NCBI GenBank assembly: GCA_004794655.1
Contig: SMMW01000585.1
Coordinates: 5,910,001-5,974,000, forward strand
Length of the DNA: 64,000 nt
From: Marisa cornuarietis
Lineage: Eukaryota > Mollusca > Gastropoda > Architaenioglossa > Ampullariidae
Direction: 5' to 3'
In this document: piece after piece, positions 1 to 64,000 of the stretch
How the letters are laid out: each line of letters opens with the position of its first letter
Position numbering within the stretch: position 1 is the first letter of the stretch
Made by a program: the position numbers and the translations under genes
Notes under the pieces: model-generated
Database searches by the model: none
What the model was told of the DNA's origin: nothing
Seen by the model: only the letters and a program-made list of their open reading frames with translations

Positions 1-147
1 GTAAACTAACCGTGTCTACACTGTAAACCAAAAGTGCTCCAATCCTGTACACTTTTCTGCTACCGAAACTAATTAAGGTCCCTGTTACATGCCTGAAAGT
101 GTTTTAGAGTTTTGAAATATAGCAGGTAAAAAAGGTAAAAAAAAAAG

Positions 148-597
148 GTAAAGGTCATCCCCTAACCCCGCGGTTCTCAACCTGGGGGGCGCGCCCCCCA
201 AGGGGGGCGCAAGCTGCTGAAAAGGGGGCCGCAAAGGCGGTCATTTTCTCATATCTCATATAGGTATTAGTGGCTAAGGGGGGCGCGCGGACGTACCTTT
301 ATTCGTCTGGGGGGGCGTCACAAGTAAAAGGTTGAGAAACGCTGCCCTAACCTTTTCAGGTCGTAGGGGAGTGAGGTGTTAGAGACCCCACTTTTCTCGG
401 GGCCAGCGTTTACATGAGGGTGGTTCCAATCTCCTCTCCCTCGCTGCCTTACCTTCCCCAAGTCTCTATGGAGTCAGGTACCCATTCCCGTCAGCTGGGT
501 CGACTGGGGTAAGTTTGCTGCGCTTATCGGGAATTGAACCTGCGCGCTCTCGGTTCGGTCGCCAGCGCTCTAACCACTCGGCCATCCGCTTCCCTCG
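148..597 (-). repeat. tRNA-derived SINE (copy 1), interrupted by a hAT MITE
   Basis: The right end, read on the minus strand, looks like the 5' half of a tRNA. An A-box-like block lies at about 570-590 and a B-box-like block (ggttcaattcc) at about 531-541. A tRNA-unrelated body follows, ending in an A-rich tail on the left. A second copy at 42611-42876 matches it closely apart from the 177-bp insertion at 168-344. It is not called a tRNA gene because the tRNA-like part runs directly into the conserved SINE body. Confidence 0.8.
168..344. mobile_element. Short non-autonomous hAT-type element (MITE)
   Basis: The ends are imperfect inverted repeats of about 16 bp built around 'ggttctcaacct'. 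The insertion is flanked by a perfect 8-bp duplication, ccctaacc, at 160-167 and 345-352. The related SINE at 42.6 kb has the uninterrupted target (ccataacc). Terminal inverted repeats of this type with 8-bp target duplications are the hAT signature. The interior is very rich in G and C runs and has no coding capacity. Confidence 0.85.
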
Positions 598-1959
598 GGT
601 AAAAGAACAGACAGTAGTCAAAGTTTAACTATTAGGGTTTACGCGTGCATGTGTTCATTTGTGTACCATAAGAGACGTAACTAGGGTATAATATATCAGG
701 ACCCAATGCTAATGATGTAATTTAACTCCTTATTCGGGCTTGTAAAAGATTTCCTATTCTGGCAACAGAAACGTGTTCACAACCTAAACACTTTGGATTA
801 GAGCTCACCATGACCGGACGAACCTGTGTTCAAAATTTATTGATGTTTTTATTATTTTTTAATTTTTTTCAGTTTTCTGTCCCGCCCCGCCCGTGAAAAA
901 TATTTAATAATTTTATGTCACTTCATTTAATTTGTACAGTTTCTCTGTGTGTGGACGTACACACCCACCCTATCCTACTACCCAACAACCCCCCACCCCT
1001 CCACACACACTCTCGCGCGCACAAACACACAAACACACACACAGCGTCCCCGAATGACCAGCACAGGTCGAGGAGCTGAAAAAAATGACTCACACTGACC
1101 ATATCAAAATAAGCATTATCAATTTGATTTTTCTTTCTTTCTCTTTATCTTTCTATCCGCTCTAAGTTTTTATCAATCTTGCTAGTAATGCCCTCTTTCC
1201 CTTTCCGCTATGAGTATTGATATCGCTGCTTTTCGTCCAACAAGTCTCTGTGAATACATTTTTCCTTTACCTTCCCTATCGCCATCCCAACACAAGATGT
1301 TACCATCGTTGTTAAATCAACATATTTGAGAGAATAATATGGGTTTATTTGATTTTACTTACTACAAACGAAAGCGTTTATTGTTACGCCTCTTGCGACA
1401 AGTCGACATTCAGGTTGCCTGGTCATTGATATTTGCCGTTTATATGTTATTTATATTTTATATCTTGTGCCTTTTATAGTCTGTACTAATTGTATTGTCA
1501 CCATTTGCTTGCACTTTCTGTACATAACATTTATTACTGTTTTTTGTGTTTATTGCTTGTTTACGAAGACTAATTATTTAGTACATTGAAGGAAAAATTA
1601 GAGTTTAAGTTTAATAAGAATTTCATTTGTTTATAATGCAGGCTTTGAAGACTGCTTGCATAAACTATTTCAATATATATTAAACTGCATGACTTTTCTT
1701 TTGGTGTAAAGATTTTCTTTTGTTTTCTTACACGCTGTAATCACAGACTGGATAATCGGTAGCGACCTTAACGTTTAACCTTTATAACCTTACAACAGGT
1801 CGGCAGACCTCAAACGTTTTTAAAAATAGCTGTCAACAAGAAATAGACTAAGCTCTGGTTAGTCTATACCATAAAGTATACCATAAATAATGTGAACAAG
1901 CGAGTAAAAAACCAAAAAAGTGGACAGACAGTCACACAGACCGGTAGGCCTTTACAGGC

Positions 1960-2275
1960 AGGAAAGTAGATAGGTAGACAGGCAGAGAGACAAGGAGCCA
2001 GGGAGAGACAGAAGGAGTAGGTCGACAGGCAGAAAGACAAGGAGCCAGGGAGAGACAGAAGGAGTAGGTCGACAGGCAGAAAGACAAGGAGCCAGGGAGA
2101 GACAGAAGGAGTAGGTCGACAGGCAGAAAGACAAGGAGCCAGGGAGAGACAGAAGGAGTAGGAGTAGGTCGACAGACAGAAAGACAAGGAGCCAGGGAGA
2201 GACAGAAGGAGTAGGAGTAGGTCGACAGACAGAAAGACAAGGAGCCAGGGAGAGACAGAAGGAGTAGGTCGATGT
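1960..2275. repeat. Minisatellite, about 48-54 bp unit, about six copies
   Basis: The unit contains the core 'aaggagccagggagagac' followed by agaaggagtaggtcgacag. Most units are 48 bp; two carry an extra ggagta hexamer. It yields spurious open frames of repeated Leu/Ser/Cys on the minus strand. Confidence 0.9.
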
Positions 2276-4186
2276 CTCTCATGTTCTGTGTACGTAAGTC
2301 ACGCGCGTCCTCGCAGGGTAACAGTGTAAAGGAAAGATAGGGACACCCAAATAAAGGAAGAAGAAAATAGGGGAGGCTTTTACTCCTTGTGCACATCCTT
2401 TGGTTTAATCAGGTTTCGGGGTCCTGCCGTTTTGTCCTTGTTCTTGTTCAGTACTGTTATCGTGACAGGTCAGGTCAGGTCAGGACGATGACCCTTGAAA
2501 ACGCTTATCTCCCCGCTGCACCAACAAATGCGATTTTTTATACATTTATTTTCGTACATCACGAGCCGATAATGAACCACGACGGCAAAGAACTGAACAC
2601 ACAAGTCTATCGACATCAAAATTTACAGATCTGTCTACACCGAAATATATCATCTGTTTGGAAGACGCCTGAGTGAAAATCGCACAGCAAGTGGCGCATT
2701 CCATTCATTAGCTGATTCCCCGTCATGCAACAGACGACAATCACATATACACTTGTAAATTCCGCTGGTGTTGGTGGATTAAAAAAAATCTCTAACAGTG
2801 CTAATAAACTTCAGCACCACAACTAAAGACAGTCTAGGACGGAAATAGCTTTTAGAGAGATGAGTATGATTAGCTGGAGTCACCAGGGGCCCGAACCACT
2901 GCTTTTCCCGAGACACTAGCCACATTATGAAGTCCTTAGCTAAAATAATTTTATCCTTTAGTAGTCCAGCTGAACGCTCCGCGTGAGAAAATCTAACAGG
3001 TTGCAACTATTTCTAAGCACTGGGTAAAATCGTTGCAAGATGTTTTCGCCAAACTTTGGGTGAACACCGTTTTACGTTTTTGTGATGAACACCTATAAAC
3101 GTCACCATGAAAGAAAAGACAGATACGCTTAATTAACACACGGTGCCAGTTCTCCCACTACCGGTTGCCCTGACCGTGTCAATGTATCACACTCGTGATG
3201 TCTGTTTTGTTGACCTCTTTTTTTGCATGATAATGTTTGAAACAATGTACATCGATAACGGAAGATATGAGTTGTATTCACCCATATTTGGGGAGACAGT
3301 ATGCTGCACTTAGCTATAACCAGTTATAAAATAGTCAATACCCTTCTCCCTCTAACGCTCGCTTCACCACCCAAATAGCGCCTCATGTTTCCTTGCATCT
3401 GACATGTAAACAACTGTTTACACAACACATTTTCTGGCCTGCGGGCGCAGTGTACTGTAATGCACACCAGATAATGAGGTAATTTGAAGGGGTTCATTAG
3501 TAACATCAACTGAAGTCTAGAGGACAGTCTGTAAGCGCTGCTAACAATGCTGGACATGGAGGCTCAAATAAATGTATGACCAGCTAAGACCCTTTATTTA
3601 AGCCGAAGGAAATTTCAACAAACATTTCAAAGTCCTTTTGGTTAATGTGTATCACTGGTGCAAACTCAATACTTTCTTTCATAAAGAAAATATCAAAACT
3701 TTATTTTGGTTAGTATATATCATGCTAGACACCAGCCCAGGAAAACTGAATAGTTTACTTTCTTTATAAGGAAACTGTATTTAAATTATCAATTAACACA
3801 ACGAAGTTCTATTTCAACAGGATAATGCATTATTCATGGGGGCCGTCTGTAAACGCTAGACTTAGAACGATGTTGGAAACAAAAACAAGTTTGTTTGTGA
3901 CTGGGAGATCGAAACAGGAACTGTTAAAGAGAAAGAAAGGATTGTGATTTCTGAAGTAGCTTTGAAGGTCAAGTCCAGACCAAAAGCAAAGCATGCTACA
4001 CTATTCGTAGTATTAGTTAGCCTCAAACTCAAAATCGCAAAAAGGAAGAAAGATTTTCGAGAAACTAAGAAAAACGCAGTTGCTCACCTGTTCATTACCA
4101 GGTATCGCTTATACTGACCCGGTAACCTGCCTCACACTAGAATTACGAGCTGCTGATAAGTTACTTCTTTTGCGTGTTTCTCATTA

Positions 4187-4188
<2 letters not shown>

Positions 4189-4242
<54 letters not shown>
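4189..4242. repeat. (TG)n microsatellite
   Basis: About 27 uninterrupted TG units between unique sequence, with no gene nearby. Confidence 0.95.
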
Positions 4243-4246
<4 letters not shown>

Positions 4247-5513
4247 ACTTATGTTTCTTTTTTGCGTGCTGCACAGATCCACATCGTTTGTTCGATCCTC
4301 TCTTTTTGTGCAATACCGCAAAGTTTTTAAACTATATCTAGTTTGTAAAGTATGTTCGGTAAATCAAATGTTGACAGCACAACATCGCAGAAGAACTGCA
4401 AAGACCAGAAATTTAATCTAGATGCTTCTTTACAGTCCTAAAACAGCGACATGTACAACAGATTATAATTATATATAATCGCCGTTCAAAGCACCATCAC
4501 CCTTTGAACCAATATTTATTAGTCTTCAAGAAGAAAAACTGTTAACAGTTTTTGGCTAAAGCCAATCAATCTTCCGTTGTCTGCTCATGGTGTGGTCATG
4601 TCGGAAATATTTTATAAACTTAGCTTAATGGTTTAGATTTAGCTTCCGGGGTATACAAGTCTGTCTTTTATAACTAAAGCTATGACTAATACTGGAGGAC
4701 GTTAAGTGAACATTTTATGACGAATTCGTATCACTGCGTAGTGATATCAAAAGGTTAAAAGCAAGTAAGAATCAGAAAGTAGTATATATATATATATAAT
4801 TTACGAGTGGAAACCGGGAAATTTGATGAAAGTTTCTTGAGACTTGTCGGTTGACCATGGGGTACCGTTGCGTGCTAAACTGGCGTAACTGATCTTTAGC
4901 TTTTCTCCATGGACTTATGCGTGATCTTTAGCGTATATTTTAAGTAGTATGACGGAGGTGGAGTGAATTTAAATTCATGATTATGATTTTGTTTGATGTA
5001 AACATAGGTCTCAGGTACATTTGATAGAAAGTTCAATGGAAGCCTTGCTACGAATCTGGAAATCACACAAACTGGGAAAGATGGTATTGGATAGTTTCAC
5101 AAGCTGGCAAGTTCTTGTTGTAGGATATATTTTTGTGGACTTCTATTTTGTTTTATTTTTGTTTCGTTGTTTTTTGTTTTGCTACGTCTTATGTTTTGCT
5201 GTTTTTGATTTGTAAACAAGAACAATGTGTTTTGTTTAACGCCATTAATGAATCGTAATTGTTGGAAGTCAACAGCACCACCCCACCGACTAATTGCAAT
5301 GGGCGAGGCTCGTGCCTCTCAATGGAAGACAAGATGTTGTTGTGGTGTCAAGTACTGTTGGTTTGATAACATGCGTCAAGCCTGTGTCCTGTAATGCGGT
5401 TCACCAGGACATCGATTAGTCACGAATAATAGCATTCCGTTACTCACGCAAAAGTTCCAGTCACGTTTTAATTATAACGACTGCACGGTTGTGGATCACG
5501 CCTGGTCGGGAAG

Positions 5514-5516
<3 letters not shown>

Positions 5517-5548
<32 letters not shown>
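5517..5548. repeat. (CA)n microsatellite
   Basis: Sixteen CA units in intergenic sequence. Confidence 0.95.
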
Positions 5549-5551
<3 letters not shown>

Positions 5552-8199
5552 ATGCACAAGCTCACACACATGCCACATACAGACCATTATTAACAGACAG
5601 TAAAAGCAACAACACAATAGAGGGAGTGGGACAGACAGACAGACTGACAGCAGTGTCTGGCACTTAATGAAGGAAAGCTAACAACGTTATTGCTAAGCAC
5701 TTTTCATAAATTCTCCTTCCCTTTCACTTTATGTCAGGCCATTCTCCGGGAAAAGTGGTCCCCTTAATGCTGGTAAGAACAACTTCATAGGTGGCGCTAG
5801 CGCTAGAGGGATTCTTTGACAAACACACGTAGGCTCAATAATAAATAGTAACAAATGTTGCTGAGAGATACCTCTAGCGAAGCGCTCTCTAAACAAGTTC
5901 GTACAAGCTCCCATCAGTCCCTCGTCTGCTATATCCTATAGAACCAGTGTTGTATGCGATTTTAACTTTTCCTCCTACATCGGGGAACAGCTTATCCTGT
6001 CATCTGGTCTTTCATTCGAGACCGCCGCCTGGTTGTTGTGATGAAGGGCTTAGACCGTCTGTTGTACTGAGGTCTTAGCCACGTCTCACTTTACGTGGTA
6101 TGGCACTTTAATCCGTACCACAAACAAAGTGCAATGATAGCAGGATGTGCTGGCAGCAACCTGCCATAGCTTTCATACGTGCACCAACAGTGTTGTTTGA
6201 GAAACCGAATCTATCATATTCAGTTTTTTCCTTGTAATGTTATTAAAAGGAAAAAATTATGTCTCTCAATATTGATGAAAAGGAAGATATTCTCTTGTTT
6301 TCCCCGTGTAGGTGCTCATTCATTGCCAGAAATATTTCGCCAGGTGTAGATGACACGATTGCATTTGGCAATGCTGCTAAAATATTGATTGGAACTTTCT
6401 TATTTTCCCGTAACGACTGTAGTTCCACAGAGAGTCTCGAGGATAGTGTGTATAATTATAGTGCTCAAGGTTCAAGCCCTCCTCGAGCCTAAGGGTGGAT
6501 GCTTCCCTACTCTTTACCCACCTGGCAGCTGCCTAGCAAACGTCTGATGTCTATGGGACAGAAAAGGCGGAGGAAGAAGACGGTTGTGTTCTGATTTCCA
6601 CATACCACGCCCTAGCACAATGAACCAGTTACACTTACTATCGCTACGACTATAACACACTTTGACTTTATTTTATTCAAACTTACTATTTGTCACCAAA
6701 TAGAAAATATGTTCCTAGATGTTAGAGACGCAATTGTACGCAAAATTTGAAACGCATGTTCAAAACCCTGCCTCGTTTATTTTTAAGCGAAGTTTAGATA
6801 GAAATCACCTTTGCTTCACAGTTAACTTCTCTTTCCATTTTAAAGTATTTGTTTATTGCGTGCAAAATAAAGTACAAAGCAGAGAAATTAAAGAAAATTG
6901 AAGGATGTGAAAGCAACAGGAAAATCGTGCTTGGAAATGCGTGTCTGAGTGACATGCTGGTATGTGATCGTCAAGCAGGCAATGCGCTTGGTCATCGACA
7001 TTAGAGTGAATTTTGAAAACAAATGACGATAACAGACTTGTTGATTTATCAACACTCAAGGAAGAATGTTCTTAAGCTTGTGACGCCTTTCCGTTTCGAT
7101 TTGCTGGAGGAAGTATTTTTTTGTTTACAATAACACAATAGTTGCATGCCGTCAGAGGTTTCTGATGAAAGCTTGGTTGATGCTGCTGCTGTTTTTTTTC
7201 TGACGTTTGCATAGCTGACATTAATTATAACTGAAAAAGTAATCAGATAAAAGTCGTCTTCAGCCACTCACTCTAAGAGGTTTCCGCGAAATGTTGTAAT
7301 CGTTCCTACAATTTCTTTTAGAGTAGCTCCATCACAGCAGGTGGGTATGTGTAATGCTTTGGCGCCATGAATCCTTCTACAATTTCAATAATTGTGAGGT
7401 TGTCGTGTCAGATTGCTTTCTTTACAAATCTGTTTTCGTGCAGATTGCTTGTTTAAGAGAAACTGAGTTTTAGTTAACATCAGCTTCCTGTTACCGGGCC
7501 TTTAAAGTGAAGCCGTCAGGATTTGCACTTAAATTAAGGGAACCCCTGAAAAAAGATCCCTGACGGCAGTGTTGTCCTGTTTTCAACACTAAATTGTCAT
7601 TTCGTGACTTCTTTAAAAGCCTGTTGTTGGGTTTCGGCGACGACAATGAAACATGAGTGAGGAAACATGAGTTTTATTATTTTTTAAAAGAGGATAATTT
7701 TGCGCAGTTGTTTCTGATATGGCTTTATATCAAAATATTTAAACAGTCATCTTTAAGCTTTGGTTTTGGTTAGTTAACCATTCATGTCATAAATAATAAG
7801 GTCATGATGGTCAACTTGTTTACATTGCGCTGTCCTCTTATTGTAGAGCGGCATATTTTTGGAGAGTCGGTTTAAATCCCAAAATTCGCCGCAAATTGAT
7901 GTACATGTGAGGTCTAAGGGGCAATTCAGACGGAATATAGCAAAGTTACTTAAACTTAAGAAGCAGTTTTAGACTTATTTGTGTAAGACTTCACATGCAA
8001 TCCAACTTTGACATCCAACCCAGCAAGACCTTTCAAATAGCAAGACATGTAGGAGAGTCCCTGTCTTTAAGACTCATACTAGTGTCGGTTTTCATTATTC
8101 TATCCCTCATACTCTCTCTTGTTAATATGTAATATATCACTCAGCTCTCTCATATTCACTTGCTTTGCAATGAATAGTTCTGCACTCACATACACAGAT

Positions 8200-8371
8200 T
8201 GGCACTCTCACACTCACGCATACACAGATCGGCACTCACACACACAGACACGCACCCCGCGCACACACACACAGTTCGGCACTCACATGAATACACAGAT
8301 CAGCACTCTCTCTCTCTCACACACACACAGAGATCATCACTCTCTCTCTCACACACACACAGAGATCATCA

Positions 8372-8412
<41 letters not shown>

Positions 8413-8440
8413 GATCATCTCTCTCCCACACACATACAGA
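8200..8440. repeat. Degenerate CA/CT-rich tandem repeat
   Basis: Repeats of the type 'gatc-ggcactc-acacac' and 'agatcatcactctctctc'. This lies 3' of the sulfatase relic. Shorter versions of the same motifs sit 3' of both intact sulfatase copies (near 10,950-10,980 and 27,570-27,620), so it is an expanded version of the genes' 3' flank. Confidence 0.7.
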
Positions 8441-8570
8441 CCGACACTCTCATTCACGTACATACTTTAACAATCTCTTACACACACGCACACTGATCGG
8501 CCTCAGATATGCCACTACTCATAGCTCGATACAAAGGAAGGAGAAAAAAAAACAGTTTCATTAGTGAACG

Positions 8571-8699
8571 GTCAACCGGTGCGTTCTTGGGCGGCACACC
8601 GCTAGCCATCGAGCGTTGAAGTCTGTTCATCATGAACCTCAGCAACTGAGACTCCTTTTCTGCCAGGACCTTCCACTCCTCGGGGTCATCTGACAGGGA
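8571..8699 (-). pseudogene. Relic of arylsulfatase-B-like last exon (third copy)
   Basis: Read on the minus strand, this matches the last exon of the two intact sulfatase genes, including the splice acceptor context (ccctgtcag before ATGACCCCG). It encodes a C-terminal segment starting DPEEWKVLAEKES. After the codons PVD the sequence jumps to what is 3' non-coding DNA in copy A (cactaatgaaactg). About 105-110 bp, including the conserved C-terminus and its stop, are thus deleted and the frame runs on to a stop near 8478. No other sulfatase exons are found upstream on this strand (8.7-10.5 kb), so this is a truncated relic at the 3' end of the array. A shorter live terminal exon for a gene outside the window is unlikely. 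Confidence 0.8.
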
Positions 8700-8979
8700 A
8701 ACACATACACGCACACACACCAGCAGGTTTAGGCCAGTTGCTGACAAGTCTGTCCTCTGCTCATTGTTCAGGAGCAAACAGGCTGGTCAGAGATGAGACT
8801 TGGTGTCTTGGGCTTAACAAGGCCGGCATTTCAGTCATTTATCTCAGTCCACCGCCCTTTGTCCCATGACTTACGCATGCGCATCTGCAGAATAACTTCC
8901 TCCCATCCACCCACCACCTCCTCGACCACCTTCTTACCAAAACATCATCATCTACATCCAGCTGTTTTCTTCTACATTT

Positions 8980-9175
8980 CGGACTTCAGAAAAGTCGCAA
9001 TAAGGATTTTCTTTCGTTCAGACCCTTCAGAAAGTCCCAGCAAATTTATTGTCTTTCAAAGTTGCAGGAATGCGTTAGAACTTCCAGAAAGTCACAACAA
9101 TGCATTAAGACTAAGTGGCAGTAATGCTTTCGGATTTCCAGAGAGTCGCAGCATTACAGCAACGCATTAAGACTT
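8980..9175. repeat. Imperfect short tandem repeat around 'ccagaaagtc'
   Basis: Several diverged units of roughly 30-45 bp share 'cttccagaaagtc' and 'gcattaagact'. The open frame across this stretch (8793-9170) repeats S-x-S-P-E-S-like words because of the repeat. No coding function is supported. Confidence 0.5.
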
Positions 9176-9364
9176 CTATAACTAGTAACACAAATTATAA
9201 TTGTGCATAGGGATTTATAAAGAGGGTCATTTTTTACTGTGTCGTCATTGTTCTCTAGACAACTACACCACTTCATGCACTTGCCCTGTGACGCTTAAGT
9301 AGGTCTTTGGTTCTAATCCACAAAATAATTCTACAACATGGCACTTATAACTAGCTAGAAAAGA

Positions 9365-9530
9365 TCATTCCGCAAAGGAGTGACATGCCAGATTCTCATC
9401 ATTCTGGATTTCCGCTTCCTGGTATTCTTAATTCTCAGCGAAGTCATTAAAAACAGGGGAGAGCACTAGAAGTATATTGTGTAATTCGACGTCAAAGGTT
9501 GCTTCCCCTTAGTTTTTGGTGTCCTTCCTC
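9365..9530 (+). repeat. Copy of an unclassified interspersed repeat
   Basis: Shares words such as 'cagattctcatcattc' and 'ggggagagcactaga' with better-preserved copies at about 41,640-41,945, 42,165-42,345 and 47,540-47,880. No terminal structures or coding sequence were recognised. The 9.53-10.5 kb stretch after it holds only unique sequence and GT/GA-rich runs near 10,170-10,230. Confidence 0.5.
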
Positions 9531-11090
9531 TCCTCGGGCGTTTCTACATCGGAGTCAGTAATTTGATATGAAGCTCTACCTGTAAAAATAGCGTAGAATA
9601 TCATACGAGACGTTTTCCTCAGAATGCAATCACCACCTTAACCCACACATCTCCACTGTAAATATTTTACTGCTAGCTCAAAATTCCCGAGTAAAGGTAA
9701 ATTAATCCTTTAATTAACCTCTTACTCTTTTATTCTGCGGTCTTATAAGATTGTACTCAAGGCTAGTTTTGTGAAGGCAGTGTTCCTTTTATTTCCTTTG
9801 ATGACTTCTTCAGCTTCTTCAGCCCTCTAAGAAGTTTGTACCCCCTCAACATCTGGGTCCACTGACAAGAGACGCTCACTGCATCTCACCGGTTCAGATG
9901 TAAGTGTCCTGGGGATTTTTTCGCTTTCGAACTCTGCACACATTCAGTGGAGTAATACTTACTTTTTCACCTCAATACTCATTTAGTGCAGTACTATGTA
10001 TGTGAATGTCCCCGTTGGAAATCAACACTCACACACAAACCAGCCAATACCTGGTGTTTGGAAGTGAAATGGAAGGGCCAAGTCGAAACAGTTCGGTTTT
10101 TGTGACAGCGACAGGCCCACTCAACCGGTGAACAAAAGTGTTAAAATTTTAGCTTTCTGGGGTAGGTGTGCATCTGTGTGGGGGGGTGGGGGGTGGGCGT
10201 GGGTGTGTGAGAGAGAGAGAGAGGGAGAGAGAGTTTGTTTCTTTTTTGTGCTATTTTTTAATCCTTCTTAAAAAAATAATAAAACCGGTAAGGGCTTTAT
10301 AATCTTGATGGAGTTTTGAGTCTTTGGTCTATTTTTTATGTTTGTATCGTAAATAGAGGTTCAATGTACTTAATACTTCATTTGCTTGTCCTACATATGT
10401 AGTAACTATCTTTGCAAAAGGACAGGAAATTAACCTTAAATTCTATTACACTTTTCTTGCAGGGTGGGGGTAACAATTATTCAGTGCATCCTTTGCCTAC
10501 CGCGAAACTAGTTCACTAAAAGAAAAACAAATAGAATTCTTTTGTCCGTTGCTGTGCGTTTGGGTATCTTGTCATTTAAATTTATAACTGATGTGCTTTA
10601 TAATGCGCACGTTGCAGCCTACGTTTCTTCAGTGAGGGTTCGTTTTGTGGTAGAGCTGAGCTTTAGTGTAATTGTTCGAGTTCTTAACGAGTGTCTAAGA
10701 CAGCGGTTTAGACACCAGATTCAGTTCATTTTCTTGTCCTCTATGCATGTAGTGATGTTGATCCTCTGTTATGCGCACTAACCCTCCTTATTGATTTTGT
10801 GCTATTAAATGTAGATAAGGGCCTTTGACTTGTAAATGTACTACTGCGTGTTGGGTAAAAGCTAATTTACGATCACAGTTTAATACAAGGAGCTCCAAAC
10901 GGTTGTCTCACTCGTCTGCCGCTAAGCCCGTGCTGCCTTTCGGGAGATCTGCACTCTCTAACATTCACACAGATCTGCAGTCAGGCATGCCTCCACTAAC
11001 AGTCGACACAAAGCAAGGAGTAAAAACAGTTTCATTAGTGATTCAAGAGACATGGAAGAGACAAGATTTAAATTTATCAAAATGAGGTAG

Positions 11091-11520
11091 CTAGCACCAC
11101 CCGGGGGTCCAGACGCCGCCCCAGTTCCTCGGATTGCTCCTGGGGTCAACAGGTAAGTTCTGGGGCTTCACGCCGCTGGCCATCCAGTGATGAAGTCTGT
11201 TCATCATGAACCTCAACATCTGAGGCTCCTTCTCTGCCAGGTTCTTTCGCTCCTCTGGGTCATCTGACAGGGAAACACACAAAAGACACTAACAAGAATT
11301 GTTTCCACAGAATGATTTTTGCTTATTTTATCTCTTATATTTTATTTTTATTGTTATTTAATTTTGTTATTGTTAGAGCCTAATCTGAATTTCAATTTCT
11401 GAACAAATGTCAGTTGAGAAAAGGTACACCTTAGTTTGTCGATTAAGCTATTTCTAGTAACAACATTGATGTGAGCGCCCTATTTAGCGGAAATTAATGG
11501 GTGCGTGCGTGCGTGCGTGC

Positions 11521-11571
<51 letters not shown>

Positions 11572-12985
11572 ACAGATGCAAGCGTCAGCGCAAACGCTGT
11601 GACTGTGTGGAACTATGTAGACATCTTGTTTGTCACTGTGTCTGTAATTGCCCTTGGGGAAAAATAAAGTTGTATTGTATTGTGTAGTTACTGTCTAAAT
11701 ATTTCAACATTTTTGCTTGAATTCAGCATAAGCTAACGAACTAAAAGTGACAGTTCTCGATATTGCTGTTTATTACTTATAAACCTAATTAAAGTTCTTT
11801 TCCTTAATAAGCACAACCCAGTGACTTACTTCGTATGTTGTACAGCTGGGGCTTCCATCTCTGTGGGTGCACCGCCTGACTTCTGGTGTCTTGTTTTTTC
11901 TTTACTGTAAGTGGATGCCAGCCGTTGTTACCGCCCGGAGAGCCGGTCAGCAGCTTGTAGTCACCGTACCTGATGGCGGTGCTGTTGATGATGGTGTCGA
12001 TGTTGTAGACAAATTCGGTGCGGCTGCTGGCGGCGCCAGTCCTCAGCATCTCCCACTGGTTGACGCCGTCGATGTTCGACTCTGTCATCAAGTTATCGAG
12101 TTTTACATGACAAGCCATTGCATTGTGTCTTTTTTTTATTATATAAATAGACAATCCTTTTCAAGACCCCCTTAAGTTTTCACACTTTTGATGAGTTAGT
12201 GTCAGAATCAGGTAGTTTTTCCAGTCGTTTCTGCTCCCGCAATAGCCTCAGTTGCTGACTTGGCGGAGAAAACCTATTCCCTCCCCCTCTTTCCCTCACT
12301 TTTGCGTCACTTTGTGTAGGGAGCGCTGTACACAGACCACTCTAGGCTGCTCACGTTTACTCAGGCAAAGCCATTGTGTTCCAATGGAGAGCAGATTTCA
12401 GGCACTAAAGTCACTTAAGCATGTGCATGAGGAGGCTTCTCCGGATCTCGTAAAGAAAACAAAACAAGACCACAGACGCCAAGCTCGATTTAACACCAAG
12501 AACACCTACTTGCAACAGTCAAACAGCGTAAGCTGGTCTGATTTCGCCGTGTGACCTGGCACGAGAAGACTGTCCTTCAAGGTATATAGTGATGGACGCC
12601 GCAGTGACTAGAACTGGATGACCAACGTTAAGGAGAGGACTGATCGTCACGTGACTTGCTCACTATCGCCTAAGAGAGGTTGGCCTTCTCACCTGCGCCG
12701 CCCATCTATGTAATCCGCCAACCACCCACCCCCGACCCGCCACCTTCAACGACCAGTTCCAGTCAAGGGAAGAATAAAGAATGACTGATTCAGTGTGTAT
12801 TTGTTTTTGTTGTATCAGGAGTACGTGGTCTAAGGTGAAAACAATTTCTAACCGTGCGGTAAACCAGCGAGGTGGAGAATGGTGGGGAACCAGTCCACAG
12901 CATGTATCATCCTGCAGACCAGAAGTTGTCGGGATGTAAGTTTATTCTATGTGTTTAAAGTACATTCTGTCTGTCTGTCTGTCTG

Positions 12986-13034
<49 letters not shown>

Positions 13035-14225
13035 CAATCATTCTACAGTGTGATCATGTCTGCAGGTTATCTATCTAACCACATCCAAACTACGATGTGC
13101 GTGGAATATCATTGGTGTGTGGTATCACATACACAGACATTACATCACGAACGCGTGCGAAGGCATGTGCAGGTGCACAGACGGATTTGCGTGCATCACG
13201 TACTCATGGTTGGTGTAGCCAGTCCGCTGCAGCAAGTTTCTGCTCCACACGAAAGCCACACCCCGGGTGCCTCCTTCCCAAAAAGTTGTCTTGCCACCCC
13301 GAAGTGGCCAGTTGTTACCCCCATGTGACACTGATCCGCCGTTCTTAAAAACAAATTCCTTGTTTCGACTTAAAATACAGATTTACATGACCTGTTCCAC
13401 CAACACGTAGATGAGAAACTCACTCACTCACTCACTCACTCACTCACTCACTGCGCTTTTTCAGAAATAATAAGTGTTACCCGGGTCAGCCGGTGCACTT
13501 GATACTCACATCAGTGGTGAAGATAATCAGCGAGTTGTCCAGTAGTCCCGCACGGTCCAGGGCCGCCGTGATTTTACCGAATGCCTCGTCCATCATGGAA
13601 ACCATTCCTAAAGGAGGGTGCACTCAATAGACCACACATATACCAGCCAATAAAGTAGTGTGTTGCTGGTTTCCAATAAACTGTGAGAAGCTTTGTACTT
13701 CATAATCGTATTAGAAGACTACCAGTTGTAAGTTATCTGGATTCAAGTATCAGTTACAGTTAATGTTTTTTAAAGGCTCCTTACCTTATTAATCCATAAG
13801 CCGTAACAGTAAGCTAAAAGTAATCCCCTAACCTATCAGTTGTAGGGGAGTAATATGTATTAGGTAGCAACCATCTCCAGGCCATCTTTGTGTTTGCGCG
13901 GTTTATCTCCTCATCCTCGCTACCTTACCTTCCAGAACCCTCTACGCAGTCTGGTAGCACATCAATCAGCTGGTTCAGCTGCCAAGCCGGGTGGAGTTTG
14001 CTGCACCAGGTGGGTTCAGATGCAGGTGTTCTGGCCCATGGATTGTTTGCTTTTGACCTTAGCACACATTCACCGCAGTATCACGTGTAAGTGCCCTCAC
14101 CACAAACTTCACACCGGACTAATACTTACCTGTCGGTACTCACTTACCGCTGTAAGCGCGCCTCTTTTTTCCAGCTGTGCTTTTGTACATTTGTTTGTAT
14201 TTCAGGGGAACCTGTAGAACACGTG

Positions 14226-14283
<58 letters not shown>

Positions 14284-15689
14284 AATGGAGTATCTTTCTG
14301 CCTGATCTCGACGTTCACCACCTGGTTATTTTATTTTGTGCGAAGTATACTTGCAGCTTGTTATGGAAGCAAGCCCTGCGTATCGTGAGCTGTCATTTTA
14401 GTTACCACCATAAAACCATGAGACCTTTAGGACTTAATGTCTTTTTGGTTACTGAAATCACATCGCAAGATTACAAGCACTTTAATAAGAATCGCACGGC
14501 CATTTAGAGTATGTAACAAGCCAGTGGTTCTTAACCTTGTTTGAGGTACCCAACCCACCAGTTTCATATGCACATTCACCGAACCCTTCTTTAGTGATAA
14601 ATCAAATAAGATTTTTTTCCAAATTCAAGACATAGGTATATGTTTTTTTTACTGGTACACAAAATGAACCGTGCATGAACATCACCTTGATCAAAGAACA
14701 AAACCAACACAGTGCATGAACTCACAACAAATTACATACCTGCACATCAGTGTGACTTCTGCTGTTGTTTTTGAGAGACCAGTTCAGATATGCGTGGCTT
14801 CCCCTTGGCAAGTGCTACTCTCATGTCATTTTCACATCAAAATCTGTTCCTTTTCTTTGTTTATATGTTCAGCATCTTCGAAAAGGATTGGTCGCAGAGA
14901 TATGTGGTAACAAATGGTATAAAAAAAATTCCAGGGCTTTCTTAGCAATAATTGGTACCTTTCCAACTGTCGACATCAAAACGTTGAGAGTGCTGTTGTT
15001 CTGAAGAGTTGCCGTTGAACCTGGCTCTGCTGAATTTCAATGATTTCGTCGAGGTATTCATAATTCGATAGAACCCCGGTTAAGAACCACTGGTTATAAG
15101 AGTAGCCTGTCTTTGGTTTTGAAATACTAGAAAGCAGTACATCAGGGTGTCAGTATGCCGAGAAAAGAAATAATACTGAGTGGTTAACTTTAAGTATTTG
15201 TTTCTTTTTTTAATTAGTTTTTTCAGTCATTACATATCAGTGGTAAAAGAACATAAAAGGTCAAGCCCTTGGTCTGGCAACAGTTATCTACTGGGCTTCA
15301 TGACGAAGAGGGAAAATTCCAGACGGGCAGCAGACCTTTCCTTCCGATATCAGTCAACACAATGGAATATGGAAGAGCCAGATGTTAAATAACAAAAGTT
15401 TAAACATGCAACACTCGTTTATACGACCTTGGCCTTCCGACTAAACAGAATGTGACAAAAGCACCTGCCAGAGGTTTACCTGCAGCGGGTAGTGGCACAA
15501 CTGGAAGGGCAGGTAGAGAAAGAGTGGCTTAGACTTGTCGTGGTTGTCTATGACGTTGATCGTGTGCTCAGTGAAAAGATACTGAAAAAATGTCAAACAA
15601 AAACACCATTACTGAAAACGCAGCTTTTGAGTGACTCCACGGGATCTTATCAAACAGTCTTTACTGACTAAAATGTTGCTAAAATGTTT

Positions 15690-15720
<31 letters not shown>

Positions 15721-17319
15721 ATAGATATTATTATTGTTGTTGTTATTATTATTATTGTCATCATGATGTATTTATTGAGCATTGTGTCCAGCCAGTCTCA
15801 ACCCGCTTATGACGGAAACTAAATCAAGACAATCACCAATTAACTGCAATACAGAGCTACTTTGTAATAATAGAAACTAAAGATATTTACACATTGATGT
15901 TCCCTGATACGTATCCTTTATACCGTTGATGTTTTTATATCGATGTAACTTAGATGGTATCCTGATTACTTACTGTAGAGTGAGTATGCTTCGGATCCTG
16001 TGCAACAGACTTGTTCCATCGGAAGTCGTATCCCCTAGCTGCACAAAACACTCGTTTGCTGTAGAACATTTTGGGTTGTGTGGTTTGGGTGAGAACAGGG
16101 TTTGAAAAGTTTACCATAAATCTCTACAAATTAAGTAGATTTTATGTGAAAAACGTCTTCCTAAAACAAATTTGTTTATCCCTGATTCAAAATAAAAACG
16201 GGCTTCAAACCACGAAGGACTTCCCATTCAGCAAATGTTTTGAAGATATTACGATATTGTGGACTTCGATATTAAAATTAACTGGTACAGTTTGTGTGCC
16301 TTTCACGTGATGCCAGAGATAAGAAGTGTACCTACTTTCTAGCTGGATGCCTAGCACCACGATAACAGCCTAGTGCCACTCCCTCCACCTGGCCCCAGAG
16401 ACAAGTTAAATGCAACACCTGTACGATGGGTGTAGTAGTCGTCCATGCCATTGTAGAAGCCATAGAAGCTTTCGAACCCGCGGTACGTTGGCGTGTATTT
16501 CCAGTTGCACATGCCCAGATGCCACCTGCGGACCAAAAGACATCGTGCGACTCCGGTCGTAAGACAATAAAGGTAGCATCCATCTGTCCTCTACCTGCTA
16601 CATCGACACATGACCACTTGTCTCACACCTGCTGCCAGTCACCTCTGAAGACAGCGACTGCGTTTTTAACAGATTTCTGTTGTAGTAAACCGCTGGGCAG
16701 TAGTACAAGGTGAGTGGTAAGAACGCGATAAGAATTAAGGCGCCACCGAATCTCTCGTCCCAAGACAATTTGACAACAACAGTAAGAAGCAGCTTGCCTC
16801 CTTTCATAAGTCCTGAGCTCATATATAACCAGGCGTTCCGAGCCAGTGACCTTCTATTGATTCAAAGAGATGACTGAGTTGAAATCACGGGGGTCATGAC
16901 TTCGTTTTGCCGTGAACTTAGTTGGGCCTACTATAGGAGGAGCGGTGGGGAAGGAAAGGGGGTGGCTTTAGCCTTGCCTGACAATTGTTGACTAAGTTTT
17001 ACCCTTTTGTCTCAAAACAATCGACTAATTATTGTTGTTGTTGTTTTTAAAGAGCGAAAAATATTATGTATTGGATAAAAGCAGCTGGAGGATGAAACAC
17101 TACTCACTTGCCCACAATGTGTGTCATGTAACCTGCTGTCTTTAGATGGGCCGGCAGCATCTTGAAATTTAGTGGCACGAACCGGGGCTGGCCCTCAATG
17201 ATGACTCGGTGCTGTTAACAACAAACATAGCCCTCCTGTCTGGTAATACTTATCACAGCCCTTCACTTGGTAATACTCATTACAGCTGCTAAGCTTTAGA
17301 ATGACATTTGGTCTTTTGT

Positions 17320-17378
<59 letters not shown>

Positions 17379-18626
17379 TGTGCGTGTGTGTGTTCGCGCG
17401 CAAGTGAGAAAGTGTGAATGTGAGAGAGAGAGACAAGGATAGCATGTGTATTATTCATCGCTTGAATATGCCTTTAAATGCACTCAAACGTGTTCCTCTA
17501 ATCTTCACTCTATTGAAATTTTTCGGAACGGGGTTTTGCACTTTTCCTTAACATACTACGATTTGTTAATAACTGATGACATTACAGTTGGGAAACAGTG
17601 ACTAATAATTGCGATACACATAACGACACTCAGACATTTATATAAATACCTGGAGTCCTGTGTGATACGGAAAATATCCAGTCATAAACGCACTACGAGA
17701 TCTGAAACAAACAATAGAGTGGTATACTACCTAAATAACTTTCTTTTTACAATTTGTGGAAATGTGCCAGTTATTTTTATTTTCAATGGAAGCTCGTCGT
17801 ACGGAGAGCAGAAATACTGGACGTAGGAGGAGTTGAGGATGACCCCTGCCCTGGCGTATCTCTCCAGGTTGGGTGTGGTCATACCCGGGTTGTGCCAGCT
17901 CACATCGTTCCACCCTGATAAAGCATAATCACATATTTAGAGTGTCTTAATGTGGGAACTAAATAAATTTAACAGAATTAACAATGTCGGGAGCACAGTT
18001 ATACCGTCGGATAGTATTCAATCAACTCAATATAACACGTGCTCTAATATTTACCACCAAATAATTGTTTAAAAATAGTTAGAAAATAATAGTGTGCGTA
18101 GGGAGCATCATTCACTTATTTACGCCACACACACACACACACACACAGAAAGAGAGAGGCTTAGTAAGTGAATATTAACAGACTATTCATTATGTTTTCA
18201 AAATATGTTTGTTTAATTATTTTTTATTTCTTTTTAACTCAAATGCTTTCTTTTTCACCTCTCTACGCACAATTTTGCATTAACCAGTTGTGTGTCAAAT
18301 ACACATCCTTCGCATGGTTACAGTAGTAATTAGATTGGTCTAGAGTAGTACATCAAACAAGGCTGCTAAAAAATAGTAGGAAAAAAACAAGCGTACTACA
18401 TAAGATTGAAAAAATAATTTTGTAAATATTGTCACAGCTGTAATTTCCAATGTGTAAATATATAGTAACAGTTATAAATAGTTTCAGAGGTAAAACTATA
18501 AAGCTAAGCTTTCTCACCCAGGTCATCAATAACCACAAATATAATATTTGGACGACTGGTAGCAGACGCATGAGCGATGTAAACAAGGACCACCACTGTA
18601 GTCGCCAGTAACCAGACTTTGAACAT
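11091..18626 (-). CDS. Arylsulfatase B-like sulfatase, copy A (13 coding exons)
   Basis: Predicted secreted or lysosomal sulfatase of the arylsulfatase B type (hydrolysis of sulfate esters; ARSB acts on N-acetylgalactosamine 4-sulfate). Exons in gene order: 18518-18626, 17803-17914, 17650-17701, 17108-17211, 16389-16525, 15974-16038, 15480-15581, 14148-14211, 13510-13607, 13204-13343, 12853-12911, 11830-12081, 11091-11263. All phases join to one 488-residue frame (human ARSB is 533). It starts with a signal peptide ([20 protein letters not shown]), then PNIIFVVIDDLGWND (metal-binding DD). The formylglycine site CSPSR is split across exons 2/3. GKWHLG, the histidine of CHYPLQ, FTTDNGG and [12 protein letters not shown] supply the remaining active-site residues. 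The end is DPEERKNLAE...[10 protein letters not shown]. The sulfatase family is certain; substrate is inferred. Several donors are weaker than in copy B (gtacga after exon 2, gtggag after exon 5, gttaga after exon 11), so efficient splicing is not assured. Intron 7 carries a hAT relic and intron 8 a SINE. Confidence 0.9.
12966..13034. repeat. (TCTG)n microsatellite in intron 10 of sulfatase A
   Basis: About 17 TCTG units with one interruption. The matching intron of copy B keeps only a remnant (ttgtctgtccgcctg near 31,979), so it expanded in A after duplication or collapsed in B. Confidence 0.9.
13414..13452. repeat. (CACT)n microsatellite in intron 9 of sulfatase A
   Basis: About nine to ten CACT units. 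The corresponding array in copy B (32,373-32,453) is about twice as long. Confidence 0.9.
13817..14050 (-). repeat. Diverged tRNA-type SINE in intron 8 of sulfatase A
   Basis: Shares the body of the SINE at 42,611-42,876 ('cctaacctatcagttgtagg', 'ctcgctaccttaccttcc', 'gagtttgctgc'). Its tRNA-like end is eroded. A matching SINE sits at the same place in copy B (32,979-33,200), so it was inserted before the module duplicated. Confidence 0.75.
14229..14281. repeat. (CA)n next to the exon 8 acceptor of sulfatase A
   Basis: On the transcribed strand this is a (TG)n tract ending about 16 nt before the acceptor AG of exon 8. Copy B has the same arrangement, closer to the acceptor. Confidence 0.9.
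14521..15092 (-). mobile_element. hAT element relic with transposase C-terminus, in intron 7 of sulfatase A
   Basis: Inverted ends CAGTGGTTCTTAACC and GGTTAAGAACCACTG bound the segment. Flanks gtaacaag and gttataag match at 6 of 8 positions, as expected of a decayed 8-bp target duplication. The minus strand carries fragments of a hAT-family (ZBED/GTF2IRD2-like) transposase C-terminus: YEYLDEIIEIQQSQ near 15,050, PFVTTYLCDQSFSKML near 14,900, then words like RVALAKGKPRISELVS. Frameshifts and stops break it, so it is dead. The matching place in copy B (about 33,655) is empty, so the insertion came after the duplication. Confidence 0.85.
17327..17376. repeat. (TG)n microsatellite in intron 3 of sulfatase A
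   Basis: About 25 TG units. The same site in copy B carries a shorter (TG)n at 35,792-35,824. Confidence 0.95.
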
Positions 18627-18698
18627 GGCGGTCGTTAGAGACGAGATGTCGAAGTGGAAGACAAAAGTTTCGCTGCAGGTCAAGTAGCAAGATGAGCG

Positions 18699-18724
18699 TT
18701 AAATAGCCAACCTTCGTGACGTCA
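18699..18724 (-). promoter_or_regulatory. Putative core promoter of sulfatase A: TATA-like box and CRE
   Basis: Upstream of the start codon on the minus strand there is a palindromic TGACGTCA (18,717-18,724), the consensus cAMP-response element. Nearer the gene is a TATA-like CTATTTAA (18,699-18,706), about 75 bp from the ATG. The block is conserved in copy B, although beyond the CRE copy B lacks about 34 bp. Transcription start is not determined. Confidence 0.55.
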
Positions 18725-19727
18725 CGGTTCAATGTCGGGGGATCCGATGTGTGTTGACCAGGGTGAGGTTATAAAGTTGACAGCATTTTGATAAGGTTAC
18801 CACTTGACAGCCAACAACATCTTGGAGAAAGCTGAGGTTGTCGTTCAGCTCAAAGATGTACACGGCTCCCCAAACACTCTGCCACGTATTACGCCTTAAA
18901 GGTCTATGAGAGAGCAAATTCTTTTTTCTTTTTTTTCAATCAGTAGGCTGGAGCCCCACTTCGTGTACATTTTATACCCAAATCTGGTTAAATAATCTAC
19001 CTTCCGCTCTTAAGACACTAGTCTATAAGAATCTGTACGCACTGTGATATCACAAATTATTACAAATATGCCACGTTGATATTTGCTCATGACAAACAGC
19101 TCTATCTTAGGTTGAAGCCTTAACAGTTTAAACATATCTGTATACATTTAGTTACTTGACAGTGTAAACATATCTGTGTACATTTAATCATTTGATTACA
19201 TTGTATACATTAGAAAGCTCTGCTGTGGACCTGAAAGTCTTCAGTGAAATTTATTGGGCCTTTGGAGTCCCTTGAGCATCCAACAGTATACCAGAATATA
19301 CAGATACCTGTTTATATGCGGAGGTAGGGGCGATAAACTCTTAGACATGATGAACCTTTTACGTAAAGAGTTCTTTAGCCTATAGTAGCACCTTAGTTAC
19401 TGAGCAAGAAAATTTATTCACTGGTATTTTGGAAAACCATTCCTGTCCTAAATTTGACTGTAGTAGACATTTAACGATAAAAAGACGGCGAGGGGAAGAC
19501 GATATCTATCTTGTGCCTATCTTGTGATATTTCATCATTGATTTCGATATCTAGAACAAGAGTGGTGATGATTAAGACGTAAAAACATTTCTTTACACAA
19601 TGTAAGCAAAATGTTAACAGCCAAAGAAACTAATTAAAATAGACTGGGCAATAATGTAGCACAAAATGATAAGAACATGAACTACTCCCGCTCACACATA
19701 AAATCAAAGTACCACCAAAGGAAACAA

Positions 19728-19821
19728 TGCACAGACTATGGTATGAGGTCAGTGACATCACAGATCTGCATGCACACGACATACACAAGGTGTTCAGGTC
19801 AGTTGAGACAGTAATTACCTG
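19728..19821. promoter_or_regulatory. 94-bp block nearly identical between modules A and B
   Basis: It differs by one base from 38,762-38,855 in module B, while flanks are more diverged and interrupted by module-specific insertions. It contains the CRE-like tgacatca and sits between the divergent sulfatase and peptide genes. A regulatory role is inferred from position and conservation only. Confidence 0.45.
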
Positions 19822-22169
19822 AAGCAGTCAGACAGGTAAATAAACAGATTATCAGAAAGAGACATTAGACAGATAGGTGGACAGACAGGCGGATAAACGG
19901 ACAGACAGAAAGACAGACGGAAACACTAACAGCCCGATGTACTGACAGATACAGAAATACAGTCGAGTGTGCAGAGAGACAAATACAGTAATATAGTCTG
20001 GTGTACTAAATCAGTCCGTTGGACAGAGACACACTATTACAGTCTCGTGTTTAAATAGACAGATATACTAAATCATTTCGGTGAACAGACAGACAGACAG
20101 ACAGAATTGCCCACCTACGATCTTTAATGACCTTTCAATATAACGTTGACCAAGTGCTGGAGAGAGACTATTTATTTTTGTTCCAAAATTTTCTGGTACA
20201 AAATACCAAGGACTTTGTCACTTTTCTCCAACACTACTCACTGAATACAATGTTACCTCTCGCACTCTGTTCTGTACTTTCTTTATTTTATTTATTTCTT
20301 TTTTTTCTTCTTTTTCTTTTTTTTTGTGTTTTTGAAGTACCCACGTTAAGACAACGTAGACGAAGTTGTATTATGACAGGCCGCAGAAAACATCTTCAAT
20401 CCTGGGAACATTCTGTCAGCAGCGCTCTGACCTCTGACATCAGTCCTTGCAGTTCTGTTTGCTCGAATTTTTATGGAGGCTTAACATGGATTCCTGGTTC
20501 AGAACTTTGTAAACATTAAATCAGTTGTTTTACTAACTTTAGAGTTTGTCGTGCTGTGCTTTAAATTTACAGATCAATGTTCTACTCGGTTGTGGGAAAC
20601 TTTCACCATACCTTTTTACAGGTACCTCCCACCCACTCACCTAGAGCCCCAGGAATATTTTCCTTGGTTCCCCTTCATTCGGACAAAATGTGAATAAAAT
20701 GTCGTGACTTACTGTTTGTAATAAACACCTTCTCCTCCAACTGGTACTGTGCATACAGATCTGCCTGTTGCCTTGACAACCGTGTTCCTTCATTCTGTAA
20801 CATGTGTTACAGGCCTGTTCATAATTACTGACGTAAGAGCTGGCAGACCATCATGGGAAGGGAAGGAGCAAATAAAAGCTAAAACCTGTTCGTAATGTTT
20901 GTTAATATTTCATTCTAAGCTTTACTGAATACAAGTAAACAGAGAAACATAAATCTGTATGAAGTGAATCATGATAATAAGATAGAGTTTGAGGGACGAG
21001 TAAGGAGTGTCCATTAGGGCATCGACAGGACACCGACGAGAAGATGATGTGACAGACACGTGTGCGTCTTGTCGGATGCACGTGTCACGTGCCCTGATGT
21101 CTGGGGTAGAACGACCCTCATGACATGGTCTGCACCCATACAAACAAAACTCATAGCCGCTCTGTACTTTATTCACTTCATTTCATCTATTAGTTACTTC
21201 TGTTAATGTTGATAACGAGAAATTACTGTAGAAAATGATCTGTGTCCTCTCTATCCATTAATGGACTTCAATATGCTGTGCCGCTATGAAAATCATAGCG
21301 AAACGACTGTTTATAGTCTATAAATATATTTTTATAATTAAACAGTTCCAAGAGGAGAAAGAGTATCTATAGTAACAAAAACTTTTATCTTAATGCACAA
21401 TTTTCTGTCTGAGATTGCACATAGAAAATACACTAATAATAATCCTATTTAGTACTCACCTACTTATTTCTGATGGAGAAGTTTGTGGCATTTACAAAGG
21501 GTCTACGCACTTACTAAATACAACAACACGCGTGCACATGCACAAATAAACTCATAAGCCCAAACTAGGTTTTACCAGCCACAGCTTTCTCTTTGTTCAT
21601 TCATGAAAGGATAATATTGTATATCTGTAGGCGTTGGATATAATTATGGTTACAGGCTTGTTTCCACTTGCACAAGTGAGTGCAAATTGAAAAGCTTTAA
21701 ACTCAGATATCAAAAAGGGATGTTAAGAAGGTATAATGAATGTGAGTCATAAGCTGTCTTTAATACCATGGTGGTCTTTAGACTTACGGGTGGATCGTAT
21801 TGCAAACTATTGACAGTTTATGTTAAATAATTTCTTGAATTTCTAAATCTGAGTGGGTTGTGAAAAGACTTAACTGCTGCTGTAAGGATCTGTGTCCGAA
21901 GCGGCTTTCAATTCTCTGGCATAAATAATAATAGAGAAAGAAAATCCCCGAAGCAACTATTACTAAGTGGCAACACCTGCTCGGCTCCACGCGGGGAAAT
22001 TCTCTCTCTCTCTCTTTAATTTCTAATTCTAATTACGTTGTTAAAAAGACTTAACTACTGTTGTGAGGATCTGTGTCCGAGAGGGAATTTAGCTCTGCTG
22101 GGTCACAACATGCCTTTTGTTTCCGGCATAGAAGAAGAAAAAGAAATAAGAATGAAGAAAGAAGTTTTT

Positions 22170-22469
22170 AGTGATGGTGGTAGCAGCAACGACATACAAA
22201 TGTTCATTTTTGGCGCACACGTGACTGTCGCGGGGTGGCATCATCACAGTGGCAGTAATGAAAATGAATAAAGCAGGAGGCAGGATTGTAGACAAGAGAT
22301 CAGAGGATCAAGTCCACGCCTGTTGACTCATGTAGTTCCATAATCTACCACAGTGGGAAAAATATTGCTTGAAAAATGAACGATAAAGCAAGAAGTGTTG
22401 AAATGCTGCAGGGAAGTAGAGAATTAATCTAGCAAACGAAAAACAGGATTTAAGATAATAATAATAATA

Positions 22470-22520
<51 letters not shown>

Positions 22521-22968
22521 GAAGATTTTTATAGCGCATATTCACACTCATAGAGAGCATGCTCTTAGCGCTTAAAACAAGGAAGAGACATGGACTAAAT
22601 GGACAAGACACGAGGGACATAAGAATAAACGACAGTACTGACGACAAACAGAAAACAAAGATGGAAAACACAAAAAGACACCAATTAACAGAACATAGAA
22701 AATATAGGGATTCTGCAGAGAAAGATGGTAGAAAATTAGCAAGAGCAGAAGGGGGGAGGGTAAGAAGGACTAGCAGATATGGCGCTGGACACTGTTAGAC
22801 GATAAAGAAGACAATAATGTGGCACAGACCCAGGTAAACAGTCCATAACAGTGTCAGACGGACTCAAATAAAAGTACATATTAACAGTAGTCAGTAAATA
22901 CCAACAAACGACAAAACCCAAGGATACTACAAGAAAAAAATGAACACGGAGAGCTAGTCCCCTAGAGA
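22170..22968. repeat. Dispersed repeat with a nested AAT-tailed insertion
   Basis: Both sides match 59,797-60,291 ('gtagacaagagat', 'gtgttgaaatgctgcagg', ending at gagctagtcccct). Copy 2 lacks the segment about 22,452-22,730. That segment starts with an (AAT)n run and continues 'gaagatttttatagcgc'. This resembles, in reverse orientation, the 3' ends of LINE/SINE fragments near 47.5 and 51.1 kb, so it looks like a retroelement end inserted into an older repeat. Confidence 0.65.
22456..22517. repeat. (AAT)n microsatellite
   Basis: About 20 AAT units with one TAG variant, probably grown from a retroelement tail. It creates a spurious poly-Leu frame on the minus strand. Confidence 0.9.
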
Positions 22969-23697
22969 AATATATATCACACAAAAAGAGAGGTGGTCGG
23001 CCTCTGAATACAACCTAACCCAATTGTCTCCTTAATTTGTCGGTGCAAGTCGTAAATAATCATCCACTTTTCATATTATGAGCCATCCACAGACCCCAAC
23101 ATTTTTCTTACATCACGTGCACGCACGCAGTTTACATGACTGCATGTCTCAATACGCACTGTACAGACGCCCGTTATTCTATGTCTTCACACGCATGGAC
23201 CCATGTAAGGACCAAATATTCTGAGTACAAAGAACATTGCAGTTAGTTTTTTGTCGTGAAGAGCATAATCAGTACAGGTTTTAAAATGTCGGCGTATTCT
23301 AGTTTGTAACCTAGCTAGCGATAGCTCATTTAGTTATAAGAAGAACGAGAAAAAGAAGTGTTCATAATCTTGTGAAAATAAATCAGAAATGTGACTGCTC
23401 ACACATTCAACACTGTTGTCTACAGGGCGCTGAATAGTGATGCCATTCATTACTTAGGCTATTATTATTATTATTATTATTCCTAAATTTTCTGACACAG
23501 TAGCAGGAACATTTGTTTCTTTCCACCCTCTTTTAGCAGCTCTCCTAAATTAAAAGTTGTTTTCTATCTTTCTACTATCCTTGTACAAACTAAAGCCTAG
23601 ACGGGTGTAATCTGCTTGGGTAGAAACTAATTCATTTTTCTCATTCCCTCGACTGGTACTAACAAGCTATGTTGGTGCCGGTTGCACCGTTGCTGTA

Positions 23698-23788
23698 GCT
23701 AGATGCTAACGCCTAACAGTCAGCTAAGCTTTCATTTTTTTTTAATAAAATAATAGTTAAGCTGACAGCTTAGCCTTAGCATCCAGCT
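23698..23788. other. Imperfect inverted repeat, about 30-nt arms
   Basis: Left arm 'gctagatgctaacgcctaac...agctaa' at 23,698-23,727 pairs with right arm 'ttaagctgacagcttagcc...' at 23,757-23,788 across an AT-rich loop of about 30 nt. It could be a small MITE or a structured RNA. Nothing shows that it is transcribed. Confidence 0.5.
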
Positions 23789-24448
23789 TGAGGAACTTCT
23801 CAACTAGACCCTGTTATCTTCATACTTATGTGGTCATAATCACGATCTCCGGATGACATCCTAAGTTGACATACATCGTCTGGAGAAGGAAACCAGACCC
23901 TAAATCATGCTAAGCTTGTAAAGGAGGGTGAAGAAAAATCATGCATGTAACCACACACAGAAATCTCATTGGTTTAGTGTGGTTTCAAACATACAAACAT
24001 AGAACTTATTTTACTTTTATCCGAGTTTATTTTTATGAGTGCCTATTGTCGAGAACTGTAGGCACTACTTAAAGTGGAATCTAGTGAGATGATACTTCTG
24101 TTCAGTACTTTATAGCATACTGTGACTTGTCTTCACTACAGCTTAGCAACAAACATTACGAACAAGTCTTCGCATCTATTTGCTCCTCCCCTTTCCATGA
24201 CGGTGTGCCAATCTTACGTAAGTAAATAGAAACAGACCTGTAGGAGACAAAACACCTGCTACAGAAGGAAGGAACAATTGTCAAGGCCACAAGAGGCTCT
24301 GTATGCACAATGGGAGTTGGAGGAGACAACATTTGAGTGGCAGCCCGGTAGCGCAGTTGACAGGTGGATGAGTTTTCGCCCATCAACTTAATCCTATCGT
24401 GAAATCGCCGCTAGGGGGAGCTACTTTCACATCAAAGACGCCAAACTG

Positions 24449-24568
24449 TATTTAAGAGTCAGAAAGCCAAGGCATGATCGGTCAGACTTCAACGACTGCT
24501 CACCGTCTCCTTTTTTCTGAAGACTCCCCTCAAAACATTCTTCTTAAGGACAAGTGCTCAGCAAAACG
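24449..24568 (+). promoter_or_regulatory. Promoter and untranslated first exon of peptide gene A
   Basis: A TATA-like TATTTAAG (24,449-24,456) precedes a conserved stretch that ends at a good donor (aaaacg|gtaagc, exon end 24,568). Module B has the same box and exon layout (44,357-44,486). The stretch starting about 30 bp after the box is inferred to be a non-coding first exon because it has no start codon in frame with the peptide and is followed by an intron of about 426 bp. Confidence 0.6.
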
Positions 24569-25016
24569 GTAAGCTCGACGGTTCTTAGGTTATTCTCTTG
24601 TCTTTTATAATATTAAAGGGAAAAAGTTGAAATTTTAAAGAAAAAAAATGAATGTAATTAGTGATAGAAGTTTTACAAAGGTTACGTTGGCTAGGCAAGG
24701 ATTTACTTCTCATACACTGACTACTAATCTTTTCTTCTCACACTCGTCAGGTTTGCTTTAATGTCAGGTCAGCAATGCCGTCTCGTTCACTTACATGCTC
24801 GTGAGAGTAAACTTCCTTGACTAGTGCTCGCTTCATCTTCCACGCTTTCCATTCTGTCCACACACACACACACACCCCTAAACTACATTCCTAACAATTA
24901 TGTTGTTTTTTGACAATCACTATCATTTAATGGAGGCTTAAGCATCAGAGTTCTAAAAATTATTGTTTACTAACCTTGTTTACTGCGCTTGCAGTAGTTT
25001 GTCCACACGATCCACA

Positions 25017-25872
25017 ATGCAGCGACTTCTCATCCTTGTCTGCCTGTTCGCGGCGATGACTTTTCCATACAGTAAGTCAAAACATTTTATTCGCCTTTTG
25101 TCTTTTTTCTACTTTGTTATTACCTGTTCCCCAAAATTGCTTACTTGAACACGAAGTTCATGGCATTATTTTCTTGTATTATTATAAACATTATTTTTAT
25201 TGTTAATATTAGTAGTAGTAGCAACAGTAGCAGCTCTGTAATATATTTGTTATTGTGACACAACAGGCTCATGGGTGTCCACACGTTCTTTACTAAATAT
25301 GTTTGTCTGTTACTACAGCTGAAGGCTTGTTTCTAGAACGGTCTACGGGGGCAGAGGGTGAACGACTGACTGATTTGCTGGCGAATATCAAAGGAAAGAT
25401 AAAAGAAGATCTTTTGACGGCAAAGCAGTCTGTGGCGGATGATGATCTTCAATTGATAAATTTGTTGTCGAACATCAACAAAAATCCAGCAAAACGGTAA
25501 ATGAATGTTTGTCAGAGGTGACTGCATAAAAGTCTACTCAGACCTTACATGTGACACAATACATGGTGGGATAGAGGCGTGTCCGTATCAAGGTGAATTA
25601 AAAAAATGTTGGTAAAGCTCTTGGTAAATTTTGAGATCCACCTGTAAAAATATATGTCGGACACTATGTCCTTAAGCATTTCATTATATTGAATGGGTTT
25701 TTTATGGTGAAAGGTCTACACAATCTTGTAATGCAGTTTTGATCTGTATAGTCAAAGAACAACACGACAAATTCTAAACTTAATTACACAACTAATTTAT
25801 TGTTCAAAAAGGTCTGAACCAGCATCAGAAGAGGAATCCATTTCTAGATTCATTAGAAGTCGGGCAAACTAA
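25017..25872 (+). CDS. Small secreted peptide precursor, copy A
   Basis: Coding exons 25,017-25,071, 25,319-25,496 and 25,812-25,872, behind a non-coding first exon; phases 1 and 2 agree at both introns. The product is 97 residues: signal peptide MQRLLILVCLFAAMTFPY, then a Cys-free acidic/Leu-rich region with amphipathic-helix words (LTDLLANIKGKIKEDLL, LQLINLLSNI). A dibasic KR follows at residues 78-79, then a C-terminal segment SEPASEEESISRFIRSRAN. A secreted peptide cut at KR is plausible. I do not recognise the family; no cysteine framework is present. It is divergent from sulfatase A and duplicated with it. The copy at 44.8 kb keeps the signal peptide almost unchanged but has a different mature region. 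Confidence 0.75.
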
Positions 25873-26010
25873 GAAATGCGAGGACTGATGACAGATGTCA
25901 GATGTCAGAGGTCAGAGGGCTGCTGACAGAATGTCCCTAAGACTGAAGCTGTTTTCTGCCGGCATGTTATGATTCAACCTGTTCGTAACGTGTGGAATTC
26001 TAAAAAAAAC

Positions 26011-26023
26011 AATAAAGAATAAA
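26011..26023 (+). terminator. Polyadenylation signals of peptide gene A
   Basis: Two AATAAA hexamers (26,011-26,016 and 26,018-26,023) lie about 140 bp after the stop. The equivalent place in copy B has one AATAAA at 45,962. Confidence 0.7.
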
Positions 26024-26029
26024 GAGAGC

Positions 26030-27750
26030 GCAGAACAAGGACGTGCGAGTAATATTATGTTGAGTGAGTTGTGTCGAGTGAGTTAACTGCTCGATTTTTA
26101 TTCAGCACTACCGGAAAGTTTTATTCAGCACTACCGGAAAGTGAAGACGACAGACACGACTAGACGAAAAACAGTGGCGACAAGATAGAGAAACGAAGCA
26201 CACTTGAATAAAAACTCTTTGCAACTAACAACACAAAATAAAAATAAAGCTTTCGATTTGCATTCCCACCCCCACCTATTTAATAATAACTTCATGTAGA
26301 AGTAGATGCATACTGAAGCGTGTGTGTTCTTCGATATAATTTTGACCTTTTTTGTAGGGAGGTATTAGCATTGCATACAGTTTGATTTATTTATTTTTTT
26401 TTTACCAAAACCGAAATTCTGGCTTTGTGTGTAGATTTGGTAGTATTTTGGTTTGCTAAAAAATATAAATGCCGTACGAGCGAAACATTTACGAGAACAT
26501 ACCAAGATAAAAAAACACAAAAGCCAACGTCTTGAGACACTGAAAGTAACCTCCTTCGTTCTTCTTTCCTTGTGTCTTCAATGTCTCAAGAAAAAGAAAA
26601 TGTTCTGCATGGTATGAATGAAAAGGAATTTTTAGTCTACATTATTGTTTTGAATACTGTCTTTGAAAACATTTATGCGTTTATATAAAAACTCATGATT
26701 CACTTGAAAAAGTAAGAAATATTATTTAGTAGCATGTCCACTTGTGAATCCCACAGCAGTTCTAATCTTCAATGTGTAATGTAAATAATAATTATTTAGA
26801 TGTTGTACCACATCTGCAATACCACTAAGAATGTTACTGACAGTTTCCGCTAGTATAGAACAAATATTCTGAAGGTTGAAACAATTTTTAAAAGTAATCT
26901 AAGGTCAACAACTCTGCTCTGGCCATCCACCATGTCCACTAATCATGACCCAGCTTCACTAGATCGGAAAGAATTAATAAATCTCTTTACACAGCAAAAC
27001 CTTGTGGGTAGACGGGGCTGATCACTTGTGTCTTTTCCTACATTAAAACAGTCTAGCAGTGGCCTGGTTCCAGTCAGCCTGTGACTTCACAACCGTTGAC
27101 AGTCAACACACAATATTCAGTATTTATTTTGCTTACCATGGAAAATAGTTCATCAAACACCCTGATACTGATTCTCTAAATCATTGAAAAAATAAAAGCA
27201 GAACATCTTTTGCTCGTTGCTGTGCGTTTGGGTAGCTGGTTATTTTGTTTGATAAAACCAGTGACTGATGTTTCTTCAGTGAGAGTTAGTGTTTATGGCA
27301 GATTTGAAAGTTAGTGTAATTGTTTGGGTTTGTAACGGGTGTCATATTCCAGTCACAAGAGTTGTCTAAGACGCTGGTTTAGCCCCATTTTCCGTTTATG
27401 TTATTGTCCTCTATGCATGTAGTGATGTCGACCCTCTGTTATGCGCACTAACTCTTATTATTGATGTTGTATTATTAAATGTAAAAAAAACTTGTAAGGC
27501 TACTACTGCCTTTTGGATAAATGCTAATTTATGATCCCGTAAACAAACCCGTGCTGTCTTTCGGCAGATCTGTATTCTCTCACATGCACACAGAGCTGCA
27601 CTTACACAAGTACACAGAGCTGCAGAGTGAAGCATGCCTCCACTAATTATCGACACAAAGTGAGGAATGAAAAGAGTTTCATTAGTGTTTTAAGAGACAT
27701 AGAGGAGGCAAGGTTTAAATTTATCGACAGTCGAAGTCAAGATGAGGAAA
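26030..27750. other. Junction between modules A and B, no gene recognised
   Basis: From 26.03 to about 26.6 kb the sequence still aligns with the end of module B (about 45.98-46.77 kb). Module B starts near 27.19-27.21 kb, where 'gttgctgtgcgtttgggta' repeats the start of module A at about 10,545. A 21-bp direct repeat starting attcagcactaccgg occurs twice at about 26,101-26,141. No coding exon is evident. Confidence 0.6.
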
Positions 27751-27932
27751 CTAGCACCACCCGGGGGTCCAGACGCCGCCCCAGTTCCTCGGGTTGCCCT
27801 TGGGGTCAACAGGTGAGTTCTGGGGCTTCACGCCGCTGGCCATCCAGTGATGAAGTCTGTTCATCATGAACATCAACATCTGAGGCTCCTTCTTTGCCAG
27901 GTCTTTCCGCTCCTCTGGGTCATCTGACAGGG

Positions 27933-27996
<64 letters not shown>

Positions 27997-30900
27997 CTTT
28001 ATATTGTCAGGTAGGTTTCGTCCTTCCACAGGTTATGAACTCTGTTAATTTAAATATCTTTTATTTATTGATTTGCTTATTTTATCTTTCATATTTCCCT
28101 TTTTGTCTTTTTTTGTAATTGAATAGTTATTGAATTTTGTAATCGTTAGTGATTTTTTTAACAAACGGCTAATATAAATTTGAATTCTGAACGAATGTCA
28201 GTTGACAAAAGCTACACCTTAGTTTGTCAGTTATTTCTAGTGACAACATTTATGTGAGCGCACTCTCTTGCGTAAATTAATCTCTGCGTGCGTGCGTGTG
28301 TCTGTGTGTGTACGTGCGTGCGTGCGTGCGTGCGTGCGTGTGTGTGTGTGTGTGTGTGTGTGTCAGATATCTTGTATATGTAGACATCTTGTTTGCCACT
28401 GTCTGTAATGTGTAGTTACTGTCTAAATATTTCAACATCTTTGCTTCAACAAAGCATACGCATTAGCCCTCACTACCACTTTACCTGTGGTAGAGAGAAA
28501 AGCCTTGCCACCGTAAAGCGGTGTGTAACACTTGCGCTGCGTCTAGCAATTGGTTTAAACCTATTTCTACTAACCAATCAGAGAAACCGTACGATTGTGA
28601 CATCAGTAAATTTAGTGCAACAAGGAGGTTCCTTTCATGTGTTTAGAAAATGTCTTCGTTTTGTGTGACTGGAAGAATAATGTATTTTGTGAGGGTAAAT
28701 TGTACCCGGCACGAAAATCAGCAATTCCATGCCGTGTAACGCATCTTGATGGTTGGGTCAGTATTTGTGCTCGAGTTCACCAGCTTTTATATAGATATTA
28801 ATGTCTACGTATTGAATTAAGTCAGCGAAGATTGGCAGAAATGCCGATATATTTCTTAATGAAATGTAGCGATTTTAAATATCGTTCACAAAATATCCGT
28901 CAACTTTGAAATGCTATAGCGTGAACCACGTGATAAATACCATGGGCGAACGAGGTGAATGACAAAGAGCAGTTTCTGCTGAATCCGATGGTATATGACA
29001 TTGCAGTCTCGAGTGTATGATAGTCGACCGCTTCCCGGGTAAAGAGACTCACCCTGTTTCAACATTTTGGTACGAGCGGGCAGTCACAATGGGGGCTAAT
29101 CAGTCAAGTATTGCTAAGACAGCGGAATAGATTGATGCGACTTGCTCATTCTGTGTTAGTATTTAATAATCTACCATAAACAAAATAAATCACATTTCAC
29201 ACAAGCATTCGTCCAATAAGTGTTCAAAGGAATATATTGACCTAGGTATTTCTGTATATTTGCGTCGGTGTGTCCCTCGTAGCCGCCATTGTCACTGCTC
29301 ATACCAACTTTTGAAAAATGGTGGGTCTCTTTGCTCGCCAAGGGGCTGGCTATCATAAACTCGACACTGCCATGTGATACACCACCGTATTCAGCAGAAA
29401 CTGCTCTTTCATGTTCACCTAGGGAACCACTCGGTATTTTACACATGGATCGAGTTACGAGATTTCAAAGTTGACAAATATTTAGCGTCGCCTGTTACTG
29501 TGTTTTAGAACCGTCACATTTCATTAAGAAATACATCAGCATTTTTATCAATCATCGCTGACGTAATTCAATAAGTATACTGCATTATCCATGCGAAAGG
29601 TTGTGAACGCGAGCACAAATACCGATCGAACCATCAAAACGCGTTACACGGCTCATGGAAAATGGCCACCGCGCGACTGATTTTAGTGCCGGTTACCATT
29701 TACTCTCACAAAATACACATTATTCATCCAGTCACACAAAACAAAGATATATTATTAACAAATGACGAACCGTTGCTCTTTATTGTGATTAATAAGTGAT
29801 ATTTCTGTTCCTTAGAGTCTATACAAAATCTTTGAAATGAAAAAGAGTTATTTTTGAGCGATCGCCCACTTTCCACCAGCGGTAAAGCGAGCTTACCGGC
29901 ACCTACATTAAAACGAAATAAAATTATTTAATAAAGATTCAAATTTAAATGAGCTTTTGTATCAGTGTTTCAAATTTGAGCCAAATCTGTCCAGTAGATG
30001 AGAAATTATACTGTTTGAAGTTTGTTGCCCTAAAACGTTTCATTTTTCCACCTGAAACATTGATGATTTTGAAATATTTGAAGCTGCATATCTTCCAAAA
30101 AAGACCTTGCAAGATTGTAGAAAAGTAAGGACAACAGTATATAATGGTTATTTTGAAAATAACTTTTGAAGGTGTATTTAGTAAAGTATTATTTGAAATT
30201 AAAGACTGGAAATATAGTGTCTTCACGCAAATCGACCAAGCGCAAAACTGTGTTTTTTCACATTTTGATGTACTTATTCCAGTCTGTCATTTTTAAAATA
30301 AGTTTTTCAGTCACTAGAGTAGATAGCCAGTGTTGGTAACTTCTCATACAAAGTACTTGGGGACTTAGATTTCAAGATGCTAAATATGAGAGCTTCAAAC
30401 ATGATCCAAAATAAGGTAGTAAATCTGTTTCGCAATTCACAAACTTCAAAGAGGAATATCTCCAAAACTAATAAACATAGAGACTCCGTTTTTGTTTGTT
30501 TTTCTTAAATTTTCTTGTACGTTCGTGTGCCAAAAATGCTCTTTTAACAAAAATTGATTTTGTGTGCCGATACATACTATGATGGCAAAATATTCAAACA
30601 CGATTTGATAGAAGCAGAGGCTAAAGTAAAGGTAGGTCATCCTGCTATTGGCATGCAAAATATCAATCCCATCTCTTTATTTACAACTTTAACATTGGCA
30701 GTAAGCATTGTATAGCTATTAGCAAATTTCGGCCCAGGATCTCAGGCAGAAGGTTCAAAACTGCTCAGGAGCTGAGGGCTCAAAGGGTTAACGAGACAGT
30801 TCTCGATATTGATGTTTATTACTTTTAAACTCACCAAACATTCATGGTGTTAATGTCCAGTAAGCACAACCCAGTGACTTACTTCGAATGTTGTACAGCT

Positions 30901-33387
30901 GGGGCTTCCATCTCTGTGGGTGCACCGCCTGACTACTGGTGTCGAGGTTGTTCTTTACTGGAAGTGGATACCAGCCGTTGACACCGCCCGGAGAACCTGT
31001 CAGCAGCTTGTAGTCCCCGTACCTGATGGCGGTGCTGTTTATGATGGTGTCGATGTTGTAGACAAATTCGGTGCGGCTGCTGGCGGCGCCAGTCCTCAGC
31101 ATCTCCCACTGGTTGACGCCGTCGATGTTCGACTCTGTCATCGAGTTATCGAGTTTTACATGACAAGCTATTGCATCGTGTCTTTTATTGTATAGATAGA
31201 AACTTCTTTTCAAGACCCCCTTAAGTTTTCACATTTTTGATGAGTTAGCTTCACGAGTAGGTAGTTTGTTCTGTCGTTTCTGCTCACACAAAAGCCTCAG
31301 TTGCAGACACCGCGCAGAAAACCTATTTTCCCCCACCCTCATCTCTCCCTCACTTTTGGGCCACTTGGTGAAGGGAGCGGTTTACACAGACCACTCTGCA
31401 CCGCTAACGCTTGCTTAGTGAAAACCTTTGTGTTCCACTGGAGAGCAGATTTCAGACACTAGAGTACGTGCCTGAGGAGGCTGCTCCGGATCTCGTAAAA
31501 AAAATAAAATAAGACGACGGACGCCAAACTCGTAAGACACCAACACCTACTTGCAACAGTAAAGCAGGGTAAGCTGGTCTGGTTTCGTCATGTGACACAG
31601 TAAGACATGTTGTGCTTCAAGGTGCCTCTGTGAGTGACTAGAACTATTGGACTGATCGGCAGCTGCGAAACTTGCTCTCTGTTGCCTAAGACAGGTGGGC
31701 CTTCTCACCTGCTGCGCCTACCTATGTAATCTGCCATCCACCCACCCCACCTCGCCGCTTTCGACGACCACGTCCAGTCAAGGTATGAATAAAGAATGAT
31801 TCAATGTATTTTGGGGGATGGTGTTTCGGGTGTAGGTGGTCTAAGGTGAAAACAATTTCTTACCTGGCCGTAAACCAGCGAGGTGGAGAATGGTGGGGAA
31901 CCAGTCCACAGCATGTATCATCCTGTAAACCAAAAGTGGTCATGATATAAGTTCATGCTGTGTGTTTAATGTACATCTTGTCTGTCCGCCTGTTTCACTG
32001 CCACTACAATCTGGTAGTTGGTGATCATGTCTGCAGGTTACCGATCCAACCACATCCAAACTACGATGTGCGTGAAATATCTATTGGTGTGTGGTATCCT
32101 AATATTACATACACAGACATTACATCACGAACGCGTGCAAGGCATGTGCAGGTGCACAGACGGATTTGTGTGCATCACGTACTCATGGTTGGTGTAGCCA
32201 GTCCGCTGCAGCAGGTTTCTGCTCCACACGAAAGCCACACCCCGGGTGCCTCCTTCCCAAAAGGTTGTCTTGCCACCCCGGAGTGGCCAGTTGTTACCCC
32301 CATGTGACACTGATCCGCCGTTCTTAAAAACAAATTTCTGATTTCCACATACAATATTTACACGATCTTTCACTCACTCACTCACTCACTCACTCACTCA
32401 CTCACTCACTCACTCACTCACTCACTCACTCACTCACTCACTCACTCACTCACCATAATGTCATATTCCAGTCACAAGAGTTGCCCTTCTGCAGACCTAA
32501 GTGTTACCCGGGTCAGCCGGTGCACTTGATACTCACATCAGTGGTGAAGATAATCAGCGAGTTGTCCAGTAGTCCCGCACGGTCCAACGCCGCCGTGATG
32601 TTACCGAATGCCTCGTCCATCATGGACACCATTCCTAAAGGAGGGTGCACACAAAAAACACATATAAACCTTCCAATAAACCCACGTGTTGCTGGTCTCC
32701 GAGAAATTGAATACTCCATTATCGTATTTAAAAGACTACCCGTCGTAAGCGGTCTGGATTCAGTATATTAGTTGCGATTGTGCACAAAATGTTTTCGAAG
32801 ACTCCCATTTCTTTTCAACGTAGTGTTTTTTTTTTATAATTTTGCTTGTAACTTAGCACCTCTCAAGTTATAACTGTTCATTAGGGTTAATAAAGTTGGT
32901 CATTTGTCATCTATGTTTAAAAGGTTTTAGTCTCTCTTTGGCTTAATTCCCAATCCACAACATTCATGGGTGAAGGTAAAAGTAATTCCCTAACCTGTCA
33001 GTTGTAGGGGATTGAGATGTCTGAGTAATCGTTTCAAAGCCATCTTTGTGGTTGCGGGGCTTATCTTCTCAACCTCGTTACCTTAGCTTCCAGAAATCTC
33101 TAAGAAATCTGGTCCCCATTAATTAGCTGGGTCAGTTGTCAGACGGGAAGTAGTTCGCTGCACCAGGTGGACTCAGATGCAAGTGTTCTGCCCCATGGGT
33201 TCTTTCCTTTTGACCTCAGCACACATTCACCGCAGTATTACCTGTAAGTGCGTTTACCAAGTACGTGCTCGTACTAATACTTACCTGTCGCTACTCACTC
33301 GCCGCTGTAAATACTCACCACTGTAAACGCGCCTCGGTTTGGCAGTTGTGCTACTGTACATGTCTTCGTATTTCACGGGAACCTGTA

Positions 33388-33442
<55 letters not shown>

Positions 33443-35788
33443 TATCCATTTGCCTAATCTCCATGTTCACCAACATCTCAATTAGGTGCAGCTTCTTATG
33501 GAAGCAAGCCCTTTGTATCGCTAGCTGTCATTTTAGTTATCGCCACGAAAGAGACTCTAAGGACTAAATATCCGGGGTTTTTTTTAGTGTAACAGATAGG
33601 ATAAATCACATCACAAGATTACAAGCACTTGAACAAGAATCCCATGGCATTTGTTTTCAATTGTAAAATACTCGCCAGTGATGCTACTCGGTGTCAGTAT
33701 GCCGAAGAAAGAAATATTACTGAATGGTCAACTTTAGGTATCTTCTGGAGGGGTTTTTATTTGTTTTTATTTGTTTTTTTATATCAGTGGTAGAAGAACA
33801 TTAGTCAGGCTGTTGGTAGCAGTCATCTACTGGGCTTCATGACGATGGGGCAAAATTCCAGACGGGGAGCGTGCCTTTCTTTCCGATATCAGTCTACAAA
33901 ATGGAATATGGAAGAGCCAGATGTTAAATAACAAAAGTTTAAACATGCAACACTCGTTGATACGACCTTGGCCTTCCGACTAAACGGAATGTGACAAAAG
34001 CACCTGCCACAGGTTTACCTGCAGCGGGTAGTGGCACAACTGGAAGGGCAGGTAGAGAAAGAGTGGCTTAGACTTGTCGTGGTAGTGTATGAGGTTGATC
34101 GTGTGCTCAGTGAAGAGATACTGAAAAAAAAACAAATATCAAACAAAAGGCATTGATATACTAATGTTTTTACACCAGTATATCCAAAACTTACTTTCAC
34201 CTTTACCTTGGGCGTGTCATGAAACGAGTGTTCAAGAGCCACCATTACTGAAAACACAACGGGATCTTATCAAACAGTCTTTACTGGTTAAATGTTTAAA
34301 TAATAATAATAATGAGAGAGAGAGATCTCATCATCATGATTGTTCTCATCATTACGATGTATTTATTAAGTATTGTGTCCAGCCAAAGCCAGTCACACCA
34401 CGCGTAGGAAGGGAGCTAAATAAAGACCATCAGCAAAAAGCCGCAATACTGAGCTAATTTGTGATAATAGAACCTAAAGATGTTTACACAGTCATTGATG
34501 TTCCTTAATACGTATCCTCTTACTGCAGATATTAATACATTGATGCACCTTGATATGTATCCTTCTGATTTACCTTAAATGTTTATACGCTGATGTAACT
34601 CTATAGTATCCTTCTTACTTACTGTAGAGTGAGTATGCTTCGGATCCTCCGCAACAGACTTGTTCCATCGGAGGTCGTATCCCCCAGCTGCACATTGCAC
34701 CGATTTGCTGTAAAATGTTTGGGTTTTGTGGTTTTAGGGAGAGGAGGGGTAGGAAAGTTTACCATTAAACTCCACAAATTAAGTAGATTTTACGTGAAAA
34801 ACGTCTTCCTTAAACAATTTTTAAAATCCCTGATTCAAATAAAAACGGGTTTAAAACCACAAAAGACTGCATTCAGAAAATTTGTTGATGATATATTGCA
34901 ATACTATAAACTTTGACATTAAAATTACCTGGTATAGTTACTGTAATGTTAGAGATAAGAAGTACAATGCCACACTAACGACCTAGTGCCATTACCTGGC
35001 CCCAGAGACAAGTTAAATGCAACACCTGTGCGATGGGTGTAGTAGTCGTCCTTGCCATTGTAGTAGCCGTAGAAGCTGTCGAACCCGCGGTGCGTTGGCG
35101 TGTATTTCCAGTTGCACATGCCCAGATGCCACCTGCGGACCAAAAGACATCGTGCGACTCCGGTCGTAAGACAATAAAGGTAGCATCCAAATCCATCTGT
35201 CCTCTACCTGCTACATCGACACATGGCCGCTTGTCTCACCCCTGCTGCCAGTCACCTCAGAAGATAGCGACTGAGTTTATAAATAGTGTAGGGAGCCGTT
35301 GGGCAGTGGTACAAGGTAGGTGGCGAGAACGCGATAAGAATTAGGGTCGCCACCGACATCTCTCGTCTGAAGAGAATTTGACGACAACAACAATAAGAGG
35401 CAGCCTGCTCCCTTCTATCACTCCTGAGCCCGTATATAACCATGGAAGTAAAGAATTTACTTTACACTTGCCTGAAATTTGTCGACTGAGTTTACCCCTT
35501 TTGCAGGAAAAACCATCGACTAATTTTGTCCTTGTTCCTGTTGTAGTTGTTCTAAAGAGCAAGAAATATTATGTATTGCATAAAGGAAGCTGGAGGATAA
35601 AACACTACTCACTTGCCCACAATGTGTGTCATGTAACCTGCTGTCTTTAGATGAGCCGGCAGCATCTTGAAATTTAGCGGCACGAACCGGGGCTGGCCCT
35701 CAATGATGACTCGGTGCTGTTAACAATAAACATAGCCCTCCTGTCTGGTAATACTTATCACAGCCTCTAGGCTTTAGAATGACCTTTG

Positions 35789-35826
<38 letters not shown>

Positions 35827-37120
35827 ATATGTGTGTGTTTATGTGTGTGGGAGTTAGAGAAAGAGAAAGTGTAAGTGTGAGAGAAAGCGTGTGTTATATA
35901 TATTTGTATAGTTTTGACGTTTCAGTATGTCTTTAATTGCTCTCAAACGTGTTCCTCTAATCTTCACTCGATCGAATTTTTTCGGAAAAGAGTCTTTGCA
36001 TTTTTCATCAAGATATTACGTTTTTAATACCTGATGACATTACAGTTGGTAAACAGTGACTATTAATTGCGATACACAGAAAGACACTCAGACATTTATA
36101 TAAATACCTGGAGTCCTGTGTGGTACGGAAAATATCCAGTCATAAACGCACTACGAGATCTGAAACAAACAATAGAGTGGTATATTACCTAAATAGTTTT
36201 TACATTTTGTGGAAATGTGCCAGTTATTTTTATTTTCAATGGAAGCACGTCTTACGGAGAGCAGAAATACTGGACGTAGGAGGAGTTGAGGATGACCCCT
36301 GCCCTGGCGTATCTCTCCAGATTGGGTGTGATCATACCCGGGTTGTGCCAGCTCACATCGTTCCACCCTGATAAAACATAATCATATATTTAAGTAGAAA
36401 ACTTTTGAATCTGGGAAAGAAAGAAATTTTAACAGTATTAACAAAGTCGTGAGCACAGAGTTATACCCTCGGATAGTTCAACCTATTAATAAAACTCAGC
36501 ATAACACGTTCTCTAGTATTTAACACCAAACTTTTGCTTATGTGTGTGTGTGTGTGTGTGTGTGTGTTGTGTATGTTTGTGTGTGTGTGCATGCATTTAT
36601 AGAGTATGTATATATAGTGTGCTTAGGGAGCGTCATTTACTCAATTTGCGACGGCACACGCACGCACGCACACACACGCACACACACACACGCTCAAGCA
36701 CGCACATACAGATATTAAATACCGTCATTTTCACCTCTCTACGCACAGCTTTGCAATAATAAGTTGTATTTAATCAGCTGTATTTAATGTGTCGAATACA
36801 CATCCTTCGTTGTGTTACGGTAGTAATTAGATTGGTCTAGAGCAGTACGTCAAACAAAGCTGGCAAAAATAGTTTTTATAAAATCAAACTACAAAAGATT
36901 GAAAAGAATTAATTTGTTAATATTGTCATAGCTGTAATTTCCAGTATGTAAATAAGGATTAACAGCTTTAAATAGTTTCAGATGTAAAACTACAGAGTTA
37001 AGCTTTCTCACCCAGGTCATCAGCAACCACAAATATAATATTTGGACGACTGGGAGCAGACGCATGAGCGATGTAAACAAGGACCACCGCAGTAATCGTC
37101 AGTAACCAGACTTTGAACAT
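27751..37120 (-). CDS. Arylsulfatase B-like sulfatase, copy B (13 coding exons)
   Basis: Paralogue of copy A with identical exon sizes and phases, 488 residues. Exons in gene order: 37012-37120, 36256-36367, 36108-36159, 35613-35716, 34996-35132, 34623-34687, 34019-34120, 33319-33382, 32537-32634, 32183-32322, 31864-31922, 30883-31134, 27751-27923. Signal peptide [20 protein letters not shown], metal-binding VVADDLGWND, formylglycine site CSPSR, GKWHLG, CHYPLQ, FTTDNGG and [12 protein letters not shown] are intact. N-glycosylation sites include NSS after VIL, NLS, NKS and NIT. Donors are closer to consensus than in copy A (gtaaga after exons 2 and 11), which favours B as the better-spliced copy. 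Intron 12 (about 3 kb) holds a 2.3-kb mobile insertion and a 61-bp (AC)n tract that nearly touches the last acceptor. Substrate specificity is inferred from family only. Confidence 0.9.
27935..27995. repeat. (AC)n tract abutting the last-exon acceptor of sulfatase B
   Basis: On the transcribed strand this is about 30 GT units, separated from the acceptor AG (27,924-27,925) by nine bases. Copies A and the relic have only short GT/CA runs here. Confidence 0.95.
28467..30787. mobile_element. 2.3-kb insertion in intron 12 of sulfatase B: piggyBac-like ends and a long inverted repeat
   Basis: Absent from copy A, where flanking intron sequence is continuous (agctaacga). In B the insertion runs from CCCTCACTACC after 'ttag' to ...GGGCTCAAAGGG before 'ttaa'. 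CCCT-type ends at a TTAA-like target suggest piggyBac. The left part (about 28,467-29,910) folds into a long imperfect hairpin. For example 28,655-28,760 is the reverse complement of about 29,640-29,755, and 28,955-28,990 pairs with 29,395-29,425. No transposase frame is visible, so it is non-autonomous, or two nested elements. Confidence 0.6.
32373..32453. repeat. (CACT)n microsatellite in intron 9 of sulfatase B
   Basis: About 20 CACT units, at the same position as the shorter array in copy A. Confidence 0.95.
32979..33200 (-). repeat. Diverged SINE in intron 8 of sulfatase B
   Basis: Counterpart of 13,817-14,050 in copy A ('cctaacctgtcagttgtagg', 'cgttaccttagcttccag'). It shows that the SINE predates the module duplication. 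Confidence 0.75.
33390..33439. repeat. (CA)n adjoining the exon 8 acceptor of sulfatase B
   Basis: On the transcribed strand a (TG)n tract of about 25 units ends about five bases before the acceptor AG of exon 8, leaving almost no normal polypyrimidine tract. Confidence 0.95.
35792..35824. repeat. (TG)n microsatellite in intron 3 of sulfatase B
   Basis: About 16 TG units, at the site of the longer array in copy A. Confidence 0.9.
36541..36720. repeat. (TG)n and CA-rich repeats in intron 1 of sulfatase B
   Basis: A (TG)n run at 36,541-36,567, a second TG patch to about 36,590 and a CACG/CA-rich patch at 36,655-36,695. The matching intron of A has one short (CA)n near 18,127-18,147. Confidence 0.85.
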
Positions 37121-37192
37121 GGCGGTCGTTAAAGACGAGATGTCGAAGTGGAAGACAAAAGTTTCGCTGCAGGTCAAGTCGCAAGATGAGCG

Positions 37193-37218
37193 TTAAATGG
37201 CCAACCTTCGTGACGTCA
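37193..37218 (-). promoter_or_regulatory. Putative core promoter of sulfatase B: CRE and degenerate TATA-like box
   Basis: The palindromic TGACGTCA (37,211-37,218) is retained. The TATA-like box reads CCATTTAA (37,193-37,200) instead of CTATTTAA in copy A. Immediately upstream, B lacks about 34 bp present in A. Confidence 0.5.
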
Positions 37219-38761
37219 CGGTTCAATAAAGGTTATAAAGTTGACAGCATTTTGATAAGGTTACCACTTGACAGCCAACAACACATTGGAGAAAGCTGAG
37301 GCTGTCTGTCGCCACAAAGATGCCCGCGGCTCCCCAAACACTCTGCCCCGTATTACGCCTTAAAGGTCTATGAGAGAGCAAATTCTTCTCCCAATCACAG
37401 GCTTCGTGTACACTGTATACCCAAATCTGGTTAAATAATCTACCTTGTGCTCTTAAGATACTCGGCTATAAGCATCATTATGCATAGAAAGCCTGATACT
37501 TATGACATCACAAATGTTTACAAATATCCCACTTTGATATTTGCTCGTGGTCCACAGGTCTATTTTGGATTGAAGCCTTGACAGTGTGAAAATATCTGGA
37601 TACATTTAATCATTTTTTTCAGTGTAAACATATTTGTTTAGATTTGATCATTTGATTACATCGTATTCATTAGATAACTCGACTCTGAACATGAAAGTCT
37701 TCAGTGAAATTTATGGGGCCTCTGGCTAGGAAACGTCCCTTGAGCATCCAACAGAATAAGCAGATACCTATTTATAAGCGGAGGTAGCGGGGGTAAACTC
37801 TTAGACACAATGAACCTCTGACGTAAAGAGGTCTTGAGCCTATAGTAACATTTTATTTCTTGAACATGAAAGGATAACTTATTCACTCGTATTCTGGGCC
37901 AGATAATTACCACCCAAAATTTGAATCTAAAAGACATTTAACGATAAAAAGACGGCAAGATGGAGACGATATCTATCTTGTGCTCAAGAAAGGGTTCGTT
38001 GAAAAGCATTCTTCATCTAGGTTAAGCCATTGTTATTTCATCATTAATTTCACAGTCATGACAACAAACGTCCACACGTTTAAACAAAGCTTAACCAAAA
38101 TAAATGGTTGAATCTGATCATAATATTGTGTGTAGTGGTGAGGAATAAGACGTGAAAAGACTTCATTACATAATGTAGGCAAAACGTTAACAGCCAATGA
38201 AACTAATTAAAATAGACTGGGCAATAATGCTGCACAACACGATAACAAGAACTCCCGCTAACACATAAAATCAAAGTACCGCCAATACAGCACCAAGTAA
38301 ACAAACTATCAGCCTGTACAGACCAAAGGTAAACAATGTTTAGTCTGGTAATACGAGCGCTCACTGACCTGTTACTAACGGTGTAAGAGAGATCATACAA
38401 AGGTCAGACGCGAGGGAAGCTCTTGGGAACCTTTGCAGCAGCTCTTGTTTGATCAAATGTCAATGTACATGCAAAGTATGTGAAAAACTTGTTTAATGTT
38501 TGGTGTATTCTGAGTAATTCTTTATTCTGTCTGTAACGGTGATTTTTAGCATAGATCGACCTTTTCTTTAATTTCTTGCTGGCGGCAGACAACTGGACTT
38601 TTCTTTGGATCATCACATGTTGTAATTACGGTCCTTTACTGGAGTTGTGAGAATTAGCACCCGTATGTATGCAAAGCCTTTACCTACACCAAGCTAACAT
38701 GCTTGCATCTGGTAAACAGTCTTTATAAATAGGTTCTGTGGTGAAGAGTTACAGAATTCAC

Positions 38762-38855
38762 TGCACAGACTATGGTGTGAGGTCAGTGACATCACAGATC
38801 TGCATGCACACGACATACACAAGGTGTTCAGGTCAGTTGAGACAGTAATTACCTG
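38762..38855. promoter_or_regulatory. Module B copy of the 94-bp conserved block
   Basis: One mismatch against 19,728-19,821. The left flank differs because about 0.47 kb present in B before the block is absent in A. Regulatory function is inferred. Confidence 0.45.
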
Positions 38856-39130
38856 TATACATCGCTCATTTGGACAGCAGCAAAAACGTTTTTTTAACAG
38901 AATACACTGTGATTACATGTTGCCAGCAGTCTTCTCTTGCTCGCTTTCTGCTTATTAGCTAACACCCTTATTAACTCCTTGAAAAAATGCAAAATAACTA
39001 TTTGAAACTCAGTTCCTCGCCTCTTTCTTTGATTATTATTATAATAACTTTATTATATGATCACTTATATTGGTTAACGAGGATCTATTGATAATGACAT
39101 GGTGTACTAAATCAGTCCGTTGGACCAACC

Positions 39131-39183
<53 letters not shown>
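39131..39183. repeat. (GACA)n microsatellite
   Basis: About 13 GACA units. Module A has diffuse GACA-rich sequence in the corresponding region. Confidence 0.95.
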
Positions 39184-39184
<1 letters not shown>

Positions 39185-40216
39185 AAACAAGAAGGGAAAA
39201 TAAGCTACACAGGCTGACAGCTATGCTGCTAGAGAAAAGAATCCAGTGTACATCCATCTGCCACCCCTGTAAATTGAGTAACACGTCCTACAGACATTCT
39301 TATTGCGATTAGAAGTCATTAACACCCGGGCTCTATATCGACCTGAAGTCCTAAAGAGGGGAAGAACATTTGTCTTGTGGGAAGAAGTTATTTGTAACCG
39401 CATGCTGCGCGGATTTGACGAAATGTGTGCATTGTGTGATGAGGTGGCTACTCGTTTTCCTTCCACTTTACATGACTTTTGTACTTTGTGCTGAGAGCAG
39501 CGCATGGATTTCAGGTGTCAAGTACACCTCAGTTTATGACAGAAAGACGACATAAGGGCGAACGGAGTTTTCAAGGAATGCCAGCACAGTATGAACTCAT
39601 TAATTATGTAGCTTTTTGTTGTTGTTTACAGAAAACACACAAAGGATTCTACATCTCAGTATTACACATATTATGCAATCAGTTTGTATACCACTACTGT
39701 AAGCAAAAAAAGAATAATAAAAACAGAATAAATCAAAGAGAGTGGAAAAGCTTACTAATCATCACACGAAAATAACACTACACAGCTAAACAGGCCGCGA
39801 CATTTAACAGAAGAGTTTGTAAAAAAAATATGCCAGCAGCATGAAATAATATTTATTACGAAGATAAATGATATGTGCTTCCGTTTATACACTATCGTGA
39901 AGCTGGAGATTTCAAACTCATAATACATTTTGCTTGTTACAGTAGTTCCCAAGTTTCAAGCAGAGCATATGTCAACGAAAGAGCTACAAAATCGTATTTT
40001 ATGCAATTGAGCATGAATCGTTCAATTATCTACTGTGTTTGTATAGACTGCCACCCAACATTAGTAACAATCCAACTGATATAGCATGTTCTTATTCAAA
40101 TTTTTAGGTATGCTTAACCACTGTAAAGCTCTTATAGGGCTGGCGTCTCTCGATCGTTATTTGTGCTTTGGATTCAATGTTCCCGTTAAAGTTGTGAAAG
40201 AATAGCTTACCAAATA

Positions 40217-40925
40217 CAGTGGAAACTCGATTATCCGGCTTAATGATCGGCGTCCGTCATCCGGATAATCAAAAATCACGGAAAATTGAAAATAATTCTA
40301 AAAATTCGCAAATGCTAGAATATGTGCAATATCACGCACTGTTTGATTTTTTATGTTTAATTCGATGAAAGCGTGATAACTTATTCCCCCGTTTCGGCAC
40401 TTTCAACAATTTGAAGTTTTTCTAGCAATTGAGAAAACAACTATCTTTATTTTCACACCCGCACCGGACCCCGACGTTTTATCAAAAATTTACACGAAGC
40501 CGCTTTGTAACCTCGAGATGTGGACGCCAACTGAATGAACTCGGAACAAGAGGTCCCCCACACGATCTTTTCCAAGAAAAGCTTTGAAGCAGAAGACAAA
40601 TGTTAAAACTTATTAAAGAATGAGAGTCGTGGGAATTTGAAAAAGAATCGGAACGAGTCGTCTGCATCGGATTCAATCTAATGGTTCTTCACAGAAGGGG
40701 ATCACCTGGCCGGTGCTCAGTTGCTATACTTTCAATCCTTTTAGAATAATTCTCAGAAGCTCATCGACAAAGAAAACTTAAGCTGTGACATACGTAGGGT
40801 GCATTTCTATAGTCGGAATTTATGGCGGCAAAATATTGGCGGTCTACCAGTTTGTTTGTTTTTTAAGCGATCCTGGATAACCGAATGCACGGTTAAATGA
40901 AGACCGGATAATTGAGGTTCCACTG
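40217..40925. mobile_element. pogo/Tc1-mariner-type MITE
   Basis: Ends CAGTGGAAACTCGATTATCCGG and, inverted, CCGGATAATTGAGGTTCCACTG match closely. Both flanks are TA, the Tc1/mariner/pogo target duplication. The 709-bp interior has no long frame and no recognisable transposase, so it is non-autonomous. It is absent from module A. Confidence 0.85.
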
Positions 40926-41040
40926 TAATAAGAACTCAAAAATGGTTTTAAAGTTGGCGCTTAAATCACATTCTGTGCAGAGCGCGCAGATTGTAGCTGA
41001 TGCATCCCACCCGTCCTATGTCCTGTTATGTCTCATTCCA

Positions 41041-41137
<97 letters not shown>
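41041..41137. repeat. (GAT)n microsatellite with attached retroelement end
   Basis: About 32 GAT units. The following 'gtccttttataatgcgcc' resembles, inverted, the tail region of the LINE fragment at 47.5 kb (gcgcatt...catcatcat), so the array probably grew from a retroelement tail on the minus strand. Poly-Asp, poly-Met and poly-His frames across it are artefacts. Confidence 0.8.
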
Positions 41138-41639
41138 TCCTTTTATAATGCGCCAGTTTCCGCATCGCAGAGATACGCTCAATGCGCAGTGATCCCAATA
41201 TCTGGAGTCAGGTATAGACTGTCCGGACCAGAACTTCCTGTTGAAAAATAGTTGTTTGCTAATAGGCTTCCAGAATTCCACCGTTGCTCGTTTCGGGACT
41301 AATACTAGTTGAATGTGTCCTGTGAGGGTCATGTACAGTGCGCGTAGGTGACCAAGCATCCACGTATTTGTCTGGTAGAATCTATGGTGAATCTGCAACT
41401 TGGGCAGTGTCTGTGTATGTGATACAAAGGGAGTGTGGAATAAAGAAAGAAAGGAAGAGAAAGCAAACGAGAACTAGAAGCTGTGTGTATGTGGAGGAAA
41501 TTTACTATAACCCACAGTCCAAGCAGCAGCGTCTGCCAGTATGGGTGTGAGTGTGATCGGTATTTGTCGAATAATTCGTAACCATAATCACGCCAAATTG
41601 CTCGTATAGTATCGCTTGATTAATAAATCAAATCTTCTT

Positions 41640-42345
41640 CCGCTCTCTCCGCCAATTAAATTGATCCGCCTCGCCCACAGATCCAGTAACACTTTAATTT
41701 TTTTTTTTTTTTTTTTGGGGGGGGGCTAAGTCAGAAAATAATTCTATAATTATGACATTCTTTCAGGAAGCCCATTTTGCAATGAATTCACGTGTCTGAT
41801 TCTTATCTTTATAGACTTTCGCTTTTGGTTGATGTCTTTTTAAGTGTTTTGGCCGGAACAGTTCCAAGTAAGGGGAGACCACTAGATGCCTATGCTGCTA
41901 TTCAAAATCAAGAATAAGTTGCCTCCCGTTAATTGTGTTTTTATCGACCATGTCAACTCCCTATTTCTTTCGTGATACCATATGACGATAACTTCTAGCT
42001 ATAGCGACTTTGCACCGAGGACCTGTGCCGATCAAGGGAGGAAATGAAATCAAGACATTAGACTGTACCCACACAGACTGAGCCCTGCTACACTTAAAAT
42101 CTGATCAAAAAAAGGAGAACTCGAAATGGTGTCAAGAGCTGGCGCTAATGTCTCAATCACTCTCTCCACTAGAATTGAGCCGCCTCACCCACCGACCAGT
42201 AACTTTTTTTAAAGTAAAACACACAAGTATTTCTAAACTTATAACACTTGTTACTAGTTGAGAAATAATATTTCGCATTAAATTGACTTGTCAGATTCTT
42301 ATCACTCCGGACTTCATTCAGCTTGCTGAGTCCTTCTCAGCAATG
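41640..42345 (+). repeat. Two copies of an unclassified interspersed repeat
   Basis: Copies at about 41,640-41,945 and 42,165-42,345 share 'gccgcctcacccaccg' and 'gtcagattcttatc'. The first also has 'ggggagaccactagatgcct', shared with 47,540-47,880. A poly-T/poly-G run (41,698-41,726) interrupts the first. Confidence 0.55.
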
Positions 42346-42610
42346 TACTTATTGTGTTCAACATCACTTCAGGTTGATAGGAAATTATGTTATAGGATCG
42401 TTTGATGTATGCTGTTTATATAAAAGGAGAGCTTTTAATCAACATTAGAACAATCTCAGGCAGAAAAATACACACTCAAGCTTACAGGACATCGCGTGAG
42501 AGACAGCTCATGACTTGTCTGAACTTCATCGACCTCCAGTCTCTTCTTAATATCGGAATTTGAAAAGTTTTCTATTTATTCTTCCTGAAATGTCTTGTCG
42601 AGGGTGTAAA

Positions 42611-42876
42611 AAAGGTAAAGGTCATCCCATAACCTTTTCAGGTCGTAGGGGGAGGGAGGTGTTAGAGACCCCACTTTTCTCGGGGCCAGCTTTTACATGA
42701 GGGTGGTGCCAATCTCCTCTCCCTCGCTGCCTTACCTTCCCCAACCCTCTATGGAGTCAGGTACCCATTCCCGTCAGCTGGGTCGACTGGGGGAAGTTTG
42801 CTGCGCTTATCCGGAATTGATCCAGCGCGCTCTCGGTTCGGAAGCCAGCGCTCTAACCACTCGGCCATCCGCTTCC
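42611..42876 (-). mobile_element. tRNA-derived SINE, full-length copy with target duplication
   Basis: Flanked by the direct repeat cgagggtgtaaa (42,599-42,610 and 42,877-42,888). The tRNA-like head is at the right end on the minus strand and the A-rich tail at the left. It provides the uninterrupted version of the site that carries a hAT MITE in copy 1 (168-344). Confidence 0.85.
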
Positions 42877-43617
42877 CGAGGGTGTAAATACAACTGAAAT
42901 AAGGCATCCCGTGAGTGGTACTACCTGACTAATGGTTATGCCATGCCTGGTCTACCATAAGTGGACTGGGCAGGTGCCAAGGGTGAAGGCACCGATGTGG
43001 GTAGTGTGTGTAATATGGAGAAAATGATGAGTGTGATTTTTCTTTTGGTGACGAATAATGCTCGACCATCGTGAAATGATTCTCAACGAATAACGTAAAC
43101 TACAGCTGCATGAAGTCTGTTATTGATTGCTCGCTTTTCCCAACGTAATATTTTTCAACTATGCAATGTTTTATTGCTAAATATGCCATAAAATGCCGTT
43201 TAAAAAGCTATGATCGACATATGTGACTTAATATGGAAGCTGTGCTTTGAACTACTGGTATAAAGACAGCTGCTACCATCAAAGATAGGAGCAGTCTTGA
43301 TCTCGTATTGAACTGCTGCTACAAAGAAGGCTGCTAGCATCAAACTTTCCCTTTTGCTTATTTTTTTTTCTCGCCTTTTTCAGGTATTTTCTTCTTTGCT
43401 TCCCTTACGATTTCCTGCATGTTTATGAGTGTTCAGAAAGAATGTGTGAAGAGAGAAAGATGCCTTGAGCGGTGTGAGTGACAAGGAAATTCTTGTACAA
43501 ATAACTGTCTGGAAACTCACTGAAATTTATTCTTCGTAATTCTTTTTCTCTTTTTTGTAATAAATATTTTTGACAGATTAAAGACTTTAGAAGAGAGAAA
43601 TAGACGTGTTACACCCT

Positions 43618-43648
<31 letters not shown>

Positions 43649-43804
43649 GACATTTCTTTAACCGTGGAACCCATACACTTCGGTATGGCTCCAAATATGC
43701 TAACAGATAAAGTAATAGACTTTATTTGGCTTTTTAAGTTTTTTAATAAGGGTTCCACCCAGGAATTAGCTCCTGTGCTTCAGAACTTTAAGCACTAATT
43801 GCAT

Positions 43805-44080
43805 TGAAATCCATGGTGATGTTACCTTTATTAGTACAGTGCAGCATGAAACATTAACAAGAAATACTTGCAGTGGAATCTAGTGTGGGTGGTGATGCTT
43901 GTTATTAGCACATTGCAGCGCAAAATTGTACAAACATTACTTCAGTGGAATCCATCGTGTTGATACGTGTCATTAGCACATTGCAGCTGGAAATATTTGC
44001 AAGCCTTGTAAGCATTACTTGCAGTGGAATCCATTTTGATGATACGTGTCTTTTAGATCATTGCAGCGTGAAATATTTAC
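43805..44080. repeat. Four-unit tandem repeat upstream of peptide gene B
   Basis: Units of about 60-85 bp share 'cagtggaatccat', 'gatacgtgtcattagcac' and 'attgcagcgtgaaatattt'. Module A has one diverged unit near 24,070-24,130. The array ends about 280 bp before the TATA-like box. Confidence 0.65.
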
Positions 44081-44356
44081 TTTAAGTCTATGTTCCTCCT
44101 CCCACTTCCCTGACGTTTTGCACACATCCTACGCACGTGCTTACACAAACGAGCCTCCAGAAAACTACACACCTGTTACAGAAAGAAGTCAACAAGATAA
44201 ACAGGTCTGTATGAGCAATTCGAGTGGGGGGAGAGAGCGTTTGACTGGCAGCCCGGTAGCTCAGTGGACAGGTGGGGTTTTCCTCCTTTCATCACCTTAC
44301 TCTTTTATCGAAATATCGACGCTAGTAACCACTTTCACATCCTAGCGACCAGTGAG

Positions 44357-44486
44357 TATTTAAGAGTCAGAGAACCGGGACATTATCAATAAGGCTTGCT
44401 CAAGTGCCCACCGTCTTTTATTCTGAAAACCGCTCTTGAAATTCTCATCAAAACTTTCTTCTTACGAACAAGCGCTACAGAAAACG
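44357..44486 (+). promoter_or_regulatory. Promoter and untranslated first exon of peptide gene B
   Basis: TATTTAAG (44,357-44,364) is followed by a non-coding exon ending at aaaacg|gtaagt (44,486), the same layout as module A. The upstream shared stretch 'gcagcccggtagctcagtgg' resembles a tRNA A-box but has no full tRNA fold. Confidence 0.6.
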
Positions 44487-44750
44487 GTAAGTTTTTCCCC
44501 TGCTGGTTATTCTCTTGCCTTTTACAATCTTGATGGAAAGAATTTGAAAATTTAAAGAAAACAATTCATTATACTGCATTTTTTGTTAAAAAATATTAAT
44601 GTTTTAATAGAGATTTTTATTTAATTACATCACCTTGCTTTTCGACAGTAAATATTAGTTGATGGAGGCCTTAAGCATCAGTAGTCAAAAGAATGTTGTT
44701 TAACTGATCTTGTTTACTGCTCTTGCATTAGTTTGTCCACAAGATCCACA

Positions 44751-44945
44751 ATGCAGCGACTTCTCATCCTTGTCTGCCTGTTCGTGGCGATGTCTTTTCC
44801 ATACAGTAAGTTACGACATTTTATTCGCTTTTTTCTATTTTTATTCATTTTTATTAACTTATCTGAATAATAATTACTTATATCCTTAACTTAAGCACAA
44901 AGCTCTTGGTAGCAGTTTTGAGTGATTATTTTTCTGTTTACATCC

Positions 44946-45015
<70 letters not shown>

Positions 45016-45834
45016 TTCTCTTATAATTATTAGCAGCAGTTGTAGTAGTAGATATGGTTTGTGGTGCTAGAGGCTGGTCTGTTTTTCCCATGTTGTATAC
45101 TGAGCATGTTCGTATGCTACTATAGCTGGAGGGAGTTTTAGGCGGTCTGTGCCGATGAACCCACAACTGCGGGCGTTGATGGAGGAAACCTTTGAAGACG
45201 CAGAAGACGACCGAGAAAGCAAAGAAGGGTATGAGAATATTTGTGTGATGTGACAATGGATAGAATGCAGATGAGTCCTTTAGCGATGACACATAGGTCC
45301 CTGGCCGTCCAACAGATGGACACGTTACTTATTGCATTACTTATCACCTTACTCGTTACTTAACAAATTTAGAAAGAGTCGGCAACACAGTATTAGGTTT
45401 TGTCTTCGATATATCGTGTAAAACACTCGGTTGACCCCTTAAAGTTCACCTCCCGGTCTGCTAGGCCAGTAGTCTACACCTTGAGGTCAGTAGAATAATA
45501 GTTTATTGTAAGATTAGGGACTGAGCGTGTTCGTGTGCACATGTTATATTATATGGGAGGAAAGACGCGAGTCCATCTAAAGATGAATGAACGGGGGTGT
45601 TCGTGTGGCTCTAGATGAGTGGGTGGGTGGTATGAACCTCTATAAAAGTATGTCGGACATTATGATTTCAGCACTTCATTTTATTGACGGGTTCTTTCAT
45701 CGTACAAAGTCTACACAAACGGTTAGCGCAGTCTTAACCTCTACATTCAAAGCCCAACACGACAAATTTTGAACTTAACTAGAATATTGGTTTACTGTTC
45801 ACAAAGGTCTGGTTCATCTTCGGAAGTGTATTAG
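44751..45834 (+). CDS. Small secreted peptide precursor, copy B (diverged mature region)
   Basis: Coding exons 44,751-44,805, 45,126-45,228 and 45,807-45,834, with the same phases as copy A. The product is 61 residues: signal peptide MQRLLILVCLFVAMSFPY (16 of 18 identical to A), then a short Cys-free region with TGGSFRRSVPMNPQLRALME, an acidic run (EDAEDDRESKEG) and the end SGSSSEVY. There is an RR pair instead of A's KR. Exon 3 aligns with A only over about the first 30 nt and is 75 nt shorter. The non-coding 5' part of exon 2 appears to use an AG three bases downstream (44,730-44,731) because A's 'gcag' reads 'gcat' here. Function is unknown; a secreted signalling or effector peptide is inferred. 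Confidence 0.7.
44947..45016. repeat. (ATC)n microsatellite in intron 2 of peptide gene B
   Basis: About 23 ATC units, absent from copy A. It produces a poly-Asp frame on the minus strand that is not a gene. Confidence 0.95.
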
Positions 45835-45961
45835 ATCTTCCATTGAAATCGACTCTAAAAACCAAAGGTGGACGCAGATGTCAAAGGTCGGAGCATCGCT
45901 GAGAGAATGTCATCGCGATGTCTGTGGGTCTGTTTTCATTCAGGATCCAAAAGAATGAAAA

Positions 45962-45967
45962 AATAAA
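45962..45967 (+). terminator. Polyadenylation signal of peptide gene B
   Basis: AATAAA about 128 bp after the stop, in sequence that aligns with the copy A signal. Confidence 0.65.
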
Positions 45968-45979
45968 GAAAGCACAAAA

Positions 45980-47140
45980 CTAAAAGTGTGGCTTAATCTA
46001 AAAGTAAGTTGTTTTGAGTTGTGTTGAGTGACGTGTTGTGCTGAGGGACATGCGTTGTGTTGAGTGAGTGCACTGTTCTATTTGTATTCAGCGACAGCGG
46101 ATAGAGAAACGAAACACATTTGTAAAATACATTTGCAGCAAAATAGGCAAAGTGAAGATAGATTTAAGTTGTTGGTTTGCACGCTCTAGTATTTAATAAT
46201 AGTACACCAGTCCATGAATACTAAAGTGGCAATATTTTTCAATATAATTTTTATCATTTTGTTTGGTTTATTTCTTGATTAAAACCGATAGTCTACATTT
46301 GTGTGTAGTTTTGGTATTATTTGGATTATTCATAATAATGTAAATGCAGGAAGATCATAATGAAATACATTATAAGCTACATCTACGGCATATGCCTCAA
46401 GCATTGCTATACCATATACTTTCACAAATGACACCGTTGTGTGCTGGAAAACATTAACATCATGTTATTAAGTATGACTTTCACTATTGATAAAGATAGA
46501 TAACTACAAAAGTGATCATTTATGACATATATACATGTAGCTACAAAGACACCTACATTCCTTGGTTCACGTATAAATGATGAATGCCAAAAAATGTTGA
46601 CTCCCTCACCCTTCCTTTTCTACGAAGCGACTATTGTGAATTAGTCGGAAAAGAGCAAAAAAAAAAAAATGTACGGGCAAATCTGAATATTTAAATCTTT
46701 GAATAAAATCGTTAGCTACTCGTGTATTTCGTCATCTAGAGACACTGAACGTGACCTGCCAACTGTTCAAGGACGACGTTGTCGTCTGCTTACAAAGCAT
46801 GTCCGAGACGAGATCTACGTGGTCAACACTTTATTGACACTAGAATGCCCAGATGCAGTCTTAATTATCTCCTCAAAATGCAGTCATTCATTTCATTTTG
46901 TAAGTGGCGCGACTATTATCAATCTGAGAGGAAATCTGACAGAGCTTCACATTCGTGAACTCACGCCAACCGGATAGACGGTCCACTCCTTCGCCTTGGC
47001 CATCCAGCCTTTCTTCTGTTTGCCATGTACAGTTTATCAATAGGAACTTCATCATGGTAAATGGGAGTGAGATTTTTCGATCGTTCTGCGTGCTGTGGAC
47101 TCACTATTCCTGTTAAAGATGCGAGAGAACAGCTGACAAA
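45980..47140. other. End of module B and unique intergenic sequence
   Basis: Alignment with module A continues to about 46,770 ('gagacactgaacgtgacct'). Beyond that there is unique sequence with no supportable exon; the frames at 46,699-46,977 match nothing recognised. Confidence 0.5.
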
Positions 47141-47147
47141 GAAATGA

Positions 47148-47530
47148 AAATTCAAATGGCGCTCAGGTCATCACGTGGTCTGCGCTCTGGCTCCCAGTCA
47201 CGCTTCTGTCTCCCTGCAGTGGAAGACACAAACAAGAAGCGCACTGGAGTCAGGGCCTTCAAAACTGTGGAATGCTCTGCCATCGTCATTGTCCACCATC
47301 ACCTCACCAACCACGTTTCGAAAAAGACTGAAGACCCATCTGTTTACTTAAGACGGACTTAAACTTAAACAACCAAGCAACACTTGTGTCTTTATTTTTT
47401 ACTTTCCTGGTGTTTATCTTTTTATTTATTTTTATTTATTTATTTTTATGTTTTTTTTTGCTGCGCAATGAGCATTCTTCCGAATGGATACCTGCGCATT
47501 ACAAATGGACATCATCATCATCATCATCAG
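47148..47530 (+). mobile_element. 3' fragment of a non-LTR retrotransposon (LINE)
   Basis: Around 47,265-47,345 one frame encodes words typical of a LINE reverse transcriptase C-terminus (LWNALPSSLS, TFRKRLKTHLF), broken by frameshifts. The end has 'gcgcattacaaatgg' followed by catcatcat, the tail type also seen inverted at 41.0 kb. It is truncated and dead. Confidence 0.65.
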
Positions 47531-47539
47531 GTCACATTC

Positions 47540-47880
47540 CCCTCTCTTCGCCAGATAGAAATGAACCGCCTCACCCACCGATCCAGTTTTAAATTTCTGT
47601 TTTAATTTTCAGTCCGAAAATTATCCTACACTCAAGACACTTTTTGCTGGTTTAGGAAGCACATTTCGCAGTGAGCTGACGTGTCAGGATCTTTTCATTC
47701 CGACTTCTGGTGCCTGTTTTTGTTTGTTTGTTTGTTTGTTTTTCTTTTTTTTTTCTTTTTTTTTTTTTTTTTTTTACTGTTACGTGTTGCCTTGAATATA
47801 AAGTTGTGATTTCGATTTAAGGGGAGACCACTAGAGGCCTATTCGTCGTCGACAATAAGTGGCCTCTCGTTAACTGTGTA
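47540..47880 (+). repeat. Copy of the unclassified interspersed repeat
   Basis: Contains 'aaccgcctcacccaccgatc', 'gtgtcaggatctt' and 'ggggagaccactagaggcct', as at 41.6 kb. A poly-T-rich insertion lies at about 47,720-47,775. Confidence 0.55.
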
Positions 47881-48509
47881 GTCATCACCCTCGTCAAATC
47901 GCGTTTCTTTCGTTTTGGCACGCATGTGGAGACCATCTTTTAGTTGTCCTTTCGTCAAACTACAGTTTGTCAAAACATTCACTGGTGACCAGTTTGACTA
48001 CAGCTGCTACAGCGTAGTTGGTGAGGCAAACGGTTTTGAACACAAAAAGGCTGCAGTCATCTCAGCTTTGTGCATTTTTATTCTTAGACATAGCAAGCAT
48101 TTTGCTTACCACAGCTTGTGTTCTGCAAGGGTATACATGTTTTGTTATTCTAGGCTGCTTTGGGTTGTCCCCACTCCCTTATTAAATTTTGGAAGGTAAC
48201 GTTAAATAAACGACATCGAAACACATACACAAAGACATATAATGTTTACTTATCTGATTAAGATTTTAATGAGAAAAGTAGTCTGTAACATGCTTAATTT
48301 TAAAGATATAAGCCTTCAAACATCGGCATTCACACCTGCAACTAGGAAGGCGGGGAAAAAAATACTCTTATACTGAAGAGTTCTCTCACGTGATCAAAGT
48401 ATTTGTAACAGTGAGTCTGTATGTCTTCGAGTCAAATGAAGAAACATCGCTCAGATTGTCGTCTTCAAGAAGCGATTTTTTTGCCCAAAAAATGAAACAG
48501 CTGAATTTG

Positions 48510-48900
48510 GAATACAGCCCATAATCAAGGCAAAACAATGGAAGATATGGCAACAAGAGCACCCCAACTACAACAAGATGGATGGCTACCATCTTCTGAC
48601 CAGACGTGAGCAGGTTACCATCTTCCGCCTGCGTACGGGACATAACCGGCTAAACTGGCACCTTTACAACAAGTTCAAAATTGGCCAGTCCGGCCAATGC
48701 CCTTGCGCTACCGGTAATATGACCACAGAACACATATTACAGGCCTGTCCCACATACGCCACCCTCAGGAGGAAGTACTGGCCGGAAGACACGGCAGCGA
48801 CCCAAAAGCTCTACGATGCCCTGGCGGACCTGCAGCAAACAGCAGCCTTCATAGAGGAGACTGGCCTCACCATCTGAGCGATCGAGAAGAAGAAGAAGAA
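48510..48900 (+). mobile_element. 5'-truncated LINE, C-terminal coding end
   Basis: A frame ending with a stop at 48,875-48,877 contains RREQVTIFRLRTGHNRLN, a Cys/His cluster (CPCATGNMTTEHILQACP) and LYDALADLQQTAAFIEETG. These are typical of the C-terminal end of Jockey/I-like non-LTR retrotransposon polyproteins. The stop is followed by an AAG-rich tail (gagaagaagaagaag). The frame is intact here, but the upstream coding region is missing, so the copy is dead on arrival. Confidence 0.8.
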
Positions 48901-49891
48901 GAATACAGCCCTACAGATTGGAACTTTATTTTGAAGCTTCGAGTGAAGTTTAAAAAATAATTAAAGGGTCCAAACTGAATTCATTCAACAGACTGGTAAG
49001 TCAATCAGATCGAAATTTAATGGGCAACAATAGTTACAACTGACTGCCGATAAGGATTTTTTACAATTAAAAATATAATGATAGTTTGAAACATATTTAT
49101 CGATGTAAAACCTTGTTTCTTCCTCATTTAGCTGCATGCAAAATTTTCTATTTACTTACTGATACTCGCTTTACAGGATTGCTTTAGAGAAAAATATTAA
49201 TATTAAATCTTTCATGCCTATGTGTCATTAAATACCACCAGAACATTTTTTGTGATACTTTGTGCTTTATTTCCAGCGATTTTCATTGAGCGGTCGCGTT
49301 GTCCTGTAACACAAACTTACAATTATTCACAGTTGCACGTTTCAAAAGAGGAACTGCGGCGTTTACGGTGTGGTTGACCAGGGAATTTGCCCTATACATA
49401 CCTTTTGCTCTCGTGCGGATCACCTGGTCTAATAAACGACTATCAAACGAGGTCAAACATATGTGGAGAGAGTTCCTGGTACATTTCTTTTTGCACAAAA
49501 GGTTTGTTGCTGAAGACACTTTCAGTCTAGAATTGACACCAGGCTACTGGAGGGGTGTTTCTTCTGTTAATCCCTCCTCGAGATCATCAGAGGCTTTCCG
49601 TCGTCAACTTTGCTGGTCATAAGACAACTGTGTTTTATGGACTGTGCTGGTTTAGTGGCATCACCTTACCTTATTATTCATACTACCCCACAAAAAGATA
49701 CACCTTTCTTAAAAAAAAAGAAAAATCAAATGATTTATTATATTAAAAATGTATTTCTATTGTGATAAAAACATCGTTTTATATTAGATTGGAATATAAT
49801 TACAAGGAAGGTTAGCATAATATTAATTGTATGCTATATTCAGCATCTTTCATTATATATATAATATATATATACACACACATCAAACGTT
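48901..49891. other. Intergenic sequence 3' of the receptor gene
   Basis: AT-rich unique sequence with a short (TA)n near 49,853-49,873. The frame at 49,299-49,622 has no recognisable domain. Confidence 0.5.
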
Positions 49892-49897
49892 TTTATT
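49892..49897 (-). terminator. Candidate polyadenylation signal of the MAM receptor
   Basis: AATAAA on the minus strand about 130 bp downstream of the receptor stop codon at 50,026. Confidence 0.5.
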
Positions 49898-50025
49898 ACT
49901 ACTTCTACATAAGCCATATCGTGATTTACAGATCTGATAATGTGTAAACACAGCGTATTTGTTGCTTGTCAAAAGCGGTTCTCTAGTTTTAGTTAGTGCA
50001 CGGGCGATCAATTATCTATATTGTA

Positions 50026-53000
50026 TCATGTGACCAAGTGATTGTACTCGGCGTCAACCACCATGTTATTGAGTTCACCCTTGGCGCAGTCGTACAGAAT
50101 GTCGTCCTGGAGATGGGCGTACGTCTGTCCAGTAGCCTTCCTTAGAGAACAGCTCTCCCTGCCTTGTCTGTTCTGCTCAAAGTTGAGGGCATTGTACTCT
50201 TGGTCATCTTGTGTAGCAGCGGCCACCATGTCAGATGACTGTGTGCCAGCGAACTCGTAAGTCTCTGGCTCATACGATGGATTGAGACAATCTAAAGCTG
50301 TACTGTGTTGCTCAGAGCTTTTATTTCCTGATTTCTTCTTTATCTTGTGAATCTGTGCGTACATTTCTTGTGGCTTTTTCTGTTGTTTGTGAACTTGTGA
50401 GTACACGTCTTTTTTGTTCTTGTTACTGTTTCGAGAGACGGAACAAGATTCTCCAATATCCTCAGAACTTTGTATGCATCCCCGGTTACGTGTAAAGCCC
50501 GGTGCTCCATCCTCTGCGACGTCATAAGAACCACTTCCAGGTTGTGAGAAAACATCACAATCCTTATTATCTACCAAGGTCATTTCAGACTGAGGATGTT
50601 CACCTTCACGATGCAGGTTACTTGCGATGTCATCAACACTGGTGCCATCGTTGGAACCTCTCCTGAGACAAAATTTAACGAAGAGAAGTTAATTTTTCTC
50701 ATGTCAAACTCAGCTGGTTTGTCATTTTATGGACCAGTACAAATTGCGTTTATGACATCTAATTTTCTAGTTATTAAAGTTTTACTACAATAGAAACATT
50801 AAAATTTAGTACAGTACATGTTATACAGATGCTCTTCCTAATGAAAAATACTTACCTTGCTGTCTGTTTTTGACGTCTCTTTTGGATAACAATGATGACA
50901 AGAACGACAATGCAGGCGATGACGGTGACCACAGCTGCCACAACACCAGCGATGATTGGCGTCGCTTCTGGGTCGAGCAAAAAGAATTGATGTGTGTGTT
51001 AAGATCTAATCTAGATTACTATTTATATTCCTGATATATTATATAATAAAGTTATTTCCTTTACTTTCTGTTCACATTGCTATGGTTACAGAAATAATAA
51101 AGTTATGCATAATGTACATGCTGATAATAATAATGAGGATTTGTATAGCGCCTGTCAAAAATTTGCTCAGAGTGCTTTACATAAATCATACACAGACTAA
51201 ATCATCAACAATCATGTACCATATTCGTATTTAACAGACTCGTGCACTCATACAACATACACTCACTCATACACGAAGTAGACTACAGACACACGTGATG
51301 CACGTTCATGTCAAGACAGGGTCAAAGTGAAGTCGTTGTTCTGAAAAGATGTGTCTTAAGTTTGGACTTAAAGGTGATTGAAGAATCAGAGTGTGGAAGG
51401 CTGATGGGTAATCCGTTCCAAATTTGTCTTACTTCGTGGGACTCGCAGAAGCTTGGTGTCAAATGAGGAGCGAAGAAGTCGTGTGGGTGTACGGATGGGA
51501 GTGAGTTAGGAGAGGTACCGAGGGCCAGTGCCATAAACGGCAGAGTAAGTCAAAGAGGAAAGTTTGTAGGCTGTACGGTCCATGACCGGTAGCCAAGGAA
51601 GAGAGCGAATGATAGGTGAAATATATTTATATCTAAATGGTCTGCAGATGAGGCGAGCAGTGTTATTCTAGATCCTTTGAAGTCTGTTAAAACATGAGCA
51701 ATATATATTGTTTATTTACACTCACATACAGACAATCTCAGAGAAAGAAAGGAGACAGAATGTAATCATTTTTTCGCTACCCATTGATAAATGGGGACAT
51801 TTACCACAATTCAAATCTAAGTATTAAAATGCTTGTACAATGAAAGATAAAAATATAAACTAAATGCTTGGTAAAAATAGAAATAACCGAATTGTAATCA
51901 TTTAATAGTCAGTAAAGAAAGACCCGTAACCTTTCTATCGTTAGGAAATGAGGTAATAAGTACGACACTAATCTCAGGGTTAGCTTCTTTGTGAGACAGG
52001 TACCCATATTCTCTCCCTAATTGCTATAGCTTCCTAAGCTCTGAAAGACTTCAGATAACCATCCAACGGTTAGATCAACTAGGGGAAACTAAGCATCTAG
52101 GTAAAATCTTACGATCATTGTGTTCAGCCTGTGACTGGGAAGCTCCGCTAGCAAGTCCTAAAGGAGATGACGTTGATTGAAGAAATTTAGAGGCCGTTTC
52201 TGATTTATATGTCGGTGACACGGACACTGTACTGATGCTTGATGGCAGTCTTTGTGTGGAACTCGATGGTGACGATATGACGTCATTATCACATGGGTGA
52301 GCGTGCTGTGGTTCAAGTGTACAGTTTAATGAGGGCTGTAGCGTGAATAAAACAAAGTCCACAGCAATCAGGCTCAAGTTGATGGCCGTGGGCACATTTT
52401 CAAAGATTATCTGAATAACAAACAAAAGTAAATGATGAAAGAACACTATAAAAACTAAATAAATAACTCCCAGCATTGTAGTACTCAACATGGCGATGAA
52501 TGTGAGGTCTATGTAACCACTGAGAGCCTGTTCGTCTTTAAGGATTACATAAAGGTAGCAGCGATAAACAAAATTATAATCGTAGCTATTATGATATATC
52601 ATATAGTAAAAACCGTCGTTCCCATCAATAACAACTCTCCTAAAAGTCTTTAAAGCTATAAGCATATTCATTGTTTTCTCTGGCAAACTGACACTGAGGA
52701 TATGCCCCGAACTGTTAAAGGACAAATCAAAGACAATGAAGTCATACACATTTGTGAAAGCGTTCATAGCACTCACAGCAAATGTAGCTGAGGATGACAC
52801 TGGTACTTGTGCGTGTTGCCATGTTTTTAAACAGTCATGTGACGTATTTGGCGGCCCTGCCCATAGCACTCTACGATTTCCATCCACAGTCTCAGTCGAT
52901 ACGAGCAATCTCGAATCATGGCCACATAGTATGTAGCTAAATTCCAGGCATCCTACCTGGCTTCCTGTTGGCTGCACCAGGGTAGTGGTCAGCGTGCCTT

Positions 53001-56000
53001 TAAGACTCGGGTGCACGAGGTATGCAAAATACCCTGCAAGTTGCAAACATATTGACCGCGTTGGGGACAGAGTGGTAGTCATTTGCCTTTGACTTAACAG
53101 TCACGTGCCTTATCGACCTGAATGTCATTTTATTGCACTTTTTTCTCTGCCTTTTACAAAATAAGTGCTCCCTGATATATTGTGACAATGTATACATTAC
53201 AAAGCAGCACATTACATATACTTGATGCGTCCCTGATACTTTCGGTACTTCCTGGCGCTGAAAGTTGACGAGTTATGTTCCAGTTGTTCAGACTCCAACC
53301 ACAGGATGAAAGCAAATCGTACCGTTCAAAGGAACATTTTGGTAACAGAAACTCTGAATAACACAATTAAAACAAGTACATATGTCAGATATATACAATA
53401 TTGTTTCAGGGATACACGGTCGAAAATGTTCGAAAGTGATAGCAGATATATAAATAATATTATCTATAAAATATTTGTAAAATACTAAATATGATAAATA
53501 TTGCATTATTTACAATGTTTTATTAAATATGTTGGTCCTGTTCGTAACCATGTCCTGTGTCACAGCAGTTCTCTTAGCTCTTCTTTAACGCTCTCCGAAG
53601 CTGTACGCGACAATCTCCAGACCCAGTCCGCATTTAAGAGACTGACAGCTAATTCTCTTGTCGCTATGGCAACTAACATAATGGCTTTCATTAGCCGGCC
53701 AGGAACTGTGTCTTAGGCATTATCGTACGTAAATGACTCATCTACAACCCCAAAATTTTATCATAAGTGATTCAGGACGATAATATTCGTTAACTTTTAG
53801 AAATACACTTGTCTCGAGCACGCCTTTGATGCTATTCACTAGGAAGAAACAGTCTCAAATCACAGTAGAATTCTTTATGGAGTTTCCGTCTGTCCTCAGT
53901 ATGTGTTATGCGTGGCATCGGGATTATACACTAATTTCAACTTACCAGGCCAAGTGCATGATCCTTTTCGCAGCTTCATGGCGCGCAACTGAACTGTGTA
54001 GTTAAAATTAGGACTGCGAGCTCGGAACACCAGCTAATAAAAAGAAACAGGATTGTCAGCAGACTTATTAACTGACATTTTTTTTATCAAGCACGAGCCT
54101 CTTTGGTGTGTTTCTTGAGTAAACACTTATTAGATGCGTACACATTCACAAACATATGCATGCATAACCTCCAAAAAACGACTTTAAAAACCCTTTAAAA
54201 ATGGTTAGCGTAATAATTTGAATAATATCTCTTAAAATTAACTACACGACCGATAACTTTTCAATTATTCATTAAAATAACAATGACTTCAACTTCGATC
54301 AAACCTACCTTACCAGCTGTACTTGATAACTGTGTTGTAAAATTAACAAAACTTTGTTTTGGAGTAGCTTCTTCAGGCATGATAATAAAGAAAGAGGTAG
54401 ATGTTGCCAGGTAAACACTAAGCGTTACTGGAGGTTCTTGCATGTAATCAAACGTTATGCAGGTCACGTGATCGATATCGAGTAGCGGCGACACCAGGAC
54501 AGAGAAGGAGTTCAACAGGCCATTCTTCCCAGGACATTCAGCATGATCTACAGGAAACATAATGAGATAACATGCATATGACTTACAACAGACTAGAATT
54601 TTACTCGTGCGTGTGTGAAACTGTTTAATCATAAAAACCCAGTAGTCTGGTAGCAATTCAACGCAGGGCTGAAAGTTATCACTAAGATGGCGTTTTCGAC
54701 TTTATCTGTCCCACCAAACTGGACTAAGCAAGAACAATCCTCTCTCAATTTCACCTTCATGTGTATTCATCTGTGAAACTCAAGCCTTAATCTGAATGCT
54801 AACATAGTCATTAACACTTAAATCCTATAGTCAATCACTTCTCAACTTACGAAAAATAATATAAACAAAATGCTTTCCAGAACAAAAAGATAAAGGTAGA
54901 CTTATGAGTTACGGTTGTAAGAGAGTAAAGCCCTTGCTGTTCTCAAGGCCGGATTTTTCCTCTCCCTCGTTGCCTTACGATCTCCAGCTCTCTACGAAAT
55001 CAGGTTTCCATTCTACACCTGGGTCAAACTGAGAGGGGATAAAGTATACTACATCGCTCTGACCCCGTTGCTTTGACCGCCATCACCCCTCTAATCCACA
55101 ATAAACAAAAAGAAAATAAGCTGAAATTTTTAAATCTATATTTAAAAGTGTAATATCAACACAAGAAAAAAAACTGGAATTTCTTTTGCAAAAATAATTC
55201 TCAGAGACAACAATACAGTCACAATTAACCTTTTATAATGATATAGCTACCAGCAGGTCAGTTAATCAAGAAACGAAAGTCGCATTCCGCATGGACTTGT
55301 GTCTTAATACTTTCCCCGCAAAGTACATTAGTTAAAGGGAAATCACTCGTCCTACACTGCCAGCTGCCATGCACTCAACATGCTTCCCTTCATATTCACC
55401 TTAAAATCTGTGAGATATTTACTTTTACTGCTGTTTGAAATAAACCTGTCACAGATTTCATTCTTCACTGGTAACAGTTGACAAATGACGGTACTGGTCG
55501 TCGGGGAAACAACTGAATAGACGCAGTGGTTGACAAAACCCGACAATCACGTCTGTCTCGAGGGGTGGTGACCAGTTGACTCCTTTACATCGAAGGCAGT
55601 TCTTCGATCATCCGCATCTGCCTCGATGCCGTTTTCAATGTAAGTTGAAGCACGTACTTAGGATAGTTCTGAGAGCACGGCTACTTTCTCTGACTGCATA
55701 GCACTTTTGACTTCTCCCCGTAGGATTGGTTATATCTCTGGTTATAATTTCCTTGATGTGGAGGACGTTAGCGACAGTCCTTTGTTGTAAGTGATACAGG
55801 TAATTGAAATATTCCTGCTATCGCTTATGACATAATTGACCTTTGCTACAACATGGTCACTGCTGTCGTCTATAACAGAAATCCTGTGTGATCTGTGTTG
55901 AGGGTCTTAAATAATTGGTAGCTCTTTTTACTATTACCTTGTGCCATTTCATCCTCTCTGGTCCAGCACTGGTCCTCGATACAGTTCTCTTTATTTGCCT

Positions 56001-58332
56001 TTATCTCCTTCCTAACGCCAAAAGGCATAGGCGCATGTTGCTGGTTTGACCTAAGCCAAACTGACCTCTTGTTCCTGCCCGTGGTCGCTAGCCGTCTAAG
56101 CAGATCTTAGGGTTACAGTCGCCGACGACTAGAATGTCCTTCCTTGCTGCTGCCTTTATGTCCCTTTTCCAGCTGCTAGTAGAACTCTTACACATCGTCA
56201 TCTTCGTGAGTAACTGAAGAAGTATAAATTTGGAGAATATGATGAGATTGTGATGCCTAGAAAGAGACGCAAAGGGAGATCAGCCCGCCGGAAAAAGGTG
56301 TACAACGCCATGCTCGCGTCTAATCTAATCCCTATTTTATCAGACCCTGTAACCGGTGACAGCAATATCGTTCTAATTAATGGGTGAGTTCTTTCACCTT
56401 GTCACACTGATGTCATGAGTTCAACCTACCAAAGAAAGTTTCTTAACTTTTTGCTCCAGTTGCACTTTTCGTTCTCACTCCAGCCTGACAGAGGAACGTG
56501 CAGTCATTTGTGATCCGGGGTATCGACCAATCCAGCATGATGCTTTGTCTGCGTTAGTCACTGACAGTCTTTTCTCTGGGATAAGAAACATGGGAACGCT
56601 ATCTTTTTCAAAGAGAGACCACAGCCTATACCCTTCAGCTGACTTTTGCCCTGGTCTCAAACACGTGCTTTCGTCAGTAAATGCCTTCGCCCAGAAGTGC
56701 TGAGTTAGTAACACTATTTGCTGTAAAGGTTTACTCCCTTAGCCTCAACCTTTCCCAAGATCACCTACAAAGTAGTAGGATTATTTACTCTTGGGTGGGA
56801 CTAGCTACCCCTTACCAGGTTTGACCCGCCTATATTCTCGGTGTGGCGCGGTGTACCCACTATTGTATGCGAAACTCTTGTTCGAATTTTTTTGTCAGAA
56901 GGGTAGGAGATGGGATGTAGGACGTGTGAGCTGCTCTGAGAAGACACGAAAAGTTGCCACACCAGAGGTACCTACCTGCCCACTTCATACACCCAAGAAT
57001 TGCAACCTAATCTTCATGCTGAGCTTTCGCAATGAATGCCTCGATAAAACATTAATTAAACTTGGAACTATATTATGATTTTGTGTTAATTTAAAGTCCA
57101 ATTTACTAGATTTGTGATATGAAATGTGAAATATTACCTCCTTTTTGTCGCCAGCTTTCCGCATCACTGTCCGTACAGAACTGAGTGTAGTTACACAGAG
57201 ATTGACCAAAGGAACAGTCTCCATATTGCACAGGGTACGCTAAGTCACAGAAAACTTGTTCACATTCAGAATATAGTGTGTTGTTAATTAAAAATACTAA
57301 TTAAGAAAGGAATTAAGCTTAAGTTTACAGTTACAGTAAGAAAAGCTAACAAAATGTTTTATAATAAAGTGATTTCCGTTGTATTTGTAATTTCCTTATT
57401 TCTATTTGTACACTTAAACGATGAGTGTTTAATTTTAATTTTTAGTGTTGCAGCATTTGTGGTCACCGAAATCTCTAAAAATATCATGAAAAATAATGTT
57501 ATCAGTATGAGAGGGTACACGTGCGATGTTTGTACAGGCTCACTGTTTCCCATGTCCATCTCATTTTCTTGGACAAAACATCTAAACAGGCAATGTCATT
57601 TCGAGTTTCCTTCAGTCTCAAAACTTTCCACAGCTTTATTATTTTACCTTTTCATTGTTTCCTATTCAACTTTCATTTTATTTTATTTCATTAATTATTT
57701 TATAATTTTTTTTACTTTACTTACTTTTTTCTTACATATTCTTTAAAGCTTTATTATGAATGTCATTCTTTGTAAGGGAATGTAGCGTGTGGTTTGCTCT
57801 AATAAGACAAGTGTGAGGACGTACTATACAAATCTTTCATTAATATAGTAGTATTATAAATCTTATTATTATTTAAACTTATATTCTCTCGTTGTCAGTA
57901 TAAATTTTTACAAGGTGTTAAAAGAAATTCCAAATATGCTGGAATGTTCCTACCTGTAGTGTGATTCTCGAGAAAGTAACTACTTGCTTCAATGAAACCA
58001 TCAGCATCTGTGCAGGGTCTGGTTGGAAAGAGAATTACAAATAGAGACAAGACGTTTGTAATTTAAAGCATGCTATGAATGTTTTAGTTAAAATGCTTTA
58101 GATGATGTCTATAAGAGCTAGTGACAACTTGGTTGCAGTACATAGTCGTAAATACAAACGAGACGGCGCACGTCTTTCTGTAAAAATGGTTAAATACCTG
58201 TTAATCAGATATTCATCTTCTTGTTTTAGATAACAACAAATCTCACTGTAGCGGCTTCTGTGTCAAAGAATATTTACCTGACCAAGTTGTTAATGTCACC
58301 ACCCCTTCCATCTGCCAAGTCAAGGGTCAGGA
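50026..58332 (-). CDS. Two-MAM-domain single-pass receptor with tyrosine-rich tail (5' end unresolved)
   Basis: Exons in gene order: 58278-58332 (or starting at 58360), 57954-58018, 57138-57239, 54309-54547, 53946-54033, 53216-53353, 52777-53033, 52113-52410, 50856-50967, 50026-50662; phases agree at every junction. A short N-terminal part (LTLDLADGRGGD, PCTDADGFIEAS) leads into MAM domain 1 (DCSFGQSLCNYTQ ... CITFDYMQ ... AGKLVFRA). MAM domain 2 follows (CSFERYDLLSSCGWS ... CLEFSYILCG ... FENVPTAINLSLIAVDFVLF), then a Ser/Thr-rich stalk and a transmembrane helix (IIAGVVAAVVTVIACIVVLV). The cytoplasmic tail is about 225 residues, with YSQV, YAQI, YEPE, YNAL, YAHL, YDCA and YNHL motifs suited to phosphotyrosine signalling. 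MAM domains are extracellular adhesion modules. The ligand is unknown. I recall gastropod receptors with similar tails, but no search was run. Confidence 0.85.
51120..51560 (-). mobile_element. LINE 3' fragment in a receptor intron
   Basis: The minus strand encodes a reverse-transcriptase C-terminal segment (VRQIWNGLPISLPHSDSS, ITFKSKLKTHLFRT). It then continues to a tail region reading 'gcgctatacaaatcctc' and ATT repeats. It lies in the intron between the stalk and transmembrane exons, in the same orientation as the gene. Confidence 0.75.
55900..56300 (-). mobile_element. Decayed LINE endonuclease region in a receptor intron
   Basis: One minus-strand frame near 56,110-56,200 contains KAAARKDILVVGD, resembling the RTE-type endonuclease motif, with stops around it. 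Sequence at about 55,450-55,650 resembles 62,880-63,070, next to a better reverse transcriptase relic. The same LINE therefore probably sat in the receptor intron before the receptor exons duplicated. The intron also holds a SINE-like patch at about 54,940-55,060. Confidence 0.4.
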
Positions 58333-58585
58333 CTGGAATTCGCGGGAAACAAGGTAACCCCTCACAGGCCGCTCAGCCTAACCATTGACTAACTTTCTCT
58401 GTATTGCCTGTTTCAAGGGCTGTGCATCGTGCTCTGTGGGACCAGTTGTTATGTGTTTATGACCAGCACACGTCGGTGACAGGCAGAATATTGTCAGCTG
58501 GACCAGACTATACGCGAGTTAAATGCTCGACATTCTTATTAATTTGTCTGACGTCACTGTCTCACCAAACACTCAATGTTCTTAC

Positions 58586-58671
58586 CTTTGTGAGAGAGCG
58601 CCGGTGATGCACACAATCAAATATTCCAAGTACCGCCATCGCCGCCACGTCACATCATCACATATCGCCAT
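58586..58671 (-). CDS. Candidate signal-peptide exon of the MAM receptor
   Basis: An ATG in strong context (aagATGG) opens MAICDDVTWRRWRYLEYL then IVCITGALSQ. This is signal-peptide-like and ends at a good donor (aaag|gtaaga). It lies about 230-250 bp upstream of the first well-supported receptor exon. The phase (2) does not match either acceptor of that exon (58,332 or 58,360). Another short exon, another start (a frame beginning MAVLGIF would fit phase 0), or a wrong link must explain this. Confidence 0.4.
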
Positions 58672-59034
58672 CTTGGTTGAAAACATGAGGGTTACTCTAA
58701 AAAATAAAGAGGCACATTTTTTGAAGAAGATAATGCGTAATCCTGTTTTAATCCCACAGTAAAATCATCATCAACAGCAAAACTGTTTCCTGCTAAACCT
58801 GACAAAGTACCTTCACGTGTCCTGAGATGTTTCCTACAGTAAAAGTGTGTAACAATTTACTTGTGTTATTCTATACACCTATTTTTTGTTTTCCTTCAGC
58901 TGGTAACCAGTGCTACACGCATTATTCTCGTTATATTTACATTACAGTGACGTGTTTGGTTTGTCTCAAACTTTCAGTTTTTGTGAAGTTTGAGCCAGTC
59001 CTTTTCAAGTGGTGACTTTAATATAGATATTTAT

Positions 59035-59661
59035 TTAATACGTTAGAAGTGATTAAACAAACCCCAAAATGTAATTCCTTGTGGCAAGTTTCAGGACTTA
59101 GAGAAATCGATTTCTACTACAAGATTGCCTTTGATGGAAAAGTAGTTGTTACATAAGGCTAATCACAGTATCTTTCACTCGTGTCAGCATCGAAAGGAAT
59201 TACGATAAGAGACTAATAAACATCGCAGTACAAGCGAAAAATTGTAAGAACTTACACAAATGTTGATGAATATGTACAGTGTTATTTCTGCACTGTAACT
59301 CTGTTCAACACAATTCTTTAGCCTTTAATGGGCTGTCCTCACTACTTGTTGTAGATGTGTAGGCTCACTTGAAGCAGGAAGATATTTCCCCCACAACCTT
59401 CGCACTACAGTGGGTAGCCGCCTGAATACAAACACTCGTGAGCTTTACACCCCGCGATCGTGAGCGAAGCCATTGGTTACTTTAGGCTCAGGGTAATAGG
59501 GCCATTTCTGTCTTTTCAAATATATAAAAATACGAGTAATGTCCTATATTTTCAACATCACTACACAAAGAAAGACATCTAATGGATACTTCTCATAGAT
59601 AATGATAAAATATTAGTCGAGAAAATGTCTGTCGCACGACTGTTCAAAGTCACACACGCGC

Positions 59662-59715
<54 letters not shown>

Positions 59716-59760
59716 GTCCATCCATACATCAATCTTTCTATTAAACTACCAACTGCAGCT
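59035..59760. repeat. Unit 1 of a local intergenic duplication
   Basis: Aligns with about 60,340-61,610: 'acgttagaag' at the start, 'cagtgttatttctgcac', 'aaagaaagacatc', then a (CA)n run (59,654-59,713) and 'tccatccat'. No coding sequence was recognised. Confidence 0.65.
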
Positions 59761-59796
59761 GAGATTTGTAGTCTTAGTATCAGTGGAATAGTTAAT

Positions 59797-60291
59797 GGTG
59801 GAGGTGGTGGTACATATAACATAAACAATAAGTTGTTCATTGTTAGCGCACATACGACTGTCACGGAGGTCACATCAACACGTACAGTGGAATTGAAGAA
59901 AATAGATGATGCAGGAGGCAACGATGTAGACAAGAGATGAGAGAATCAATTGCATGGTTGCTGACTCAAGGAGATCCACAATCTAAAGCAGCGGAAAGAA
60001 TGTTGCGAGGAAAATGTACCGAAGTAGAGCAGAAAGTGTTGAGCAATCTACAGGGTAGTGAGGATTTAAATCAACAAGCAGGAGTCGAGATGATGTAGAT
60101 ATGGCGTTCACGACCGTTAGACGATAGAGACGACAAAAATGGTGCATAGGCTCAGAAAATAGTCCAGAACAGGGACAGGTGAAACGCAGCAAAAAGCACA
60201 GATTAACAGTTATCAGCAAACACGAAATACGATAAAAACCCAAAGGCACTACACAAAATAAAAAAAAAAGAGCAGACAGAGCTAGTCCCCT
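59797..60291. repeat. Second copy of the dispersed repeat
   Basis: Matches the two outer parts of 22,170-22,968 without the AAT-tailed insertion. It lies between the two units of the local duplication. Confidence 0.65.
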
Positions 60292-60339
60292 CCAGCCGGT
60301 AAGGCGAAGGGACACCACTCTCATTCCAATTAATGTACA

Positions 60340-61620
60340 TCAATTTTTAATACGTTAGAAGAGGTTAAATAAAGTAGACTCTTGTGTTAAATTTCAGGAT
60401 TCTGAGAAATCAACTACTAACCTTGTATCATTTAAGACTCACTATGATGGCAAAGTATAATTAATAAATGTGCTACCTGTAAGTTGCGCCGGTCCGCTTC
60501 CACTCTTAAACACTCACCTTAGGCTGTGAAAACAAGTGGTTGGGTATTTCCTATAGTCTCAACCGGGAAGAACACCAGCCGTGAAAAGGCTCGTGTTAGC
60601 TCGAGATTGAACTTTCCTGTGACACATCCGTTTGGGTGTACCAAAACTAATATAGTTTTATCTCCTGAATAGACATATCTTTCATAAATTTCTATTCTTT
60701 TCTTGTCTTTACCTTAGGTCACAGTGGATGCCAGAGTTGGGTTTCGTCTGAGGTCCTAATAATAAAGCTTAAGTCGCCGGTCTCAAGTGCAAGACGACTT
60801 CGTTAATAGTCTAAATAGTCTATTTACTAGTTAAGACTATAGACTTAAGGCTCACTTGCACACAAGCCAAGTTAAAAAGCTTGTCACAGTACCTTTAACT
60901 CGCATCAGCAGCGATGATAAAAGACTAATAAGTACAAGCATACATAGAACAATTTTAAGAACTTAGACAAATGTTGCTAAATATATGCAGTGCTAATTCT
61001 GCACCGTGACTCTATTCAGTGTAAATTTGTCTATTGTTACTATATTGTCATTATCACATGTTTAATTTTCAGACACACACATAGCAACGATTGAAGCATG
61101 AACACAAATGGCACTCAATAAAAACATGTATTGCCGGTGCAACACATAAGACCGCGTTATAGGGTGAAACCCCTGAATATGGGCGATTTTGAAAAGTGTG
61201 TTCGTAGTTTCAATGTCTGTTACTTAATTCTTGGCCATGCCATTCAGCATTCTAAGTGAGTTAATCTGTCAGCGATTCGGTAAGGGCTGTTTTGAAGTTT
61301 CAGATGCAGTTCAAGTCGCCATTTCCTTCTTTTAAAATAAAGTGTGCCTTTTGTTTTCAAGGGTAATGTCCTAAAATTTCAGCATCAACATACACGCACA
61401 AAGAAAGACATCAGATTGTTACTTATCTGATCCTGATAAAATACTAATAAAAAGCTGTGATACGACTACTGAAATTTACACACTCACACATACACACACT
61501 CACACTCACACACACACACACACACACACACACTGTGAATGCGCACGCACGCACACGCAGAAACACGTGCGCATTCATATGTCCATCCATGTTGCAATCT
61601 TTCTACTGATACATACCCCT
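60340..61620. repeat. Unit 2 of a local intergenic duplication
   Basis: Longer, diverged counterpart of 59,035-59,760, with extra sequence at about 60,480-60,880 and 61,040-61,360. Ends in a CA-rich array (61,478-61,535) and 'gtccatccatg'. The stretch from 61,620 to 62,065 holds nothing recognisable. Confidence 0.6.
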
Positions 61621-62065
61621 ATTCATGAACATGCATGGATGAACACAGGGCTACGCAGGCTTAAATTCATGAATAGTAGGTGTTTTTTTTTAAAGAGAGA
61701 GAGAATGTGTCTCTTATGAGGTCGTTGGGAAAAGAAGTTTTTCCTGTTCATGCCTTTCACTTCTATTCTCGTCTAGAATCTGGTCGAGCAAGACACCGTC
61801 AAGGAGAGATAAATATAGACAAACTTCCTGGTATACCTCTATCTGCACGAAAGCTGTGTTGCTAAATGTAAGACCTTTTACAGTCGCGTACTACTAGAGA
61901 CAGTTTCTGTATGTAATCCGTCCACAACATGTGCTAGAAGAGACATGGGATATTTAGTATCTGGTCTAGAGACATGAACTGTGCTTGTCTATCTTTGTTC
62001 AGTCAAAATGTAAGCAACTGTTAATATTAATCTAGAATTGACAACGAGCATTTATTTCGACTTAC

Positions 62066-62530
62066 CAGGCCCAGTACATGATCGTGACTGCAGCCTGACA
62101 CCACGGAGCTGAACGTTTTGGTTAATATTGGCACAGCGAGTTGTTCCTATGAAAAAAAGTTCCTATGAAGCTTATTACGACACGTTTTTCATTTTCTTTT
62201 TTTTTATTTCTTTCTTACTTGGTTTTCTCTTGTTTTTTCTTAATTTCGCTTCCATTTTTAAACTAACTAATAAGGGTCTCTTAGATCAAATCTACCTTAC
62301 CAGTGGTGTTTGATAACTCTGTCTTATGCGAGATGAAATGTGTTATCTCTTTAGCCTCATCAGGCTTGACACTAAATAAAAAACTACGTGTCGCCAGGTA
62401 AACACTCAGTCTTCCTGGTATTTCTTGAGTGAATTCAAAAGTTAGGTCACGTGGTCGATATGTAGTAGCGGCGACAGCAGGACTGAGAAGGAGTCAAACT
62501 TGCCAGACTTCCCGAGACAATCAGCGTGAT
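62066..62530 (-). pseudogene. Frameshifted relic of two MAM-receptor exons
   Basis: Exon-like blocks 62,296-62,530 and 62,066-62,162 match receptor exons 54,309-54,547 and 53,946-54,033, including splice sites (gtag before ATCACGCTGA; donors gtagat and gtaagt). The first block is 4 bp shorter than its partner. The loss falls after codons for IDHVT and brings TAA into frame at once, truncating MAM domain 1. The second block keeps an open frame (GVRLQSRSCTGPG) and has three extra codons. The other receptor exons are not found in the 3.5 kb downstream, so this is a partial, dead copy. Confidence 0.8.
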
Positions 62531-63169
62531 CTACAAGAAACATAATGAGACAAGATACACATTACTGACAATACAGAGAAGAATTTTACTCATGCGTGTC
62601 CGAAATTATGTTTCATAATGGGGAGACCGGTAGTCTGGTGGCTAATAAACTCGATTTCGAACAGAACGTTGGCAGTTACAGGGTATTTTCCAATGTTACC
62701 TTTCTTACACCGAATTGGCTTAAGCAATACCCTTCCTTTGTTCGCTTCTTCTTCACATGTACTAATCTGTAAAACCCAGGCAGTCTTTCGCCGTAAAAGC
62801 CAGCTATGACATTTAATGCAAATGCAGTACTGCTGGATAACCGAATAAGAACTACGTTTCCTACCTGACGAATAGTCATACTTATCCGCCGGTACTGACA
62901 GTCATGGGGAAAAGTTGATTAAACGCAGAAATCGACAGAAGTCTCCAAATACGCCTGTCTTGAAAGCTGGTGAGCAGGTTTTGTATGGAACAACCAGTCC
63001 ACTTTTGGAAGGTGGTAATTATTCTGCCCTCCTCTCCATCGATCCACCCACTTCCAATGTATTTTTAAGGACAATTCTTAGAGCATCGCGCCGAGACGAT
63101 TCCAAATGGTGGCAATGGTTATACTTAAAAAAATCGTTGGTCTTGTGTTCCACGTATCAGATTTTGAGT

Positions 63170-64000
63170 AGTTTTCTTAGACTCAAAAGCCTAGATCCCC
63201 CTCTCCCGTGTCGGGAAGTAGAGTCAATCCCTCACATCTGTACAACAGGACAGGAACTACGACGACCTTGGCAACACCCCACCCAGATCCTGTCCAGTCT
63301 GGCAGCTGGTGCTGTCGCTGCTGCGATCCTGATGCAGATGTCTGTCGTGTATCTGCCATCTTTGTTAAGAATGGTTCTCACGTACTTCAAGCTGTTCAGC
63401 TCCTCAAGCTGTACTCAGTTTATGCAATTTGTGCAACAGGCAGGACTGCTTTTGTCACTGCTAGTCTTCTTTTATGTGCATTCCCACTGTTGGTAAGTTC
63501 TTGAAGTTTGCTGCTGGTGCCAGCAATCTTATCAATGTTGTCTGCAAAGTTCCATATGCCCTCTCATCAATGGAAATGGAGGTGTGATTGACATGAAGGA
63601 TTTGTTGCATCATCTTTTCTAGAAAGACGCTGAACAGTACGTACAGACGATAGGAGCCATGTTTTGTGGGGAAAATGTTTCCTTTTGGGTTTTCAGCAGC
63701 ACTGCTATTATTAAACTCTTCTACAGCATTTCAATTACTTGAAAGAGGCTTTCTTCGATGTTATATGTTTTGCGTCCTATACCACAGCCCTTTATGCGAG
63801 ACTCACTCTGAAGTGATTTTTATTTAAAGTCAATGAAGTTGTGAAAAAGATCTCACTGATGTAGTACACGTTTTTCTCTCAAGATGCGGCAAATGAGTAT
63901 GTGTACCTGTGTTCCTGTATGGTCTGAAGTCCTTCTGTTCTTCTATCATTTTTTTCAGCGGTAGTGTTGATGCGATTACGTATTACTTTTAACATGACTT
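63170..64000 (-). mobile_element. Decayed LINE reverse transcriptase running off the window
   Basis: Minus-strand fragments in several frames, in RT order from the window edge inward: FFTTSLTLNK-like near 63,820; LFSVFLEKMMQQILH near 63,630; HTSISIDERAYG near 63,570; LRTILNKDGRYTTDICIRIA near 63,370 (matching the 'FKYLG...KDG...IRIRIA' block of RTE-like elements); ARLDRIW near 63,300. Stops and frameshifts throughout. The overlapping plus-strand frame at 62,915-63,496 is its shadow. Confidence 0.7.

What the first reader, a model, noticed from the sequence alone, without database searches (positions are those of the whole stretch)
25017..45834. Peptide gene pair: conserved signal peptide, unrelated mature regions, introns more conserved than the mature-coding exon
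Seen: the exon carrying 5'UTR plus signal peptide differs by about three bases in 77 between copies. Promoter, the last part of intron 3 (e.g. 'caacacgacaaatt') and 3' regions also align. Exon 3, coding most of the mature peptide, aligns only over its first 30 or so bases and is 178 nt in A against 103 nt in B. Frame, phases and splice sites are kept in both. In a duplication recent enough for introns to align, this points to fast replacement or diversification of the secreted part. This is the mode known for secreted effector or recognition peptides in molluscs, such as venom and reproductive proteins. Function is not shown by the sequence.
Basis: partly seen in the sequence, partly recalled or inferred. 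Interest (0 to 1): 0.87.

Follow-up and report, generated by a model that had tools for sequence, protein, structure and literature searches.

The report
Snail peptide genes: shared signal, divergent cargo
A stretch of what is likely a snail genome carries two intact-looking copies and one broken copy of a small gene predicted to make secreted peptides; the part predicted to export the peptide is almost unchanged between the two intact-looking copies while most of the peptide part has diverged beyond recognition, a pattern already known from other secreted peptide families.

Summary
Genes A (ATG 25017) and B (ATG 44751) share promoter, four-exon layout, intron phases and a signal-peptide exon differing at 3 of 77 bases. 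Exon 3 is 178 vs 103 nt and shows no detectable A/B similarity after 9 codons (38 of 200 codon shuffles as good). New: (1) a third, inverted copy C (minus, 20.9-20.2 kb) has lost exon 1, ATG, signal peptide and exon 3; (2) A's exon 3 holds an in-frame 87-nt internal repeat (0 of 500 codon shuffles); (3) the duplication is not recent: A/B noncoding identity is about 60-78%, and 15 of 49 noncoding windows align as badly as exon 3. The clear anomaly is the conservation of exon 2; 'introns more conserved than the mature exon' and diversifying selection are not established. No homologue was found, although the neighbouring sulfatase finds Pomacea at 81%. Best reading: a small birth-and-death family of predicted secreted, cysteine-free peptides with a conserved export exon, a mode known from Hessian fly SSSGPs, myticalins and conotoxins.

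The parts
24449..24458 (+). TATA-like box of gene A (TATTTAAGAG)
   Evidence: read; identical string in B
24480..24568 (+). gene A exon 1, 5'UTR (5' end approximate)
   Evidence: donor CG|GTAAGC at 24569, read; aligned with B
24995..25071 (+). gene A exon 2: 22 nt 5'UTR and predicted signal peptide (coding 25017-25071); a second acceptor would start it at 24998
25319..25496 (+). gene A exon 3: most of the predicted mature peptide; open in phase
25341..25391 (+). internal repeat in exon 3 of A, unit 1
   Evidence: 33 of 51 identical at offset 87 (from the run score of 15), 0 of 500 codon shuffles
25428..25478 (+). internal repeat in exon 3 of A, unit 2
   Evidence: one search gives 12 of 1000 for unit 1 against shuffled unit 2
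25812..25872 (+). gene A exon 4, coding end with stop; KR site at the exon 3/4 junction
26011..26016 (+). polyadenylation-like signal AATAAA of A
   Evidence: read
44357..44366 (+). TATA-like box of gene B (TATTTAAGAG)
   Evidence: read
44390..44486 (+). gene B exon 1, 5'UTR (5' end approximate)
   Evidence: donor CG|GTAAGT at 44487, read
44729..44805 (+). gene B exon 2: 5'UTR and predicted signal peptide (coding 44751-44805); the only acceptor shared with A starts it at 44732
45126..45228 (+). gene B exon 3: most of the predicted mature peptide
45807..45834 (+). gene B exon 4, coding end with stop TAG
   Evidence: translation; end read
45962..45967 (+). polyadenylation-like signal AATAAA of B
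   Evidence: read
20731..20936 (-). copy C: upstream block, 75% identical to A (80% in the aligner)
20682..20719 (-). copy C: last bases of exon 2, its donor and the start of intron 2; ATG and signal peptide missing
20231..20684 (-). copy C: parts of intron 3, exon 4 and 3' region; exon 3 missing

Best explanation
A and B are likely two working members, and C a dead member, of a small gene family predicted to make secreted, cysteine-free peptides, in which a separately spliced exon holding the 5'UTR end and the predicted signal peptide is strongly conserved while the mature-peptide exon seems held only to an open frame and fixed intron phases. Exon 2 would send the product into the secretory pathway (inferred from its hydrophobic N-terminus; no signal-peptide program was run). 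The mature part may be trimmed at basic sites (KR in A, RR in B; inferred). Shown: 3 of 77 differences in exon 2, kept phases, the loss of exon 1, ATG and exon 3 in C, and an in-frame 87-nt internal repeat in A that could explain the 75-nt length difference. Predicted only: a short tail followed by one helix in both exon 3 products. Copies would arise by local, partly inverted duplication and die by deletion. Whether exon 3 diverges by positive selection or by weak constraint is open. As to role, a gland or reproductive-tract secretion is my best guess, from the mode of evolution alone.
For: Exon 2 identity 74 of 77 against 24 of 30 on either immediate flank; at most 3 differences in 77 has probability 7e-7 if divergence were 25%. 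0 synonymous differences at 13 synonymous sites (probability 0.02 at 25%). GT/AG of introns 2 and 3 in both copies. A's exon 3 is open in the right frame while only 73 of 5000 nucleotide shuffles are, and its other two frames hold 6 and 5 stops. 13 of 58 noncoding indels are multiples of 3, whereas the exon 3 difference, 75, is one. The donor end of exon 3 in A has its best ungapped match in the B locus at the expected donor, 25 of 46, next best 23, so the exon sits in the same place. Internal repeat in A. C lacks exon 1, signal peptide and exon 3. Models of the exon 3 products alone: A tail 10 + helix 11-54 (mean pLDDT 88.7), B tail 11 + helix 12-32 (80.3).
Against: No transcript or protein evidence. 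Codon usage learned from the neighbouring sulfatase exons favours the proposed frame only in the two signal exons, not in exon 3 or 4 of either gene (2 of 6 exons). B's exon 3 being open is weak evidence (952 of 5000 shuffles). No homologue by protein search or Pfam; A against the PDB gave two chance-level rows only, E 1.5 and 6.3. The helix models are single-sequence predictions without a shuffled control, and amphipathicity is not above shuffles (A 553, B 730 of 1000 as high). B's exon 3 does not match either A repeat unit beyond shuffles.
Confidence: 0.58

Rival explanations
1. Positive (diversifying) selection rebuilds the mature exon, as in conotoxins, SSSGPs and myticalins: exon 3 changes faster than neutral.
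For: Exon 3 after nt 30 has z 2.2, where neutral simulation at 25-35% divergence with indels gives that or less in 3-9% of cases; of the 4 changed codons among the alignable first ones 3 are non-synonymous (read); internal duplication in A. Precedents: SSSGP, conotoxins.
Against: 15 of 49 noncoding windows align as badly; at 40% divergence 32% of neutral windows do; no dN/dS can be computed where no alignment exists; only two intact copies and no orthologues.
Confidence: 0.25
2. Two settled peptide hormones or neuropeptide precursors that took different functions after duplication; exon 2 is kept only because export is needed.
For: Dibasic sites (KR in A, RR in B), small precursors, alignable promoter.
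Against: No similarity to any protein found, no Pfam family; no shared processed peptide between A and B; neuropeptides are usually conserved in the processed part (recalled).
Confidence: 0.12
3. Non-coding or decaying locus: exon 2 is conserved as DNA or RNA (synonymous sites included) and exon 3 is not really translated.
For: 0 synonymous changes at 13 sites and 21 of 22 UTR bases kept; exon 3 and 4 codon usage not coding-like; C is already dead.
Against: A's exon 3 is open against 73 of 5000 shuffles and its repeat is in frame; phases and GT/AG of introns 2-3 kept in both copies.
Confidence: 0.12
4. Gene conversion, not selection, keeps exon 2 alike.
For: Synonymous and UTR sites are conserved as well; concerted homogenisation was proposed for SSSGPs.
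Against: The high identity stops at the exon edges: 24 of 30 on each flank against 74 of 77 inside. A conversion tract has no reason to stop there.
Confidence: 0.08

Closest known systems
Hessian fly small secreted salivary gland protein genes, SSSGP-1 family (PMC2955719; outline, abstract and passages seen)
   Same: Clustered tandem and inverted copies; conserved promoter, UTRs, signal-peptide region and intron; first intron at or within the end of the signal-peptide region; mature regions sharing little similarity
   Different: There noncoding regions are highly conserved (SSSGP-1 5'UTR scores 87-98) and positive selection was measured; here noncoding parts are only about 60-78% identical, only exon 2 is near-identical, and there are four exons. 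Insect, not snail; no sequence relation tested
Myticalins of mussels (PMC5577615, PMC12294457; passages seen; abstract starts)
   Same: Mollusc, cysteine-free peptides, conserved signal peptide, hypervariable mature part, 5'UTR-only exon 1, a phase-1 intron, pseudogenes including one expected to have lost the signal-peptide region
   Different: Myticalin exon 2 holds signal peptide and whole mature peptide, which is cationic, with a C-terminal anionic extension; here the predicted signal peptide sits alone in exon 2 and the predicted mature parts are acidic (net -2 and -5)
Conotoxin genes (PMC10561478; passages seen)
   Same: Snail; mainly three exons; mature-coding exons reported, from another paper, to diverge about three times more than flanking noncoding regions
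   Different: Disulfide-rich (PMC11860864, start of abstract); here no cysteine in either predicted mature part, and no homologue found

Membership tests
Conotoxin superfamilies | cysteine-rich mature peptide | tested here: not met
   0 cysteines in both predicted mature regions. Cysteine-poor conopeptides exist (recalled), so this is not absolute
Conotoxin superfamilies | signal sequence related to a known superfamily | tested here: not met
   no homologous protein, no Pfam match; the search needs shared exact 5-residue words, so a distant relation is not excluded
Myticalins/modiocalins | signal and mature peptide together in exon 2, cationic mature peptide | tested here: not met
   exon 2 holds the predicted signal peptide only; net charge -2 and -5
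Myticalins/modiocalins | 5'UTR-only first exon and a phase-1 intron | tested here: met
   gene models predicted from sequence only; the phase-1 intron here follows the signal peptide
SSSGP-like mode (not a sequence family) | signal-peptide region conserved, mature region largely not alignable between clustered copies | tested here: met
SSSGP-like mode (not a sequence family) | noncoding regions clearly more conserved than mature-coding region | tested here: inconclusive
   15 of 49 noncoding windows as poorly aligned as exon 3; simulation 3-9% at 25-35% divergence, 32% at 40%
SSSGP-like mode (not a sequence family) | positive selection in the mature region | not testable with these tools
   no alignable pair or orthologue
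Neuropeptide precursor | dibasic-flanked peptide conserved between copies | tested here: not met
   KR of A at the exon 3/4 junction is absent in B; no conserved core

The most novel reading that the evidence does not exclude
A previously undescribed snail peptide family in which a frozen export exon (conserved even at silent and UTR sites) carries interchangeable single-helix cargo: the mature exon is rebuilt by in-frame internal duplication and rapid turnover while helix start and intron phases stay fixed, so that selection keeps shape and processing, not sequence.
Probability: 0.2. Interest if true: 0.62.

Novelty: new member of a known kind. Interest (0 to 1): 0.42.

Why it matters
If expressed, this would extend the 'conserved signal exon, divergent cargo' mode of evolution to a snail lineage related to Pomacea, with cysteine-free acidic peptides, a dead copy and an internal duplication that show how such cargo changes. 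It gives a compact test of whether the mature part is under diversifying selection or merely weakly constrained.

Tried and rejected
Exon 3 of B as an alternative exon hidden in A's introns, or the reverse: no DNA match beyond itself (E up to 1) and no translated match better than E 1.6, in the window only. B's exon 3 as one unit of A's internal repeat: unit 1 631 of 1000 and unit 2 293 of 1000 codon shuffles as good; a single 25-codon gap model is no better than shuffles (295 of 1000). A unit duplicated together with the sulfatase: sulfatase introns are 85% identical, A/B noncoding about 60-78%, so the two duplications differ in age, unless the sulfatases were homogenised. An unanchored whole-locus alignment misplaced exon 3 in B's longer intron 3, so for exon 3 the anchored segments were used and the exon 3 and early intron 3 rows were dropped. 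A local alignment of C to whole A and B was dominated by scattered short blocks in its first half and was not used for C's structure; some searches were. Amphipathic helix: not above shuffles. Rfam: 0 matches at gathering score. Fold search was not run, because a single helix would match very many chains. Literature: no paper of the held library has the signal-peptide or exon strings searched. Searches gave the precedents but no description of this family in the rows listed; only listings and starts of abstracts were seen, apart from four papers (PMC5577615, PMC12294457, PMC10561478 passages; PMC2955719 outline, abstract and passages).
Full report
What is there. Two genes on the plus strand, A and B, share a TATA-like box (24449 and 44357), a 5'UTR exon, exon 2 with 22 nt of 5'UTR and the predicted signal peptide, exon 3 with most of the mature part, exon 4 with the stop, and an AATAAA signal. 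Intron phases after exons 2 and 3 are 1 and 2 in both. A encodes 97 residues and B 61. The first 18 residues differ at 2 positions. B has lost the first of two adjacent AGs at the intron-1 acceptor; the second, 3 bases on, is shared.

How alike the parts are. Exon 2: 74 of 77. Immediate flanks: 24 of 30 each. Noncoding parts, aligned columns only: 71-78% for promoter and introns, 74% for the 3'UTR and 81% for exon 1, with many gaps, by segment alignment; 60-71% with the local-pair aligner for promoter, exon 1, introns 1-2, later intron 3 and 3'UTR, and 55% further downstream; 65-66% in three-way blocks. Coding exon 4: 21 of 30 aligned bases (z 3.5), 61 nt in A against 28 in B. Exon 3: taken whole, only 1 of 200 codon shuffles scores as well, because its first 9 codons align with gaps; the rest is no better than 38 of 200 shuffles. 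Of 49 overlapping 73-nt noncoding windows, 15 align no better than exon 3 after nt 30; several lie in a long B-specific part of intron 3 or a microsatellite in intron 2. In simulation, neutral windows with indels fall this low in 3% (25% divergence), 8% (30%), 9% (35%) and 32% (40%) of 150 cases each; without indels 0, 0, 0 and 9%. So most of exon 3 has diverged at least about as much as neutral sequence, but faster than neutral is not established. Exon 2 is what departs from neutrality.

A third copy. On the minus strand, 20936 to about 20231, lies C: an upstream block, then only the last bases of exon 2 with its donor, the start of intron 2, parts of intron 3, exon 4 and the 3' region. The TATA-like box, exon 1, ATG, signal peptide and exon 3 are gone. 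C is nearer to A (80% and 76% in two blocks) than to B (62% and 64%); in a short third block the values are 68% and 70%, the other way round. A and C therefore look like an inverted, head-to-head pair of which one died.

Inside exon 3. A carries a repeat at offset 87 nt (29 codons, in frame): 33 of 51 positions identical, 0 of 500 codon shuffles as good; shuffling only the second unit gives 12 of 1000. B shows no such repeat (469 of 500 shuffles as good) and does not match either unit beyond shuffles. Single-sequence models of the exon 3 products give a tail of 10 or 11 residues and then one helix, 44 residues in A and 21 in B. The kept start of the helix is suggestive; no control was folded, and charged, leucine-rich strings tend to be modelled as helices (recalled).

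Is it a gene? For: A's exon 3 is open against 73 of 5000 shuffles; the phases and GT/AG of introns 2-3 are kept; the internal repeat is in frame. Against: codon usage favours the frame in only 2 of 6 exons, the two signal exons; B's open exon 3 is weak evidence (952 of 5000). No expression data were available.

Surroundings and source. Between and beside the copies lie two arylsulfatase genes on the minus strand (18626-11097 and 37120-27757; core pieces of 13 exons compared: dN 0.041, dS 0.087; introns 85% identical). The sulfatase's best match is Pomacea canaliculata at 81%, followed by Littorina, other Pomacea and Batillaria proteins (best 120 listed), so the window is likely from an apple-snail relative. 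The same database gave no relative of A or of an A+B profile (11 candidates, none at E 10 or better), which with the sulfatase as positive control says that no annotated relative sharing enough exact words is held; small genes are often unannotated (recalled).

Comparison with the known. The same layout of conserved export part and divergent cargo, in tandem and inverted copies, is published for Hessian fly SSSGPs. Myticalins are cysteine-free mollusc peptides of the same mode with pseudogenes. Conotoxin mature exons are reported to diverge more than their flanking noncoding regions. The present genes are not filed under any of these sequence families: no cysteines, acidic, different exon content, no homology found.

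Verdict. A real and tidy example of a known mode in a likely new sequence family.

Noticed in passing
window 11097-18626 and 27757-37120 (minus): Tandem pair of arylsulfatase B-like genes, best match Pomacea canaliculata 81% for the second copy.
   Followed up: partly
window 8571-8690 (minus): A further stray last exon of an arylsulfatase, 70% identical over 40 residues to exon 13, suggesting a third, broken or partial sulfatase copy.
   Followed up: no
window 345-600 and 42627-42883: 94% identical 257-bp repeat, probably a transposable element.
   Followed up: no
window 19725-19821 and 38759-38855: 97 bp at 98% identity upstream of the two sulfatases, more alike than their introns.
   Followed up: no
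window 28635-29098 and 29280-29765: Inverted repeat, 74% identical over 491 columns, within the last intron of the second sulfatase, probably a mobile element.
   Followed up: no
window 52078-53100 (minus): 341-codon open stretch with a sub-threshold MAM-domain match (E 3.8e-05, 24 bits, cutoff 26.4).
   Followed up: no
window 54293-54785 and 62280-62781: Duplicated stretch, 71% identical over 507 columns, with no Pfam match in the two open frames tested.
   Followed up: no
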